Positions 1-64,000 of a stretch of DNA of 64,000 nt are shown here, piece by piece. Position 1 is the first letter of the stretch, and the number at the start of each line of letters is the position of its first letter. The notes beneath the pieces were generated by a model. It was given only the letters and a program-made list of their open reading frames with translations, was not told the DNA's origin and ran no database searches. A program made the position numbers and the translations under genes. Origin of the DNA: Capnocytophaga catalasegens (GTDB lineage Bacteria; Bacteroidota; Bacteroidia; Flavobacteriales; Flavobacteriaceae); assembly GCF_026005215.1 (NCBI RefSeq), contig NZ_BPMA01000016.1, positions 1-64,000 on the forward strand, written 5' to 3'.

Positions 1-39
1 TGAAATTTTTTTATCAAAAATTTTGTTTATTCTTGCCAT
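1..39 (-). CDS. Possible 5' end of a minus-strand gene leaving the window
   Basis: An ATG on the minus strand at 39 opens a frame (MARINKIFDKKIS) that is still open at position 1. Only 13 codons are visible, so no family can be named, and no clear promoter was found behind it. The composition is ordinary for this AT-rich sequence, so the frame could be chance. Confidence 0.2.
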   Translation of the reverse strand, partial: MARINKIFDKKIS

Positions 40-71
40 TTTGGTTGTTTTCTTTTTCACAGATTTCAGCC

Positions 72-91
72 TTTGTTATATTTGTAACAAA
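72..91. repeat. Perfect 7-bp inverted repeat (operator-like)
   Basis: TTTGTTA and TAACAAA flank a 6-bp centre TATTTG. Symmetric sites of this size often bind dimeric regulators, but AT-rich DNA makes such repeats by chance and no regulator is tied to it here. Confidence 0.3.
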
Positions 92-523
92 AAAACATAG
101 AAAAGCACGAAATATAATTCTATTTTTTATATTTTTTTGTTGTGTATTAAAGATTTAGTTTGTTTTTTATAGAAAAATATTCTTTCGATAGGATATAGAA
201 AAATTTTTTTAAAAAACTATATTACATTGAAAAAAATATAGCGATATGAGTTTTTTAATGTGAAAAATGTAAAAAAATATTTCAAAAATAGTTTTTCATT
301 GAATTTTTGATAATTTACAAATATCTATTTGTTTGGAAAAAATATCTACAAAATAAACTTTAAAAGGTATTTGTTTTCTAAAATGTAAAAAAAGCAGATT
401 TTTTTTTTAAAAATTTTGAAAAATTCAAAATAAAGTAATAGATTTGCAAAATGAAATTCTTGATAAAAATCATCAATTAGATGTGCTTGTTAGTGATAAC
501 TTAATTTTAATTAATATATTTGT

Positions 524-3500
524 ATGGATTTTAGAAGTAACGTAGGAAAATTTCTTTCGGCTTTATTACTTTTTGTAATAGTAGTAGGAGCTTCTTTTGC
601 ACAGGAAAAAGAAGTGAAAGGGGGCGTGAAAGATGCTTTGGGAGAACCATTACCCGGAGTAAGTGTGGTGGTTAAAGGTACTACACGAGGAATAGAAACT
701 GACTTTGATGGTAATTTCAAGTTGAGTGCAAAAGTTGGAGAAATACTGAGCTTTTCTTACATTGGTATGAAAACAAAAGAAGTTAGAGTAGGTTCTTCAT
801 TAGTTATTAACGTAGTGCTTGAAGAAGATGCGCAAGAATTAGATGCTGTTGTTGTTGTTGGTTTTGGTCAAAAACGTACAATTAAAGAACTTACAGGTTC
901 GGTAGGTAAGGTAGGCGAAGAGATTGCTAATAATTCGTCTGGCTCGATAGATAAAGCTCTTTCAGGTAAAGTAGCAGGTGTACAAGGAGGTATGGCATCT
1001 GGTCAACCTGGTGGAGCCGCCCTTTTACGTATACGAGGTATTTCATCTATCAACGGACGTAATAATCCTATATATATTGTAGATGGAGTACGTATAGCAC
1101 AAGGAGATTTGACGAATAGTACTCCAACGGCTAATATATTAGCTAATATGAATGAGTCTGATATAGAGAGTGTTACTATATTGAAAGATGCTGTGTCTAC
1201 TGCGGTATATGGTGCTGATGCTGGTGCTGGGGTTGTTATTATCACTACAAAATCAGGTAAGAAAGGAGATGCCAAGTTTTCATTTGATGCTCAAACTGGA
1301 TTAACTTCTCGTGCTGTTGGAGGAGAGGAGCCTTTATCTACATCTGAATGGTTAGAACTTTTATATGCACGTCAGTTAAATACAAATGGAAATCCTTACG
1401 CTAATCGTGAAAGTTTAATAGCAGCCTTGGAAGCAGGTAGTGTATCAGGTCAATTACAATCTTTCTACAATAGAAGACATATTAGTACAGATTGGAGAAA
1501 AGAAACAGAAAGAAATGCTGCTCTTTTGCAAAAATTTAATGGTTCAGTATCAGGAGGTACTGAAAAATTGACTTATTATTCGTCTTTGGGGTATTATAAC
1601 CAAGATGGGATTGTAAAAAATTCTTCTTTTAATCGTATTACTAATGCTAATCGTATCAATTATAAAGCTACTGATAAACTTACATTAGCTACTGATTTAC
1701 AGATTGGTTTTGGTAAAATGTTAGCTGCTTCTGATGGTGGGACATATTCTAATCCTATCTTAGGGCAATATTTACTTCGTCCCATAGAACCTGTAAGAAA
1801 TAGTGATGGTTCTTTCTATTACGGTAATGGAAGATTAAGTAATGGGCTTTATAATTCAGCTGCTATACAGCATTTAAATTATAATACTTCTGCATCTACA
1901 CGTGTGTTAGGTAATTTCCAAGCTGAATATAAAATTTTAAAAGGACTTACTTACAAATTTGTTTTTGCTCCTGAGTATATCAATATAGAGGAAGATGAGT
2001 ACAGATCGCCCATTCACGGAGGTGGTCAAGCTCTTGGAGGAACTAAATCGAGTTATTCTTCAAGATACTTTAATTTTAATATCCAAAATACATTGAGTTA
2101 TGATTTTACTTTGGAACAAAAAAATCATTTTTCAATACTTTTAGCCCAAGAGGCTTATAGATCGGATAGAAGAGTTATTGGAGGTTATGCAAATGTAGTA
2201 GGGAATACTTTTTTAGAAACACTGGATAATTTTGTTGTACCTCGTCAGACAACAGGGGTTAGAAGTGTAAGTTCTCGTGCTGGTTATGCTCTTAACTTGC
2301 ATTATGATTATGATAAGTTAATACTTTTAGACCTCTCGGGGCGACAAGATGCTTTATCTAACTTTTGGCCAGAAAATAAAACAGGTTACTTTTGGTCGGC
2401 AGGAGTAGGTGTTGATTTTGCTCGCTTAGAAACTTTGAAAAATTCTAATCATATTTCACAATTAAAGTTGTCAGCCTCTTATGGTAGAGTAGGAAACCTT
2501 ACTGAAAATGCAATTCCTTATACTACTTATGTTTATACCAATAACTATAATGATAAAGCGGCAGCTTTTCCTTCGGGGGTAGATAATAAAGATTTGCGTT
2601 GGGAAGTAATTCATCCGCTTAATATTGGTTTAGATTTAGGTTTTTGGAAAGACCGATTAACTCTTAGTGTTGCTTATTATGAAAAGTTAACCAAGGATAT
2701 GGTTTTTGATATTCCGCTTCCTCTTTCACAAGGGTCTTATAATGTAAAAAATGGTAATGTATATGCTTCTAAATATGTAAATGTAGGAGAGATGAAAAAT
2801 TCTGGTATTGAAGTAACATTAGGAGCTAAGATTATCCAAAATGAAAAAGATGGCTTTAATTGGAGTTTTAATGCGAATTTTAGTACATTAAAAAATAAAA
2901 TAACCAAACTCTATGGAGGACAAGATATTGTAGTATCCTCTACTCGTATATTACGTGAAGGAGAAGCAGCCAATTCTTTCTATTTAGTAGATTGGGCAGG
3001 TGTTAATCCTGATACAGGAAATACAATTTGGTATACCAAAGATGGTCAAATAACAGATGTCTATAATGGAAGTAATAGAAAAATTTTGGGTAGTCCTTAT
3101 CCTAATCTATTTGGAGGCTTTGATACCAAATTATCTTATAAAGGTATTTCTTTAGATGCACAATTTAGCTATAGTTTTGGAGGTAAAATTTATGATACTT
3201 ATGGTATATATGGACTTAGTGATGGACGTCTTACTCATATATATCCTGGATATAAATCACAATTAGATTTTTGGACTCCAGATAACAGAAATGCTCGTAA
3301 TCCTAAACCAATGCCAGGAGGTAATAATAGTTCAAATGAACATTCATCTCGTTATTTGTACAAGGCAGATTATTTGCGTTTGCGTACTATAAAACTTGCT
3401 TATAATCTTAAATCATCACTTATTGAAAATTCAAAACTTAAAGGAGTCCAAATATATGTATTGGGAGATAATGTATGGACACATACGTTTGATGAAAACT

Positions 3501-3595
3501 TCAAATATGATCCCGATATGCAAGTGAATGGTTATGCAAGTTTTGCATTACCCCCTCTTAAATCATACAGTTTAGGCGTAAATGTTAATTTTTAA
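524..3595 (+). CDS. SusC/RagA-family TonB-dependent outer-membrane transporter
   Basis: A 1023-residue protein that should form the TonB-gated barrel of a SusC/SusD importer in the outer membrane. Residues 1-26 are a signal peptide ending ASFAQ. Residues about 30-105 are a carboxypeptidase-regulatory-like domain with the SusC hallmark KGTTRG...DFDGNF. A TonB-box/plug start (AVVVVGFGQKR) lies near 110 and the plug runs to about 245 (VVIITTKSGKKG), followed by the 22-strand-type barrel ending in an aromatic residue (NVNF). It is 12 bp ahead of its SusD partner and surely co-transcribed. Unlike the other three SusC proteins here, it has no guanine tract after FSYIG (it reads RVGSSLV). Substrate unknown. 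Confidence 0.93.
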   Translation: MDFRSNVGKFLSALLLFVIVVGASFAQEKEVKGGVKDALGEPLPGVSVVVKGTTRGIETDFDGNFKLSAKVGEILSFSYIGMKTKEVRVGSSLVINVVLEEDAQELDAVVVVGFGQKRTIKELTGSVGKVGEEIANNSSGSIDKALSGKVAGVQGGMASGQPGGAALLRIRGISSINGRNNPIYIVDGVRIAQGDLTNSTPTANILANMNESDIESVTILKDAVSTAVYGADAGAGVVIITTKSGKKGDAKFSFDAQTGLTSRAVGGEEPLSTSEWLELLYARQLNTNGNPYANRESLIAALEAGSVSGQLQSFYNRRHISTDWRKETERNAALLQKFNGSVSGGTEKLTYYSSLGYYNQDGIVKNSSFNRITNANRINYKATDKLTLATDLQIGFGKMLAASDGGTYSNPILGQYLLRPIEPVRNSDGSFYYGNGRLSNGLYNSAAIQHLNYNTSASTRVLGNFQAEYKILKGLTYKFVFAPEYINIEEDEYRSPIHGGGQALGGTKSSYSSRYFNFNIQNTLSYDFTLEQKNHFSILLAQEAYRSDRRVIGGYANVVGNTFLETLDNFVVPRQTTGVRSVSSRAGYALNLHYDYDKLILLDLSGRQDALSNFWPENKTGYFWSAGVGVDFARLETLKNSNHISQLKLSASYGRVGNLTENAIPYTTYVYTNNYNDKAAAFPSGVDNKDLRWEVIHPLNIGLDLGFWKDRLTLSVAYYEKLTKDMVFDIPLPLSQGSYNVKNGNVYASKYVNVGEMKNSGIEVTLGAKIIQNEKDGFNWSFNANFSTLKNKITKLYGGQDIVVSSTRILREGEAANSFYLVDWAGVNPDTGNTIWYTKDGQITDVYNGSNRKILGSPYPNLFGGFDTKLSYKGISLDAQFSYSFGGKIYDTYGIYGLSDGRLTHIYPGYKSQLDFWTPDNRNARNPKPMPGGNNSSNEHSSRYLYKADYLRLRTIKLAYNLKSSLIENSKLKGVQIYVLGDNVWTHTFDENFKYDPDMQVNGYASFALPPLKSYSLGVNVNF

Positions 3596-3607
3596 TACCA
3601 TAATAAA

Positions 3608-5011
3608 ATGAAAATAGTTAAATATACATTTGGAATTTTGGTTGTAGCAAGTAGCTTGTTGCTTACAAGTTCTTGTAGTAAAGACTTCGTAGAAACTCAA
3701 TTTTTTCAATCTGAAAAAGCAGGAGATATAAAAACAGTAGAGCAATTAACTTCTCTCACTTATGGTATTTATGTAAAGATGAGAGGAGCAGATTATCTTG
3801 GAGCCAATTATAGAGCTTATGCCGAGTTGCATACTGATGAAATATATTCTACATTAGAGTCAGGAAGGTTTCAAGATGAGGCGCCTTATGCATTAAATAA
3901 AAGTAAGGCAGGTCCTGAAAACACTTGGCAAAGAATTTATCAAGTTGTTTCAAGTGCCAATATCGTAATCAATGCACCCAATGCACTTACTTGGGGGAAG
4001 AGTTCTAATCCAAATACAATAGAAAAAGAAGTAAATCGTTTGAAAGGACAGGCTTATGCTACGCGTGCTTTAGCTTTCTTTGATTTATTACGCCTTTATG
4101 GACAAAAATATACCTCTGGACAATTGGGTGTTGTACTTCCTTTGGAGTACAAGCCCGATGCATTACAAGCCCGAGCAACTATTGCTGAGACAGAGCGACA
4201 AATTGAAAAAGATTTTGACGAGGCTATAAAACTTTTAGGAGAAACAGGTGATGTTTCTGATAAAACTCAAATATCATCTTGGGCGGTAAAAGCTTTAATG
4301 TCAAGATATTATTTATACAAAAGTGATATGTCTAAGGTGGCTACTTTGGTAGAAGAAATTGTAGATTCAGAAAAATATTCAGTAATTCCTTCAGGAGATT
4401 TAGAAATATCTTTTACCAAAGAGAATACTCCAAATAGTATTTTTGAATTAGCATTAGGACTTAATGGAGCCTTAGGTGTAACCAGTTATGATAATTTAGC
4501 TAATCCAGCAGGATATGCTAATTTAGCAGTAGTACCAAGTGTAAAAGCAATTTATGAAACAAGAGATGTTAGAGCAACTTTTATTGTTTATGATGATAAT
4601 AAAAAAGCAAATTTTTTGAGTAAAAAGTTTTCAAACCTAAAAGGTTCTTCTAATATTAAGTTAGTTCGCTACGAAGAAGTTTTACTTAATGGAGCAGAAG
4701 CTTTGGTTAGTACTGATAATTCAAAAGCCTTAGAATATTATAATTTGATTCGCAAAAATAGAGGGCTTGCCGCAACTATGGCTGTAACCTTAGAAGATAT
4801 TAAAAAGGAAAGACTTAGAGAACTTATTGGAGAAGGTTTCCGTTATTGGGATTTACTTCGTTGGGGAGCAACTATTCCGTATTATACTGATGAAGGTACA
4901 GCTGACCCATCAAAGAATAAAAATATAGGTGATCCATTATTGGCTTTCCCTATACCGCAAGCTGAAACAGATGTACCTAATAGTCCTATTGTTCAAAATC
5001 CAGGTTATTAG
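3608..5011 (+). CDS. SusD/RagB-family surface lipoprotein
   Basis: A 467-residue SusD-like lid protein that pairs with the SusC transporter just upstream. The N-terminus is a lipoprotein signal (LLLTSSC, Cys 23), and SKDF after the cysteine resembles the Lys-acidic surface-export signal described for Capnocytophaga lipoproteins. The body has the SusD helical pattern (LKGQAYATRALAFFDLLRLYG) and the C-terminal signature ERLRELIGEGFRYWDLLRWG, ending in SPIVQNPGY. It closes the two-gene operon; no glycoside hydrolase or regulator is attached, so the ligand cannot be assigned. Confidence 0.92.
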   Translation: MKIVKYTFGILVVASSLLLTSSCSKDFVETQFFQSEKAGDIKTVEQLTSLTYGIYVKMRGADYLGANYRAYAELHTDEIYSTLESGRFQDEAPYALNKSKAGPENTWQRIYQVVSSANIVINAPNALTWGKSSNPNTIEKEVNRLKGQAYATRALAFFDLLRLYGQKYTSGQLGVVLPLEYKPDALQARATIAETERQIEKDFDEAIKLLGETGDVSDKTQISSWAVKALMSRYYLYKSDMSKVATLVEEIVDSEKYSVIPSGDLEISFTKENTPNSIFELALGLNGALGVTSYDNLANPAGYANLAVVPSVKAIYETRDVRATFIVYDDNKKANFLSKKFSNLKGSSNIKLVRYEEVLLNGAEALVSTDNSKALEYYNLIRKNRGLAATMAVTLEDIKKERLRELIGEGFRYWDLLRWGATIPYYTDEGTADPSKNKNIGDPLLAFPIPQAETDVPNSPIVQNPGY

Positions 5012-5017
5012 TTAGAT

Positions 5018-5040
5018 ATCATAATTCTTTGAATTATGAT
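5018..5040 (+). other. Perfect hairpin after susD, no T-tract
   Basis: ATCATAATTC and GAATTATGAT form a 10-bp stem around a TTT loop, seven bases after the susD stop. No U-run follows, so it is more likely an mRNA 3'-end or stability structure than a full terminator. Confidence 0.4.
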
Positions 5041-5093
5041 TGGTAGTGTTTAATTTTTCATTGTGTTATAAAAGGTGTGATGATACTTTTTAG

Positions 5094-5157
5094 TGTCAGA
5101 CTAAGCGAAGTCAATACCTTTTTTAAATGCTATTTTTCGATTTTGTTTGAAATGACA
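5094..5157. repeat. Possible degenerate intergenic TGTCA...TGACA element
   Basis: The segment begins TGTCAGACTAAGCGAAGTC and ends GAAATGACA. Its ends are inverted (TGTCA/TGACA), and the wording resembles intergenic repeat elements seen in flavobacteria. Only one copy was noticed in this window, so the call is tentative. Confidence 0.25.
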
Positions 5158-5210
5158 ACTTTCATTTTTAATGAAAAACTTTAAACATTAAGTAACAATA
5201 TAAATTAAAA

Positions 5211-5247
5211 CAAATAAAAATCGCTCAACTGAGCGATTTTTTATTTG
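5211..5247 (+). terminator. Rho-independent terminator before the DinB-like gene
   Basis: A strong stem CAAATAAAAATCGCTC / GAGCGATTTTTTATTTG around AAC carries a run of six T within its 3' arm. It would end the susC-susD transcript; the next gene has its own TATCTTTG element at 5258-5265. Confidence 0.75.
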
Positions 5248-5257
5248 AAAAAAATCG

Positions 5258-5265
5258 TATCTTTG
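5258..5265 (+). promoter_or_regulatory. Bacteroidota -7 element (TATCTTTG)
   Basis: TATCTTTG matches the TAnnTTTG consensus 17 bases before the start codon at 5282 and follows a terminator, where a new promoter is needed. No TTTG lies at the usual 17-23 bp spacing. Confidence 0.6.
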
Positions 5266-5281
5266 AAAAAAATTTAGAAAT

Positions 5282-5746
5282 ATGGATTCAAATACTATTT
5301 TTGATTTGCACAAAATTACACGTGGGCACCTTATAACGTATCTTGATATGCTTTCGCCAGAACAATTAGCTTATATACCAGAGGGTTTTCGCAACAATAT
5401 TTTTTGGAATATAGCCCATTGTGTAGTGACTCAGCAGTTGCTTTGTTATAAGTTTAGCGAGCTTCCGCTACTTATCTCTGATACTTGGGTTCAAAAATAT
5501 TGTAAAGGAACAATACCTACTGGCTCACTTCCTTCTCAAGAAGAAATACAAGAACTTCGAGAATTACTTATTTCTACTCAAAAGCAATTACAGCAAGACT
5601 ATCAGCAAGGCAAGTTTGTTCGATACACTGCTTATACAACCAGTTATGGTTTTTCGCTAAACTCTATTGATGAAGCACTACTTTTTAACAATACTCATGA
5701 GGCAATGCACTTAGGTATTATCAAATCACTTAGTTATTTTAAATAG
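5282..5746 (+). CDS. DinB-family protein
   Basis: A 154-residue four-helix-bundle protein of the DinB/YfiT type. The family is defined by a metal site of three histidines; candidates here are the HC in IAHCVVTQQ near residue 45 and the HEAMH pair near 139-143 (NTHEAMHLGIIK). Close relatives in Bacteroidota are about this length. Some DinB proteins are thiol-dependent transferases, but many have no known substrate, so no reaction is given. It stands alone behind its own promoter, 68 bp ahead of a nitroreductase gene. Confidence 0.8.
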   Translation: MDSNTIFDLHKITRGHLITYLDMLSPEQLAYIPEGFRNNIFWNIAHCVVTQQLLCYKFSELPLLISDTWVQKYCKGTIPTGSLPSQEEIQELRELLISTQKQLQQDYQQGKFVRYTAYTTSYGFSLNSIDEALLFNNTHEAMHLGIIKSLSYFK

Positions 5747-5814
5747 AAAAAGCAGATTGATTTTTAGAATAAAAATGTATATTTTAGAATTTTAATGTAT
5801 TAAATAGAAATAAA

Positions 5815-6414
5815 ATGAATGTTTTAGAATTGCTCAATACACGTTATACAACTAAAAAATATGATGTGAATAAACGTATTTCTCCAGAAAAAATAGAAGA
5901 ATTAAAAGAAATATTGCGTCTGTCGCCTTCATCAATCAATAGTCAACCCTGGCAATTTACGTTTGTTTCAGACCCAGAACTCAAAAGACAACTGGCATTC
6001 CATTCCCATTTTAATAAAGAAAAAATAGAAAACGCTTCACATTTAGTAGTTTTTAGCTGTGTAGATGATATGGAATTTTTCTCGCAAGAGATAAAAACGT
6101 ATTTGCCAGAATTTGCCATTGATTATTATAACCAAAAAAGAAAACAATTTTCAGTTGAATATATTAAGAATTGGTTGAGTAATCAGGTATATTTGGCTTT
6201 GGGTGTATTTTTGACTGCTTGTGCTGCTTTGAAAATAGATTCAACAGCTATGGAAGGTATTGACCAAAAAGCTTATACTGAAATTTTGGGAGATAAGAGG
6301 TATAAAGTACTTTTTGCTGTAGCCATTGGGTATCGAGCAGAAGATGATATCAATCAGTTACATCTGAAACCAAAACAACGTCGTGATAAAAAAGATGTTA
6401 TCGTAGAAAAGTAA
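5815..6414 (+). CDS. Nitroreductase-family NAD(P)H oxidoreductase (NfsB-like)
   Basis: A 199-residue FMN-dependent nitroreductase-family protein. The N-terminal NTRYTTKKYD plus LRLSPSSINSQPWQF near residues 37-51 is the classic FMN/NAD(P)H-binding opening, and the C-terminus has LFAVAIGYRAEDD. Length matches NfsB-like enzymes, which reduce quinones, nitroaromatics or flavins in the cytoplasm. The physiological substrate cannot be read from the sequence. It converges on trmB with only 16 bp between the two stops. Confidence 0.88.
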   Translation: MNVLELLNTRYTTKKYDVNKRISPEKIEELKEILRLSPSSINSQPWQFTFVSDPELKRQLAFHSHFNKEKIENASHLVVFSCVDDMEFFSQEIKTYLPEFAIDYYNQKRKQFSVEYIKNWLSNQVYLALGVFLTACAALKIDSTAMEGIDQKAYTEILGDKRYKVLFAVAIGYRAEDDINQLHLKPKQRRDKKDVIVEK

Positions 6415-6430
6415 TTCTTTTGATTAGTTG

Positions 6431-7105
6431 TTAATTTGGCTTGAATTTGATGTACGTAATGGGTTTGCCTTGTGCTAAATATTGCTGTTCATAAAAGGTT
6501 TGGATAGAAGTAACCTCTGTAGGAGCTCCTTCATTTTTATAAATATGATGATTGGCATAGAGTACTTGGTAACCCAGTCCGTGCAAAAGCCCTAGTGTAT
6601 AGCCATGCATAAATTCACTATCAGTTTTCAGGTGGATAACTCCGTTAGGGCTTAGTATTTTGGCATATCGGAGCAGAAAATCAGCATTGGTAAGGCGATG
6701 CTTGGTTCGTTTGTATTTTATTTGTGGATCAGGAAAAGTTATCCATATTTCGGAAACTTCTGCTGTAGCAAAAAAATATTCGATAAGTTCAATTTGCGTT
6801 CGTAAGAAAGCTACATTTTTGATATTTTCGTGTAGAGCTGTTTTTGCTCCTCGCCAAAATCGTGCACCTTTTATATCAATTCCTATAAAATTTTTGCCGG
6901 GATTTTCTTTGGCAAGATTGACAGAATACTCGCCTTTACCACAACCCAATTCTAATACGATAGGATTGTCATTACCAAAAAAATCTTTTGCCCAATGCCC
7001 TTTGAGTGAGAAATTACCCGAGAGAGCTTCTTCTCGTTTAGGCTGAATAACATTGGCAAAAGTTTCATTTTCTTTGAATCGTTGTAATTTATTTTTACTT
7101 CCCAT
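6431..7105 (-). CDS. trmB: tRNA (guanine-N7-)-methyltransferase
   Basis: A 224-residue TrmB that would methylate N7 of G46 in the variable loop of tRNAs using S-adenosylmethionine. The SAM motif LELGCGKGEYSVNLA sits near residues 51-65, followed by FIGIDIKG, and the TrmB-specific ITFPDPQIKYKRTKHRL near 122-138 carries the catalytic Asp and the tRNA-binding basic patch. The start follows the nucleosidase-like gene by 26 bp on the same strand, so both probably share the promoter at 8833-8863. Confidence 0.95.
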   Translation of the reverse strand: MGSKNKLQRFKENETFANVIQPKREEALSGNFSLKGHWAKDFFGNDNPIVLELGCGKGEYSVNLAKENPGKNFIGIDIKGARFWRGAKTALHENIKNVAFLRTQIELIEYFFATAEVSEIWITFPDPQIKYKRTKHRLTNADFLLRYAKILSPNGVIHLKTDSEFMHGYTLGLLHGLGYQVLYANHHIYKNEGAPTEVTSIQTFYEQQYLAQGKPITYIKFKPN

Positions 7106-7131
7106 AGAATTGAAATAACAGAAAAATTTAG

Positions 7132-8805
7132 TTAAGAATTGTTTGTATCGTTAAAAATTTGTTTCAAGATTTTTTCAGTAATCAAATAGGTTGGTTTAAC
7201 CCCGGTGGTTCCTAATCCACCAGAGGCTAAGGTACTTCCTGTTTCGAGCGGATTATCGGAGGCATAATAAGCGTAGCGTACTTTTACATCTTGACGGATA
7301 CTTTTGCGTATTTTCGATGCTGATTGTATTGCTTTTTGATAATGAACTCCTTCCATTTCTAGCCCGATTACGTTCCAAGTCGATTTTCTGAAAAAGTTTA
7401 GAATATCTTTGTTTTGCAGAGAAGTTCCCAAAACAGTTACCATTGTTCCTTCAAATACGCGTAAGCCATTTCCTTCAAAATCTGCTTTGGAAAATTCGTT
7501 TTCAAATGGATAATTGTCAGCTGTTCCTTCAAAAATATGTGCCGAAGGTATCATCAAATCGCCTTTTTCGCCTTCCAGAATTCCCGCTTTTCCCATTATG
7601 GAAATTGAGACTACATTCAGAAAATCGATGCTATTGGCTGTTTTGTAAGGTTTTAGAAGTTCGTCAATCGTTTCAAAAGCCTGTTCGCCAAAGGCATAAT
7701 CCATTACAAAAAGTACAGGTTTTTGTTCAAGTTGTAGTTTTTTACTCAAAAAAGTATCTGAAAAATCAATTTTCGCCGTATCAAATATTTGTACATCAAT
7801 ATTTGTTCCCGAAGTATCTTTGATGGAAATCATACCATTTTTGTGAGCAAAATCAATAACTTTTTGCCTTAACGCATCGTTTTGTTTTTCGCTAAGAGCT
7901 TCATAAATAGCCAAATCCGAAGTGTTTTTCATTTCTTTGGAAAGTGCTTTTTTTGCAAAAAGACAATTCATAACACTATGCATATTGGCACTGATTATAT
8001 GTAGTGGTCTTTCTAGTAACCCATTGTCTTTCAGTGCTTTTTTTATTGTATTAGCCCATATTTCACCATAGATATGATGCCCCAAACGCTCTCGCAATAT
8101 TGGACTAAAAGTAATTACACGTTTTTTATCTGAGATGATTTCGTCCAGAGCTAATTTGCCAAGCCAATATATAATATGAATAAAACGATCAGGTTTTTCT
8201 TTAGTTGAAAACTGCGAATGAATAGCTACAATTTCTTCAAATGTTCGTCCTAAAATGTTCCCAATATGAATCAGAGCAATTTCTCGTTCGGGTTGTGTTA
8301 GTTTTTTCTTCTGAATGAAAGATTCAATCTTTTGCCAATCGCGACTTGTACCTCCTGTTTCTTCAATAAGAACCCGCTGGGCAATTTTGTGTGATTCTAT
8401 AAAAAGAAAAGTCAAGTGTGTCAGAATATCATAAATGTCAGAACGCCCCCGCGTAATTTCAATATTCATTTGTTCATCATCAATTCGGTAGCAATTTCGC
8501 CTTCTTTTAGAAGGAATAATTACCTGAAATTGTGATTTTCGGTAGCCTTCGTCAGAAATTAGATTGATAAAACGGCATTCTTCTATTCCGATAGGTAGCC
8601 TATCCAAAACGTACAAAAGACCATTAAGTTCCGTTTTTTTCTCGGCAATAGTACCATAAATTTCAGGACGAAGTAGCAAAAGAGCCTCTCGAAGACTTTC
8701 ACCCGAAATTCCCATCGGTTTGTAAAAACCTCGATTAAACAAATGTCGCATTGTAACGTACATTCGCTCAATAGCATTAGTTGATTCTTGCGCACGATTT
8801 TTCAT
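7132..8805 (-). CDS. Conserved Bacteroidota protein with a nucleosidase-like C-terminus (DUF6909-like)
   Basis: A 557-residue cytoplasmic protein without signal peptide or membrane segments. It resembles a Bacteroidota-restricted family that I believe is catalogued as DUF6909; this name is from memory. Near residues 482-486 it has LEMEG, and near 516-518 SDN, in the order and context (GLEMEGVHY...YYASDNPL) of purine nucleoside phosphorylases and MTA/SAH nucleosidases, where the Glu binds ribose and the Asp protonates the base. The N-terminal half is unrecognised. It is first gene of a likely operon with trmB. Function unproven; a nucleoside- or nucleotide-cleaving role is an inference. Confidence 0.75.
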   Translation of the reverse strand: MKNRAQESTNAIERMYVTMRHLFNRGFYKPMGISGESLREALLLLRPEIYGTIAEKKTELNGLLYVLDRLPIGIEECRFINLISDEGYRKSQFQVIIPSKRRRNCYRIDDEQMNIEITRGRSDIYDILTHLTFLFIESHKIAQRVLIEETGGTSRDWQKIESFIQKKKLTQPEREIALIHIGNILGRTFEEIVAIHSQFSTKEKPDRFIHIIYWLGKLALDEIISDKKRVITFSPILRERLGHHIYGEIWANTIKKALKDNGLLERPLHIISANMHSVMNCLFAKKALSKEMKNTSDLAIYEALSEKQNDALRQKVIDFAHKNGMISIKDTSGTNIDVQIFDTAKIDFSDTFLSKKLQLEQKPVLFVMDYAFGEQAFETIDELLKPYKTANSIDFLNVVSISIMGKAGILEGEKGDLMIPSAHIFEGTADNYPFENEFSKADFEGNGLRVFEGTMVTVLGTSLQNKDILNFFRKSTWNVIGLEMEGVHYQKAIQSASKIRKSIRQDVKVRYAYYASDNPLETGSTLASGGLGTTGVKPTYLITEKILKQIFNDTNNS

Positions 8806-8832
8806 AGTAAATGAATTTTGTAGTAAAATTTT

Positions 8833-8863
8833 GCAAAGATATAAAAAAATAAAATTTCACAAA
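8833..8863 (-). promoter_or_regulatory. Bacteroidota promoter for the nucleosidase-like gene and trmB
   Basis: On the minus strand TTTG (plus 8860-8863), an 18-bp spacer and TATCTTTGC (plus 8833-8841) match both consensus boxes at correct spacing, about 28 bp before the start codon. Confidence 0.8.
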
Positions 8864-8917
8864 ATGAATTTTTCGAATTTACGAAAGAGAAACCATTAAG
8901 TAAGTATCTAAAAATAA

Positions 8918-8943
8918 TACCTCCACAAGCACTTGTGGAGGTA
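8918..8943 (-). terminator. Terminator after the M16 peptidase pair
   Basis: A perfect 26-bp palindrome (12-bp arms TACCTCCACAAG / CTTGTGGAGGTA) lies 22 bp past the stop of the downstream M16 gene. On the minus strand it is followed by TTATTTTTAG, a weak U-run. Confidence 0.75.
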
Positions 8944-8965
8944 AATAAAATATTTATGAAAAAAT

Positions 8966-10390
8966 TTATTTCGTTTTGTTTGCAAACTTATCAAAATAAA
9001 ATACAGGGAATGCTTTTCCGTTGAATTTCATTTTTTCTAATTGTGGAGCTACATCAGCTTTTTTACCAACTACAACAAAGCGTAAGTTGTTTATTTTTAT
9101 ATATTTATTTGCAACACGTTTTACATCAGCAGCAGTAACAGCTTCTATATTTTTGATGTAATTTGTATAGAAATCTTTTGGTAGTTTCTGTACTTCAATA
9201 TTCAAAGCAAAACGAGCTATTGTCGCTGGATTTTCAGTAGACATGATGAAAGAACCTAAGTATTGAGCCTTGGCTTCTGCAAGTTTTTCGGCAGAGACAT
9301 CTTCCGTTTGAATTCGTTTTATTTCTTTAATAATTTCTTCAATAGCTGCACCTGTTACTTCGTTGCGTACTTTTGTAGAAACAGAAAATGTCGCATCTGT
9401 CCACTTATCGGTATGTATTGAAGATCTTGCTCCGTAAGTAAAGGCATTTTTTTCACGAAGATTTAAGTTGATATAGCTTCCAAAACCTCCACCCAAAATA
9501 TAATTCATTATCAGTGTTGGGAAATAATCCTTGTCTGCCATTTTCAGGTTTTGCAAATTGAACACATTAAGCTCTGATTGAACAGCATTGGGCATATCAA
9601 TAAAGTTTATTTGTGTATATTGAACATCTTTAGGTTTGTATAAACTTGTTTTCAATGCAGTAGCAGGAAGCCAATTTAAAAAATATTTTTCGACTAATTG
9701 TTTTGCTTCTTCGGCTTTGATATCACCAATTATAATCATATATGCATTGGCAGGGGAGAAATTCTCTTTGTAGAAATTTATCACATCATTTAGCGTTACA
9801 TTTTTTAAAGACGCTTCGGTTTCATATTTTCCATATGGGTGATTGGTGGTATAAACCAAAGCGCTATTAACACGATCTGCTACGGCTTGTGTGCTGTTTT
9901 CGCCAGCTTTGAGACCTTCAATGGCTTTGGCTCGTTCTTTTTCCAATTCTTCTTGTGAAAAAACAGGATTAAGCGCTGCATCAGCAAAAAGTTCCATAAT
10001 ACGAGGAAAATAACGTGACAAAGAACTGGCACGAGCAGACCTTGTTGAAACAGAAACACTTCCTCCCAAAAATTCTACTTCTTCGTTGAATGTATCTTTG
10101 TCCATATTTTTAGTTCCTTTACCAAGTAAAGAAGATGTAAGCAAAGCTACTCCTGGTTTATTACGTTCATCGCTCGGTGAAGCATCCATAGATAGAGAAA
10201 CCGATATCTGTGGCAATTTATGATTTTCAACTACCATTAGAGTAAGTCCATTAGGTAGTTTATAAGTAGTTGGAGCACCAAGATTTATAGTTGGTGTATT
10301 GCCTGAATGAGGCATTTGAGAACGGTCTATTTGTGCTGTCATAGCTTGTGATGTGAGCAAAAAAGCTCCTATTATACATAATTTTTTCAT
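8966..10390 (-). CDS. M16-family peptidase, inactive-type subunit
   Basis: A 474-residue secreted M16 (pitrilysin-like) protein; residues 1-19 are a signal peptide (LLTSQAMTAQ). It keeps the M16 fold landmarks (KLPNGLTLMVVENHKLPQ, the C-terminal GGGFGSYINLNLREKNAFTYGARS) but lacks the zinc motif HxxEH: the equivalent region reads PGVALLTSSLLGKGT. It lies 8 bp after an M16 gene with an intact motif, so the two probably form the usual active/inactive heterodimer in the periplasm. Substrates are unknown peptides. Confidence 0.9.
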   Translation of the reverse strand: MKKLCIIGAFLLTSQAMTAQIDRSQMPHSGNTPTINLGAPTTYKLPNGLTLMVVENHKLPQISVSLSMDASPSDERNKPGVALLTSSLLGKGTKNMDKDTFNEEVEFLGGSVSVSTRSARASSLSRYFPRIMELFADAALNPVFSQEELEKERAKAIEGLKAGENSTQAVADRVNSALVYTTNHPYGKYETEASLKNVTLNDVINFYKENFSPANAYMIIIGDIKAEEAKQLVEKYFLNWLPATALKTSLYKPKDVQYTQINFIDMPNAVQSELNVFNLQNLKMADKDYFPTLIMNYILGGGFGSYINLNLREKNAFTYGARSSIHTDKWTDATFSVSTKVRNEVTGAAIEEIIKEIKRIQTEDVSAEKLAEAKAQYLGSFIMSTENPATIARFALNIEVQKLPKDFYTNYIKNIEAVTAADVKRVANKYIKINNLRFVVVGKKADVAPQLEKMKFNGKAFPVFYFDKFANKTK

Positions 10391-10398
10391 TCTACTTG

Positions 10399-11727
10399 TT
10401 ATTTTTCGTTCATTTGAGGTAAATAATCTAAATCCAAGCGCTGATTAGGATTTAAGTATTTTTGAGCCACACGGCGAATATCCTCGCGAGTAACTTTTCG
10501 GTACAAATCAAGTACTTCATTTACTCGGTTTGTGTTTTTGTGAAACATGTAAGCATTTGCAAGTGAAAGAGCAATTCCTTCCATATTAGAGTTAGAACTT
10601 ACAAATCTTTTTTCAAATTGATTAAGCAGTTTTTGATATTCTCTTTCTGATAACAATTCGTTTTGCAAACGTGTAATTTCTTGGTCCATATCTTTACCTA
10701 ACTGTTCCAAAGATACATTGCCCAGAGGCAAAGCAGCCATCATATAAATACCATAATCTTCTTGTGAATCGTTAAAAGCAAAGACTTGCAAGGCTTCTTT
10801 TTTGTCTTCCACCATTTTTTTGTACATACGCGAACTATTTCCACCGGTTAAGATATTAGAAATAAAATCAAAAACAACTGCATCGCTATCGGTCATTTTG
10901 GGAGTACGATACGCATATACTTTGGCAGGAATTTGAATGTTTTTGTCATATTCAACTGCTTTGATAACTTGCGCAATAGGTTCTTCTTGCGGATAATTAC
11001 GAACAGGTTTTCCTACCGAATTTGGGATAGAAGCAAAGTAATCGTTAATCCATTGTTTGGCTTGTGCTTTATCAAAATCACCTGTTACAACCAAAACAGC
11101 ATTGTTTGGATTGTAATAACGCTGATTATATTTGGTAAAATCATCTAACGTTGCTGAATCAAGGTCTTTCATACTTCCGATGATAGACTGTTGATAAGGA
11201 TGTTTTTTGAACAAATATGGGTTAATGGCTGTACGATAACCCAATTTAGCATAAGGTGCATTGACAATACGTTGTCTTTTTTCTTCTTTAACTACTTCTT
11301 TTTGAGTATCGACACCTATTTGGTTTATTACAGGGTGAAGCATTCGCTCGGCTTCCATCCATAGACCGAGCTGTAAGTTATTCGAGGGAAATACTTCGTA
11401 GTAATAGGTTTTGTCGGCAGTAGTAAAGGCATTGTTATTCCCTCCATGTGAAGAAACAATATCGAACCATTTGCCACGTTCTATATTCTTTGTCCCTTCA
11501 AATAGTAAGTGTTCAAAAAAATGTGCAAAACCCGTTTTGCCCACCACATCATCTTTACCACCTACGTGGTACATAACTCCCGTAGTAACTACTGGAGCTG
11601 AATTGTCCTGATGCAAAATAACGTGTAATCCATTGGACAAGTCGTACTCTTCAAAACTGATTTTCTGTGCCATAGCTATCCCTCCTGATAGTGCTAATGT
11701 TGTTAATGTTAATACATATTTTTTCAT
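10399..11727 (-). CDS. M16-family zinc peptidase, catalytic subunit
   Basis: A 442-residue secreted metallopeptidase; residues 1-20 are a signal peptide ending AMAQ. The inverted zinc motif HFFEH is at residues 69-73 (His69, Glu72, His73), with the distal glutamate expected in the KEVVKEEKRQR segment. It would degrade peptides in the periplasm together with the motif-less M16 protein encoded 8 bp downstream. The promoter element TATTTTTGC (plus 11752-11760) lies about 25 bp upstream of the start. Confidence 0.93.
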   Translation of the reverse strand: MKKYVLTLTTLALSGGIAMAQKISFEEYDLSNGLHVILHQDNSAPVVTTGVMYHVGGKDDVVGKTGFAHFFEHLLFEGTKNIERGKWFDIVSSHGGNNNAFTTADKTYYYEVFPSNNLQLGLWMEAERMLHPVINQIGVDTQKEVVKEEKRQRIVNAPYAKLGYRTAINPYLFKKHPYQQSIIGSMKDLDSATLDDFTKYNQRYYNPNNAVLVVTGDFDKAQAKQWINDYFASIPNSVGKPVRNYPQEEPIAQVIKAVEYDKNIQIPAKVYAYRTPKMTDSDAVVFDFISNILTGGNSSRMYKKMVEDKKEALQVFAFNDSQEDYGIYMMAALPLGNVSLEQLGKDMDQEITRLQNELLSEREYQKLLNQFEKRFVSSNSNMEGIALSLANAYMFHKNTNRVNEVLDLYRKVTREDIRRVAQKYLNPNQRLDLDYLPQMNEK

Positions 11728-12039
11728 ATCTGATGAAAATTAAATAATTGTGCAAAAATAATTTTTTTAGACGATAAAAAAAAATCTTTATAAAAAAATC
11801 TTTCTTAAAACTCTTTGTTTGATAAGATATAAAATGTGAAGTGTGAAATTTATATTTATAACTTTTTGATAATCAGATTTTTGAATTGTTATTCGAATTT
11901 TTTTTAAAAATACACTACTTTGTATTGCATAGTATAAAAATATTTTTATAACTTTGCATTGTAAAAAAGTACTGATTTTATTACTTATCTAAAAACAAAA
12001 AAATAATTCAAGAGAAATAACACCTAAAATCGTAATAAC
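11728..12039. other. Divergent promoter region between M16 operon and TonB-type receptor
   Basis: This 312-bp stretch has no supported gene. It holds a minus-strand -7 element TATTTTTGC (plus 11752-11760) for the peptidase pair. A plus-strand promoter serves the receptor: TTG at 11925-11927, a 21-bp spacer and TAACTTTGC at 11949-11957. The rest is AT-rich without clear repeats. Confidence 0.6.
11925..11957 (+). promoter_or_regulatory. Bacteroidota promoter for the outer-membrane receptor at 12040
   Basis: TTG (11925-11927), a 21-bp spacer and TAACTTTGC (11949-11957) fit the consensus. The transcript would start near 11964, leaving a leader of about 75 bases. Confidence 0.65.
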
Positions 12040-14358
12040 ATGAAAAAAATAATTTTATTTTCTGTATTTTTATTCTTTTGTCTGATGAGTTTTGGACAAA
12101 ATGTATTCAAAGGAACTTTGATAGATGCCTCAACAAAGCATGCTGTACCATTTGCAAACGTAATTTTGATGTCGTTACCTGATTCTACTTTGATAAAAGG
12201 GGCTATAAGTAATGAAAAAGGAGCTTTTGAGCTTGTCAATTCATCTAATGGACAAAAATTAGTCATTAAATTTACACATTTGGAATATAAAGAAAAAATA
12301 ATTCAAGTAAATCAACCTGAATTGGGAGCTATTTCATTAGAACCTTCCGTAAATGAACTCGGTGAAGTGGTTGTTTCGGTTGCAAAACCCATTATGCAAC
12401 AAAAGGGAACGGTTATCAGCACCAACATTGCCGAATCGACTTTGAAAAGTTTGCCACAACTTTCGATGGTGCTTAACTTTTTACCGGGAGTTTCTCAATC
12501 GTTTGAATCGGGAGTTCAGGTGTATGGAAAATCCAATCCGATATACTACATCAACAACCGAAAAGTGCGTGATTTCACAGATTTATTACAACTTTCGCCC
12601 CAAGATATTGAGCGTATTGACATCGAAACGGAACCCGGTGCCGAGCACGATAACAGCGTAGGTGCTATCATTCGTATTATTCTCAAAAAGAAACAAGGCG
12701 ATGGACTCAGCGGTATTTTGGCATTGAGTACTCATTTAAGAAAAGGTGCTATGGTTCAGCCTGTTGCAAGTTTAAATTACCGAACAGGAAACACCGATTT
12801 GTCATTGTTTATTGTGCCTAATCATCATTATGGCATCGTTTCTGAACAAGGAAATGAACTTTCGGTAGCGACTTTGATGGATAGTTGGCAAGTGAAAACA
12901 TCTGAATATCAAAAAGATAACGGAAAACACTTATACACAAAAATAGGTGTTGCACACGAGTTCAACGAAAAGCATTCGGCAGGAGCGTCTGTTTGGGTGA
13001 ATATCAATCCGTATTCGGGACATTCTTTTACTGACCAACAAATGCAAACATTCAAAAATGGAATTTTAACAGAAAATGGGTTCAATGCCTACGACCGATT
13101 TAATCAAAATAAACATCTTTCTGCCAAAGCTTATTACGAAGGACAGCTTTCGGAAAAAATAAAATTCCAAACCGATATTGATTATTCAGGAACTCGTTCT
13201 GACCATAATTCGGATATTTTAGAGAAAAATTTGCTCGCTTCTTCCGAAAGAAATGTAAAAACGCATTCTGATGCCAAATCCGATTGGTTGGGAATGAAAA
13301 CTACAATTACTCAACAACTTAGCAAAGGAAGTTTGAGCTATGGAGTGGAAGGTAGTACGCTTTCACGCCACGAAGATTATCAAGATAATTTCAGTAGCTC
13401 GCCTGAAATTAAGAACAAAGAATTGCAATCGGCGGTGTTTGTAAGTTATTCATTCCCTTGGGGAAAAACGAATTTCAAAGCAGGATTGCGTTACGAATAC
13501 ACTGATTTTGAATATTTTGAGAATAACCAAAAAAACGATGTAAAAAGCCGTTCTTACCGAAATTTGTTACCCAATGTTTCACTTTCTTTTCCTTGGGATA
13601 AAACCAAATGGTCAGTAAGCTATGTACGGAAAATTCGCCGACCAGCATTTTACGAGCTGAGCGATTATTCGTCATATACTTCATCTTTCTTGTATAATCG
13701 TGGAAATCCGAATGTAGTTCCTCGTTTGAGTGAAGATGTTAATCTTTTGACAAGTTACAAAAACTATTCATTTTCAGTGAATTACTCTTACATCAAAAAT
13801 GGAATTTATCAAGAATATTTGCTTTCGGCTTCACAACCGAATGTTGTAGAAAAAACGCTTCGTAATTTTGATAGTTTTCAGACGTTAAAATTCACATTTT
13901 CAACACATTACAAAGTTGGAATTTGGAATCCGAAATTTACGTTTGTCTATGGAAAACAATTTGCAGAAAATATTTTTGCAAAAAATGACCCTATTTTTTC
14001 AATAAGTTCTGAAAATCAGTTTGTTTTATCGGAACGATGGACGGGAATATTAGAAATGAATTATCGTTCAAAAGGAAGTATAGCTGATGTTTATTACGAA
14101 AATAACAGATATGACGTTAATTTATTCGGAATCTATACCATTCCGAAATACTCAACACGAATATATGCAGGAATAAGCGATATTTTTAATACTTATAAGA
14201 ATAATACGGCAGTTATAAATCCATATATAACCAATCGTAACTATGTGATAAACAACAATTCACGCCAATTTGTTTTAGGATTTATGTATCAATTCAACCC
14301 AACTCAAAACAAATACAAAGGTCAAAACAGAAACGAAGAAGAAAGTAGTAGAATGTAA
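12040..14358 (+). CDS. TonB-dependent receptor-type outer-membrane beta-barrel protein
   Basis: A 772-residue outer-membrane protein of the Bacteroidota group with an N-terminal carboxypeptidase-regulatory-like domain (KGTLIDASTKHAVPFANV, about residues 24-105), a plug-like domain (VYGKSNPIYYINNRKVRD near 165-185) and a long C-terminal barrel. Residues 1-19 are the signal peptide (SFGQ). It is shorter than SusC and lacks a SusD neighbour; proteins of this type are often annotated outer membrane beta-barrel family protein. Its ligand is unknown. It is a single-gene unit with its own promoter and a strong terminator after it. Confidence 0.88.
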   Translation: MKKIILFSVFLFFCLMSFGQNVFKGTLIDASTKHAVPFANVILMSLPDSTLIKGAISNEKGAFELVNSSNGQKLVIKFTHLEYKEKIIQVNQPELGAISLEPSVNELGEVVVSVAKPIMQQKGTVISTNIAESTLKSLPQLSMVLNFLPGVSQSFESGVQVYGKSNPIYYINNRKVRDFTDLLQLSPQDIERIDIETEPGAEHDNSVGAIIRIILKKKQGDGLSGILALSTHLRKGAMVQPVASLNYRTGNTDLSLFIVPNHHYGIVSEQGNELSVATLMDSWQVKTSEYQKDNGKHLYTKIGVAHEFNEKHSAGASVWVNINPYSGHSFTDQQMQTFKNGILTENGFNAYDRFNQNKHLSAKAYYEGQLSEKIKFQTDIDYSGTRSDHNSDILEKNLLASSERNVKTHSDAKSDWLGMKTTITQQLSKGSLSYGVEGSTLSRHEDYQDNFSSSPEIKNKELQSAVFVSYSFPWGKTNFKAGLRYEYTDFEYFENNQKNDVKSRSYRNLLPNVSLSFPWDKTKWSVSYVRKIRRPAFYELSDYSSYTSSFLYNRGNPNVVPRLSEDVNLLTSYKNYSFSVNYSYIKNGIYQEYLLSASQPNVVEKTLRNFDSFQTLKFTFSTHYKVGIWNPKFTFVYGKQFAENIFAKNDPIFSISSENQFVLSERWTGILEMNYRSKGSIADVYYENNRYDVNLFGIYTIPKYSTRIYAGISDIFNTYKNNTAVINPYITNRNYVINNNSRQFVLGFMYQFNPTQNKYKGQNRNEEESSRM

Positions 14359-14373
14359 ATCTTAAAAAAATCA

Positions 14374-14420
14374 CCCCCTTTTTGATAGTAAAATAAGTAT
14401 TATCAAAAAGGGGGATTATT
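14374..14420 (+). terminator. Rho-independent terminator after the receptor gene
   Basis: A 14-bp perfect stem (CCCCCTTTTTGATA at 14374-14387 with TATCAAAAAGGGGG at 14401-14414) closes a 13-base loop and is followed by ATTATTTTTG. Confidence 0.8.
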
Positions 14421-14433
14421 TTTGATGAAAATT

Positions 14434-14453
14434 TTAAAAACTATATACAAAAA
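14434..14453. repeat. 20-bp direct repeat, copy 1 (left of the 539-aa gene)
   Basis: TTAAAAACTATATACAAAAA occurs here and again exactly at 16137-16156, so the two copies bracket the unknown gene 14515-16134. See the finding. Confidence 0.6.
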
Positions 14454-14457
14454 ATGC

Positions 14458-14489
14458 TTGCATAACTAAATAAAATATGCTACTTTTGC
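14458..14489 (+). promoter_or_regulatory. Bacteroidota promoter for the 539-aa secreted protein
   Basis: TTG at 14458-14460, a 20-bp spacer and TACTTTTGC at 14481-14489 match the consensus. The start codon is at 14515, giving a short leader. Confidence 0.75.
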
Positions 14490-14514
14490 TGTAAATCAAA
14501 AAGTTAGAAAAACT

Positions 14515-16134
14515 ATGCAAAAAATAATTTTCTCAATTGTGTTATTATTTGCTTCAGTAGCCATTTCAGCACAGCAGACCATCAAAGCAAAAAATATTTC
14601 GTTATTGGCGTACAATGACAATTATGATATTGATTTTTACAAAAAAGTAGGTAAGGATAAATACCAAGATGTATATTTACAAAACGATGATGACAAGTCC
14701 AAAGATTACGGGGAAATAGAAACAGTTCATCTGTTTTTTGAAGCCGATGGCGAAACCAAAACTTTGGAGGAATTGAAACAAAAATATAAAACTATCGTTT
14801 TTGTAAAAGATATTCGTCCGACAAAATTTGCTGATTTTGAAGGAAAAACCTTTGAATGGAAGCTTTTTTCTGATGAAGAAAAAGAAAAAAATACGATAAC
14901 AAAAAATAAAAATGAAGAGAAATACGAAGATAGAACGATTGTTCAGTTTTTAAGTAAGCATTTATGTAAAAAAGAAGATTTAGAGTTCAGGGATACGAGT
15001 TATTATGGCTTTGGTGCATACGAAACCAGAGAGGTAGACACATTAAAAAGATGGAGACCTGTTGATAATGAATATTTTACACCTTTGGTAATGGATTTTG
15101 GTAATGGACGAAAAATATATCTTTTCAATGATGAAGAGAATATTGAAATGTTTTTGCTACCGCTGAAAAATTCAAATCTTTTTGTAGATAATGAAGAAGG
15201 AATGCTTACTAAAATTGAACAAATAACCAATAGATACGAAAAATTTTGGGGATACCGAGCCGAAAAATTTTTAGCCGTTCGTCCCAAAGGCAAAAAACAG
15301 GAATTAGTCAATGTTTATGACAAAAAAGTATTGAAAAAATCGTATGATACACTATTGATTTCCAATCGTTTTGTGATAGGGAAAAACAAAAAAAGCGTCG
15401 ATATATACGATGCCTCTCTAAATAAACTGAATTTTGGAAAAGTCAAAAATGCGTATCCTTACCGCTCAGGACTTGAAATTCTGAACCAAAACGGAGCTTC
15501 ATATTACAATGCAGATGGAAAACCTGTATCTAAAATTTCAATAACTTATTCGGTTTGTGGCACAGTAAGTAGAAAAAAATATATCATTCAAAAAGATTCG
15601 CTATCAAGCATTCCCTATCGTATGTTTTATAAATATAGTAGTCCTTATGGGTATTCTGAAAAAAGAAATTTTATCTTCGCTGACCGCACAACTGATGAAG
15701 AATTATCATTTTTGGATGGGAAAATCAATTTTCATTGGGACGGAAATTCAGATTTTGTAGGACAAATGTATGTAAAACCAACCCTGATTCGTGTGAAAAA
15801 AGGAGATAAATACGGTGTTTTTAAATATAATTATAAAGAAAAAAATGAACCTTACCAAATTACAAAACAAAAAAGATATTTTGAAGAAGAAGAAGCAAGA
15901 TTATATAAGGACAAAACACTTTACGGAACACCTTTTTTGCCAATCGAATACACACATATTGTACTGAAAGACGGATTTTTATTTATTGAAAAAGACGGAA
16001 AAATAGGAATTTATCCGTATCATAAAACGCCGATTTATGACAAAATTACTCCAATAACAAAAAATTTTTACGAAGTTGTCAAAAATGGTAAAAAACTTTG
16101 GTTAGATGTAAGTATAATGAAAGAGTTTAATTAA
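14515..16134 (+). CDS. Unknown secreted protein
   Basis: A 539-residue protein I do not recognise. Residues 1-19 form a signal peptide ending ISAQ, without a lipobox. The remainder is hydrophilic, rich in Lys, Glu, Tyr and Asp, with repeated short beta-like segments (KKVLKKSYDTLLIS, DGFLFIEKDGKIGIYPY) that recall KWG/WG-type leaflet repeats, suggesting a beta-rich surface or periplasmic protein. It has its own promoter, sits between two converging single genes, and is bracketed by a 20-bp direct repeat, which hints at insertion. No catalytic motif was seen. Confidence 0.7.
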   Translation: MQKIIFSIVLLFASVAISAQQTIKAKNISLLAYNDNYDIDFYKKVGKDKYQDVYLQNDDDKSKDYGEIETVHLFFEADGETKTLEELKQKYKTIVFVKDIRPTKFADFEGKTFEWKLFSDEEKEKNTITKNKNEEKYEDRTIVQFLSKHLCKKEDLEFRDTSYYGFGAYETREVDTLKRWRPVDNEYFTPLVMDFGNGRKIYLFNDEENIEMFLLPLKNSNLFVDNEEGMLTKIEQITNRYEKFWGYRAEKFLAVRPKGKKQELVNVYDKKVLKKSYDTLLISNRFVIGKNKKSVDIYDASLNKLNFGKVKNAYPYRSGLEILNQNGASYYNADGKPVSKISITYSVCGTVSRKKYIIQKDSLSSIPYRMFYKYSSPYGYSEKRNFIFADRTTDEELSFLDGKINFHWDGNSDFVGQMYVKPTLIRVKKGDKYGVFKYNYKEKNEPYQITKQKRYFEEEEARLYKDKTLYGTPFLPIEYTHIVLKDGFLFIEKDGKIGIYPYHKTPIYDKITPITKNFYEVVKNGKKLWLDVSIMKEFN

Positions 16135-16136
16135 CC

Positions 16137-16156
16137 TTAAAAACTATATACAAAAA
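16137..16156. repeat. 20-bp direct repeat, copy 2 (right of the 539-aa gene)
   Basis: Exact copy of the 20-mer at 14434-14453. Here it forms the last codons and stop of the minus-strand lipoprotein gene. Confidence 0.6.
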
Positions 16157-18476
16157 TAGTTTGTTTATCTTTCAGAAAAGTAAATAAATGACGACCATTA
16201 TCAATGGTAATTTCAGGAGCAGAAATACCAAAAATTGGAAAATTGGGTAAAATTTCTCCTTGCGAATTAAGCAGATAAACCTTGCTATTTTGCGTATCAG
16301 TAATAGCTATATAAATAGTTCTCCCTATGCGAAAGATAGACGGATTAGTGTAAATTCCGTAAGGAAGTTCGTGTGTTTTATTGTTGATAATGAGCTTATT
16401 ATCAGAAATAATTGCTTCGGTTTGGTGACGATAAGATAACGTATGATGCTCTGATAGCTGTCTATCATTGATGCGAAGTCCGCCACTTTGGTCAATAAAT
16501 ACCTGTTTGCCATGTTTGGTTGTGAAGCAGAACCAATCTTCTTTGAGAAAAATAGGATTTTCTGAAAAATCAAATTTGTCTTTGATAATAATTCGGTCTT
16601 TTCCGTTTCGATGCAAAATATTGAGTTTCCCGTCTTTTTCAGGAAAAACAATGTAATCTTTTCCACCCAAGCGGAAGTGCTTCGGAGTTTGAGTGATTGT
16701 ATTGGGAGTGCTTGTTTTTTCAAAGCCACTAACTATTTTACCATTTTTGTCCAAAATACGGATTTTATTTTCGCAAGCAATAACAAATCTGTAATCCATA
16801 TTTTGTTCATAATCAAATACTTCTAATGGAAGTATGGTTTCTTTGTATGTTACAGGAAAAGGAGAAACATTCTGCCCATTTCTATCAATAACCCATAAGG
16901 AATTATGCGTACTAAATGCCATTTGTAGATTTCCATTTTTGAATAAATCAACTTGGAAAATCGTACTTTTTATGGGAGAATCAAGTTTCTTTTTCCAGAG
17001 AGTTTTCCCTTCATTATTTATTAAATACAATTGGTTATCAATGTCTTGTATTACAATTTCTCGATTTTTGGTGCGATGATTCAAAACCCACTTGGGTAGT
17101 GTTTGGGCATCAGCATCAAGAGTTACTTGATATTTTTCATTTATGTTGTCAGAATTTATTTTGTTTTCAGATTGAATACTTGTAAAGGTGCAAACAAAAA
17201 AATCGCTTTGAGGGCTTATTTGTAAGCAAGCAAAGTGATATTTGTCTGCTATTCTGCCATATTTTTGAGAAAAAGTTGTATTTTTTTGCAAATTTTCAAT
17301 TTCTGTATAATTAGCTTTGCTTGATGATTGTTCTTGTAACGCCCTGTAATAAGGGTTATTAGCCAGAGTTACATTGGCTTGTAATTGATTGATAATGGTG
17401 TGTAAAATTGTCTCTTTTTGAGCAAAAATAAGTGTTGATTGATACAAAAATACATATTGTAAAGAAATTTGACTATCAAAATTGGCTAAAAATAGATTCA
17501 AATCTGGATTTTCTTCCAAAGTCAAAATACGTTGTTCGTGATAGTTTTCTTCTTTGGAAACCAATAATTGGCGCAATGTTTCTTCTGCATCAGACGAAGT
17601 AATGGCAACTAACGTATCTTTGGCAAGGGTAAAAAAACTAACTTCATTGATGTATTTAGGAAAATCGGTTGCTATTTCATATTTCAATTTAAGATTTGTA
17701 GCATCTGCAAATGTATAAGAACGAACATTATTTACTTCTGAAGGGATAAAGTTAATTGATTGTAAATCAGAAGATAAAGTCTTTGATAGACTTGCTATAT
17801 TTACGCTGTCTTTTTGGCTTAGTCCCGTTCCACTTATTCGAATTTTGTTTTTTTCTACTAAAATATCCCAAGCGACCCAGTTTTGAAAATATTGTAGTGT
17901 TTTAGAAGGAAATATTTCAGAAAAAAAGCGTTCGTTTTGTGATTTGTTCAAAAATAAATTAGCAGGAAGTTGTGTGTCAATTGTTTTTTGAAGTTTGTAT
18001 ATTTGTTCCATTTCCTGACTTTTTTCCTGTTTTGAGAAATCAGAAATAGAGGATAAGGAGCTGATAATAAGTTTGTTATGTTTTTGTGTGTAAAACCATT
18101 TCTGATTTTTGAGAACAAGAGAATCTATTTTCCCTGATGAAGCATTTTTCCAAATACTTGTGCTGTCAATTAGTGTGTCTTGACCACTAATACAATACGT
18201 TGCTTTGTCGGTATATGCCAGCCAGATATTCGTGTCAGAAGGTAAGCTACGAAGCAAATTCTGTACATTGGTATCGGGCAGATCGGCATATAATGTTTTC
18301 CAAAAACTACTATTGCCAATCGCATTCAGAAATTGATTTTTCCGATTGATTTGCAGTATAGTATGGCTTTGCTCGGGGAACAATAGCTCATTTTGGGTTG
18401 TTTTTTTTGTAGAAATATCACAACCTATATTGCTTATACTTATAATTCCTATCAGAAAAAATCTAAGAAAGTGCAT
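16137..18476 (-). CDS. Large lipoprotein with a beta-propeller-like C-terminal half
   Basis: A 779-residue lipoprotein of unknown function. The N-terminus MHFLRFFLIGIISISNIGC is a lipoprotein signal with Cys 19; no acidic surface-export signal follows (DISTKK), so it may face the periplasm. From about residue 440 on it has repeating blade-like units such as NREIVIQDIDNQLYLINNEGKTLWKKKLDS and LWVIDRNGQNV, typical of PQQ/WD-type propellers. The first half has no recognised domain. Its stop codon lies inside the second copy of a 20-bp direct repeat. It follows the thiamine receptor gene but is separated from it by a terminator. Confidence 0.75.
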   Translation of the reverse strand: MHFLRFFLIGIISISNIGCDISTKKTTQNELLFPEQSHTILQINRKNQFLNAIGNSSFWKTLYADLPDTNVQNLLRSLPSDTNIWLAYTDKATYCISGQDTLIDSTSIWKNASSGKIDSLVLKNQKWFYTQKHNKLIISSLSSISDFSKQEKSQEMEQIYKLQKTIDTQLPANLFLNKSQNERFFSEIFPSKTLQYFQNWVAWDILVEKNKIRISGTGLSQKDSVNIASLSKTLSSDLQSINFIPSEVNNVRSYTFADATNLKLKYEIATDFPKYINEVSFFTLAKDTLVAITSSDAEETLRQLLVSKEENYHEQRILTLEENPDLNLFLANFDSQISLQYVFLYQSTLIFAQKETILHTIINQLQANVTLANNPYYRALQEQSSSKANYTEIENLQKNTTFSQKYGRIADKYHFACLQISPQSDFFVCTFTSIQSENKINSDNINEKYQVTLDADAQTLPKWVLNHRTKNREIVIQDIDNQLYLINNEGKTLWKKKLDSPIKSTIFQVDLFKNGNLQMAFSTHNSLWVIDRNGQNVSPFPVTYKETILPLEVFDYEQNMDYRFVIACENKIRILDKNGKIVSGFEKTSTPNTITQTPKHFRLGGKDYIVFPEKDGKLNILHRNGKDRIIIKDKFDFSENPIFLKEDWFCFTTKHGKQVFIDQSGGLRINDRQLSEHHTLSYRHQTEAIISDNKLIINNKTHELPYGIYTNPSIFRIGRTIYIAITDTQNSKVYLLNSQGEILPNFPIFGISAPEITIDNGRHLFTFLKDKQTIFVYSF

Positions 18477-18503
18477 ATAATATCAATTTTTGTTTGTAAA
18501 AAA

Positions 18504-18548
18504 GCCCATAAAAGCACACATTGAGTATTAAAGTATGATTTTATGGGC
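18504..18548 (-). terminator. Terminator after the TPP-controlled receptor gene
   Basis: GCCCATAAAA (18504-18513) and TTTTATGGGC (18539-18548) form a 10-bp stem; on the minus strand a run of six T follows the hairpin. Confidence 0.75.
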
Positions 18549-18588
18549 AAAAATACAATTTTTTTTTGACAGAAAGTATATTCTGATG

Positions 18589-20664
18589 TTAAAACATTAG
18601 TGTTAAGCCTGCCAGATAATTGGCCTCTGCCTGTGGAAAATAAAAAGATTGTCCATCTTCGTACGTACCAGAAGCAACATATTTTTTGTTGAAAATATTA
18701 TTAGCCAAAACAGAAAACACAATTGATTTACAAATTTTTTTAGGTTGAATTTCATAGGATAAATTCAGATTATTTATAAAATATGATTTCAGTTTAGAGG
18801 CCTCTTCGCCTGTGTTGCTCATGTATTGTTCCCCGACCAATTTGGATAGTAATGAAACTTGCATATTTTTAATAGGAGAGTAGGTTAATGTATTCCCTAC
18901 AACCCATTCGGGAGAGAAGGCAATGGGAGTGTCGCCCCAGTTTTTCGGATTTTTGTTTATATCAGCTTGATGATAATTTTTATTTCTGTTTTTACTATAA
19001 GCAATATTGGGTTTACAAATCCATTGATCAGAGAGAAAAAAAGTAGCATCCCACTCAATTCCAAAACGATAACTATCACCACTATTATTACGAATAGGAT
19101 AGCCTTTATCGTTGAGTTTTCCGGTGGGAACTAATTGGTCTTTGTACATCATATAATACACATTCAGATTAAACATCACTGATGAACTCTGATGTCGCCA
19201 GCCTAATTCAAAATCATTGAGTTTTTCAGCTTTCGGACTTCGATTAAGTTTCTCTTTGTAACTATTTTTATAATCACTTCGATTGGGTTCTTTGGTTGCT
19301 TTGGCAAATGAGAAATATAACTGATTTTTCCTTGTTAGTAAGTAATTTATTCCTATTTTCGGATTGACAAAATTAAAATCTTCATCGGCATTATACTTTT
19401 CAGCCTGATAACTTACATATCGATATTGAATATCACCAAAAATATTCCATTTTGGAGCTATTTTCCAAGTGATTTTTGCAAAAGAAGAACCTTCTTTTTT
19501 GTAACCTGTATCTTCATCTAGAATCGTTCCATAAGGCTTTATGTCTTTTTCTGACCAAATGAATTTGTCATAGTGTAAACCTTCATATTTGTTGAAAGTT
19601 CCTCCAAAAATTATGTCAAGATTTTCCGATTTATAATTTGCAGAAAAAGTACTTCCGTAGAAATCGTTATCCAAACCATATTGTACAATTAAATAATCTC
19701 CCCAATTATCGTATTGTTCCCAGTATCCACGTCCTTTGGTATAGTGAAAAGCAAGGTTGGTAGTCCATTTTGGTGTCCATTTTTCTACCCAATGGATTTG
19801 TGCGTGGTCTTGCTGATAGTTGTCGGTTTCGTTATCGTAAAATTGTGTCTGTCCGTTGGCATCTATATATTTCCCAGCAGGATTGTAACGTCTATTGGAC
19901 TGCAAAGTAGTTTCATCAATTCCCTTGTAAGTAAGGTATGTTTTTTCTTTTCCACCGAAAACTAAGGCTTTGATAAGCGTAGTTTCATACGAGTACGTTC
20001 CTTGCAGAAAATATGATTTCAAATCGGAAGAGGCTCGCTCGCGATATCCGTCAGAATTGATTTTGGAGAAACGCCCCAGCACTTCAAATCGGTTGTTTAA
20101 CTTACCTGTTGAGAGTTTTACAGCATGCTTGTGTGTGTTGTAGCTTCCGTAAAAATTGCCCAATTCGGCATACGGAATTTCTGAAACAACATCAGTTAAA
20201 ACGTTTAAGCTTGCGCCAAAAGCTCCCGCACCATTGGTTGATGTTCCTACTCCGCGCTGTAACTGAATACTCTCTGCCGAAGAAGCAAAATCGGAAAGAT
20301 TATACCAGAATGTTCCTTGCGACTCAGAATCGTTGTATGCTATTCCGTTGATAGTTACATTGGTACGATACAAATCACTTCCTCGGACAGAAAAATACGA
20401 AGCACCCAATCCTGAACCATCTTCTGAAAATGAAACCACATTAGGAAGTTGCCCAATAAGCAACGGGATTTGTTGTCCGAAATTCTGTCGTTGAATTTCT
20501 TTTTTGGAAAGATTAGAAAACGTTACTGGCAAGGATTCTTTGGCTCGAACGGCCGACACCAAAACCTCGTCCAGTGAAATTACTTCGATAGAATCTTTAA
20601 CTGATTCTTGTGCCTGCATGCTAATTCCTGCACACAAAACACCCATAAAAAATACATTTTTCAT
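18589..20664 (-). CDS. TonB-dependent receptor under TPP riboswitch control, probable thiamine-compound importer
   Basis: A 691-residue TonB-dependent receptor. Residues 1-18 are the signal peptide (GISMQA), the TonB box/plug begins near 29 (ISLDEVLVSAVRAKE) and runs through SVRGSDLYRTNVTINGIAYNDSESQG, followed by a barrel ending in an aromatic residue (GLTLMF). The sequence alone does not name a ligand. The leader carries a TPP aptamer (20775-20845) and a terminator hairpin, so expression should fall when thiamine pyrophosphate is high. TPP-controlled outer-membrane receptors for thiamine are known in Bacteroides, and this is the natural reading here. No pnuT- or tnr-like thiamine gene follows; the unit ends at the terminator 18504-18548. 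Confidence 0.88.
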   Translation of the reverse strand: MKNVFFMGVLCAGISMQAQESVKDSIEVISLDEVLVSAVRAKESLPVTFSNLSKKEIQRQNFGQQIPLLIGQLPNVVSFSEDGSGLGASYFSVRGSDLYRTNVTINGIAYNDSESQGTFWYNLSDFASSAESIQLQRGVGTSTNGAGAFGASLNVLTDVVSEIPYAELGNFYGSYNTHKHAVKLSTGKLNNRFEVLGRFSKINSDGYRERASSDLKSYFLQGTYSYETTLIKALVFGGKEKTYLTYKGIDETTLQSNRRYNPAGKYIDANGQTQFYDNETDNYQQDHAQIHWVEKWTPKWTTNLAFHYTKGRGYWEQYDNWGDYLIVQYGLDNDFYGSTFSANYKSENLDIIFGGTFNKYEGLHYDKFIWSEKDIKPYGTILDEDTGYKKEGSSFAKITWKIAPKWNIFGDIQYRYVSYQAEKYNADEDFNFVNPKIGINYLLTRKNQLYFSFAKATKEPNRSDYKNSYKEKLNRSPKAEKLNDFELGWRHQSSSVMFNLNVYYMMYKDQLVPTGKLNDKGYPIRNNSGDSYRFGIEWDATFFLSDQWICKPNIAYSKNRNKNYHQADINKNPKNWGDTPIAFSPEWVVGNTLTYSPIKNMQVSLLSKLVGEQYMSNTGEEASKLKSYFINNLNLSYEIQPKKICKSIVFSVLANNIFNKKYVASGTYEDGQSFYFPQAEANYLAGLTLMF

Positions 20665-20718
20665 TACATATTGTAATTTTTAGTAAATAAAAGGGGTATT
20701 TATTTATGGATTGTTAGT

Positions 20719-20755
20719 AAAAAAGCTATTTTTGTTACCCAAAAACAAAAATAAC
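20719..20755 (-). terminator. Intrinsic terminator of the TPP riboswitch (expression platform)
   Basis: On the minus strand GTTATTTTTGTT pairs with AACAAAAATAGC (12 pairs, one G-U) around a short loop and is followed by six T. It lies between the aptamer and the start codon, as expected for transcriptional attenuation. Confidence 0.75.
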
Positions 20756-20774
20756 TGATAAATAGGCGATTGCT

Positions 20775-20845
20775 TTATCCTTTGGCAGCATTACCTGCCC
20801 AAGTTCTATGGGTATAATCTCAGCCAAGAATGGCACCCCTTTGAG
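20775..20845 (-). ncRNA. TPP riboswitch aptamer (thi box)
   Basis: Read on the minus strand, this stretch contains the conserved thi-box landmarks in order: AGGGGTGCC, GGCTGAGATTATACCC, GAACTTGG, then GCAGGTAATGCTGC and CAAAGGA. These match the two sensor arms of the TPP aptamer: the CUGAGA pyrimidine-sensing bulge, and the P4/P5 arm with the G-TAATG internal loop that binds pyrophosphate. The transcript begins just upstream (TATCTTTGC at 20852-20860) and a terminator hairpin follows at 20719-20755. It governs the receptor gene starting at 20664. Confidence 0.92.
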
Positions 20846-20851
20846 ACGAGG

Positions 20852-20860
20852 GCAAAGATA
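20852..20860 (-). promoter_or_regulatory. Bacteroidota -7 element of the TPP riboswitch transcript
   Basis: TATCTTTGC on the minus strand matches TAnnTTTGY and would start transcription near 20845, exactly at the 5' edge of the aptamer. No TTTG was found at the usual spacing. Confidence 0.7.
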
Positions 20861-20918
20861 CGATTTTTTAGAAAAATAAAGTAATATAATAAAAAAATAT
20901 TTAGAATTATATAAAAAA

Positions 20919-21452
20919 TCATAACTCTTTGAATGAATGAATAATTTTTACAAACTCTGGTTTGTATTTGTCTTTTTGGTCTGCGAGTGTCCAAGTATAT
21001 ATCTGATAAAAAGCGTTTTTGCCTTTGGCTACTGCAATGATATAATAAATGTCAAGTCCGTCAATAATGGCTTTTTTTTAACCAAAATAAGCAGGCAAGC
21101 CATTGAGTGTTATTTTGTCAAAATTGCTGATTTTGTTGGTTGTATTATGATTTTCTGACCACATTTCTAAACAAAGTTCAAAATAATCTTCTAAGGAAGT
21201 TTCTTCGAAAATATTTTCTTCTTCGCCTTCATTCATCTCTTCTTTGCTGTCCTCGATGACCATTGCATAAAGTTCCGATAGCGGATTTCCGTACACTAAT
21301 GCAGCCTCTGGGTTTAGTTTGCTGAGCTTGAAAAATGATTTTGGCAATTGAATCTCAAATCGGTCTTCTATAATAACAACTTTGGTTCGATTGCCCAATC
21401 CGCAAGAAGTTAGTAACAATAAGATAATGGGTATGTATGATAGTTTTTTCAT
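20919..21452 (-). pseudogene. Lipoprotein gene interrupted by an in-frame stop
   Basis: The minus-strand frame starts at 21452 with a lipoprotein signal (IILLLLTSCG, Cys 17) and runs 124 codons to a TAA at 21078-21080. The same frame then continues for 52 sense codons (KKAIIDGLDIYYIIAVAKG...) to a TGA at 20919-20921, and the two parts join naturally as LNGLPAYFG-[stop]-KKAIIDGLDIYY. A single G-to-T change (GAA to TAA) in front of an A-run explains it. The intact protein would be about 177 residues, small and of unknown function. It could also be a sequencing error. Confidence 0.75.
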
Positions 21453-21545
21453 AGAAAAGAAATTTTATTAAAGGCAAAAGTACAAAAAAAAATTATTTAG
21501 AAAAAGAATGAATTATATATGTATAGAAAAAATTTATACATAGAG

Positions 21546-21578
21546 TTGTTTTCTTGAACAAAAACCTCGTATTTTTGT
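21546..21578 (+). promoter_or_regulatory. Bacteroidota promoter for hemH-hemJ
   Basis: TTG at 21546-21548, a 21-bp spacer and TATTTTTGT at 21570-21578 precede the hemH start codon by about 20 bases. Confidence 0.65.
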
Positions 21579-21597
21579 CAAAAATATTAAAGAATAA

Positions 21598-22638
21598 ATG
21601 TCAAAAGGAGTATTATTGGTCAATTTGGGTTCGCCCGATTCTACACAAGTAAGTGATGTACGCAAGTATTTAGATGAGTTTCTAATGGACGAACGAGTAA
21701 TAGATAGCCCATACTGGTTGCGAGCCCTGATTGTGAAAGGAATTATCTTAAACACACGCCCAAAGAAATCGGCTGAGGCTTATAAACGTATTTGGTGGGA
21801 TGAAGGTTCACCACTGATTGTTTTGACCCAACGACTACAACGCAAAATACAAAGTCGCGTTTCTATTCCTGTTGAAATAGCTATGCGATATGGCAATCCG
21901 TCTATTGAAGCAGGAATTGAAGCCCTTCACAAAAAGGGAGTTACTCAAATTCTTCTCTTTCCGATGTATCCGCAATATGCAATGGCAACTACAGAAACTA
22001 TTTTAGTTTTGGCTGAAAAAATCCGCCAGAAAAAATATCCTCATATACAAATAACGGAAATTCCTGCTTTTTACCATCGCAATGATTATATAGCAACATT
22101 AGCTCAATCAATCAAAGACGAATATTCGCAAGATTATCTATTGTTTTCCTATCACGGAGTTCCCGAGCGGCATATCAGAAAGACAGATAAAACCGGAGCG
22201 CATAAGCATACGCAGTTTGTCAATGATGTATATTGTTGCAAACCCCATAGCCCTGAATCTCAGTATTGTTACAGAACACATTGCTATGAAACTACACGAG
22301 CTGTTGCCGAGTTATTACAGCTTCCTGAAGGTACGTATGGCACTTCCTTTCAGTCGAGATTGGGTAGCGACCCGTGGTTACAGCCTTACACCGATGTTAC
22401 TATTGAAAAATTAGCCCACGACGGGATAAAAAACTTAGCGGTAGTTACTCCCGCATTCGTATCGGATTGTTTAGAAACCTTAGAAGAAATAGGAATGGAA
22501 GGGAAGGAGGAATTTCTACAAGCAGGAGGTTTGTCGTTCAAACTTATTCCGTGTCTTAATGACCGAGATGATTGGAGCGATGTCATTGCCCAATGGATTA
22601 CCCGATGGGAAAATCTCACAGATAATTACAAAAAATAA
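21598..22638 (+). CDS. hemH: Ferrochelatase
   Basis: A 346-residue ferrochelatase, inserting ferrous iron into a porphyrin in the last step of heme synthesis. It begins with the family opening GVLLVNLGSPDS, has the iron-site motif SYHGVPERH with the catalytic histidine at 186, CYETTRAVAELL, and the C-terminal FQSRLGSDPWLQPYT and VVTPAFVSDCLETLEEI (second key Glu). It is 17 bp ahead of hemJ, the previous oxidation step in heme synthesis, and a terminator follows the pair. The nearby Fur-family gene is separately transcribed. Confidence 0.97.
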   Translation: MSKGVLLVNLGSPDSTQVSDVRKYLDEFLMDERVIDSPYWLRALIVKGIILNTRPKKSAEAYKRIWWDEGSPLIVLTQRLQRKIQSRVSIPVEIAMRYGNPSIEAGIEALHKKGVTQILLFPMYPQYAMATTETILVLAEKIRQKKYPHIQITEIPAFYHRNDYIATLAQSIKDEYSQDYLLFSYHGVPERHIRKTDKTGAHKHTQFVNDVYCCKPHSPESQYCYRTHCYETTRAVAELLQLPEGTYGTSFQSRLGSDPWLQPYTDVTIEKLAHDGIKNLAVVTPAFVSDCLETLEEIGMEGKEEFLQAGGLSFKLIPCLNDRDDWSDVIAQWITRWENLTDNYKK

Positions 22639-22655
22639 CTTTTAAATACTAAATA

Positions 22656-23195
22656 ATGGATTATTTTATTGCTAAATCAATACACATTATCTTTGTAATT
22701 AGCTATTTTGCTGGACTTTTTTATATTGTACGGCTTTTTATCTACCATAGCGAAACTTTGCAAAGAGATGAAGAACCTAAACGTTCTATTCTTCATAAGC
22801 AATACATTTTTATGCAAGAACGATTATGGAACATTATCACAGTCCCAGCTTTGATAATAATGAGCATATCGGGAATATATATGCTCTATGCTATGAATTG
22901 GGTTTGGCTCAAAGAAGGCTGGATGCATATCAAATTGCTATTTGTTGTATTCTTGTATGGCTATCATTTCTGGGCTTGGAAACTTATGAGAAAATTGCAG
23001 AAAGGAATTGCTCCGTATTCTTCAGTTCATTTACGTATGATGAACGAAGTTGCCACGCTTATTCTATTTGCTGTAATATTCTCAGTGATTCTAAAAACGC
23101 TTTTTGTACAATATTGGTATTGGTCGCTCGTTTGGTTTTTACTAATGGGAATACTTATAATGTTGGTGGTCAAATTGGTTAATAAAAATAAATAA
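22656..23195 (+). CDS. hemJ: Protoporphyrinogen IX oxidase, HemJ type
   Basis: A 179-residue membrane protein of the HemJ/UPF0093 family, which oxidises protoporphyrinogen to protoporphyrin IX. Four or five hydrophobic segments are visible. The conserved N-terminal histidine is in KSIHIIFVISYFAGLFYIVRL (about residue 9), with further family residues in MQERLWNIITVPA and WMHIKLLFVVFLYGYHFW. It directly follows hemH, a coupling typical for this pathway, and the operon ends at the terminator 23201-23237. Older annotations might call it a CopD-family protein. Confidence 0.88.
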   Translation: MDYFIAKSIHIIFVISYFAGLFYIVRLFIYHSETLQRDEEPKRSILHKQYIFMQERLWNIITVPALIIMSISGIYMLYAMNWVWLKEGWMHIKLLFVVFLYGYHFWAWKLMRKLQKGIAPYSSVHLRMMNEVATLILFAVIFSVILKTLFVQYWYWSLVWFLLMGILIMLVVKLVNKNK

Positions 23196-23200
23196 ACTAA

Positions 23201-23237
23201 AACCCCCTTAACAGATACTCGTTAAGGGGTTTCTTTT
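23201..23237 (+). terminator. Rho-independent terminator of hemH-hemJ
   Basis: AACCCCCTTAAC (23201-23212) and GTTAAGGGGTTT (23221-23232) form a stem with one bulged C, followed by CTTTTTG. Confidence 0.85.
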
Positions 23238-23717
23238 TGATTGAAAATGATATTTCTAATCTATTTTTTAGGTTGAAATATAAATAAATAGGTAGAATTA
23301 AATTATTTTTTTATATTTTATTGAGTTAAAAATATTATTTTTAAATATTTATATAATTTAATTTATATATAATAAGATATTTTATTTCAAAATTAGGTTT
23401 TAAATTAAATTAAAATAGATAGCGCAACATGCGATTATACTTTTTACTATGTATAATATCATAGCGCAAATTGCGCAAAGCTATTTAATTATTTTAAATA
23501 TATAAGCGCAAATTATTTTTTGTATTTTAACTATCTTGAAAATAAAATTTCATATTGAAAAATACTAATTATTATTTTATTAGAAGAAAAATAGTTATCA
23601 GACCTACTTTTTATCAACGATTATATGAAAAACTATTTTAATAAAATGAATTAAAGTAAAGAAATCAGAGTAAAATCAATGAAATTTTTAATATTTAAAA
23701 AAAGCAAATGTGATTTT
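23238..23717. other. AT-rich intergenic region with a 42-bp-spaced box array
   Basis: About 480 bp without a supported gene. It is almost pure A and T except around 23421-23514, where three AGCGCAA boxes recur at exact 42-bp steps with small inverted repeats between them. The Fur-family promoter begins right after at 23718. Confidence 0.5.
23421..23514 (+). repeat. Three AGCGCAA boxes at exact 42-bp spacing
   Basis: AGCGCAA begins at 23421, 23463 and 23505. The first two boxes continue as AGCGCAAnnTGCG; the second contains the palindrome GCGCAAATTGCGC (23464-23476); the second and third share AGCGCAAATT. ATTATAC (23434-23440) and GTATAAT (23451-23457) form a hairpin between boxes 1 and 2. 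Function unknown. Confidence 0.5.
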
Positions 23718-23747
23718 TTTGAATAATATATTTTTTCGTATATTTGC
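23718..23747 (+). promoter_or_regulatory. Consensus Bacteroidota promoter for the Fur-family gene
   Basis: TTTG at 23718-23721, a 17-bp spacer and TATATTTGC at 23739-23747 match both boxes. It overlaps a possible TTG start at 23744, which rules that start out and favours the ATG at 23765. Confidence 0.8.
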
Positions 23748-23764
23748 CTCAAATAAAATTGTAT

Positions 23765-24217
23765 ATGACAACAAAAGAAACCAATCAGGAAATTGTTAAA
23801 AAGGTATTTACCAAGTATTTGGAGGAACATGCACATCGTAAAACTCCCGAAAGATACGCTATTTTAGAAGAAATTTACGCAAGTAATGAGCATTTTGACA
23901 TTGAATCTCTCTATGTTAAAATGAAAAATAAAAATTACCGAGTAAGTCGTGCAACACTTTACAATACGATTGAAATTTTACTCAATTGTGGTTTGGTCAG
24001 AAGACATCAGTTTGGACAAAATCAAGCACATTACGAAAAAGCATATTTTGACAAACAACATGACCATGTAATTCTTATCGATACGGGAGAAATAATGGAA
24101 TTTTGCGACCCTCGTATTCAAGCTATTAAGCAAACTATTGAAGAACTTTTTGATATTAAAATCAATAATCATTCTCTTTATTTCTACGGAATGAAAAATA
24201 AAAAAGAAAATAAATAA
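23765..24217 (+). CDS. Fur-family metal-responsive transcriptional repressor
   Basis: A 150-residue Fur-superfamily repressor. The N-terminal winged helix shows [14 protein letters not shown] and the recognition region [21 protein letters not shown]; the hinge leads to the metal-binding [15 protein letters not shown] motif. The usual structural-zinc CxxC after the HDH motif is absent (LIDTG in place of CxxC), so the exact metal (Fe, Zn or Mn/peroxide type) cannot be called. The ATG at 23765 is preferred over the upstream TTG. It overlaps no gene and sits 11 bp ahead of purA, so both are probably one transcript. Confidence 0.9.
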
Positions 24218-24228
24218 ACAAAAACGAA

Positions 24229-25500
24229 ATGGCAGTAGATTTACTTCTTGGTCTTCAATGGGGAGATGAAGGAAAAGGAAAAATAGTTGATGTTCTGACA
24301 CAGCAATACGATATTATAGCACGTTTTCAAGGAGGTCCCAATGCAGGACATACTCTCGAATTTAATGGAATAAAACATGTACTACATACGATTCCTTCGG
24401 GAATATTCCACCCAAAAGCAATCAATATCATAGGAAATGGCGTAGTTATTGATCCAATTATCTTAAAAAAAGAAATGGAAGCTTTGGCTCCCTTTCAAAT
24501 CAATTTAAAAGAACGATTGCTTGTTTCACGCAAGGCTCATCTTATCTTACCTACACATCGCTTGCTTGATGCCGCTTCAGAAACAGCCAAAGGAAAAGCT
24601 AAAATCGGTTCAACACTCAAAGGAATAGGTCCTACATATATGGACAAAACAGGGCGAAATGGCATACGAGTAGGAGATATCGAGATGCCAGATTTCGAAC
24701 AGAAATATCGAGCACTATCGGATAAGCACCAAGCAATGATTGGTTTTTATGGAGTAGAAATTCAATATAACTTATCGGAACTCGAAAGAGAATTTTTCCA
24801 AGCTATCGAATCTCTGAAACAGCTTACATTTATTGATAGTGAAGAATATTTGTATCAGGCACAAAAATCAGGAAAAAAAATACTTGCAGAAGGAGCGCAG
24901 GGTTCTCTCTTAGATATTGATTTTGGCACTTATCCGTTTGTAACTTCGTCAAATACAACAGCAGCAGGTGCTTGTACCGGATTAGGCATTGCTCCCAATC
25001 AAATAAAAGAAGTTTTCGGAATATTCAAAGCCTATACAACCCGTGTAGGTAGTGGCCCTTTTCCAACAGAACTATTTGATGAAGATGGCGAAACGATGGG
25101 GCGTGTTGGACGTGAATTTGGAGCTACTACTGGGCGCAAACGCCGTTGTGGTTGGTTAGATTTGGTTGCTTTGAAATATGCTGTTCGTGTCAATGGAGTT
25201 ACTCAACTGATGATGATAAAAGCCGACGTACTTAGTGGTTTTGACCGATTGAAAATATGTATAGCATATCGGTACAAAGGTAAAGAAATAAATTATTTTC
25301 CATATAGTATTGAAGCAGAAAATGTAACACCTATTTATACGGAAATGAAAGGTTGGGCACAAGACCTAACACAAATTTCAGATGCTGAGAATCTACCTGA
25401 GGAACTCAAACAATATATTGCTTTTCTTGAAAAAGAATTGGAAGTTCCTATTCGTATTGTCTCGGTTGGTCCTGACAGAAAACAAACTATTTTGCGATAA
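24229..25500 (+). CDS. purA: Adenylosuccinate synthetase
   Basis: A 423-residue PurA, joining IMP and aspartate with GTP hydrolysis in AMP synthesis. The N-terminal loop GLQWGDEGKGK gives the catalytic aspartate at 13, and PNAGHT places the catalytic histidine at 41. Further family signatures are KGIGPTYMDKTGRNGIRVGD and EGAQGSLLDIDFGTYPFVTSSNTTAAG, and GATTGRKRRCGWLD near 300. Length is typical. It follows the Fur-family gene by 11 bp, a linkage that makes purine synthesis share a transcript with a metal regulator. Confidence 0.97.
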   Translation: MAVDLLLGLQWGDEGKGKIVDVLTQQYDIIARFQGGPNAGHTLEFNGIKHVLHTIPSGIFHPKAINIIGNGVVIDPIILKKEMEALAPFQINLKERLLVSRKAHLILPTHRLLDAASETAKGKAKIGSTLKGIGPTYMDKTGRNGIRVGDIEMPDFEQKYRALSDKHQAMIGFYGVEIQYNLSELEREFFQAIESLKQLTFIDSEEYLYQAQKSGKKILAEGAQGSLLDIDFGTYPFVTSSNTTAAGACTGLGIAPNQIKEVFGIFKAYTTRVGSGPFPTELFDEDGETMGRVGREFGATTGRKRRCGWLDLVALKYAVRVNGVTQLMMIKADVLSGFDRLKICIAYRYKGKEINYFPYSIEAENVTPIYTEMKGWAQDLTQISDAENLPEELKQYIAFLEKELEVPIRIVSVGPDRKQTILR

Positions 25501-25666
25501 TCTTTTTAATTTTTTAGGTATAAAAGGAGATATTTGTTTCAGAAATTTATTTTTAATTGATTGAAAATGTATTTTTGGAATAAGTGTTATTATAAATAGT
25601 TACGGAGAAAAATAACATCATCTGAAATTTAGGATAATGAGTACTATTTTTTGATAATTTTTTATT

Positions 25667-25701
25667 TTTGTTGTTCATTTCTTCAAAAAATACTACTTTT
25701 G
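25667..25701 (+). promoter_or_regulatory. Bacteroidota promoter for the SGNH/MBOAT operon
   Basis: TACTTTTG at 25694-25701 lies 22 bp before the start codon; TTTG at 25667-25670 (23-bp spacer) or TTG at 25671-25673 (20-bp spacer) can serve as the upstream box. Confidence 0.6.
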
Positions 25702-25723
25702 CCCTTTCTATGATAGGGTTAAT

Positions 25724-27250
25724 ATGAAACCAAAAAATATTTTATTTTTTGTTGTAGCAGTACTTTGCTCGCTTTTGGGTCTGACATTTGTTAGTAGAGA
25801 TTATATTGTTTCTCCATCGGTTGTAAGTGATTCGGAAGTTGGTGAGAGTTTAACGGCTGCTCCTTTGGAAGAGATTAAACAAGGTTTTCCTTTTGGAAAT
25901 ACACATGTAAAGTATCCGACATTTGAAAAATTAACTCAAATAAAAAAAGTCATTCCTAACGAGAAAGCAGCGGAAATTTTACGACATAAAGCCCTTTCTT
26001 CCCAGCAAATGCAGGAAGATTTTGTTGAAATAGACTCTATCCCATCAGAGAGCACTAAGGGAAGCCTTCCGCTGATAAGTAATATAGAAGGGAAAATTTA
26101 TTATCCAGGAAATCCCGAAGAATTTGTTAGCAAATTACATCAAAAACTCAGCCAGCATAGTTGTCGGATTATTCATTTTGGAGCTTCAAAAATAGAAGGA
26201 GATAGGATAACTTCGTACATACGAAATCGCTTACAAGTTATTTATGGAGGAACAGGGCCGGGATATTTTCCTATCAAAATGCCATATCCACAGAAAAGCA
26301 TTGATTTGCAAATCAGTGAAAACTGGGATAGATATGCACTTTTCAATGGAGAACATCGACGTACCAAACATCTTCTTCCTACAAATCAATATGGTTTGTA
26401 TGCCAATGTTTGTCGTTTTACACCTATTGCAGATACCGACACAATCAATATAAAGAAAGCTTTTTTTGAGATAAAGCCTTCTTATAATTTTTTCAAACGA
26501 TTACGTCAGTATTCTGTTATGGGAATTCACTACGGAAATTGTAAAACACCAACGGCTATTTCAGTATATGAAAATGGAAAACTTATCAAACAAGATTCTC
26601 TCAAATCAGATGGGAAATATCATAATTATAAAGTAAAATTTGCACGTACTCCCAATCAAATACGAGTAGAGTTTTCATCTCGAATTAGTCCCGATTTCTA
26701 TGGAATAACGCTTGATGGGAATAGTGGTGTATTTATGGATAATGTCCCTACTCGTGGTGATTCTGGACTTCATTTTACAAAACTTCAAAATACGTTCGAT
26801 GCGATGAGCAGAGAACTTCAACCCGATATTTTTTTCTTTGAATTTGGAGGAAATCTTATTCCTTCGCTTAAAACCGAAGATCAAGTTCGTAGCAGTGTTA
26901 AGCGAATAATTAACAATATAGAATGGGTACGAAGACGTAACCCAAACGCATTGTGTGTTTTAATAGGTCCTAGCGATATGCTTCGCCCAGATACACAAGT
27001 ATCATATAGTATTATTCCGACTCTTGTTGCTGAAATGAAAAAACAAGCATTACATAAGGGAATTGCTTTTTGGTCAATGTATGAGGCGATGGGTGGAGAA
27101 AATTCAATGAAAGTTTGGTTTGATAAAGGATTTGGTTCAACTGATTTTATTCATTTCACTCAATCGGGAACAGACAAGATATCAGAATTATTATATAACG
27201 AACTCGAAGCCAATTTGCTCGCTGTTCAAAAAACTGATTCAATACAATAG
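25724..27250 (+). CDS. SGNH/GDSL-like envelope protein paired with an MBOAT acyltransferase
   Basis: A 508-residue exported protein with one N-terminal hydrophobic segment (about residues 5-22), then a long linker and an SGNH-hydrolase-like domain from about 145. Block I reads HFGASKIEGDR with the candidate nucleophile Ser155; the usual GDS is GAS here. The C-terminal block DFIHFTQSG supplies Asp474 and His477 of the triad. It is 12 bp ahead of an MBOAT gene, the arrangement in which MBOAT moves an acyl group across the membrane and the SGNH partner transfers it to a glycan or removes it. Target polymer unknown. Confidence 0.8.
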   Translation: MKPKNILFFVVAVLCSLLGLTFVSRDYIVSPSVVSDSEVGESLTAAPLEEIKQGFPFGNTHVKYPTFEKLTQIKKVIPNEKAAEILRHKALSSQQMQEDFVEIDSIPSESTKGSLPLISNIEGKIYYPGNPEEFVSKLHQKLSQHSCRIIHFGASKIEGDRITSYIRNRLQVIYGGTGPGYFPIKMPYPQKSIDLQISENWDRYALFNGEHRRTKHLLPTNQYGLYANVCRFTPIADTDTINIKKAFFEIKPSYNFFKRLRQYSVMGIHYGNCKTPTAISVYENGKLIKQDSLKSDGKYHNYKVKFARTPNQIRVEFSSRISPDFYGITLDGNSGVFMDNVPTRGDSGLHFTKLQNTFDAMSRELQPDIFFFEFGGNLIPSLKTEDQVRSSVKRIINNIEWVRRRNPNALCVLIGPSDMLRPDTQVSYSIIPTLVAEMKKQALHKGIAFWSMYEAMGGENSMKVWFDKGFGSTDFIHFTQSGTDKISELLYNELEANLLAVQKTDSIQ

Positions 27251-27262
27251 TTCAATTTAGGT

Positions 27263-28921
27263 ATGGAATGGTTATATCGCATTTTTGAATTTTCAGAGAA
27301 TACACCTTTAATCTTCACTCGAATTGATTTTTGGATTTTCTTTGTCGTGGTATATGCCGTTTTTGCACTTATTTATAAACGAATACATCTGCGAAATATA
27401 TTTTTATTTCTTGTAAGTTTGTATTTTTATTACAAAACAAGCGGATTGTTTGTATTATTACTCATTTTTAGTACTTTGACTGATTTCTTTTTGGGTAAGT
27501 ATATTTATCAAAGTACCAATATTCTTAATCGCAAAATATTAGTTACAACTAGTGTAGTAGTTAATTTGCTGGTATTGAGTTATTTTAAGTACGCATATTT
27601 TTTTACAGAATCGTATAATTATCTCTTTCATACACATCACGAAGTATTCAATTATCTTGCTTATTGGGGAAATGGATTTTCTTCCAAAGGATATTTCAGA
27701 GTAGATAGCATTATCCTTCCTGTGGGAATATCATTTTATACGTTCCAAACCATTAGTTATTCGGTAGATATTTATCGAAAGAAAATAGTTCCGCTCAAAT
27801 CTCTTCTTGATTTTGGTTTTTATGTAGCTTTTTTTCCTCAACTTGTTGCTGGGCCTATTGTTCGTGCAGAAAATTTTGTTCCACAAATACTAAAATCCAC
27901 ACAGATATCTGCTGATGAATTTAGCAAAGGAACATTTTTGATACTAAAAGGACTTATAAAAAAAATGCTTTTTGCTGATTTTATAGCGATGCAATTCCTT
28001 GATCGCGTTTTTGAAATGCCCAATATGTATTCGGGATTTACCAATATAATGGCACTTGTCGGATATTCATTACAGGTTTATGGTGATTTTTCTGGCTATA
28101 CCGATATTGCCATTGGGTTAGCGTTACTTATGGGGTTTCATCTTCCAATCAATTTTAACTCTCCTTATAAAGCAACCAGTTGTGGTAATTTCTGGAAGCG
28201 TTGGCATATATCGCTTTCTACATGGTTACGGGATTATTTATATATTCCTTTGGGAGGAAATCGTGGAGGTTCTTGGGCTTCTATTCTCATAACATTGTTA
28301 TTTATAATTATAGCTATTATAAGTGTCAATGACCCTTTATTTGCTATTATTGTAGGATTTTTGCTGATACTTGTTGCTTTTGGAGCATTTTATAATCGTA
28401 TTTTTCGCAATCATCTCTCTACCAATATCAACCTGATGCTTACAATGCTTATAGGTGGATTATGGCATGGTGCTTCATGGAAATTTGTTCTTTGGGGAGG
28501 AATTAATGGACTTGGAATTGTTGTGAATAAACTTTGGAAAAAAGTAAGTCCATACGAAAAATCTACGCATTGGTTGGCGCACCTATGGAAAGTAAGTTCG
28601 ACTTTTCTTTTTATCGTATATGTACGTTTGTATTTTCGAGGAGAAGATATGGAACGTATAGAATTATGGTATACGCAAGTGTTTAATAATATGAGACTTA
28701 GTGAATCATTAGATGTTATCTATCATTTTCGTTCTGCCTTTTTTGTGATGATAATAGGATATATCACGCATTGGATTCCTCGATCAGCCAAAGAAGCCCT
28801 CGAAGATTATTATGCCGATAGTCATTTCTTGGTTAAAGTTTTTGTAGCTGTTGTTGTAGTTATTATATGTTATCAGGCATATTCTTCTGATTTTCAGCCA
28901 TTTATTTATTTTCAATTTTAG
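27263..28921 (+). CDS. MBOAT-family O-acyltransferase (AlgI/DltB-like)
   Basis: A 552-residue polytopic inner-membrane protein of the membrane-bound O-acyltransferase family. Family landmarks are FPQLVAGPIVRAENFVPQ near residues 192-209, NFWKRWHISLSTWLRDYLYIPLGGNRGG near 310-337, and the catalytic histidine in GGLWHGASW at 402. Such proteins carry acetyl or other acyl groups across the membrane for O-acylation of alginate, peptidoglycan, teichoic acid or capsular glycans. The neighbouring SGNH-like protein is the likely periplasmic partner. The modified polymer cannot be read from the sequence. Confidence 0.92.
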   Translation: MEWLYRIFEFSENTPLIFTRIDFWIFFVVVYAVFALIYKRIHLRNIFLFLVSLYFYYKTSGLFVLLLIFSTLTDFFLGKYIYQSTNILNRKILVTTSVVVNLLVLSYFKYAYFFTESYNYLFHTHHEVFNYLAYWGNGFSSKGYFRVDSIILPVGISFYTFQTISYSVDIYRKKIVPLKSLLDFGFYVAFFPQLVAGPIVRAENFVPQILKSTQISADEFSKGTFLILKGLIKKMLFADFIAMQFLDRVFEMPNMYSGFTNIMALVGYSLQVYGDFSGYTDIAIGLALLMGFHLPINFNSPYKATSCGNFWKRWHISLSTWLRDYLYIPLGGNRGGSWASILITLLFIIIAIISVNDPLFAIIVGFLLILVAFGAFYNRIFRNHLSTNINLMLTMLIGGLWHGASWKFVLWGGINGLGIVVNKLWKKVSPYEKSTHWLAHLWKVSSTFLFIVYVRLYFRGEDMERIELWYTQVFNNMRLSESLDVIYHFRSAFFVMIIGYITHWIPRSAKEALEDYYADSHFLVKVFVAVVVVIICYQAYSSDFQPFIYFQF

Positions 28922-29014
28922 TAATATTTTTAGTACAAAAATATATATCCTCTGAAATTTATTTATTTTTGACAATATAAAGTAACGATTAAGGTTCTTT
29001 TTCAAATAATTTAC

Positions 29015-29042
29015 TACCTTTGTGGCATCATTCACAATGATT
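29015..29042 (+). promoter_or_regulatory. -7 element and small inverted repeat before the M23 gene
   Basis: TACCTTTG at 29015-29022 matches TAnnTTTG. Six bases later ATCATT-CAC-AATGAT (29028-29042) forms a perfect inverted repeat over the predicted start of the transcript, a place where an operator or a 5' hairpin could act. Confidence 0.55.
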
Positions 29043-29053
29043 AAAATATACAA

Positions 29054-29932
29054 ATGGCAAAGGAAAAAGGAAAAAAACGTAAAGAATTTCAGCGAAAAAT
29101 GCTTTATAAATATCGAGTGGTGATTATGAACGAAGATACACTCGAAGAAAAAGCATCAATGCGCTTGAATCGCTTGAATATATTCGTTTTCGGATCACTT
29201 TTTGCGATACTAATGATTGTTGCCACCACACTTATCATTATTTATACACCGCTTCGGCAATATATATTAGGCTTTTCGGAAGCTGATATGAGGCAACATA
29301 TTGTAAATCTTGCTTTTAAATCCGATTCGCTTGAGAATAGTCTAAAAAAAAATGAATTGTATTTTACTTCTATTCAAAAAGTATTACGTGGAGATATTCA
29401 ACCCGATAACATCAATCGAGATTCTGTTCCGTTAGATAATACACGCCAAAATCTTGAAGCTCTAAATCTTGCTCCCAAAGAAGAAGAACTTCGTTTAAGA
29501 CAAGAAGTTGCCGAAGAAGAGAAATATAGTACTTTTGACCCAGCTTCGGCTGGAAAAACAGAACTCTTGTTCTTTTCGCCTGTATCAGGAACAACCTCTG
29601 CGGAATTTGCACCTGACAAAAAACACTATGGAGTTGATATTTCTGCTCCTGAAGGCACTGCAGTAAAATCAATTGCTGACGGAACAGTTATCTTTGCAGA
29701 ATGGTCTGCTCAAACAGGATTTGTAATTATCGTAAAACACATCAACGAATTTATTTCTGTTTATAAACACAATGCTTCTTTGACTAAGCGACAAGGCGAT
29801 TTTGTACGCTCAGGTGAGGTTATTGCAACAGTCGGTAATACGGGCGAATACAGCACAGGTACGCATCTGCATTTTGAATTGTGGAACAACGGATACCCTG
29901 TTAATCCGTTCAATTATATCAATTTCAAATAA
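29054..29932 (+). CDS. M23-family metallopeptidase (LytM-type), membrane anchored
   Basis: A 292-residue cell-wall peptidase candidate. A short basic N-terminus is followed by one membrane segment (about residues 47-70, FVFGSLFAILMIVATTLIII), a coiled region, and a C-terminal LytM domain. Zinc ligands are visible: HYGVD gives His191 and Asp195, and HLHFE gives His271 and His273. The catalytic set therefore looks complete, so it may cleave peptidoglycan cross-links rather than act only as a scaffold. It precedes the GH3-like gene by 24 bp. Confidence 0.9.
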   Translation: MAKEKGKKRKEFQRKMLYKYRVVIMNEDTLEEKASMRLNRLNIFVFGSLFAILMIVATTLIIIYTPLRQYILGFSEADMRQHIVNLAFKSDSLENSLKKNELYFTSIQKVLRGDIQPDNINRDSVPLDNTRQNLEALNLAPKEEELRLRQEVAEEEKYSTFDPASAGKTELLFFSPVSGTTSAEFAPDKKHYGVDISAPEGTAVKSIADGTVIFAEWSAQTGFVIIVKHINEFISVYKHNASLTKRQGDFVRSGEVIATVGNTGEYSTGTHLHFELWNNGYPVNPFNYINFK

Positions 29933-29956
29933 TTTTTTTAGAGAATTTTTTTGACA

Positions 29957-31450
29957 ATGAAATCTTTTTTAGCTAAAATACTTGCTTTTTTTGTAAAAAA
30001 AAATATTGATAATTGGGCGAATAATCCCGTTAAAACACAACAAAAAGTCTTTGAATCACTCATAGCCAAAGCTCAAAATACGCAATTTGGCAAAGACCAT
30101 CATTTTTCGCAAATAAAAACCTATGCCGATTATGCAAAACGCGTTCCCATACGCGATTATGAAGGATTAAAACCTTATATTCAGCGTGTTATAGATGGAC
30201 AAGAAGATGTATTATGGCAAGGAAAACCGCTTTATTTTGCCAAAACTTCGGGGACAACAAGTGGTGTCAAATATATTCCAATTACTCGCCAATCAATGCC
30301 TTATCACGTAGAGGCTGCTCGCAATGCTATACTTTGTTATATTAACGAAACCCAAAAGGCAAGTCTAGTTAATGGAAAAATGATTTTCTTGCAAGGAAGC
30401 CCTATTTTACAAGAAAAAAATGGCATAAAAGTAGGACGATTATCAGGAATTTCGGCACATTATGTTCCCAAATATTTGCAAAAAAATAGACTTCCCTCAT
30501 GGGAAACAAATTGCATTGACGATTGGGAACTCAAAGTAGATAAAATTGTTGAAGAAACTATTGCACAAAACATGAGCATAATTAGCGGTATTCCTTCGTG
30601 GGTACAGATGTATTTTGAAAAATTGGTCAATGCCTCTCACAAAACAATTGGAGAATTATTTCCTAATTTTCAATTATTCATCTACGGAGGTGTTAATTAC
30701 GAGCCGTATCGTTCTCGTTTTGAGTCTCTTATTGGTCGAAAAGTAGATAGTATTGAGCTTTTTCCCGCCAGCGAAGGTTTTTTTGCTTTTCAAGATAGTC
30801 AAAAAGAAGAAGGAATGCTACTGCTACTGAATTCGGGAATTTTCTACGAATTTGTGAAAGCAGATGAGATTTTTTTAGAAAATCCGCGGCGTTATACGAT
30901 TGCAGAGGTAGAGGTGGGCGTAAATTATGCACTTATAGTTTCGACCAATGCAGGATTGTGGGCGTATAATATTGGTGATACCATACAATTTGTTTCAACC
31001 CAGCCGTATCGAATTATTGTTTCGGGGCGTATAAAACATTTTATCTCGGCTTTTGGAGAACATGTCATTGCCAAAGAAGTGGAGCAAGCTCTGCGTGAAG
31101 CCATCCAAGATACGGATATTCAGGTTAATGAATTTTCCGTAGCTCCACAAGTTAGCCCCGCAGATAGAGAATTGCCTTACCATGAGTGGTTTATCGAATT
31201 TGAACAAACACCTGATGACCTTTTGGCTTTTGCGACAAAAATAGACCAATCCCTTCAAGAGCAAAATGTTTATTATTATGACCTTAGACAAGGCAATATC
31301 TTGCAACAACTGAAAATAACTCCTATCAAAAAAGATGGTTTTGCACAATATATGAAATCTGTTGGAAAACTCGGTGGACAAAATAAACTCCCTCGATTAT
31401 CAAACGACCGAATTTTGGTAGAAAAATTGCTTTCCGTTGTAACAAAATAA
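29957..31450 (+). CDS. GH3-family protein (auxin-responsive-promoter type, adenylating enzyme fold)
   Basis: A 497-residue protein of the GH3 family, best known from plants as acyl-adenylating amino-acid conjugases. The ATP-binding phosphate loop reads KTSGTTSGVKYIPIT near residues 97-111; later blocks are VNYEPYRSRFESLIGRKVDS, FPASEGFFAFQD and GLWAYNIGDTIQF. The ATG at 29957 is preferred over a TTG at 29951. It lies directly behind the M23 gene, a pairing I recall from other flavobacteria. The bacterial substrate is unknown. The transcript ends at a strong hairpin. Confidence 0.85.
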   Translation: MKSFLAKILAFFVKKNIDNWANNPVKTQQKVFESLIAKAQNTQFGKDHHFSQIKTYADYAKRVPIRDYEGLKPYIQRVIDGQEDVLWQGKPLYFAKTSGTTSGVKYIPITRQSMPYHVEAARNAILCYINETQKASLVNGKMIFLQGSPILQEKNGIKVGRLSGISAHYVPKYLQKNRLPSWETNCIDDWELKVDKIVEETIAQNMSIISGIPSWVQMYFEKLVNASHKTIGELFPNFQLFIYGGVNYEPYRSRFESLIGRKVDSIELFPASEGFFAFQDSQKEEGMLLLLNSGIFYEFVKADEIFLENPRRYTIAEVEVGVNYALIVSTNAGLWAYNIGDTIQFVSTQPYRIIVSGRIKHFISAFGEHVIAKEVEQALREAIQDTDIQVNEFSVAPQVSPADRELPYHEWFIEFEQTPDDLLAFATKIDQSLQEQNVYYYDLRQGNILQQLKITPIKKDGFAQYMKSVGKLGGQNKLPRLSNDRILVEKLLSVVTK

Positions 31451-31452
31451 CT

Positions 31453-31488
31453 AAAAAAATGTGTGAATCAACTTCACACATTTTTTTG
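31453..31488. terminator. Bidirectional terminator between GH3-like gene and susD
   Basis: ATGTGTGAA and TTCACACAT form a 9-bp stem with seven A before and seven T after, so it can end transcripts from both converging genes. Confidence 0.85.
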
Positions 31489-31502
31489 TTGCTATTAGAT
31501 AC

Positions 31503-32993
31503 TTAATATCCTTTGGTTTGCTCAAGTGTATTATCATCAGCAATCATTGCAGCGGTAATTGGCAGGTAAATAGGTTTTTTGGCACCCCCTGAATCCAACA
31601 TTGAAGTCACTTCATCATATACAAAATTATCGCCTGCACGAAGTAAATCCCACCAACGTTTACCTTCACCTATAAATTCTTTGTAACGTTCATCAAGAAT
31701 AGCTTTTGCATTAACTGCTTGTGATGCATTTGTATATCCGTGTGTCCCTACAACATAATTGCTACCATAGGCTCTCTGACGAATTTGGTTTATTTCAGTA
31801 GAAGGATCTTCTCCTAAATTATTTTTTACCTCAGCAAGTAACAATAATACATCGGCATAACGATAAATAGGAATATTATTTTCGTTAATAATAACACCTG
31901 ATTCATTCCGACCTACAAATTTGGAAAGAACACTACCCATATATTTAGTATTATCTGCCGTAAAAGGAATATATCCTGCATTATCTTGATATATTCTTAT
32001 GAAAGAAGCTCGGCGTAAATCTTTCACATCATCAATCAAGAGTAAAGTTTTGTTAGATGGAGAATTATAATTTCCTCCTTCTACATAAAGAAAGGTAGAA
32101 ATTTTTCTTCCTTGATCATCGTATTTGTCTTTAATATCTGCATTACGAGCAGTAGTTACCCCATAGTAATGAGTTGCTTCATCTTTTTTATAATCTAACA
32201 CAAGAATAAACTCTTGATTATTTTCATTATCAACTCCCCATAACTTGTCATAAGGCACTAAACTATAGCCAGATATTTGGTTTAATGCATTTTTAGCTTC
32301 ATTATAGTCTTGATTTCCTCCACCCAATACTTTTCCTGACCACAAATACACATCTCCCTTAAGAGTGAGCGTTGCCATTTTAGACCAATACACTCTATTT
32401 TTATAGAAATTTTCATTTCCATTAAATAACTCTAAGGATTTTTGAATATCCGACTTGATTTGTGCCATTACTTTTTCTTTGGGAGCTCGTGGAGTTTTAA
32501 GACTTGCCAAATTATCAATATTTTGCAGAGGTTGTAATACGATAGGCACATCGCCCCAGCTTTTTACTAATACATAGTAAATATATGCTCGTAATCCATA
32601 CATTTGTGCCAACATATTATCTCTTTCGCTCGTATTAGAAAAAGGTGCCTTTGGAGCATTTTTTATAAAATCATTGATATAATGCAACATTGTGTACCAA
32701 TTTCCCCAATCATTAAAAGGTACTTTGGTAGTGTTGATATCATTGGTAAAAAGGTTTTGATTATGAGCATTTTCTATTCCTTTTCCTCCCCACATATCGG
32801 AACGGAGTTCACCCATTTGCCACATTTTATCACCATAACTTCTAAATTTGGAATAGATACCGTCAAACACTGATTTTGCAGCTTCTTCTTTTTCCCAAAA
32901 ACTGTCATATGTAAGATCACTTTCTGGGGGAGTTTCTAAATTACACGCATTAAATGTAAAAAGTGTAATTACTATAAAAATATATCTTTTCAT
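31503..32993 (-). CDS. SusD/RagB-family surface lipoprotein
   Basis: A 496-residue SusD-like protein, partner of the SusC encoded 20 bp upstream. The lipoprotein signal ends FTFNAC with Cys 17. SusD landmarks are MLAQMYGLRAYIYYVLVKSWGDVPIV near residues 128-153 and the C-terminal AILDERYKEFIGEGKRWWDLLRAG. It would form the hinged extracellular lid over the SusC barrel. No enzyme accompanies the pair, so the ligand is not known. Its partner gene carries a 9-G tract, so its use may depend on that switch. Confidence 0.92.
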   Translation of the reverse strand: MKRYIFIVITLFTFNACNLETPPESDLTYDSFWEKEEAAKSVFDGIYSKFRSYGDKMWQMGELRSDMWGGKGIENAHNQNLFTNDINTTKVPFNDWGNWYTMLHYINDFIKNAPKAPFSNTSERDNMLAQMYGLRAYIYYVLVKSWGDVPIVLQPLQNIDNLASLKTPRAPKEKVMAQIKSDIQKSLELFNGNENFYKNRVYWSKMATLTLKGDVYLWSGKVLGGGNQDYNEAKNALNQISGYSLVPYDKLWGVDNENNQEFILVLDYKKDEATHYYGVTTARNADIKDKYDDQGRKISTFLYVEGGNYNSPSNKTLLLIDDVKDLRRASFIRIYQDNAGYIPFTADNTKYMGSVLSKFVGRNESGVIINENNIPIYRYADVLLLLAEVKNNLGEDPSTEINQIRQRAYGSNYVVGTHGYTNASQAVNAKAILDERYKEFIGEGKRWWDLLRAGDNFVYDEVTSMLDSGGAKKPIYLPITAAMIADDNTLEQTKGY

Positions 32994-33013
32994 TTTCTTC
33001 TTTTTTTAATTGA

Positions 33014-36000
33014 TTAAAAGGTTGCATTTACTCCGAAAGTAAAGGTTCTTGCCAGCGGAAAACGACCTACATCCCAGCCTCCTTTTTCAGGCAAGTATCC
33101 TGTATATTTTGTAAAATAAGCCAAATTTGCTCCTGTAAGGAAAAAGCGAATATCTTTAAAATGATTTCCTACTATATTTCCTAGCAAGTTGTAACTTAGA
33201 GTTATTTCGCGAATAGCCAAATAATCTCCTTTTTCCCAATAGCGAGAACTTGAAGTGGCTTGCCCCCCACTGGCTTTATGATTCCCTCTTGGGTCTGTAA
33301 AATCAAAACGAGGTATGGTTGCTGTAGGATTTTCGGGTGTCCAGGTATCTTTTATTTCTGATGTCCAGTTCTGATTTCCTTGTACCTGTGAAATACCACG
33401 ACTACGAACCGCATTGTGTACCAAGTGCCCCACCGCATAGTCTGTTTTTACATATATATTGAAATTTTTATATGAAAAATCAGTAGAAAAACCTCCCATA
33501 TAACTTGGTGTAGTACGACCTAATACAACCCTATCTTTTGAGTCAATTATATTATCTCCATTGATATCTTTCCAACGTGTATCTCCCAATATAGGTGTTC
33601 CCCTTTGAGCAGCAGGAATAGTTCCTGCATGGAATTGCACTTTTCTTCCTTTGTGCTGATCAAGTTGTTCTTGAGTCTGATATACGCCTTCATCTAAATA
33701 TCCAATTACTAAATCATCGCCTACACGTTGCCCTTCTTGACGACCACCAATAAATATAGTTTTGCCCGTTGCTGGGTCAAAAACCTCTTCTCCCCCAATA
33801 CGATTATTATCATTACCGTTATAAGGAAGCTCTCGCACATAGTTACGAATACGGGTAAAGTTGGCTCCAAAGTTCCATTTCATATTTTCTGTATCAATAA
33901 TTCTCACATTTGCTTCCAACTCTATACCTTGATTGCGGAGTGTTCCACTATTGATTTTGACAGAAGAAAATCCTGTTGAAATAGGGATACGCTGATCGGC
34001 TAACTTATCATATACATCTCGAATAAAGTAATCAGCTAATAAATTCACTCGATTATTAAACAACCCTAAATCTAATCCAAAATTAAGTGTTGTTGCTCTT
34101 TCCCATTTTAGATAATACACAGGAATAGAAATGTTTACATATCCTCTTCGACCATTGTATGGGGCTTGTACGCCATATTGCCCTAAAAGCCAATAATATG
34201 TCTTTTTATCATCAATAGTTAATGTTAAAGCATCAATATTACCATTCACTCCATAGCTGACACGTGGTTTTAAACGGGAAACAACTTGGCTTACTTTACT
34301 ATCAGTAAAGAAACTTTCATTATGTACATTCCAACCTATTGATGCACCAGGGAAAAAGCCATATTTGTTATCACGAAGTTTAGAGGTACCATCATAACGG
34401 AGGGTAAGCCCAACCAAGTAGCGATTATCATAATCATAATTAAACTGCCCAAATGCAGAAACAATTGTATAATCTTTTTTGTAACTTGAAGGAATATCTT
34501 TGGCGGTAGCCCCTACATTGAGCGTACGAATAAGGTCAGTAGGAGAATTTTCAGTAGCTGCATTAGAATTGAATGTCTTTTCTTTAAAAAATTCACTTCC
34601 CAAAAGCGCATCAAAATTATGTTTTTCGGCTAACTTATTTTTATAATTCAAAGTAATTGTTCCTTGATTGCGAATAGTTCTATCATAATTAGTTTTTGCC
34701 AAACGATTTGTAACTAAAGCACCGCTATTTAGGTAGGCTTTTGTGAAAGTTTCTACATTGTTATGAATGGCAAAGTGGCTACCACGAGCCATCAAATTCA
34801 AATTTTTAGCTAACTCTAAATCAAACTGAACCGAAGCAGAAATCCGTTGTTCCAAATCATCACGAAGAAATTTATCCTGATAATATAATGGATTACCAAA
34901 ACCACTATTAGTGCCAGGATTATACTCTGAAGAAGAACTCCCGTCTGTATTTGTATTATAAATACGAGAAGTAGGAGCCTGCCCCGCAAAACGTTGGAAT
35001 ATAAAATAATCATCTTCTGTGCTATAACTATTCAGAGCCTCACGGAAAGATCCTTGCCTATTAGTTTGTGCGTAAATGATATTGGAAGATATTTTAAATT
35101 TGTCTGTTATCTTATATGAAGCATTGAGCGTACCTGAGTAACGTTTAAAATTAGAACCCAACACAAGTCCTGTATCGTCCAAGTATCCTAAACCTAAGTA
35201 ATAGGAGCCTCTTTCATTTCCTCCATCAAATGAAATGCTGTAATCTTTAGCATCACTATATTGAAAGATAAGTTCACTCATATTATTATCTTGAAAAACA
35301 AGTGTGCGATTAGGGTCAATGGGGTCTTGCATTTGTTGCCATTGAGGATAATTGAGTAAATACATATTAGCCGGAGTCAATTCCATTGTCGTATAGGTAG
35401 AAGAGGTCGCATTATTACCTATTCCCATTGAATGAGCTCCCGTTAAAAACTGATTAAAGTTAGTAACACCATAATCTTGCACATTTTGAATAGCTTTACG
35501 ATTCCAATAAATATAATCTCTTGCATTTAGGTAACCTGGAAGTTTTCTTTTTTGATTGAGTGTATATTTGGTTCGAAAAGTAATATTTGAGCGTCCTAAT
35601 TTCCCTTTTTTAGTTGTTACCAAAACAACACCATTTGCAGCTCTGGCACCATAAATAGCAGTGGAAGCTGCATCTTTAAGGACCTCTATAGACTCAATAT
35701 CATCTGAGTTTAAAGCATAAAAAGAACTTGGCACACCATCTACCAAAATTAAAGGAGAGCCACCTCCATCAAAATCTGTCCCTCCTCGAAGTTGAATATC
35801 AGGAGTCGTACCTGGTTTTCCTGTAGCAGGTGTTACACGAAGCCCAGCGACACTTCCTTGTAAAGCTGTCGCTACGTTAGCACGCGGGGCACTTTCCAAT
35901 GTTTTTGTATCCAACTTTGAAACTGATGTTGCCAGAGTTTTACGCGACTGTGTTCCATATCCCGTAACCACCACCTCATCAAGCGTATTGGCTTCTTCTT

Positions 36001-36298
36001 TTAGTTTTATATTGAAAATCAGAGAGTTACCCCCCCCCATTACTTTTCTTTCTTGGGTAGAGAATCCTACAAAACTAAACACTAATACTTCTCCTTCTCT
36101 TACTTGAATAGAGAAGTTACCATCGAAATCGGTTTGTGTGCCTCGCGTTGTACCTTTTACAACGACTGAAGCTCCTAATAGAGGCATTCCATCTGTTTCA
36201 GAAACGACGCTACCTGTTACTGTTTTTTCCTGAGCTATTCCTATTGTAGGCAATATTAGCAGAAAGAAAAATAAACATAAAAAGTTTTTTTGTTTCAT
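33014..36298 (-). CDS. SusC/RagA-family TonB-dependent transporter with a 9-G tract
   Basis: A 1094-residue SusC transporter. Residues 1-22 are the signal peptide (TIGIAQ); a carboxypeptidase-regulatory-like domain follows (GSVVSETDGMPLLGASVVV ... DFDGNFSIQ), then the TonB box/plug (LDEVVVTGYGTQSRKTLATS) and the barrel ending GVNATF. After FSFVGFSTQERK the codons ATG GGG GGG GGT encode MGGG and include nine consecutive G (36038-36030). One extra G puts TAA right after the tract; one fewer gives TGA within four codons. It heads a susC-susD operon with a clear promoter (36328-36360). Confidence 0.93.
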   Translation of the reverse strand: MKQKNFLCLFFFLLILPTIGIAQEKTVTGSVVSETDGMPLLGASVVVKGTTRGTQTDFDGNFSIQVREGEVLVFSFVGFSTQERKVMGGGNSLIFNIKLKEEANTLDEVVVTGYGTQSRKTLATSVSKLDTKTLESAPRANVATALQGSVAGLRVTPATGKPGTTPDIQLRGGTDFDGGGSPLILVDGVPSSFYALNSDDIESIEVLKDAASTAIYGARAANGVVLVTTKKGKLGRSNITFRTKYTLNQKRKLPGYLNARDYIYWNRKAIQNVQDYGVTNFNQFLTGAHSMGIGNNATSSTYTTMELTPANMYLLNYPQWQQMQDPIDPNRTLVFQDNNMSELIFQYSDAKDYSISFDGGNERGSYYLGLGYLDDTGLVLGSNFKRYSGTLNASYKITDKFKISSNIIYAQTNRQGSFREALNSYSTEDDYFIFQRFAGQAPTSRIYNTNTDGSSSSEYNPGTNSGFGNPLYYQDKFLRDDLEQRISASVQFDLELAKNLNLMARGSHFAIHNNVETFTKAYLNSGALVTNRLAKTNYDRTIRNQGTITLNYKNKLAEKHNFDALLGSEFFKEKTFNSNAATENSPTDLIRTLNVGATAKDIPSSYKKDYTIVSAFGQFNYDYDNRYLVGLTLRYDGTSKLRDNKYGFFPGASIGWNVHNESFFTDSKVSQVVSRLKPRVSYGVNGNIDALTLTIDDKKTYYWLLGQYGVQAPYNGRRGYVNISIPVYYLKWERATTLNFGLDLGLFNNRVNLLADYFIRDVYDKLADQRIPISTGFSSVKINSGTLRNQGIELEANVRIIDTENMKWNFGANFTRIRNYVRELPYNGNDNNRIGGEEVFDPATGKTIFIGGRQEGQRVGDDLVIGYLDEGVYQTQEQLDQHKGRKVQFHAGTIPAAQRGTPILGDTRWKDINGDNIIDSKDRVVLGRTTPSYMGGFSTDFSYKNFNIYVKTDYAVGHLVHNAVRSRGISQVQGNQNWTSEIKDTWTPENPTATIPRFDFTDPRGNHKASGGQATSSSRYWEKGDYLAIREITLSYNLLGNIVGNHFKDIRFFLTGANLAYFTKYTGYLPEKGGWDVGRFPLARTFTFGVNATF
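36030..36038 (-). repeat. Homopolymeric tract of 9 G in susC
   Basis: Nine C on the plus strand (nine G in the coding sense) at the end of the carboxypeptidase-regulatory-like domain. In frame it encodes Met-Gly-Gly-Gly. Position and stop layout match the tracts at 43300-43311 and 48678-48685. Confidence 0.85.
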
Positions 36299-36327
36299 TT
36301 TTCAAAAAATTTATTGTGTTATGTTCG

Positions 36328-36360
36328 ACAAAAGTACAAAATATTTTATGAATGAACAAA
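36328..36360 (-). promoter_or_regulatory. Consensus Bacteroidota promoter for the minus-strand susC-susD pair
   Basis: On the minus strand TTTG (plus 36357-36360), a 20-bp spacer and TACTTTTGT (plus 36328-36336) match both boxes, about 30 bp upstream of the start codon. Confidence 0.8.
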
Positions 36361-36512
36361 TGTTTTTCTTCTTTTTTTAAAATATTTTAAAACGAAAAAA
36401 ATCAATAGAAACAACTATTTTGAGGAGCAATACAAAAGATTTTTCGATAAAAATTCTATATATCTTCGATAAAGAAATCCATTCTTTTAAAAAATGAATA
36501 AATTTATTTTTA

Positions 36513-36521
36513 TAAATTTGC
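36513..36521 (+). promoter_or_regulatory. -7 element for the epimerase gene
   Basis: TAAATTTGC matches TAnnTTTGY 25 bp before the start codon at 36547. The upstream box is not clear. Confidence 0.5.
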
Positions 36522-36546
36522 CAACAGAAAAAATGATACTACATCT

Positions 36547-37410
36547 ATGAAAAGAATTTTAGTTACAGGAGGAGCTGGTTTTATTGGGTCAAATCTTTGT
36601 GAATATTTTGTACAAAATACAGATTATGAAGTTTTTTCGTTAGATAATTATTTCACAGGCTCGAAAGAAAATCACGTTCCTGGGGTAACTTATATGGAAG
36701 GAAATACAACTGAAATAGCGCAACTTATTGATTTTGTTCCCGATATTGTATATCACTTGGGAGAATATTCACGTGTAGAACAAAGCTTTGAAGATATGGA
36801 CAAGGTCTGGAAATTCAACAAAGATGGGATTTTTGCTGTTTTAGAATTCTGTCGATATCGAGGTAGCAAAATAGTTTATGCAGGGAGTAGCACTAAGTTT
36901 GGAGACGGCGGTATTGGGCGAAATCAAAGCCCGTATGCGTGGAGCAAAGCAAGTAATACAGAGCTTGTTGTCAATTATGGAAATTGGTACAATATTCCGT
37001 ATGCAGTAGTATATTTTTACAACGTATATGGAAAACGAGAAATATCGCAGGGCAAATACGCAACATTGATTGCACTTTTTGCAGAAAAAATCCGCAGAGG
37101 AGAACCGCTCCCAGTAGTAAGCCCCGGTATGCAAAAGCGTAATTTTACTCATGTTGATGATATTATTTCAGGACTTGTTTTGGTTGGAGAAAAAGGCTTG
37201 GGCGACGAATTTGGTATCGGAAGTCATCAAGCATATACGATTTTGGAAATAGCACAACTCTTTGGGGGAGAAATTGTTATGCTTCCCGAGCGAAGAGGAA
37301 ATCGTATGTCTGCCGAAGTAATTACTGATAAAACAGAAGCCTTAGGGTGGAAAAACGAAAAAAATATTAAAGATTATATCAGAGAAATTTGTAAACAACT
37401 AGGAAAGTAG
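36547..37410 (+). CDS. NAD-dependent epimerase/dehydratase (extended SDR)
   Basis: A 287-residue extended short-chain dehydrogenase of the nucleotide-sugar epimerase type. The NAD loop is VTGGAGFIGSNL at residues 6-17; the catalytic YxxxK is YAWSK with Tyr130 and Lys134; AGSSTKFG supplies the active-site serine region and YNVYGKRE a substrate loop. Relatives epimerise or dehydrate UDP- or GDP-sugars for polysaccharide synthesis. No other sugar gene adjoins it, so the exact substrate is open. It precedes the broken porV gene by 22 bp, perhaps on one transcript. Confidence 0.87.
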   Translation: MKRILVTGGAGFIGSNLCEYFVQNTDYEVFSLDNYFTGSKENHVPGVTYMEGNTTEIAQLIDFVPDIVYHLGEYSRVEQSFEDMDKVWKFNKDGIFAVLEFCRYRGSKIVYAGSSTKFGDGGIGRNQSPYAWSKASNTELVVNYGNWYNIPYAVVYFYNVYGKREISQGKYATLIALFAEKIRRGEPLPVVSPGMQKRNFTHVDDIISGLVLVGEKGLGDEFGIGSHQAYTILEIAQLFGGEIVMLPERRGNRMSAEVITDKTEALGWKNEKNIKDYIREICKQLGK

Positions 37411-37432
37411 TTTGTGTTAAATATTAAGATGC

Positions 37433-38588
37433 ATGAAAACATACGGATTTTATTTTTTATTTTTCGGAATAATTGGAAATATTTTCGATCAACAAACTCC
37501 TAATTTCAACAGCTTTTCCTTTCTTGCGACTTAGCGGTGATGCGGTAGCTTCGGGTGCAGGAGATATTGGAGTAGCTTCGTCGGTTGATACCTTTTCACA
37601 ATATTGGAATTCGTCCAAATATGTGTTTGCTGAACAAAAATCGGGAGTTGGAATGGGTTATACACCTTATTTGAATCATTTGGTAAAAGATATTTTTCTG
37701 GGAAATATTGTGTATTATCGAAAAACCGAACGAAGCGTTTGGGCAGGGAGCTTACGATATTTCAGTATAGGAAGTGTTACTTTGACCAAAGATTTTGGAG
37801 CGGAAGCCTATGTATTAGGCGATTTTCGCCCAGCAGAATTTTCACTAGATGTCTCTTACAATCTGAAATTGAGCGAACATTTTGCAATGGGAGTAGCTGC
37901 TCGTTATTTGCGCTCAAACTTGCGTCTTCCCACTGAAGAAAAATCAACAGGAAGTGGATTTGCCGTTGATATTTCAGGATATTATTCTTCAAAACAATAT
38001 CTTTTTTTTAAAATTATTTAGCCTCTTATACATTAGGATTTCAAATAGCTAACATTGGGCAGAAAATAAAATATGACGACTTGGGCAAAGAATTTTTTAT
38101 CCCAACCAATTTGAAATTGGGAGTGGGGTATCATATCAGTTTTGATAGTTATAATACGGTTTCTTTCCTTTTTGAGGCTAACAAATTGCTCGTTCCTTCG
38201 CCACCACAATATGGATTTGATGATTTGAATAACAACGGACAACAAGACCTCAATGAACCAACAATTATTATAGCAGGTAAAGATCCAGATGTAGGTTTTA
38301 TCAAAGGTATTTTTCAATCATTCTCTGATGCTCCTAATGGATTTAAAGAAGAACTACAAGAAATTTCGTGGGCATTGGGAGTAACGTATTCATTTAATGA
38401 ACAATTTATTTTTACGAACCGGATATTTTAACGAAAATAAACGAAAAGGATATCGTCAATACGCTACTATTGGAACAGGTTTTCGGGTTAATACCTGGCA
38501 GATAGACCTTTCATATTTATTTTCATTCTCTGAAACTCCCAATCCGTTAAGTTCTTCACTTCGATTGTCACTACAATATAATTTTTGA
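37433..38588 (+). pseudogene. porV: Frameshifted PorV-like gene (type IX secretion outer-membrane protein)
   Basis: Four in-order pieces together read as one PorV/LptO-like barrel of about 385 residues. A signal peptide (MKTYGFYFLFFGIIGNIFDQQTPN) starts at 37433. The body from about 37506 reads STAFPFLRLSGDA, VDTFSQYWN, SGVGMGYTPYL and LAVDISGYYSS-like blocks. A piece from about 38014 holds LASYTLGFQIANIG and EANKLLVPSPP, and the end from about 38413 holds RTGYFNENKRKGYRQYA to SLQYNF. The reading frame shifts near 37505 (net +1), in the T8A4 run at 38002-38013 (net -1) and near 38404-38413 (net +1). PorV carries T9SS cargo to the sortase PorU; no porU gene is adjacent. Confidence 0.8.
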
Positions 38589-38715
38589 AAATAAAATTCA
38601 CTGATTTTTAATGAATTACAAGACAGATGTTTTTGTTGTTGAGTAAAGAAAATAGTACTCAGACAAAGAAAATAAATATTATTTTGCAAATTTAACATCA
38701 AAAATTAGTTTCTTT

Positions 38716-38749
38716 TTTGAAATAGTATATATCTTTGCAGTAATTTTGC
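38716..38749 (+). promoter_or_regulatory. Promoter for accD
   Basis: TTTG at 38716-38719, a 21-bp spacer and TAATTTTGC at 38741-38749 fit the consensus. A second -7-like TATCTTTGC at 38730-38738 lies too close to that TTTG. The leader to the start codon would be about 84 bases. Confidence 0.6.
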
Positions 38750-38839
38750 TCTGATATAGAATGTCAATTTTGAAACTTTTCTATTTCAATAACTTTTATA
38801 CAAAATAAAAAAAATTATTTAATAAAAAAAATAGTAAGA

Positions 38840-39694
38840 ATGGCTTGGTTTAAACGTAAAGCAAAAGGAATACAAACTTCTACTGAAGAGAAAAAAGATA
38901 TTCCAATGGGATTGTGGTACAAATCTCCCACAGGGAAAATCGTTGAAACAGAGGAACTTGCACAGAATAGTTACGTAAGCCCCGAAGACGATTATCACGT
39001 TCGTATTGGTAGTAGAGAGTATTTTGAAATTCTTTTTGATGGCAAATACAGCGAACTCGACAAAACAATGAGTTCCAAAGACCCTTTGAAGTTTGAAGAT
39101 ACTAAAAAATATACAGACCGCCTTAAAGAAGCTCATAAAAAAACTGATTTGTACGATGCGGTTCGTACAGCAGTCGGCGAATCGAAAGGACGAGAAATTG
39201 TTATCGCTTGTATGGATTTTGCTTTTATCGGTGGATCAATGGGAAGTGTTGTAGGAGAAAAAATAGCTCGCGCAATTGACTATGCTATCAAACACCGTTT
39301 GCCTTTTATGATGATTTCAAAATCGGGAGGAGCGCGTATGATGGAAGCTGCACTTTCGCTAATGCAAATGGCAAAAACTTCTGCCAAATTAGCCCAATTA
39401 GATGATGCTGGGATTCCTTACATTTCTCTATGTACTGATCCAACCACCGGAGGCGTTACAGCTTCCTTCGCTATGCTTGGCGATATAAATATCTCTGAAC
39501 CAGGAGCTCTTATTGGTTTTGCAGGACCTCGCGTAGTAAAAGATACTACCGGACAAGACCTTCCCGAAGGATTTCAAACAGCAGAGTTTGTTCTTGAACA
39601 CGGATTTTTAGACTTTATTGTACATCGTAAAGAACTTAAAGATAAAATAAATCTCTATATTGATTTGGTAATGAATCGACCTGTACGAGCCTAA
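38840..39694 (+). CDS. accD: Acetyl-CoA carboxylase carboxyltransferase, beta subunit
   Basis: A 284-residue AccD, which with AccA moves the carboxyl group from biotin to acetyl-CoA in fatty-acid synthesis. The crotonase-fold signatures are clear: [63 protein letters not shown] and the GFAGPRVV block. The N-terminal zinc ribbon usual for the family is missing: the first cysteine pair position reads LWYKSPTGK rather than WxKCPxC, and no CxxC exists in the first 60 residues. This form is, to my knowledge, common in flavobacteria. Confidence 0.95.
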
Positions 39695-39716
39695 AATTTC
39701 TTTTTAATATAATACA

Positions 39717-39747
39717 AAAGCTACTTGAAGAGTAGCTTTATTTTTTG
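39717..39747. terminator. Terminator between accD and the TrmH-type gene
   Basis: AAAGCTACT and AGTAGCTTT form a 9-bp stem around TGAAG, followed by ATTTTTTG on the plus strand; on the minus strand a shorter T-run follows, so it can serve both converging genes. Confidence 0.8.
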
Positions 39748-39764
39748 AATTACAACCATAAAAT

Positions 39765-40298
39765 TTACTGAAACATTGAAAGTTTCGTAGTCAAATCCCA
39801 TAGTACAATTCCTACACTAACTGAAATATTGAGCGAATGCTTAGTTCCTAATTGTGGTATTTCAACAACGCAGTTACAAGCCGAAACCACGCTCTGTTGA
39901 ACTCCTTTGACTTCGTTACCGAAAATAAGCACATATTTTTTATTTTCTTCGGGCAAAAACTGATGTAGTAATATAGCATTTTGAGCTTGTTCTACGGCTA
40001 TAATATCAGCATCAGAGCGTAATTCTTCTATTAACTGATGTATGTCTTTACGATATTCCCAATCAACACTTTGGGTAGCTCCCAATGCTGTTTTGTGAAT
40101 ATCTTTGTGAGGAGGACAAGCTGTAATTCCGCACAAATAGATTTTTTCGACACGAAAAGCATCAGAGCTACGAAAAACAGAACCTATATTATGAAGACTT
40201 CTGATATTGTCTAAAACAATAATTATAGGTGTTTTAGGAGCTTTTTTAAAGGTTTCAACATCAATTCGTTGGAGTTGTTCGTTTGTAAGTTTTTGCAT
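39765..40298 (-). CDS. SpoU/TrmH-family RNA 2'-O-methyltransferase
   Basis: A 177-residue SPOUT-fold methyltransferase that would use SAM to methylate ribose in a tRNA or rRNA. Motif 1 is LDNIRSLHNIGSVFRSSDAF near residues 30-49, motif 2 is LIFGNEVKGV, and motif 3 is IPQLGTKHSLNISVSVGIVLWDL; the knot-forming asparagine and glutamate are present. The start at 40298 is preferred: an in-frame extension to 40493 would run through the promoter TACTTTTGC (plus 40312-40320) and into the divergent Crp/Fnr gene. The target base is unknown. Confidence 0.9.
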   Translation of the reverse strand: MQKLTNEQLQRIDVETFKKAPKTPIIIVLDNIRSLHNIGSVFRSSDAFRVEKIYLCGITACPPHKDIHKTALGATQSVDWEYRKDIHQLIEELRSDADIIAVEQAQNAILLHQFLPEENKKYVLIFGNEVKGVQQSVVSACNCVVEIPQLGTKHSLNISVSVGIVLWDLTTKLSMFQ

Positions 40299-40311
40299 TA
40301 TTTTCTTTTTT

Positions 40312-40320
40312 GCAAAAGTA
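40312..40320 (-). promoter_or_regulatory. -7 element for the TrmH-type gene, fixes the start
   Basis: TACTTTTGC on the minus strand matches TAnnTTTGY 13 bp before the ATG at 40298, giving a very short leader and excluding the longer frame. Confidence 0.7.
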
Positions 40321-40389
40321 GAAAAAAACATAGAATAAAAAATCTTGTGAAGATTGAAAATAAATAATTTATAATTTGTCAAAATTTTG

Positions 40390-40397
40390 TATCTTTG
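40390..40397 (+). promoter_or_regulatory. -7 element for the Crp/Fnr regulator
   Basis: TATCTTTG lies 18 bp before the start codon at 40416. The upstream box is not at standard spacing. Confidence 0.55.
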
Positions 40398-40415
40398 ACC
40401 AAAAGATAAAGAAGA

Positions 40416-40988
40416 ATGCAAGTAAGTGAATATTTTACAAAATGGGTAACTCTTTCTCCCCAAGAAAAACAACTTATTGATAAAACTTTTCAAACATTAG
40501 AGATAAATAGAGGAGAGAAGCTCCTTAGAGCAGGTAATATTTGCCAATATGAAGTATTTGTAAAAAAAGGATGCTTAAAGAGTTTTTGTTTAGATGAAAA
40601 ATCCCAAGAAGTGGTATTTGCATTTGCTATTGAACAATGGTGGGCAGGCGATTTTGAGAGTTTTAATCAACGTACACCTAGCGATATAAATATAGAAGCT
40701 GTTGAAGATACAGAATTATTATGTATTACTTTATTACAAAAAGAGCAACTTCTTACCCAAATACCTCAGTTGGAGCGAGCCTATCGGATTATAGTGGAGC
40801 GACATTTGCAAAATTATCAACAGCGTGTTGTTTCTATTTTTACACTTTCAGCCCAAGAACGCTATGAAGTATTTATGAAAAAATATGCTAAAATAGCCAT
40901 TCGTGTACCTCAATATTCAATTGCTTCATATTTAGGAATTTCTCCAGAATCACTAAGTCGTATTCGTAAGAAAATAGTCTCAGAATAG
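40416..40988 (+). CDS. Crp/Fnr-family transcriptional regulator
   Basis: A 190-residue regulator of the Crp/Fnr superfamily. Residues about 20-115 form a cyclic-nucleotide-binding-like domain (INRGEKLLRAGNICQYEVFVKKGCLKSF ... WAGDFESF), and the C-terminus holds the winged helix (VPQYSIASYLGISPESLSRIRKKI, about 165-188). It lacks the cysteine set of oxygen-sensing Fnr and the exact cAMP motif of Crp, like the many Bacteroidota members of unknown signal. It is divergent from the TrmH-type gene and is followed, in convergent orientation, by an AraC gene. Confidence 0.88.
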   Translation: MQVSEYFTKWVTLSPQEKQLIDKTFQTLEINRGEKLLRAGNICQYEVFVKKGCLKSFCLDEKSQEVVFAFAIEQWWAGDFESFNQRTPSDINIEAVEDTELLCITLLQKEQLLTQIPQLERAYRIIVERHLQNYQQRVVSIFTLSAQERYEVFMKKYAKIAIRVPQYSIASYLGISPESLSRIRKKIVSE

Positions 40989-41054
40989 TTTTATTCGGAA
41001 CAAAAAAATTGAAAAATCATAAAATATTTTTTTAATTATCTAAAAAACTTTGAA

Positions 41055-41960
41055 TTATATATTTTTGTTCTTTGACTTGCAGTATTCGCCTGGCGAAATT
41101 CCTCGTATTTGTTTGAAAATTCGCGAAAAATGGTATCGGTCAGCAAAACCTAATTGTTGAGAAACCTCTTCAATCGAAATATTATTATGGTCAAAAAGTC
41201 CACAAGCATTATTTATTTTGCGTTGCTTGATAAAAAATTGTAAAGGTACATGCATTGTGTTGTGAAAAAGCCTTGCAAATGAATTCGTTGCCATATGTAC
41301 CATTGTTGCCAAATGTTCATTTGTGTGATTTTGAGAGATATTTCTGTCAATATAACGAATTACCGAAAGCACTCGTTTATCCATTCGAGTCGCCTCCCAT
41401 AGTGAAGCGTCTAACATAGCAATAAACTCGAAAATAATTGATTGTAAGTACATTGTGAAAGAAAAATCGAATGTATTTCCCTTTTTGAGACATTGGGTAA
41501 GATATTCTAATTTTTCCTTCTGAAACAAACTTAAATCAAGTGTATAAATCCCTTCTTTGACATAATCGAATGGAATGCCAAGATTAAAATGGATATACAA
41601 ATGTAATAGCGAATCTGTAGCTATTTGTAACTCATCTTCATTTTCATCAACACGTTTGCCTTGTACGCTTTCCTCAGAAGAAAAGACTTTATTTGGGGAT
41701 AGAAAATGTGAAAAATAAGGTGTGTTAGGCGAGATTATGTACAAAACATCAGGAGACATTGTATATTCTTTATGGTCATAACCAATAATACCTCCATGAT
41801 TTTTATTCCAATAAATACGCCAGTATGGAAAAGCCATATCCGATGTATTCCACTTTTGTAATTGCCAAAAACGACAGCACCATAGTTTTAGCCGTACAGA
41901 TGAAAAAGTTTGTTTTATAACTGAAGGGTCTCCTTTTTTAGATGAAATATCTTTTTTCAT
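41055..41960 (-). CDS. AraC-family transcriptional regulator
   Basis: A 301-residue AraC/XylS-type regulator. The C-terminal pair of helix-turn-helix motifs spans about residues 200-298: NEHLATMVHMATNSFARLFHNTMHVPLQFF and SIEEVSQQLGFADRYHFSRIFKQIRGISPGEY. The N-terminal half, with HYGGI-like wording near NKNHGGIIGYDHKEY, is a plausible ligand-binding cupin-type domain. Upstream on the minus strand, TATTTTTGT (plus 41987-41995) is a good -7 element. Its place next to two susC/susD pairs makes it a candidate regulator of them, without direct proof. Confidence 0.9.
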   Translation of the reverse strand: MKKDISSKKGDPSVIKQTFSSVRLKLWCCRFWQLQKWNTSDMAFPYWRIYWNKNHGGIIGYDHKEYTMSPDVLYIISPNTPYFSHFLSPNKVFSSEESVQGKRVDENEDELQIATDSLLHLYIHFNLGIPFDYVKEGIYTLDLSLFQKEKLEYLTQCLKKGNTFDFSFTMYLQSIIFEFIAMLDASLWEATRMDKRVLSVIRYIDRNISQNHTNEHLATMVHMATNSFARLFHNTMHVPLQFFIKQRKINNACGLFDHNNISIEEVSQQLGFADRYHFSRIFKQIRGISPGEYCKSKNKNI

Positions 41961-42111
41961 TGAGATGAATGATGTTTAAAACGGATACAAAAATACAAAT
42001 TTTATTCATTTTTTTATTCATTTTTTTAGAATAATTTTGTCTTATCAAATTCGATAGTTGTTTGCCAAGAAATATCAACTAAAAAATATAAGTAAAATTA
42101 GTTAATAAAAT

Positions 42112-42843
42112 ATGCAAGTATTAGATATTATTATTTATATAACTGCCTTGTCAATTATCCTGATAGGATTTTTCGTATATAGAAATCCAGACTCCATTGC
42201 AGGATATAATACAATGTCTGATGAACAGAAAGGAAATTATGACATTGTTAGATTTAAAAAAGTCCTCAGAAATATTCTTGTAATTGGTGGTTTACTTATA
42301 ATTTTTGTCAATTTATTGCTTGGATTATTTGAATTAAATGCTTGGAGGGTTTTACCTGTTATTCTGATATTGTTAGTCGTTTGTTTTTATATAGTTTACA
42401 AAGGAAGGAATTTTTATACAGATAATGAGTCGAAAAACTCGGTGAGGCTATATTGGATTCTGAGTATTCCATTTTTGTTAATTGTAGGTATCTCGATAGG
42501 TATTTATTATGGAATAAAAGAGACAGAAGTAATTGTATCTTCTGAAAAAATAAAAATAAAAGGAGTGTATGGATTTGTAATTCCAACAGAAAACATTCAG
42601 AAGGTTGAGCTAATTGAAAGACTGCCTGCAATGGGATACAAAACCAACGGATTCAGCGGTGTTGATGATATTTTAAAAGGAAATTTCCGAGCCAAAAACA
42701 AAGAGGATTACAAACTTTTTGTTTATTCTAAGCATCCTCCATTTTTGAAAATAATTTACAATGATAATCAGAAAGTATATATTAACTTTAAAACTACCTC
42801 AGAAACAACGCAACTCTACAACGAAATAGTTAAAAACTTGTAA
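42112..42843 (+). CDS. Membrane protein with DUF3784-like and bacterial PH-like regions
   Basis: A 243-residue membrane protein. Four hydrophobic segments cover about residues 1-22, 60-75, 80-97 and 117-136. The first part resembles DUF3784 (NPDSIAGYNTMSDEQKGNYDI). After the last segment comes a soluble beta-rich stretch (about 140-240: EVIVSSEKIKIKGVYGFVIP ... FLKIIYNDNQKVYINFKT) like a bacterial PH domain. Function unknown. It lies between the AraC gene and the tandem susC/susD block, with no obvious link to either. Confidence 0.75.
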   Translation: MQVLDIIIYITALSIILIGFFVYRNPDSIAGYNTMSDEQKGNYDIVRFKKVLRNILVIGGLLIIFVNLLLGLFELNAWRVLPVILILLVVCFYIVYKGRNFYTDNESKNSVRLYWILSIPFLLIVGISIGIYYGIKETEVIVSSEKIKIKGVYGFVIPTENIQKVELIERLPAMGYKTNGFSGVDDILKGNFRAKNKEDYKLFVYSKHPPFLKIIYNDNQKVYINFKTTSETTQLYNEIVKNL

Positions 42844-42911
42844 TTTGCACTTTTTCATAACCAAACCAAAAACCGACGTATACCAACTAAAATTAAATTA
42901 GTAATCAAAAA

Positions 42912-42942
42912 ATCCGTCTGTCTTTTATTTCGGATGAAAGAC
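42912..42942 (+). promoter_or_regulatory. Interleaved stems in the susC leader (pseudoknot or alternate folds)
   Basis: ATCCG (42912-42916) can pair with CGGAT (42931-42935), and GTCTTT (42920-42925) with AAAGAC (42937-42942). The pairs interlock, so they make either a pseudoknot or two competing hairpins. Confidence 0.4.
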
Positions 42943-42948
42943 AATAAT

Positions 42949-42996
42949 GTTCGGGTGGAGGCAAAATAATAAAACTATTTTCAACTCTACCTGAAC
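42949..42996 (+). promoter_or_regulatory. 12-bp hairpin in the leader of susC at 43052
   Basis: GTTCGGGTGGAG (42949-42960) pairs with CTCTACCTGAAC (42985-42996) over 12 positions with two G-U pairs, around a 24-base loop. It lies 56 bases before the start codon and has no T-tract, so it is not a simple terminator. Confidence 0.5.
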
Positions 42997-43051
42997 GAAA
43001 CGGTGTATTCTTGTGAAACAAAATATAATTTTTAACTTAAATAATTTAAAT

Positions 43052-46000
43052 ATGTTTAAACAATTATTAGCAACATTTGTGCTACTGCTTTTAGCATTAC
43101 CACTATCAGCACAAATAAAAGTAACTGGGAAGGTTACTGACGAAAGCAATAGTCCACTACCAGGGGCTAATATCTTAGTGAAAGGAACTACACACGGAGT
43201 GGTTTCTGACTTTGACGGAAATTATGAAATTCAAGTCAGTCAAGGAGATGTGCTTGAATTTTCGTATATTGGATTTCAGACCCAAACCAAAAAAGTAGTG
43301 GGGGGGGGGGGTAAGCCTCTTATTATCAATGTTTTATTAGAGGAAGATGCCCAGCAGCTTGATGATGTAGTAGTCGTAGGCTTTGGTACTCAAAAGAAAG
43401 CAAACCTCACAGGAGCTGTATCATCTGTAGATGCTAAAGTACTTGAAGGACGCCCTGTAACAAGTGCAATACAAGCGTTACAGGGGGCAGTACCAGGTAT
43501 GAACTTCTCAGTAGGAAATACTGGAGGAGAACTTAATAGCAACTTAAACATAAATATACGTGGAGGAGGTACCATTGGGAGTGGTTCAAGTGCCAGTCCT
43601 CTTGTTTTAATTGATGGAATGGAAGCAGATATCAATACGCTTAATCCTCAAGATATTGAGAGTATTTCGGTATTAAAAGATGCTGCTTCAGCTTCTATTT
43701 ATGGGTCGAGAGCTCCTTTTGGGGTAATTTTAGTAACTACAAAATCTGGAAAAGAAGGGCGAATACAAATTAACTATAATAATAATTATCGTCTTAGCAA
43801 TCCAATGAATGTTCCTAATATGTTAGATTCTGAAAATTTCGCATATTATTGGAATGATGCTGCTGCCAATTCAGGAAGTGCTGCTATTTTTAGACCTGAA
43901 ATTATTGAAAAAATAAAACAACATAAAGCTGGGCAATTATTAGAAGCTACAGACTGGAACGAAACCGAGAACAAGTGGAATGACTATACTAACTCTTGGG
44001 CAAATGTTAATTGGTTTAAGCAATTTTATCGTGAATGGGCTCCTTCAAAAGACCATAATTTAAGTATTCGTGGTGGAAATGAAAAAACAAATTATTACTT
44101 ATCTGTCAATTGGCTGAATCAGGAAGGGCTTGTTCGATATAATACAGATATTTTTGATAGATATTCAGTCAATGCAAAAATCTCTTCACAGATTCTCCCA
44201 TACTTAAAAATAAATTATAACACGCGCTTTATTCGTATAGATTATGTCCGTTCGTCATATTTGACCGAAGGTAATGGTTTGTTTTTCCATAATATAGCCC
44301 GACGTTGGCCTACACTTCCTGTATATGATCCCAATGGAAATTACCAATATGGAAATGAAATAGCACATCTCAATAATGGTCAATCAAAAGACCAAAAAGA
44401 TATTTTAAGTCAACAAATAGCATTGGTTTTCACTCCCTTAAAAGGCTGGGCTACTAATATTGAATTTAACTACAGAATAAATAATGATTGGATTCATTCA
44501 CATTGGTTGCCTATATACAAATATAATAAAGAAGGAACCCCCGAATTAGCCCCCCTACAGTTGGGAGGGGCTCTTAACAAAGCAGGAGCTTCTATAGTTA
44601 GAGAATATGCATATCGAAATAATTTCTTTAACCCTAACATTTATACTTCCTATGAAAGATACATTAAAGATCATTTTATAAAAGGACTTATTGGTTTTCA
44701 GTCTGAACTTGGAAAAACACGTAATGTAAGTGCTGATAGAGATGGACTATATAGTGTAGATGTTTTAGCTATCAATGCTACTGGAGGAGATAATGATAAT
44801 GTCAGTGGACAATATCAACACTGGGCAACCGCTGGTTTCTTTGGACGATTAAATTATGATTACAAAGGAAAGTACCTTATAGAAGGAAATATCCGTTATG
44901 ATGGTACTAGCCGTTTTTTAAGAGAACAACGATGGAATACATTTTCTTCTGTGTCAGGAGGTTGGAATGTAGCGAAAGAGAGTTTTTGGCAAAATTTAGG
45001 AAAATTTGGAGAGGCTATATCTGAATTCAAATTCAAAGCATCATATGGTGAGTTAGGAAACCAAAATACTCATAATTGGTATCCTTTTTATCCTAAGATG
45101 AAATTGGGAACAACAGGGAATTGGCTTATAAATAAGCAAAGAACCAATACTGCCTCTGCTCCTGACCTGATTTCTACGTTTCTTACGTGGGAAAAAGTAT
45201 CTTCATGGAATGTTGGTTTTGACTTAGCTGCTTTTCAAAACAGATTAGCTCTTACCTTTGAAATTTTTCAACGAAATACTATCAATATGGTGGGGCCTGC
45301 TCCGCAATTACCTCTAACCTTAGGAACAGCACCGCCACGGATTAACAATACAGATATGGAATCTCGTGGATTTGATTTTCAAATCAGTTGGAGGGACCAA
45401 ATTGGAAAAGATTTTTCATATGGAATTACAGCAAATTTGACCGATAGCCGACAACAAGTAACTAAATATCCCAATGATACGAAAAACTTAAATGAGTGGT
45501 ACTCAGGAAAATATTCAGGAGAAATATGGGGATACATAACTCACGGAATTGCAAAAACGGACCAAGAAATGAATGATTGGCTTGCCAACCACGATCAGAA
45601 ACAATTGGGAAGTAATTGGACAGCAGGAGACGTTATGTATGAGGACTTAAATGGAGATGGAAAAATCAATGAAGGCTCTAATACAGTGTATGACTCTGGT
45701 GATAAAAAAATCATTGGGAATAGCACCCCACGTTATAATTTCGGAGTAAATATTGATATGAAGTACAAAGGCATTGATTTTAGTATTTTTATGCAAGGAA
45801 TAGGCAAACGTGATTTAGATCTACGTGGTGTTTATTTTAACGGAGCTAATACGAATATGTGGCAGTCCGCAGGCTTTGCTGAGCACTTAGATTATTTCCG
45901 ACCCGAAGGAACAAATAGTCCGCTTGGCGCTAATGTAAATGCCTATTATCCACGACCATTATTTGGTAGTGGAGGTAAGAACTTCCAAGCGCAAACGCGT

Positions 46001-46255
46001 TGGTTGCAGGATGGTTCTTATCTACGAATAAAAAACATTCAATTAGGATATACTTTCCCTACTGAGATAATGCAAAAAATAGGTGTAGATAAACTACGTA
46101 TTTATATTTCAGCTGAAAACGTAGCTACTTTTACCAAATTGAGCAAAATTTTTGACCCAGAAGTGGTTTCTAGCGGACGTTGGGGCAATGGAGAATACGG
46201 AAAGATATACCCTTTATCACGTGTGATTTCAACAGGTTTAAGTTTAACTTTTTAA
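43052..46255 (+). CDS. SusC/RagA-family TonB-dependent transporter with a 12-G tract
   Basis: A 1067-residue SusC transporter from the ATG at 43052; the upstream GTG at 43013 is not used because the paralogue at 48429 starts with the same MFKQLLA. Residues 1-21 are the signal peptide (LPLSAQ), then a carboxypeptidase-regulatory-like domain (GKVTDESNSPLPGANI ... DFDGNYEIQ). The codons GTG GGG GGG GGG GGT after QTQTKKV contain twelve G (43300-43311). The plug follows (LDDVVVVGFGTQKKANLTG) and the barrel ends GLSLTF. SusD follows by 10 bp. With one G more the next codon is TAA; with one less, TAG follows within ten codons. Confidence 0.93.
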   Translation: MFKQLLATFVLLLLALPLSAQIKVTGKVTDESNSPLPGANILVKGTTHGVVSDFDGNYEIQVSQGDVLEFSYIGFQTQTKKVVGGGGKPLIINVLLEEDAQQLDDVVVVGFGTQKKANLTGAVSSVDAKVLEGRPVTSAIQALQGAVPGMNFSVGNTGGELNSNLNINIRGGGTIGSGSSASPLVLIDGMEADINTLNPQDIESISVLKDAASASIYGSRAPFGVILVTTKSGKEGRIQINYNNNYRLSNPMNVPNMLDSENFAYYWNDAAANSGSAAIFRPEIIEKIKQHKAGQLLEATDWNETENKWNDYTNSWANVNWFKQFYREWAPSKDHNLSIRGGNEKTNYYLSVNWLNQEGLVRYNTDIFDRYSVNAKISSQILPYLKINYNTRFIRIDYVRSSYLTEGNGLFFHNIARRWPTLPVYDPNGNYQYGNEIAHLNNGQSKDQKDILSQQIALVFTPLKGWATNIEFNYRINNDWIHSHWLPIYKYNKEGTPELAPLQLGGALNKAGASIVREYAYRNNFFNPNIYTSYERYIKDHFIKGLIGFQSELGKTRNVSADRDGLYSVDVLAINATGGDNDNVSGQYQHWATAGFFGRLNYDYKGKYLIEGNIRYDGTSRFLREQRWNTFSSVSGGWNVAKESFWQNLGKFGEAISEFKFKASYGELGNQNTHNWYPFYPKMKLGTTGNWLINKQRTNTASAPDLISTFLTWEKVSSWNVGFDLAAFQNRLALTFEIFQRNTINMVGPAPQLPLTLGTAPPRINNTDMESRGFDFQISWRDQIGKDFSYGITANLTDSRQQVTKYPNDTKNLNEWYSGKYSGEIWGYITHGIAKTDQEMNDWLANHDQKQLGSNWTAGDVMYEDLNGDGKINEGSNTVYDSGDKKIIGNSTPRYNFGVNIDMKYKGIDFSIFMQGIGKRDLDLRGVYFNGANTNMWQSAGFAEHLDYFRPEGTNSPLGANVNAYYPRPLFGSGGKNFQAQTRWLQDGSYLRIKNIQLGYTFPTEIMQKIGVDKLRIYISAENVATFTKLSKIFDPEVVSSGRWGNGEYGKIYPLSRVISTGLSLTF
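43300..43311 (+). repeat. Homopolymeric tract of 12 G in susC
   Basis: Twelve consecutive G inside the coding sequence encode part of Val-Gly-Gly-Gly-Gly. This is the longest of three such tracts in the window, all at the same place in susC genes, in DNA that is otherwise AT rich. Confidence 0.88.
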
Positions 46256-46265
46256 TATAAGAACG

Positions 46266-48212
46266 ATGAAAAAAATATATAAAATAGCATTAGTAGTAAT
46301 TCTACTTGTAACTATAACATCTTGTAACAAGTTCTTGGATCGTGAACCTCTCACTGATATTTCACCAGAACAATTTTTTAATACAGAACAAGATCTGGCT
46401 GCCTATACCATAACAAGATATTCGTTTCCTACACATAGAGATTGGAATGCAGGTACTTTTGTCGAAGACAATCATACCGATAATCAGGCTTCAGGTTCAG
46501 CAAATGGACGATGGAAAAAAGGAGAATGGAGAGTACCTACTCGAGGTGGAGGATATGATTTTAATAGCATAAGAGAAATTAATTTCTTTTTTGAACAAGT
46601 AGAACCCAAAGTAGCTAATGGGAAAATAACAGGTAGTCCGCAGAATATAAATCATTATCTTGGAGAAGCATATTTTCTTAGAGCTTATGAGTATTTTAAA
46701 AAGCTACGTTCTTTCGGAGATTATCCCATTATAAAAAAAGTGCTTCCCGATGATAAAACAATACTTATTGAGGCTTCAAAACGCCAACCTCGTAACCAAG
46801 TAGCTCGTTTTATTTTGGAAGATTTGGACAAAGCAATAGCGTTACTCAAACCAAGCCCCGTACAAGGAAAAAACCGAATAAGTAAAGAAGTAGCATTATT
46901 ATTCCGTTCAAGAGTAGCTCTTTTTGAAGGTACTTGGCTTAAATATCATAAAGGAACAGCTTTCGTACCAGGAGGAACAGGCTGGGGTGGCTCTGCAACT
47001 AATTATCCTTTGGGAGGCATTGACCAAGAAATTGAATATTTCTTTACAGAAGCGATGAATTCCGCTAAAACAGTAGCTGATGCTATAGCTATCACTCCAA
47101 GTAATCACACAGTAACAGGAAAAAATGTTTTTGATAATCCGTATTACAAAATGTTTGGTGATTTGGATATGAGTGCGTATTCCGATGTACTATTGTGGAG
47201 ACAAGCAAATGCTGAGTTTTTCGGACATCACACGATGCACTATCTTAAAGGAGGAGCAAACTCTGGCTACACACGTGGTTTTATGGAAACTTTTCTAATG
47301 AAAAACGGATTGCCTATTTATGCAGCTGGTTCTGGTTATCAAGGAGATGAAACACTAATCAAAGTAAAACAAAATCGTGATGAACGCTTACAACTTTTTG
47401 TTCGTGCCAATGGCGATTATATTTCCACTATTGGCAAAGAGATTGTTGCCTCATATCCTGACATTTTATCTAATGTTGCTGAACAAAAAGCTGTTACAGG
47501 CTATGATATAAATAAAGGGGTATACCCAGATCAAAAATACCACGAAGGAAGTAATCTTACAGAAACAGGCTGTATTGTTTTTCGTGCCACAGAGGCTTAT
47601 TTAAATTACATAGAAGCTTCTTTTGAAAAAGAAGGTTCTCTCAATGGAACTGCTATTGGATATTGGAAAAAACTTCGTTCGCGTGCTGGGCTTCCTGAAG
47701 ACCCTGATGTAACGATTTCAGCTACCGACTTAAGCAAAGAAACAGATTGGGCTGTATATTCTGCTGGAAATCAAATAAATACTACTTTGTATAACATCCG
47801 TCGTGAACGTCGTTGCGAATTTATAGCTGAAGGAATGCGGTACGATGACTTAAAGCGTTGGAGAGCACTAGACCAAGTTTCTAATTATCAAATAGAAGGA
47901 ATGAACTTGTGGGCTGAAATGTATGATGCAAATGATTATAAAGACAATGGTGTAAGTAAAATAAAAACACTTCCTGACACAAGTCCGAATATGTCGGCAA
48001 AAGCATTAAGTACCTACATTCGCCCGTATCAAATCACTCAAGCTAATAATTTATATTACGACGGATATACTTGGACTAAAGCTCATTATTTAAGTCCTAT
48101 CCCTTACGAAAATTTTGTACACACTTCTTTAGACGGAAGTACATTATCTTCAGTGATTTATCAAAATCCAGGGTGGCCGATATCTGCCAATGGAGGTGCT
48201 AACGATATTTAA
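46266..48212 (+). CDS. SusD/RagB-family surface lipoprotein
   Basis: A 648-residue SusD-like protein, long for the family. The lipoprotein signal is LVTITSC with Cys 20, followed by NKFLDREPLTDISPEQFFNTEQDL, the typical SusD entry. Helical repeats appear at YLGEAYFLRAYEYFKKLRSFGDYPII, and the C-terminal signature is NIRRERRCEFIAEGMRYDDLKRWRAL. It forms a pair with the 12-G SusC 10 bp upstream and is the first half of a tandem block; no hydrolase is encoded with it. A terminator at 48250-48287 ends the operon. Confidence 0.92.
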   Translation: MKKIYKIALVVILLVTITSCNKFLDREPLTDISPEQFFNTEQDLAAYTITRYSFPTHRDWNAGTFVEDNHTDNQASGSANGRWKKGEWRVPTRGGGYDFNSIREINFFFEQVEPKVANGKITGSPQNINHYLGEAYFLRAYEYFKKLRSFGDYPIIKKVLPDDKTILIEASKRQPRNQVARFILEDLDKAIALLKPSPVQGKNRISKEVALLFRSRVALFEGTWLKYHKGTAFVPGGTGWGGSATNYPLGGIDQEIEYFFTEAMNSAKTVADAIAITPSNHTVTGKNVFDNPYYKMFGDLDMSAYSDVLLWRQANAEFFGHHTMHYLKGGANSGYTRGFMETFLMKNGLPIYAAGSGYQGDETLIKVKQNRDERLQLFVRANGDYISTIGKEIVASYPDILSNVAEQKAVTGYDINKGVYPDQKYHEGSNLTETGCIVFRATEAYLNYIEASFEKEGSLNGTAIGYWKKLRSRAGLPEDPDVTISATDLSKETDWAVYSAGNQINTTLYNIRRERRCEFIAEGMRYDDLKRWRALDQVSNYQIEGMNLWAEMYDANDYKDNGVSKIKTLPDTSPNMSAKALSTYIRPYQITQANNLYYDGYTWTKAHYLSPIPYENFVHTSLDGSTLSSVIYQNPGWPISANGGANDI

Positions 48213-48249
48213 AATCTATTACACACTTAACTATAAAATTGAAATTATA

Positions 48250-48287
48250 GAAATAGAACCTTATAATAATTGGTTCTATTTCTTTTT
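48250..48287 (+). terminator. Terminator between the two tandem susC/susD pairs
   Basis: GAAATAGAACC (48250-48260) and GGTTCTATTTC (48272-48282) form an 11-bp stem followed by TTTTTT, so the two pairs are separate transcripts. Confidence 0.85.
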
Positions 48288-48320
48288 TAGAGATCTTTAA
48301 AAAAATTTAATGTTAATTAT

Positions 48321-48353
48321 TTTGTTTTAAACATTTTATCTTTTTAACTTTGT
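48321..48353 (+). promoter_or_regulatory. Consensus Bacteroidota promoter for the second tandem susC
   Basis: TTTG at 48321-48324, a 20-bp spacer and TAACTTTGT at 48345-48353 match both boxes. The transcript would start near 48360, leaving a leader of about 70 bases. Confidence 0.82.
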
Positions 48354-48369
48354 GGTGTTCTATTTGAGA

Positions 48370-48394
48370 GATTACGTTTTTTTCAAACGTAATC
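48370..48394 (+). promoter_or_regulatory. 10-bp hairpin in the leader of susC at 48429
   Basis: GATTACGTTT and AAACGTAATC form a perfect 10-bp stem with a 5-base loop about 10 bases into the predicted transcript and 34 bases before the start codon. A T-run occupies the loop side, not the 3' side, so it is not a terminator. Confidence 0.5.
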
Positions 48395-48428
48395 CATTAA
48401 TTACCAGAAACTTTAAATTTTATCATAT

Positions 48429-51400
48429 ATGTTCAAACAATTATTAGCTATATTTGTGCTGATGCTTTTGGCATTACCGCTATCGGCACAAATAAGAGTA
48501 ACTGGAAAGGTTACTGACCAGAGTAATAGTCCGCTACCAGGAGCCGATATTTTGGTAAAAGGAACTACACACGGAGTGGTTTCTGACTTTGACGGAAATT
48601 ATGAGATACAAGTCAATCAAGGCGATGTGCTTGAATTCTCGTACATCGGATTTCAAACCCAAACCAAAAAGGTAGTTGGGGGGGGTAAATCATTGATAAT
48701 CAATGTTATACTAAAAGAAGATGCTCAACAACTTGATGACGTAGTAGTTGTTGGGTATGGTACCCAAAAGAAGGTAAATTTAACAGGAGCAGTTGCTTCC
48801 ATTGATACTAAAAAAATGGCATCTAGACCTTCTACAAACATCACAAAAACACTACAAGGAGCTGTACCAGGGGTAACAATCATTTCTCGCCCAGGAGGTA
48901 CTTCGTTGAATATTCGTGGACGTGGGAATTTAGGCTCTTCAGAACCTTTGTATATCGTTGATGGAATCGAAGTTAGTTCTAGTTTCTTCAATGCACTTAA
49001 TCCTAATAGTATTGAGAGTATTTCATTTTTGAAAGACGCTTCTTCTGCAGCAATTTATGGAGCGAAAGCTGCCTTTGGAGTAGTTCTTGTTAGTACCAAA
49101 GCAGCGAAATCAGGCGTTTTACAAATTTCGTATGATGGTTCTACAGGAGTTCAAATGCCAACTTATTTACCAAAAATGGTTAACTCAGCACAATATGCTG
49201 AAATGTATCGAGAGGCTGAACGAAATTCAGGTGTCCAAGAAAGTAATTTAACATTTACAGATGAAATGATTCGTAAATATGCTGATGGTTCTGATCCTGA
49301 TAGATTTCCTGACACAAACTGGTTTGATTTAATTCTCAGAAAACAAAGTTTTCTTACCAAACACAATCTTCAGTTTTCTGCGGGTAGCGATAAGTTTAAA
49401 TATGTTATTGGGACGGGTTTTCTTCGTGAAGAAGATCTTACTCCAGGAGTCGCAACGAATCGTTACAATATTAACACCAAAACATCTTCTGATTTAAAGC
49501 CTTGGCTTACAATCACTTCCAATATCAATTTTATTTACAATAAATATGATAGAAAAAAAGGTTCTTCAAGCCTTTTGGAAGCTCTTCGTGTACCTCCAAC
49601 ACAAGTAGCAAAACATTCTAATGGTAATTGGGGTTCGGTACGAAATGGGCGTCAAGCAACAGGAGAAGAAATCAGTGCAAATCCGCTTCGATCTTTAGAA
49701 GAAAATGGGCGTGCAAATTCAACTACTAAACGACTTTTAGGATCTATAGGTATAGAATTACGACCATTAGAAAATATGAAAATCACCAATCAATTAGGGT
49801 ACAACTATTTTGATTACAGAGGTTTTTCTTTTACTAATAGAAAAAAAGGTGTACCGAGTTTTTTAAATCCTGCTTCTGGAATTATCCCGAATACTGAGCT
49901 GAAAGTAAACCAGATGGATTTGGATTGGAGATATTCAGACAAGTGGATTTATGATGGCTGGATCAATTACGACAAAACCTTTAACCAAGTTCATTCATTA
50001 ACAGCTATGGCTGGGGCACATGCTGATATTTATCAATATAAGCGAATCACAGTTGGGCGTAAAAACTTTGCTAGTGACGAAATGAATGATTTCAAAGGAG
50101 GTTCCATCAAAGAATCAGATCAGTTAGTAACTAACCGACAAAATGAAGATTTTTACTTAGAAGAGAATATCAATTCTTACTTTGGAAGACTAGGATATAC
50201 TTACGATCAAAAATATCTTTTTGAAGCGAATTTCCGTGCAGATGCATCTTCACGCTTTGCCAAAGAAGGTAGATGGGGATATTTCCCTTCATTTTCAGTA
50301 GGTTGGAGAATGGAGCAAGAAGAATTTATGAGAAATCTTACTTGGATTGATGGACTTAAGTGGCGTGCCTCTTGGGGGAAAAATGGAAATATCAACAACA
50401 TAGGTCTATACGATACGTATTCAACATATAATTCCAGTGGCACCATTGTTTTAGGAGGAGTGAGTTCTAACATCCTTACTGAAGGACGATTAGGAAATAA
50501 AAATTTAACTTGGGAAACAACTATCACCACCAACGTGGGACTTGATTTATCAATCAGTAAAGGACTATTAGGCTTAACTATTGATTACTACGATCGTCTT
50601 ACAGATGGAATTCTTATTAGAGCTAATGACATAATGACCGAAACAGGTTTATCTTCGGAACAAATCCCTGCTCGCAATGTCGGAAAAGTACGTAACAAGG
50701 GAGTAGAATTAGTTGTTTCACACGCTAATAAAATAGGTGATTTTTCATATAATTTGTCCTTCAACGCTACTCATAATAAAAATATAATAGAAGATTTAGG
50801 AGATAAAGTTACAGAACTTCCTCCAAGCGACCATTGGATTTTTAGAAAAGGAGGTTCCATAGGTGATTTTTATATGTTACAAGCTGATGGTGTATATTCC
50901 ACTCAAGATGTTGCCAGTGGAAATATAATTCCCTTTGGAACACAGGTTCCAGAAGCAGGTATGGTAAAATATGTTGACGCAAATGCTGATGGTAAAATTG
51001 ATTCCCAAGACCGTATAATAGTAGCTAACGATGTTCCTAAATTTACTTACGGATTTAATGTAGATTTGAATTATAAGAATTTTTCATTGTCTGTATTCGG
51101 GCAAGGTGTAACTGATGTCAAAGTTTATTTAAGTGAAGAAGCCTCACAAGCATTCTTTGATAATTCCGTACCTCGTCAATGGCAAACTGATTATTGGACA
51201 GAAAATAATCAAAATTCCACATACTTAAAACTTTTCACACCTGCAGATCAACGTTATAAATATAATAATCAGAAATCATCTTATTGGTTATTCGATGCTT
51301 CTTATTTTAGAATTAAGAACGTTACATTGAGTTACTCTCTATCTGATGATGTATTAAAGCAGATTGGATTGACAAATGCACGTATATTCCTCTCAGCAGA

Positions 51401-51521
51401 CAATATATTTACAATTAGAGGAGACAAACGAATGAAAGATTTTGACCCCGAAGTTGCTAGTGGGCGAGGATATAGCTTAGGTTTGAAAAGTTATACAGCG
51501 GGTATTACCTTTACTTTTTAA
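48429..51521 (+). CDS. SusC/RagA-family TonB-dependent transporter with an 8-G tract
   Basis: A 1030-residue SusC transporter. Residues 1-21 are the signal peptide (LPLSAQ), followed by a carboxypeptidase-regulatory-like domain nearly identical to that of the SusC at 43052, then GTT GGG GGG GGT (eight G, 48678-48685) after QTQTKKV. The plug starts LDDVVVVGYGTQKKVNLTGAV; from there the sequence departs strongly from its neighbour. The barrel ends GITFTF. One G more yields TAA straight after the tract and one less yields TGA within four codons. SusD follows by 19 bp. Confidence 0.93.
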   Translation: MFKQLLAIFVLMLLALPLSAQIRVTGKVTDQSNSPLPGADILVKGTTHGVVSDFDGNYEIQVNQGDVLEFSYIGFQTQTKKVVGGGKSLIINVILKEDAQQLDDVVVVGYGTQKKVNLTGAVASIDTKKMASRPSTNITKTLQGAVPGVTIISRPGGTSLNIRGRGNLGSSEPLYIVDGIEVSSSFFNALNPNSIESISFLKDASSAAIYGAKAAFGVVLVSTKAAKSGVLQISYDGSTGVQMPTYLPKMVNSAQYAEMYREAERNSGVQESNLTFTDEMIRKYADGSDPDRFPDTNWFDLILRKQSFLTKHNLQFSAGSDKFKYVIGTGFLREEDLTPGVATNRYNINTKTSSDLKPWLTITSNINFIYNKYDRKKGSSSLLEALRVPPTQVAKHSNGNWGSVRNGRQATGEEISANPLRSLEENGRANSTTKRLLGSIGIELRPLENMKITNQLGYNYFDYRGFSFTNRKKGVPSFLNPASGIIPNTELKVNQMDLDWRYSDKWIYDGWINYDKTFNQVHSLTAMAGAHADIYQYKRITVGRKNFASDEMNDFKGGSIKESDQLVTNRQNEDFYLEENINSYFGRLGYTYDQKYLFEANFRADASSRFAKEGRWGYFPSFSVGWRMEQEEFMRNLTWIDGLKWRASWGKNGNINNIGLYDTYSTYNSSGTIVLGGVSSNILTEGRLGNKNLTWETTITTNVGLDLSISKGLLGLTIDYYDRLTDGILIRANDIMTETGLSSEQIPARNVGKVRNKGVELVVSHANKIGDFSYNLSFNATHNKNIIEDLGDKVTELPPSDHWIFRKGGSIGDFYMLQADGVYSTQDVASGNIIPFGTQVPEAGMVKYVDANADGKIDSQDRIIVANDVPKFTYGFNVDLNYKNFSLSVFGQGVTDVKVYLSEEASQAFFDNSVPRQWQTDYWTENNQNSTYLKLFTPADQRYKYNNQKSSYWLFDASYFRIKNVTLSYSLSDDVLKQIGLTNARIFLSADNIFTIRGDKRMKDFDPEVASGRGYSLGLKSYTAGITFTF
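48678..48685 (+). repeat. Homopolymeric tract of 8 G in susC
   Basis: Eight consecutive G encode Gly-Gly-Gly at the same place as the tracts in the two other susC genes. Confidence 0.85.
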
Positions 51522-51540
51522 TAGATAAAAAAATAGAAAA

Positions 51541-53340
51541 ATGAAAAATATAATAAAAATAGCTTTTGTAACTTCTGTTTTAATGGGAGTGAGTTGTTCC
51601 GATGATTTTTTTGAAAAATCTCCACAGGGTTCGTTAGACCCTTCCAAAATTGATGAGACATTACTTACAAGTTTTAGAAATTCCATCTACTCATATAAAG
51701 GAGCTATGTCATTAAATGGATATGGCGCCATCTTTTTAGACGGATATGCAGACAATGGATACTCACGAAATTCGTGGGATAGTAATGGAGCTTCTGTACA
51801 AGCTAATACTCTTAATCCAGCTCAAGATTATGGATATAATTGGTTTTACTCTGGCATACGAGCGTGTAATCAGATTATTGAAAAGGTAGATGGTTTTGAA
51901 AAAACTCCTGCTGAGTTACGCTCAAAATACAAAAATGAAGCTCGTGTTATGCGTGCGTGGCTTTATGGAGGATTAACTCTCTATTTTGGTGATGTACCTT
52001 TTGTTGAGGGACTTGTTGATGATTTTCCCAACGGATTAAAGCGGACTTCTGCAAGTGAAATACGTTCTTGGGTTTTGAAAGAACTGGACGAAGCTATTGC
52101 AATATTGCCTACTATCAATGATAAAGGCACATTCAATAAAGTCGTTGCAACAGCTATCAAAGCTCGTATGGCATATTATTTTGGGAATTATTCGGAAGCT
52201 GAAGCGGCAGCTCGTTATGTTATTGACAACGGAGGATACCAACTTCACCAAGTAGCATCTCTTACCGATGATATGAGAAAAGATGCCGAATATTTTAAGA
52301 AATTTATTGATTTTTCTACTTATGGAATAAATGAAAATGATTTCATTAAGGGGATTTTCAATTATCAAGATATTTGGAAAGCAGATAATAGCCCCGAAAC
52401 AATTATAGCTCAAGAAGTTATCGCTAATGAACAAGAAGGAGATTGGCTACGAGTAACGGCTCTATTGACTCCAAATTTGGTAGATAAACAAGCGTGGGCA
52501 ACAATTGTACCTATTCAAGAGTTGGTTGATGCATATTGGTCAGTTGATGGAAAAACACTTCCTGTACTTTCTCCAATGACGAATCGAATAACTCAATATA
52601 ACACCCTGAAAACTGAAGTAGATGGCTTGAAACCAAATATGCCTAATAAAACATATAGTGAAGCTGTACATAGTATTGTAAATAGTCTTCCTTTAAAAGA
52701 CTATATGTCACAGTATAAGAATCGAGATAGTCGCTTGTATGCTTCGATTATTTTCCCATTCTCTTCTGTAAGTAAATATATTCCAGATGCATATCAAGAG
52801 TATGTACCTGACATCGTAAATTATGGACGAAGTGGCTTTGCTTTTCGAAAAATGAGTGGAGCTGACGATGTTGTTACAATTTGGGGTGGTGCATATTATA
52901 CTACAGGGATTGATTTTCCGATGATGCGTTTAGCAGAAATCCTTCTTATTTATGCGGAATCACATACTCAGGTAGTTGGTTATGACGGCAGTGTAACTAC
53001 AGAGCTTAACAAATTACGAAAACGTGTAGGTATGCCTGATGTCCCCACAAGTTTATCAAAAACAGAGGCTCTTGATTTTATCCGTGCAGAACGCAGAATA
53101 GAGCTTGCAGGTGAGGGTTTTCGTTTCTTTGACATCCGTCTTTATGAAGATGATACCAGAAATGGTGGGTACAAAGGAAATCAAGCTGCAAGCGTTGTGA
53201 TGAAAGGACAAATACAAGATATAGTAGGAAATCCTGGAGCAGAAAAAAAATGGAGCCCTCGCTTGATGTATATGCCTATCCCGACAACTGCATTAGATAA
53301 AAATAAAAATCCTGAAATGAAACAGAATGAAGGATATTAA
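51541..53340 (+). CDS. SusD/RagB-family surface lipoprotein
   Basis: A 599-residue SusD-like protein. The lipoprotein signal ends LMGVSC with Cys 19, and SDDFFEK after it is acidic, as in surface-exported lipoproteins of this group. Landmarks are KNEARVMRAWLYGGLTLYFGDVPFV near residues 130-154 and the C-terminal RAERRIELAGEGFRFFDIRLYE. It completes the second tandem pair; a strong terminator follows. The ligand is unknown. Confidence 0.92.
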   Translation: MKNIIKIAFVTSVLMGVSCSDDFFEKSPQGSLDPSKIDETLLTSFRNSIYSYKGAMSLNGYGAIFLDGYADNGYSRNSWDSNGASVQANTLNPAQDYGYNWFYSGIRACNQIIEKVDGFEKTPAELRSKYKNEARVMRAWLYGGLTLYFGDVPFVEGLVDDFPNGLKRTSASEIRSWVLKELDEAIAILPTINDKGTFNKVVATAIKARMAYYFGNYSEAEAAARYVIDNGGYQLHQVASLTDDMRKDAEYFKKFIDFSTYGINENDFIKGIFNYQDIWKADNSPETIIAQEVIANEQEGDWLRVTALLTPNLVDKQAWATIVPIQELVDAYWSVDGKTLPVLSPMTNRITQYNTLKTEVDGLKPNMPNKTYSEAVHSIVNSLPLKDYMSQYKNRDSRLYASIIFPFSSVSKYIPDAYQEYVPDIVNYGRSGFAFRKMSGADDVVTIWGGAYYTTGIDFPMMRLAEILLIYAESHTQVVGYDGSVTTELNKLRKRVGMPDVPTSLSKTEALDFIRAERRIELAGEGFRFFDIRLYEDDTRNGGYKGNQAASVVMKGQIQDIVGNPGAEKKWSPRLMYMPIPTTALDKNKNPEMKQNEGY

Positions 53341-53382
53341 AGATTACTAAAACGATAGATAATCTATCTTTTAATACACATA

Positions 53383-53425
53383 CCAAAGGCTCCGAGAAAA
53401 TCCTCTCGGAGCTTTTGGCTTTTTA
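53383..53425 (+). terminator. Terminator after the tandem susC/susD block
   Basis: CCAAAGGCTCCGAGA and TCTCGGAGCTTTTGG form a long, slightly imperfect stem followed by CTTTTT. Confidence 0.85.
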
Positions 53426-53511
53426 TACCGAAAAATATAGCGGAAAATTATTTTTCACTATGAAAAAAGCAAATAATATCCTAAAAATATTTTAGGTTTA
53501 AATTTTTATAT

Positions 53512-53520
53512 TATCTTTGC
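53512..53520 (+). promoter_or_regulatory. -7 element for the DUF6089-uppS-bamA operon
   Basis: TATCTTTGC matches TAnnTTTGY about 45 bp before the first start codon; no convincing upstream box was found. Confidence 0.6.
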
Positions 53521-53564
53521 CGATTATTTAGAGAACTATTATATCTATTTCTAATAAAAAATTG

Positions 53565-54260
53565 ATGAGACGACTACTTTTTTTGTTCATAATGTTGGTT
53601 ACCCAAACTTTGTGGGCGCAATATAACGAATTAGGACTATTTGTAGGAGGAGCTAATGCGGTTACAGATATTGGTAAAGCAGTATATGTAAATCCTAACA
53701 AATGGGCAATAGGAATATTGTACAAACGAAATTTGCATACACGACTTTCATTTCGAGCGGACTTAAAATACCTTACTCTGTGGGATAATGATGCTCAATC
53801 GGATATTGTCGCACGCCAAAATCGTGGTTTTTCGTTTGAGAACGAAGTCATTGAAATAGGAGCAGGTATTGAGTACAATTTTTTAGATTTTGATACACAT
53901 CAACCCTTTGATGTACTTTTTACGCCTTATTTTCATACAGGAATTTACTATTTTGAACAAAATTATTTACAATTTCAGAATTTAACCACTACCCCACAAA
54001 CTGCATTGATTAGTAAAAAAGAACCTATTGGAACTTGGGCTATTCCTTTTACCTTGGGAATAAAAACTCGCTTAGGTAATACGCGTTTTCTACTTGGGGC
54101 AGAAGTGAGTGCGCGATATACTTTTAGTAATAATTTGGAAGGGAGCAAACCCAACGATAGTTCAAAAAGATTCGGAAATTTTAATAATAACGATTGGTAT
54201 TTTGTATCAGGATTGTACATAACATATACTTTTGGACAAAAACCTTGCGATTGTTTTTAG
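53565..54260 (+). CDS. DUF6089-type outer-membrane beta-barrel protein
   Basis: A 231-residue exported protein; residues 1-18 are the signal peptide (TQTLWAQ). The rest is a small beta-barrel, with the DUF6089-like opening YNELGLFVGGANAVTDIGKA and repeated aromatic-ended strands to YITYTFGQKP. This family regularly precedes uppS and bamA in flavobacteria, which suggests a role in outer-membrane biogenesis, though none is proven. The ATG at 53565 is preferred over the adjacent TTG. The frame of uppS opens within its last codons. Confidence 0.85.
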   Translation: MRRLLFLFIMLVTQTLWAQYNELGLFVGGANAVTDIGKAVYVNPNKWAIGILYKRNLHTRLSFRADLKYLTLWDNDAQSDIVARQNRGFSFENEVIEIGAGIEYNFLDFDTHQPFDVLFTPYFHTGIYYFEQNYLQFQNLTTTPQTALISKKEPIGTWAIPFTLGIKTRLGNTRFLLGAEVSARYTFSNNLEGSKPNDSSKRFGNFNNNDWYFVSGLYITYTFGQKPCDCF

Positions 54261-54279
54261 GCTAAAACAAATTAATATT

Positions 54280-55017
54280 TTGAAAACACAGATAGATATA
54301 ACAAAACTACCTCAACACATAGCTATTATTATGGATGGCAATGGACGTTGGGCGAAACAAAAAGGAAAATTACGTGTTTTTGGTCACGAAAGTGGCGCAG
54401 GAACTCTTCGAAATATTATTCAAGCAACAGCAGAACTCGGTATCCCTTACCTTACATTGTATGCTTTTTCAACTGAGAATTGGAATAGACCTAAGGCAGA
54501 AGTAAATGCACTTATGTCATTGTTGTTCAGAGGATTGCAAAAAGAAATAAAAATGTTACATCAAAACAATATCCGTTTGAATGCCATTGGCGATATGGAT
54601 AGTTTACCTACAAATGTTCAGAAAGAACTACAAAAATCAATAGAGCTAACACAACATAACACACGATGTACAATTACATTAGCTCTTGCGTATGGAAGTA
54701 GGCAAGAACTTATACAAGCTGTTAAAAAAATAGCTTCTGATGTTAAAAATAACATAATTAGCCTTGATGATATAGACGAATTGCGAATAAATCAAGAACT
54801 TTACACTCGCAAAATGCCTAATGTTGATTTGCTCATTCGTACTAGTGGAGAGCATCGTATTAGTAATTTTTTGCTCTGGCAGATAGCATATGCCGAATTG
54901 TATTTTACGAAAGTGCTTTGGCCAGACTTTACACCCGAACATTTGTATCAAGCCATTATAAATTTTCAACAAAGAGAACGTAGATTTGGAAAAACCAGTG
55001 AACAACTTAGTAAGTAG
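54280..55017 (+). CDS. uppS: Isoprenyl (undecaprenyl) diphosphate synthase
   Basis: A 245-residue cis-prenyltransferase that extends farnesyl diphosphate with isopentenyl units to the C55 lipid carrier for peptidoglycan and O-antigen. The signature IIMDGNGRWAK gives the catalytic aspartate near residue 19; GHESGAGTLRNII, YAFSTENWNRP and the C-terminal RTSGEHRISNFLLWQIAYAELYFT are all present. A TTG start at 54280 fits the family length; a longer TTG start at 54232 would overlap the preceding gene. The bamA frame begins just at its stop. Confidence 0.93.
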   Translation: MKTQIDITKLPQHIAIIMDGNGRWAKQKGKLRVFGHESGAGTLRNIIQATAELGIPYLTLYAFSTENWNRPKAEVNALMSLLFRGLQKEIKMLHQNNIRLNAIGDMDSLPTNVQKELQKSIELTQHNTRCTITLALAYGSRQELIQAVKKIASDVKNNIISLDDIDELRINQELYTRKMPNVDLLIRTSGEHRISNFLLWQIAYAELYFTKVLWPDFTPEHLYQAIINFQQRERRFGKTSEQLSK

Positions 55018-55018
55018 T

Positions 55019-57622
55019 ATGATGTTAAAAAAAATAATGACCCTTATAAGCGTAATGCTCATAGGAATAATACACGCACAGGAAGAAAATTCTGAGCAAG
55101 AATTACAAATGTCCACGCAAGACACTCTATTAGGATGGAGTAAGCAAGATGAAAAATTTTCGTTAGACAATGCCAAAGAATACGAAATAGGAGGTATTGA
55201 AGTAACGGGAGCAAAACGTTACAATGCCCAAACTATTTTGTCAGCATCTGGGTTGAAAATAGGAGATGTTATTACAATTCCAGGCGAAAAATTTAGCCGA
55301 ATTATTCACAAATTGTGGGAGTACAAGCTTTTCAGTGATGTTGATATTTTTATTACAAAAACTGAAGGTAATAAAGTATTCTTAGAGCTTTCTATTCAAG
55401 AAACACCCAATCTTACTGATATTGTCGTTACAGGAGTGAAACCCAAAAAAGCAGAAGAAATACTTAAAGATGCTGAACTCAAAAAAGGAACAACAAAAGT
55501 TAATGAAAGTTTGGTTGCCAAAACTAAAAATTACCTTACTAACAAATACAGAAAAGAAGGATATTTGAATACCAAAATTCATATTGATACGAAAGTTGAC
55601 ACAACTGATGCCAATGGAGTAAAAATGCTTATAAATATTCATAAAGGTAGTAAAGTTAAAATAAAAGATATTACTTTTGAAGGAAATCAAACGTTTCCGA
55701 ATGCAAAACTTAGAAAGCAACTCAAAAAAACCAAACGTCGATTTGCAGGGCGTTTTTGGAAACGTTCTAAGTACGTTCAAGCCAACTACGATGAAGACCT
55801 TATTTCACTCATTGACTTTTACAAAGAAAATGGTTACCGCGATGCTCGTATTATTCAAGATACATTGTTTAAAGAAAAAAATAATGATATTAGTCTGAAA
55901 ATCAGTTTAGAAGAAGGAAGAAAATATTACTTTGGAGATATAAAATTTTTGGGAAATGCAGTGTATAGCAATCAAATATTAGATCGTATATTGGGTTTGA
56001 AGAAAGGAGATGTTTATAATGGAGTACAACTGAAAAATCGTATTAACGATCCTAAAAAACCAGATGCAAATACGATATCAAATCTCTATCAAAACAATGG
56101 ATATTTATTTTCTCAAATAATTCCTGTTGAAGTTTCAGCAGTTAATGATACAATCAATTTTGAAATACGTATTCGCGAAGGTAAAATAGCACATTTTAAT
56201 AATATTTCAGTATTAGGAAACACAATAACTAATGATCGAGTTATTTATAGAGAAATGCGTACAAGGCCGGGGTATATGTATTCTAAGGAAGATATAATTA
56301 GAACCATACGAGAATTGGGACAATTAGGTTTTTTTGATGCAGAGAAAATTAGTCCCGATATCAAAAATCCCGATCCTAATGCAGGCACAGTCGATTTAGA
56401 ATGGAAGTTAGATGATACAGGTGGGTCAAGCCAAATACAATTACAAGGTGGTTATGGAGGAGGTAGTTTCATTGGAACTATCGGACTGAATTTTAATAAT
56501 TTCTCTATTCAAAATATTTTTGATAAAAAATCATACAGACCTTTACCAATGGGTGATGGGCAAAAATTATCTCTCAATGCACAAGCCAGTCGTTCATATC
56601 ACGCATATAGTTTCGCTTTCACAGAACCTTGGTTAGGAGGTGAAAAACCTGTACAGTTTTCTGTATCATTCCAGCATACAGTTCAGTATAGTTATAACTA
56701 TATAACGTATGATGTTGATAGAGATCGTCGTTTTCACATAACAGGTGTTACGGTTGGAATAGCAAAAAGACTTCGTGTCCCAGATGATTATTTTCAATTA
56801 TCACAATCTGTAGGCTTTAATCATTATAATTTGAAGAATTATAATACAGGTTTATTTACTTTCGGAGATGGATATTCTAATTCGTTAGCATATACAGCCA
56901 CATTGAGCCGACGTTCAAGTGGACCGAATCCCATTTTCCCCATGGGAGGAAATGATTTTAGTTTATCAGCAAAACTTACATTGCCTTATTCATTGTTCAA
57001 TGAAGTTGATTATGGAGCTTTGTTGGAACAACGAAATCAGGCTGTTGCCGATGGAAATTCTAATAAAATATCTGCTATTGACCAAGAACGTTACAAGTGG
57101 TTAGAGTTTTATAAAATAAAAGCAAATGCTTCTTGGTATACTAATTTGATTGACAAATTAGTACTAAAATCAAGTGCAGAATTTGGTTATTTAGGAGCTT
57201 ATAATAAACAACGAGGTGTTATCCCTTTTGAACGTTTTTTTGTAGGAGGAGACGGAATGGCATATTATTCTCTTGATGGTCGAGAGTATATTCAAATGCG
57301 TGGTTATCCTAATCAAGCCCTCTCAGGGGAAGATGGAGACCCTCTTTACAACAAATTTTCATTAGAACTTCGTTATCCAATTACATTAAAACAAACAGCC
57401 TCTATCTTTGCTCTGGCTTTTGCTGAAGGTGCTAATTCATATGGAGGTTTCGAGCGATATAACCCTTTTGAGCTCAAACGTTCAGCGGGATTAGGTGTAC
57501 GTATTTATATGCCTTTGTTTGGAATGTTAGGATTTGATTTCGGATACGGATTTGATAGTATTGGAGGGCGTACAGGAGCCAACGGTTGGGAAACGCACTT
57601 TATTTTTGGACAACAATTCTAA
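55019..57622 (+). CDS. bamA: Outer-membrane protein assembly factor BamA
   Basis: A 867-residue BamA. Residues 1-20 are a signal peptide (IGIIHAQ). POTRA repeats follow, visible as units starting EIGGIEVTGAKRY, NLTDIVVTGVKPK, VKIKDITFEGNQTF, KYYFGDIKFLGNAVYS and AHFNNISVLGNTIT, five in all. The C-terminal half is the Omp85 barrel with the lid-loop motif RGYPNQAL in place of VRGF-type wording and the terminal HFIFGQQF. Start at 55019 overlaps the uppS end by nothing; they abut. It is the central, essential member of the operon that folds barrels such as the SusC proteins here. Confidence 0.94.
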   Translation: MMLKKIMTLISVMLIGIIHAQEENSEQELQMSTQDTLLGWSKQDEKFSLDNAKEYEIGGIEVTGAKRYNAQTILSASGLKIGDVITIPGEKFSRIIHKLWEYKLFSDVDIFITKTEGNKVFLELSIQETPNLTDIVVTGVKPKKAEEILKDAELKKGTTKVNESLVAKTKNYLTNKYRKEGYLNTKIHIDTKVDTTDANGVKMLINIHKGSKVKIKDITFEGNQTFPNAKLRKQLKKTKRRFAGRFWKRSKYVQANYDEDLISLIDFYKENGYRDARIIQDTLFKEKNNDISLKISLEEGRKYYFGDIKFLGNAVYSNQILDRILGLKKGDVYNGVQLKNRINDPKKPDANTISNLYQNNGYLFSQIIPVEVSAVNDTINFEIRIREGKIAHFNNISVLGNTITNDRVIYREMRTRPGYMYSKEDIIRTIRELGQLGFFDAEKISPDIKNPDPNAGTVDLEWKLDDTGGSSQIQLQGGYGGGSFIGTIGLNFNNFSIQNIFDKKSYRPLPMGDGQKLSLNAQASRSYHAYSFAFTEPWLGGEKPVQFSVSFQHTVQYSYNYITYDVDRDRRFHITGVTVGIAKRLRVPDDYFQLSQSVGFNHYNLKNYNTGLFTFGDGYSNSLAYTATLSRRSSGPNPIFPMGGNDFSLSAKLTLPYSLFNEVDYGALLEQRNQAVADGNSNKISAIDQERYKWLEFYKIKANASWYTNLIDKLVLKSSAEFGYLGAYNKQRGVIPFERFFVGGDGMAYYSLDGREYIQMRGYPNQALSGEDGDPLYNKFSLELRYPITLKQTASIFALAFAEGANSYGGFERYNPFELKRSAGLGVRIYMPLFGMLGFDFGYGFDSIGGRTGANGWETHFIFGQQF

Positions 57623-57760
57623 AATTATTGTTCAAATTACAATTTTAGTTAATAGACTTATGTTATTTTTATTTAATAGTAATTGATTGATATTTAGTAA
57701 ATTAAAATGAAAAAAGAATAAAAATAATATTTGGCACGATTTTTTCTTTATTAAATTCAG

Positions 57761-58564
57761 ATGAAAATGAAAAATTTACATATTGCATTTTTTTTCTTTT
57801 GGATAAATTTTTGTATTTTTGCTCAAAAAACTACGCGAGTAGCTTATGTTGATGTAGATTATATATTACAAAATTTGGAAGAATATCAAGTTGCCAATGA
57901 ACAATTTGCAGAGAAAATAGCTACTTGGCAAGCTGAATTTGATGAAAAATCAGAGGAGATACGTAAGCGTAAAGAAAAATTAGAAGCTGAGAAACCTTTG
58001 CTTACAGCCGAAATGGTAAGCGATAGAGAAGAAGAAATCCAGATTCTAGAACATAATCTTAAAGTATTACAACAGAAGCGTTTTGGAGCCGAAAAAGGAG
58101 ATTATATCCAGCAAAAATGGCAATTAGCTCAACCTATTCAAGACCAGATATTTAATATTGCACAAGAAATAGGAAAAACAAAGAAATATGATTATATTTT
58201 CACCAAAGAAGATGTATCGTCAATTTATGCTGACCAAAAATATGATATAACAAAACTCGTGCTTCGCATACTCAAACGTAAAGAAAATGTCGAAGATCGA
58301 AATAAAGAAATGAGTGAATTGTTAAAAGAAAATTATAATTACGATCTAAAAGACGAACGAACCAAAAAACGAGAAGAAGCAGAACAAAAACGTGCAAAAC
58401 TCTATGCTGAAAGACAAGCTCAACGAGAAGCCAAGCAAAAAGAATTGGCAACTCAACGAGAAAAATCTCTTCAAGAAAGACAAGCCAAACGAGCTAAATT
58501 AGAATTGGAGAAAAAACAAAAAAATGAGAAAAATTTAAAAGAAAAAGAAAATAATAATAATTAA
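57761..58564 (+). CDS. OmpH/Skp-family periplasmic chaperone, long form
   Basis: A 267-residue Skp-like protein. Residues 1-21 are the signal peptide (FCIFAQ). The Skp core reads RVAYVDVDYILQNLEEYQ and YDYIFTKEDVSSIYADQKYDITKLVLR; between them and in the C-terminal third lies a strongly charged coiled coil (KREEAEQKRAKLYAERQAQ). Skp-type trimers hold unfolded outer-membrane proteins on their way to BamA, which is encoded just upstream. The lysine- and glutamate-rich tail is longer than in classical Skp. Confidence 0.9.
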   Translation: MKMKNLHIAFFFFWINFCIFAQKTTRVAYVDVDYILQNLEEYQVANEQFAEKIATWQAEFDEKSEEIRKRKEKLEAEKPLLTAEMVSDREEEIQILEHNLKVLQQKRFGAEKGDYIQQKWQLAQPIQDQIFNIAQEIGKTKKYDYIFTKEDVSSIYADQKYDITKLVLRILKRKENVEDRNKEMSELLKENYNYDLKDERTKKREEAEQKRAKLYAERQAQREAKQKELATQREKSLQERQAKRAKLELEKKQKNEKNLKEKENNNN

Positions 58565-58587
58565 AAAAAATTAAAGTAAGTAAAACA

Positions 58588-59118
58588 ATGAAGAACATTA
58601 AAAATTTGATGGTTGCAGTGGCTCTTATGTTAGGAGCGACAACAGTGAGTATGGCACAATCTAAGGTAGCTCATATTGACTCACAAAAATTACTAAGTGA
58701 AATGCCCGAGATGAAATCGGCACAAGCACAATTACAAAAATTGGAACAAACTTATACTAATGATATTCAATCATCTGTAAAAGAATATACAACAAAAGCA
58801 CAAGCGTTCCAAAATGAAGTAAATGCACTTACCGAAGACCAATTGAAATCAAGACAAGCTGAGCTTGAAAGAAAATCAAAAGAATTGGAAACTATGCAAA
58901 ATAACATTCGTCAAGCACAACAAACAGCAGCCGAAGATTTGCAGAAAAAACAACAAAGTTTGCTTGCTCCATTGTACGAAAAAGCAAGAAAAGCAGTTGA
59001 AAAGGTAGCCAAAGCCCAAGGTTTTGATTATGTGTTGGATTCTACACAGCCTGGGACCGTTATTTTTGCAAACGGAAAAGATCTTTACAATGATGTAAAA
59101 AAAGAATTAGGTTTTTAG
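58588..59118 (+). CDS. OmpH/Skp-family periplasmic chaperone, short form
   Basis: A 176-residue Skp-like protein; residues 1-22 are the signal peptide (VSMAQ). It reads KVAHIDSQKLLSEMPEMKSAQ near 26-46 and AKAQGFDYVLDSTQPGTVIFANG near the C-terminus, with a helical arm between, matching the canonical length. It follows the long-form paralogue by 23 bp and, like it, probably chaperones barrels toward BamA. A terminator after it ends the operon. Confidence 0.92.
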   Translation: MKNIKNLMVAVALMLGATTVSMAQSKVAHIDSQKLLSEMPEMKSAQAQLQKLEQTYTNDIQSSVKEYTTKAQAFQNEVNALTEDQLKSRQAELERKSKELETMQNNIRQAQQTAAEDLQKKQQSLLAPLYEKARKAVEKVAKAQGFDYVLDSTQPGTVIFANGKDLYNDVKKELGF

Positions 59119-59146
59119 TCATATTTTTATAAGTTTTAGATTTTAG

Positions 59147-59173
59147 AAAAGTGTCCAAAACGGACACTTTTTT
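59147..59173 (+). terminator. Terminator after the Skp/OmpH genes
   Basis: GTGTCC and GGACAC, extended by A-T pairs, form a stem around AAAAC and run into TTTTTT. It separates murI from the bamA operon. Confidence 0.85.
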
Positions 59174-59205
59174 ATAATTTTGTATCTTGTAAAAAGAAAA
59201 GAATT

Positions 59206-59985
59206 ATGATAGGTTTTTTTGATTCGGGTATTGGAGGAACAAGTATTTGGAGTGAAGTGGTAAAAATCCTTCCTTACGAAGATACGCTTTTAATTGCCGA
59301 TAGTAAAAATGCTCCTTATGGCACAAAAAACAAAGATGAGGTTATTTTTCTTTGTGAAAAAAATACAGAGTTTCTCTTAGAAAATGATAGTAAAATAATA
59401 GTAGTTGCGTGCAATACAGCGACAACCCAGGCTATTTCTTACCTTCGAGAGAAATATTCTGTACCTTTTATTGGTATAGAACCTGCCATAAAACCTGCAT
59501 CTTTGCAAACTAAAACAAAAGTTATAGGGATACTTGCTACACAAGGCACACTTAACAGCAAACTTTTTCATCAGACAAGTCAATTATTTGCGGTTCGGAA
59601 TGGGATTAAAATAATAGAACAAATAGGTTACGGACTTGTCGAACTTATAGAAAATGGGCAACTTAACAGTCCCAAAATGTTTTCCTTGTTGAAAAAATAC
59701 CTTACTCCAATGATTGCTCAAAATATCGATTATTTGGTTTTGGGTTGCACACATTATCCGTATTTAATTCCAATAATTAAACAAATTCTCCCTGCTCATA
59801 TTCAGATTGTAGATTCTGGAAGGGCAGTTGCTCGACAAACAAAAAAAGTTCTTGAACAAAATCAGTTATTGACCTCCTCTGTTTATTCGGCAAAACATCT
59901 TTGGATAACGACAAAAAATAGAAATATCCTTTCTCAATTTGCTCCCCAAAATGTTCAAATAAAATATCTTGAAAAAATTTCATAA
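59206..59985 (+). CDS. murI: Glutamate racemase
   Basis: A 259-residue MurI that supplies D-glutamate for peptidoglycan. The opening IGFFDSGIGGTSIWSEV, the first catalytic cysteine in VACNTATT (Cys69), IGIEPAIKPA and the second catalytic cysteine in LGCTHYP (Cys181) are all in place. Length is normal for the family. It lies behind a terminator and a short gap that could hold its own weak promoter, so it may be partly independent of the bamA cluster. Confidence 0.95.
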   Translation: MIGFFDSGIGGTSIWSEVVKILPYEDTLLIADSKNAPYGTKNKDEVIFLCEKNTEFLLENDSKIIVVACNTATTQAISYLREKYSVPFIGIEPAIKPASLQTKTKVIGILATQGTLNSKLFHQTSQLFAVRNGIKIIEQIGYGLVELIENGQLNSPKMFSLLKKYLTPMIAQNIDYLVLGCTHYPYLIPIIKQILPAHIQIVDSGRAVARQTKKVLEQNQLLTSSVYSAKHLWITTKNRNILSQFAPQNVQIKYLEKIS

Positions 59986-60090
59986 GCAAAAATATAAAAT
60001 TATGCACATTATATCGTTTTCGAACAAAAATGATTTTTTCTTGTCAGAAGAATTCGTATCTTAGCACAAAATTTTAAAATATCTTATTTG

Positions 60091-61929
60091 ATGAAAAAGA
60101 TAAAAAAAATAATATTAACTTTATCAATATTTATGAGTACTTTTACTTTTGGACAAATACAACGTATGGAGCCTCCTTTTTGGTGGAGTGGAATGAAAAC
60201 CAGCAAAATTCAAGTACTTTTTTATGGCAAAAATATTGCTCAATTTGATGTGAAAAGTGATTTACCTATTGTAGATATTGCTAAGACAGAAAATCCCAAT
60301 TATTTGTTCGTAACTTTTGATACTGAGAATCAGTTAGCTAACAAATATTCTATATCTCTTTGGAAAGGAAAGAAAAAACAACAAACTCTTTCGTATGAAC
60401 TCAAGCAACGTAGGGAAAACTCTGCAATGCGCAAAGGTTTTGATACTTCCGATATGATTTATTTGCTAATGCCAGACCGATTTGCCAATGGAAATTCTCA
60501 AAATGATTCAAACAATCAACTGATAGAAAAAGCAAATCGAACCCTTGCAGGTGGACGACACGGAGGTGATATTCAGGGAATTATCAATAATCTGGATTAC
60601 ATACAATCGCTTGGGGCAACAGCTATTTGGAGTACCCCGATGTGCGAGGATAATGATCCTGAATATTCGTATCATACCTATGCGCAAAGTGATGTATATC
60701 AGATAGATGCACGTTATGGCACAAATGAAGATTATCGTCGATTAGCTTCAGAATTACACAAACGAGATATGAAACTTATCAAAGATTATGTTACAAATCA
60801 CTGGGGAGCTGAACATTGGATAGTTAAAGACCTGCCTGCATACGATTGGTTGCATCAATTTCCAGGTTATGGACAAACAACATATCGAATGAGTACTCAA
60901 ATGGATAAGTATGCATCAGAATATGATAAGAAATATTGTGAAAAAGGCTGGTTTACAAAGACGATGCCCGACCTTAATCAATCGAATCCGATGGTTTTCA
61001 ACTATTTGTTGCAAAATGCAATTTGGTGGATTGAGTATGCAGACCTTGACGGCTTACGTGTAGATACATATTCTTACAATGACAAGGAAGGAATTGCTCA
61101 ATGGACAAAACGTGTAATGGAAGAATATCCAAACTTTAATATAGTAGGTGAGGTATGGTTGCACGACCAAGCCCAAATATCGTATTGGCAGAAGGATAGC
61201 CCAATTTCAGCTTTACAAAACTATAATACATATTTGCCTTCGGTGATGGACTTTACGCTTCACGATGCTTTTGGTGAGGCTTTGAAGGTACAACCTTCGT
61301 GGGACAAGGGTATGATTCAGTTTTACGAGAATTTTGTTAATGATTTTCTCTATAAAGAGCCTTACAATCTTTTAATCTTCGCTGAAAACCATGATACCGG
61401 ACGCATTAATGAAATTTATCCAAATATTGAAGATTATAAAATCGTGATGGCAATTTTATCTACAATGCGAGGAATTCCACAACTCTATTACGGAAGTGAA
61501 ATCGGAATGCGAGGAGATAAAGGCAAAGGCGATGCGGATATTCGCCAGGATTTCCCAGGGGGCTGGGAAAATGATGCGAATAATGCCTTCAATCCTGAGA
61601 CTCGTACTCCCGAACAGTGTGCTTATTTTGATGTTACTGCCAAATTATTCAACTGGCGTAAAGGTAAATCGGTAATTCATAAAGGTAAATTATTGCAGTT
61701 TTTGCCTGATAATGAAATTTATGTATATTTTCGCTACGATGATGCCAATACAGTTATGGTAATTATCAATAATAAACACGAAAAACAAACTATTGACTTA
61801 AAGCGTTTTGATGAAGGTATTAAATCTTTTACTAAAGGAAAAGATGTTGTATCTGAAAAAGAATTTTCACTAACAAATACATTGGAAATTGAAGGTAAAA
61901 CTGCCTTAGTTTTAGATCTTAGTAAATAA
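60091..61929 (+). CDS. GH13 alpha-amylase-family enzyme (cyclomaltodextrinase/neopullulanase type)
   Basis: A 612-residue secreted GH13 enzyme. A signal peptide (TFTFGQ) precedes an N-terminal beta domain (WWSGMKTSKIQVLFYGKNIA) typical of cyclomaltodextrinases and SusA-like neopullulanases. The catalytic set is intact: region I DYVTNH, nucleophile Asp325 in GLRVDTYSY, acid/base Glu354 in VGEVWL, and Asp435 in FAENHD. It would hydrolyse maltodextrins or cyclodextrins in the periplasm or at the surface. The ATG at 60091 is preferred over TTG 60088. It is followed by a terminator and a second amylase gene, suggesting a starch-use locus without a susCD pair in view. Confidence 0.93.
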   Translation: MKKIKKIILTLSIFMSTFTFGQIQRMEPPFWWSGMKTSKIQVLFYGKNIAQFDVKSDLPIVDIAKTENPNYLFVTFDTENQLANKYSISLWKGKKKQQTLSYELKQRRENSAMRKGFDTSDMIYLLMPDRFANGNSQNDSNNQLIEKANRTLAGGRHGGDIQGIINNLDYIQSLGATAIWSTPMCEDNDPEYSYHTYAQSDVYQIDARYGTNEDYRRLASELHKRDMKLIKDYVTNHWGAEHWIVKDLPAYDWLHQFPGYGQTTYRMSTQMDKYASEYDKKYCEKGWFTKTMPDLNQSNPMVFNYLLQNAIWWIEYADLDGLRVDTYSYNDKEGIAQWTKRVMEEYPNFNIVGEVWLHDQAQISYWQKDSPISALQNYNTYLPSVMDFTLHDAFGEALKVQPSWDKGMIQFYENFVNDFLYKEPYNLLIFAENHDTGRINEIYPNIEDYKIVMAILSTMRGIPQLYYGSEIGMRGDKGKGDADIRQDFPGGWENDANNAFNPETRTPEQCAYFDVTAKLFNWRKGKSVIHKGKLLQFLPDNEIYVYFRYDDANTVMVIINNKHEKQTIDLKRFDEGIKSFTKGKDVVSEKEFSLTNTLEIEGKTALVLDLSK

Positions 61930-61950
61930 ACGTGAATTATAAATATAAAA

Positions 61951-61977
61951 AAGCGAGTTTAAAACTCGCTTTTTTTT
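61951..61977 (+). terminator. Terminator after the first amylase gene
   Basis: AAGCGAGTTT and AAACTCGCTT form a tight stem followed by a run of T. Confidence 0.85.
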
Positions 61978-62076
61978 AATAAAAATAAATCAATTAAACA
62001 TTTTATATTTAATTTTTTTATTTTTAATTCTAATCATCAAGTTCTTTTATCTAATATTTAAATTTTTAGATTTAGT

Positions 62077-62243
62077 GATTGAGCTTTTAGCTTCGATGAT
62101 TGAGCTTTTAGCTTCGATGATTGAGCTTTTAGCTTCGATGATTGAGCTTTTATCTTCGATAATTGAGCTTTTATCTTCGATAATTGAGCTTTTAGCTTCG
62201 ATGATTAAGCTTTTAGTTTCGATAATTGAGCTTTTAGCTTTTA
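62077..62243. repeat. 21-bp tandem repeat, about eight units
   Basis: Units begin at 62077, 62098, 62119, 62140, 62161, 62182, 62203 and 62224 (the last partial), each of the form GATTGAGC...TTCGAT with few changes. The period is a multiple of three, so both strands stay open: plus reads MIELLAS repeats from a GTG at 62075, minus reads IEAKSSI repeats with no start codon. The minus reading looks more protein-like (hydrophilic), which may mark the remnant of a repetitive gene, but neither strand is a convincing gene. Confidence 0.8.
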
Positions 62244-62374
62244 TTTTTATGATTTTAATATATAAAAAATAATTTTGAATAACAATTTATTAGATTTAAT
62301 AATTGAAATATGAATTATTAGCTTATAAAGCTAAGATTTAAATAATAATATTTTTAATAAAAATAAGTAAATAG

Positions 62375-64000
62375 ATGAAAAAAATAACAATAATATTTTT
62401 AATAGGTACGTTTATGACGCATATACAATGTCAATTTTCTGGGAAAAATAAAGAAGCGAAATCTGAAAACTCAGAAGTAAGAGGTAAAAAAGTGGTTTAT
62501 CAAGTTTTTACACGTCTTTTTGGAAATAAAAATCAGACGAATAAAGTTTGGGGTACGAAAGAAGAGAATGGTGTAGGAAAGTTTGAAGATATTAGTAACA
62601 AGGCGTTACAAGAAATTAAGGAGCTTGGGGCTACACATATTTGGTACACAGGTATTCCACACCATGCCTTAGTAGGTGATTACAAAAAGTATGGTATTTC
62701 TGACGATGACCCAGAGGTAGTTAAAGGACGCGCAGGGTCTCCATATGCAGTTAAAGATTATTATAATGTAAATCCTGATTTAGCAAATAATCCTGCGAAT
62801 AGAATGTCAGAATTTGAAGCTCTTATTGAGCGAACGCATAGAAATGGACTCAAAGTTATTATTGATATTGTGCCAAATCATGTTGCAAGGCGCTACGAGA
62901 GTGTTTCTATGCCCGATGGAGTACGTGGTTTTGGGCAAGATGATAATACAAGTGTAGTTTTTGATGTTGATAATAATTTTTATTATGTTCCCAATCAACC
63001 TTTTGTACTTCCTTTATATGCTGATGGATATAAACCTTTGGGAGGTGAGCCACATTGGTTAATTGATGGAAAGTTTGATGAAAATCCAGCAAAATGGACT
63101 GGAAATGGTGCAAGAAGTCCTCAGCCTGATTTCAATGATTGGTACGAAACGGTCAAATTAAACTTTGGTATTTCTCCCGAAGGGAAAAAAGAGTTTCCTT
63201 TGCTTCCCGATGGGTATGAATATGAACCCTATGAGGTACATTATGAATTCTGGAAAGATAAAAAAGTACCCAATACGTGGGTTAAATTTCGAGATATTGC
63301 ACTTTTTTGGCTTGAAAAAGGAGTTGATGGCTTCCGATATGATATGGCAGAAATGGTTCCTGTCGAATTTTGGAGTTATCTCAATTCTTCAATTAAAATG
63401 AAGAATCCTCAATCCTTTTTATTAGCAGAAATATATAATCCTAATGCGTATAGAGACTACATTCGTAAAGGAAAAATGGACTATTTGTATGATAAAGTAC
63501 AACTTTATGATACATTAAGAAACATTGTTCAGTATAAACACTCCACAGATGGAATTGCTCCTATACAGCACAAACTTAAAGATATCTCGCGTCATATGTT
63601 GCACTTCCTTGAAAATCATGATGAACAACGAATAGCAGCTCCTGAGTTTGCAGGTAATCCTTTTAAAGCACTTCCCGCTATGGTTATCTCTCATACGATT
63701 TCTTCTGCCCCAACAATGATTTATTTTGGGCAGGAAGTAGGAGAAGAAGGCTCCGAAAAAGGAGGTTTTGGTAGCCCTTCGCGTACTTCTATCTTCGATT
63801 ATGTGGGTGTTCCTGAGCATCAAAAATGGATGAATGAAGGAAAGTTTGATGGAGAAAAACTATCTGAGGCTCAAAAGAAACTTCGCGCATATTATAAGAA
63901 ATTACTAAACCTTAATATTTCAGGAAGTTACAATGATATTCACACATACAACCGCTCACATACCGAATTCTATAACGATAAGGTATATTCGTTTGTCAGA
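62375..64000 (+). CDS. GH13 alpha-amylase lipoprotein, truncated by the window edge
   Basis: The frame opens at ATG 62375 and is still open at 64000 (542 codons). The N-terminus MKKITIIFLIGTFMTHIQC is a lipoprotein signal with Cys 19, so the enzyme is probably membrane anchored. The GH13 catalytic residues are present: IDIVPNH (region I), nucleophile Asp323 in GFRYDMAEM, acid/base Glu352 in LLAEIYN, and Asp416 in LENHDEQR. It is divergent enough from the first amylase to have a distinct role, perhaps SusG-like surface amylase. The C-terminus lies outside the window. Confidence 0.9.
   Translation, partial: MKKITIIFLIGTFMTHIQCQFSGKNKEAKSENSEVRGKKVVYQVFTRLFGNKNQTNKVWGTKEENGVGKFEDISNKALQEIKELGATHIWYTGIPHHALVGDYKKYGISDDDPEVVKGRAGSPYAVKDYYNVNPDLANNPANRMSEFEALIERTHRNGLKVIIDIVPNHVARRYESVSMPDGVRGFGQDDNTSVVFDVDNNFYYVPNQPFVLPLYADGYKPLGGEPHWLIDGKFDENPAKWTGNGARSPQPDFNDWYETVKLNFGISPEGKKEFPLLPDGYEYEPYEVHYEFWKDKKVPNTWVKFRDIALFWLEKGVDGFRYDMAEMVPVEFWSYLNSSIKMKNPQSFLLAEIYNPNAYRDYIRKGKMDYLYDKVQLYDTLRNIVQYKHSTDGIAPIQHKLKDISRHMLHFLENHDEQRIAAPEFAGNPFKALPAMVISHTISSAPTMIYFGQEVGEEGSEKGGFGSPSRTSIFDYVGVPEHQKWMNEGKFDGEKLSEAQKKLRAYYKKLLNLNISGSYNDIHTYNRSHTEFYNDKVYSFVR

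Follow-up and report, generated by a model that had tools for sequence, protein, structure and literature searches.

A poly-G tract in the N-terminal extension of Capnocytophaga SusC receptors, a probable phase switch within a shared front cassette

Bioinformatic analysis of a stretch of 64,000 nucleotides from Capnocytophaga catalasegens (the whole of it is referred to here as the window) suggests that a run of twelve G residues in a susC gene acts as a contingency switch, in which slipped-strand phase variation would turn a SusC/SusD importer on or off in a fraction of the cells, and that the same device is built into many receptors of the genus. We consider this reading very probable. It is based on a single site, on codon conservation beyond what a need for glycine would call for, on in-frame and out-of-frame alleles in different species, and on stop codons that follow promptly on loss of frame. 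What is new is that the tract sits in a front cassette common to receptors with unrelated barrels. Collectively, the sequence data indicate that the feature is real and conserved; it is most probably a phase switch operated by a poly-G tract, of a kind known from Neisseria but here located in SusC and embedded in an unusual shared-cassette architecture.

The tract and its counterparts in the window

The features of the window on which the argument draws are as follows.

43052–46255, plus strand: susC carrying the G12 tract, SusC/RagA family (TIGR04056), 1067 aa, in frame (ON) in the assembly
43121–43375, plus strand: N-terminal extension domain (NTE; CarbopepD_reg_2, PF13715) enclosing the tract, Pfam residues 24–108
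43300–43311, plus strand: G12 tract, proposed slippage switch, coding for Gly84–Gly87, its first G being the third base of Val83
43361–43378, plus strand: putative TonB box DDVVVV, from its likeness to VDEVVV of Bt1763 in the accessible part of PMC7782687
46266–48212, plus strand: susD partner of this susC (Pfam SusD_RagB), 10 nt past the susC stop codon
43050–43308, plus strand: front cassette copy 1, a direct repeat with 48427–48685 (88%, no gaps)
48427–48685, plus strand: front cassette copy 2, a direct repeat with 43050–43308
48429–51521, plus strand: second tract-bearing susC, in frame (Pfam and translation)
48678–48685, plus strand: G8 tract at the same codons of this next susC (sequence)
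51541–53340, plus strand: susD partner of the second susC (Pfam)
33014–36298, minus strand: third tract-bearing susC, in frame (Pfam and translation)
36030–36038, minus strand: G9 tract at the same codons of this third susC (sequence)
31503–32993, minus strand: susD partner of the third susC (Pfam)

The first-pass annotation of this DNA had placed the G12 tract in frame within a susC coding sequence, where it would encode four glycines, and sequence and translation agree on this: the tract, read between ...aaaaaagtagt on its 5′ side and taagcctct on its 3′ side, encodes V-G-G-G-G-K inside an intact SusC. The NCBI model TIGR04056 assigns the protein to the SusC/RagA TonB-linked outer membrane proteins with 863 bits (cut-off 368), and Pfam finds the NTE and the plug in it, with the SusD partner adjoining. 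The predicted outcome of single slips also holds, one added G making the very next codon TAA and one lost G leading to TAG after nine further codons; as at poly-G contingency loci, the homopolymer lies in a reading frame and a one-base change truncates the product. The placement of the tract between a regulatory-like domain and the TonB box, in contrast, has to be corrected, as it lies inside that domain (CarbopepD_reg_2), near its end.

Only three runs of G or C of at least 8 occur in the whole window, and the two others, G8 and G9, fall at the matching codons of two further susC genes, as had been claimed. All three genes encode an N-terminal extension and a plug and have a neighboring SusD partner (Pfam), and their loops read KVV-GGGG-KPLIIN (G12), KVV-GGG-KSLIIN (G8), and KVM-GGG-NSLIFN (G9), the in-frame length thus varying among the paralogues. 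The assertion that a long G run is unlikely by chance in this DNA was borne out by dinucleotide shuffles, which gave 0.21 ± 0.52 G8 matches compared with 8 overlapping matches observed; none of 100 shuffles reached 8, and chance was rejected as a sufficient cause of the run. The genome to which the window belongs (2.9 Mb, 100 contigs) contains 21 G runs of at least 7, of which 11 are of at least 8; TonB receptors with an NTE account for four of these 11, and three of the four are at the loop. A sigma-70-type scan upstream, using a model that does not cover Bacteroidota promoters, returned a single site, on the minus strand and at chance level.

The genus survey and the front cassette

The survey covered 20 Capnocytophaga species genomes, one assembly per species, with drafts and metagenome-assembled genomes (MAGs) among them. 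A pattern for the site requiring at least five G residues matched 39 times, in 13 of the 20 genomes, compared with 5 for the reversed pattern. All 39 matches, three of which are in the window, were read, and 30 proved to be SusC-type receptors in which the tract occupies the same loop; the other nine (L183, L220, L236, L283, L284, L290, L294, L295, and L297) were dropped as nonreceptors. Two more receptors with a differing 3′ flank (L204 and L233) were added from the survey of G9 runs, giving at least 32 SusC-type receptors with G6–G12 at the loop, in 9 of the 20 genomes; the remaining 11 yielded none in the pattern search. Assignment to SusC in this set means an NTE motif, a TonB box, and 888–1052 open codons past the tract, a figure that is a lower bound in three receptors whose frame runs off the fetched stretch; the family model was run on the window gene. 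Tract lengths in the set of 30 are mostly G9 (n = 16) and G8 (n = 11), with one each of G6, G10, and G12. The first-pass annotation had expected G runs to cluster at this susC position rather than to lie scattered, and 20 of the 76 runs of at least nine G in the 20 genomes do fall on this one loop. Elsewhere in the family, 98 genomes contained 108 runs of at least that length.

Outside the genus, a loop pattern admitting any glycine codon gave 54 matches in 394 non-Capnocytophaga genomes of the family, of which 3 read GGGGGT. These three, the ones checked, lie in frames of 15–18 codons and were rejected as nonreceptors. Among 79 named loci, G8 or longer occurs at the loop in 6 of 10 from Capnocytophaga and in 0 of 69 others, a count that overlaps the surveyed genomes and is not extra evidence.

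Several G runs lie elsewhere. In the genome of the window, a G10 at C18:118244–118253 (L246, G000:C18:115245–121254, minus strand) splits a type I restriction specificity gene into two Methylase_S frames that are not in register with each other, and genes for HsdR and HsdM lie alongside; on sequence grounds this is likely to be a phase-variable restriction system. Also in that genome, a G12 lies within the reading frame for a TraG/TraD-like conjugation coupling protein (L248, G000:C40:1–4848, minus strand). Three uncharacterized proteins related to one another (L179 in G001, L199 in G008, and L211 in G010) have G9, G13, and G21 at corresponding positions, those with G13 and G21 being out of register. 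Two TonB receptors have a run at a second site between the gene start and the NTE, G10 in L245 (G000:C9:19826–25835) and G9 in L234 (G017), both in frame. Six intergenic runs of G9–G15 (L191, L194, L198, L203, L205, and L219, in G005, G007, G008, G009, and G014) are flanked by a TTAAC-like stretch on one side and a TTTG-type element on the other, both of which we take to be promoter motifs; the ATG of an open frame is 41–59 nt downstream in five of the six, the nearest ATG in L194 being 2 nt after the run. Such runs may lie in promoter spacers and form a transcriptional variety of the same switching.

The DNA around the receptor tract is shared to a degree that the barrels are not. Over the 62 codons that precede the tract, the DNA of the two tandem receptors in the window is 89% identical, compared with 32% identity between their barrel proteins; a gapped alignment of the two cassette copies extends the similarity past the TonB box. 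In the pair L201/L202 of genome G009, the same pre-tract DNA is 98% identical and the barrels 34%; similarity sets in about 90 nt upstream of the ATG and tails off past the TonB box. A further case lies between species: L188 of C. felis matches L296 of G019 at every base for 412 nt upstream and 90 nt downstream of the tract, the tract itself differs by three bases, and the two barrels are only 39% alike. In C. felis, equivalog models identify the genes on either side of this locus (stretches L304 and L305) as fucI and fucP. The 5′ flank, up to and including the TonB box, aligns over 2.6 kb at 92.8% and the 3′ flank over 9.8 kb at 89.8%, while the plug, barrel, and SusD between them (4.5–4.8 kb) are not conserved, save for three matches of 88–132 nt at 69–81%. 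The simplest reading is that recombination took place immediately after the TonB box, leaving the switch in the constant part. The converse also occurs, L187 and L288 having kept the barrel (91%) with a divergent NTE (61%). Among nonorthologous pairs, mean NTE identity is 62% within a genome (n = 47) versus 57% between genomes (n = 368), a difference reached in 16 of 5,000 label shuffles; homogenization of the front cassette within genomes is weakly supported as a general rule, and the argument rests on the sharp single cases.

These cases raise the idea of a portable switch, in which a constant front (upstream DNA, signal peptide, NTE, poly-G, and TonB box) would persist while barrels and SusD partners were exchanged behind it by recombination past the TonB box. 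A newly acquired importer would then be phase-variable at once, and the cell would hold a combinatorial repertoire of independently flickering receptors. We give this extension an even chance of being right.

Codon use, frame state, and competing explanations

Glycine might be needed in the loop for reasons of the protein, with the GGG codons incidental or inherited from a recent common ancestor. The codons speak against this. The search pattern left one tract codon free, and that codon is GGG in 29 of 30 genes, although the glycine codons behind the tract in the same genes are GGA in 41%, GGT in 29%, GGG in 15%, and GGC in 14%; the corresponding binomial figure, 7e-23, treats related genes as independent and is not to be taken at face value. 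Five different codons are used for the Leu three residues past the tract codon in these 30 genes, and nonorthologous pairs agree in codon at only 43–47% of their shared residues on average, both of which count against the explanation. Not every neighbor varies, since the second Ile of LIIN behind the tract (at about 43325–43327 of the window) is, unlike those around it, as uniform as the tract codon, being ATC in 29 of 30 genes and TTC for Phe in the other. A search of the genus with any glycine codon allowed gave 32 matches, 28 in receptors and four not in receptors; 25 of the 28 read GGGGGT, and the other three (L299, L300, and L301) spell Gly3 with mixed codons. These three receptors cut both ways, for they indicate that the glycines themselves have some use and also that glycine at the loop does not alone demand a G run. 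Sharing of the front cassette through recombination likewise favors inheritance, because it means that the genes are not independent. With the GGG bias at the free codon and the mixed-codon loops together, a requirement of the protein was rejected as a sufficient cause of the run, and we regard this whole line of explanation as very improbable.

At the tract, 28 of the 32 receptors are in frame and 4 are out of frame, a comparison that is between species only. The four are L184 (C. canis, G003), L287 and L288 (both from the MAG G016), and L237 (G017). Each meets a stop 3–6 codons after the tract start, and beyond it 925–1052 codons run without another stop. One of them, L288, has a close in-frame counterpart in L187 of C. 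felis, the two having the same nine bases before the tract as well as the similar barrels noted above; another, L287, has the barrel nearest to that of the window G12 gene in the set (67%), its susC and susD region aligning with the window over 5.1 kb at 67% nucleotide identity. A switch sampled in both of its states would be expected to leave such alleles. They might instead be errors of assembly or sequencing, or decaying pseudogenes, around a tract that does not switch: the genomes are drafts or MAGs, homopolymers are error-prone, and three of the four alleles come from G016 and from G017, which is 89% complete. Homopolymer errors in draft assemblies could indeed lie behind some of them. 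As an account of the whole, however, error or decay is very improbable, given that no other stop interrupts any of the four genes and that errors leave unexplained the conservation of position and codons and the differing lengths of the in-frame paralogues. The least credible alternative, to which we assign almost no weight, is programmed frameshifting or transcriptional slippage, in which each allele would give two products and there would be no heritable switch. G runs can be slippery for the ribosome or the polymerase, but 28 of the 32 alleles read straight through and, in the alleles reread, slipped products end within 3–6 codons, so that no useful second product is evident.

The claim of the first-pass annotation that the susC tract is a slipped-strand ON/OFF switch is therefore strengthened, as far as sequence can do so, by the out-of-frame alleles in otherwise open genes and by the preference for one site. 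Under phase variation, slipped-strand mispairing at replication would add or remove a G; a change of one would lose the susC frame and stop translation before the TonB box; neither plug nor barrel would be made, and the SusCD pair would stay off in that lineage until the tract slipped again. Gains or losses of three G residues would change only the glycine count of the NTE loop, which is three or four within the window. Length change within a strain would be expected to be frequent and reversible, with effects on uptake, on phage or bacteriocin sensitivity, or on antigenicity; at G8 and G9, the usual lengths, slippage may be slow.

Known systems and biological meaning

The nearest parallel is in Neisseria meningitidis, where poly-G phase variation of hmbR and hpuA is documented across isolates, with reported hpuA ON lengths that step, e.g., 10 and 13 (accessible part of PMC3786947). 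There too a poly-G tract lies in the reading frame, and the frame of hmbR, for a surface nutrient receptor, or of hpuA, for the partner lipoprotein, is gained or lost when the tract changes in length (PMC3786947, same part). The Capnocytophaga case differs in phylum and receptor family. Here the receptor is a SusC with an NTE of its own, many paralogues have the tract at one and the same loop, and a front cassette is held in common. In the Bacteroidota, switching of SusC/D is attributed to an invertase in the accessible text of a review (PMC11868660). The switched item is again a SusC/D importer, but the proposed switch here is an in-frame homopolymer instead of a DNA inversion, and a search of 40000–54000 for inverted repeats of at least 40 nt, the one length class covered, found none. 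The main text of that review, as far as accessible, contains none of "Flavobact-," "Capnocytophaga," or "TonB," and the accessible main text of a frameshift survey of 1106 genomes (PMC3711429) likewise contains none of "SusC," "TonB," or "Flavobact-." Among the matches listed in the open-access literature, no report described switching by poly-G or slipped-strand mispairing, either of SusC or in Capnocytophaga.

The difference in barrel and SusD at the fucI–fucP locus is reminiscent of ragAB in Porphyromonas gingivalis, for which four alternative SusC/SusD-type alleles are reported, the types differing among strains; unlike for the Capnocytophaga receptors, a poly-G switch goes unmentioned for ragAB in the accessible part of that source (PMC11817032). 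Bt1763 of Bacteroides thetaiotaomicron has the same PF13715 domain ahead of its TonB box, and deletion of its NTE strongly harms growth on levan; the accessible text, which describes the function of the SusC NTE as unknown, mentions no G tract for Bt1763, in contrast to the tract-bearing receptors (PMC7782687). The front cassette would offer a handle on this N-terminal extension.

SusCD importers are main uptake machines of the Bacteroidota and can be targets of phage and of the immune system. If the present reading is true, then random poly-G switching at one reused site would provide a recombinase-free route to receptor heterogeneity, which would be measurable in existing sequencing reads. 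Furthermore, a Capnocytophaga susC that passes for a "pseudogene" may be an OFF allele and not a dead gene.
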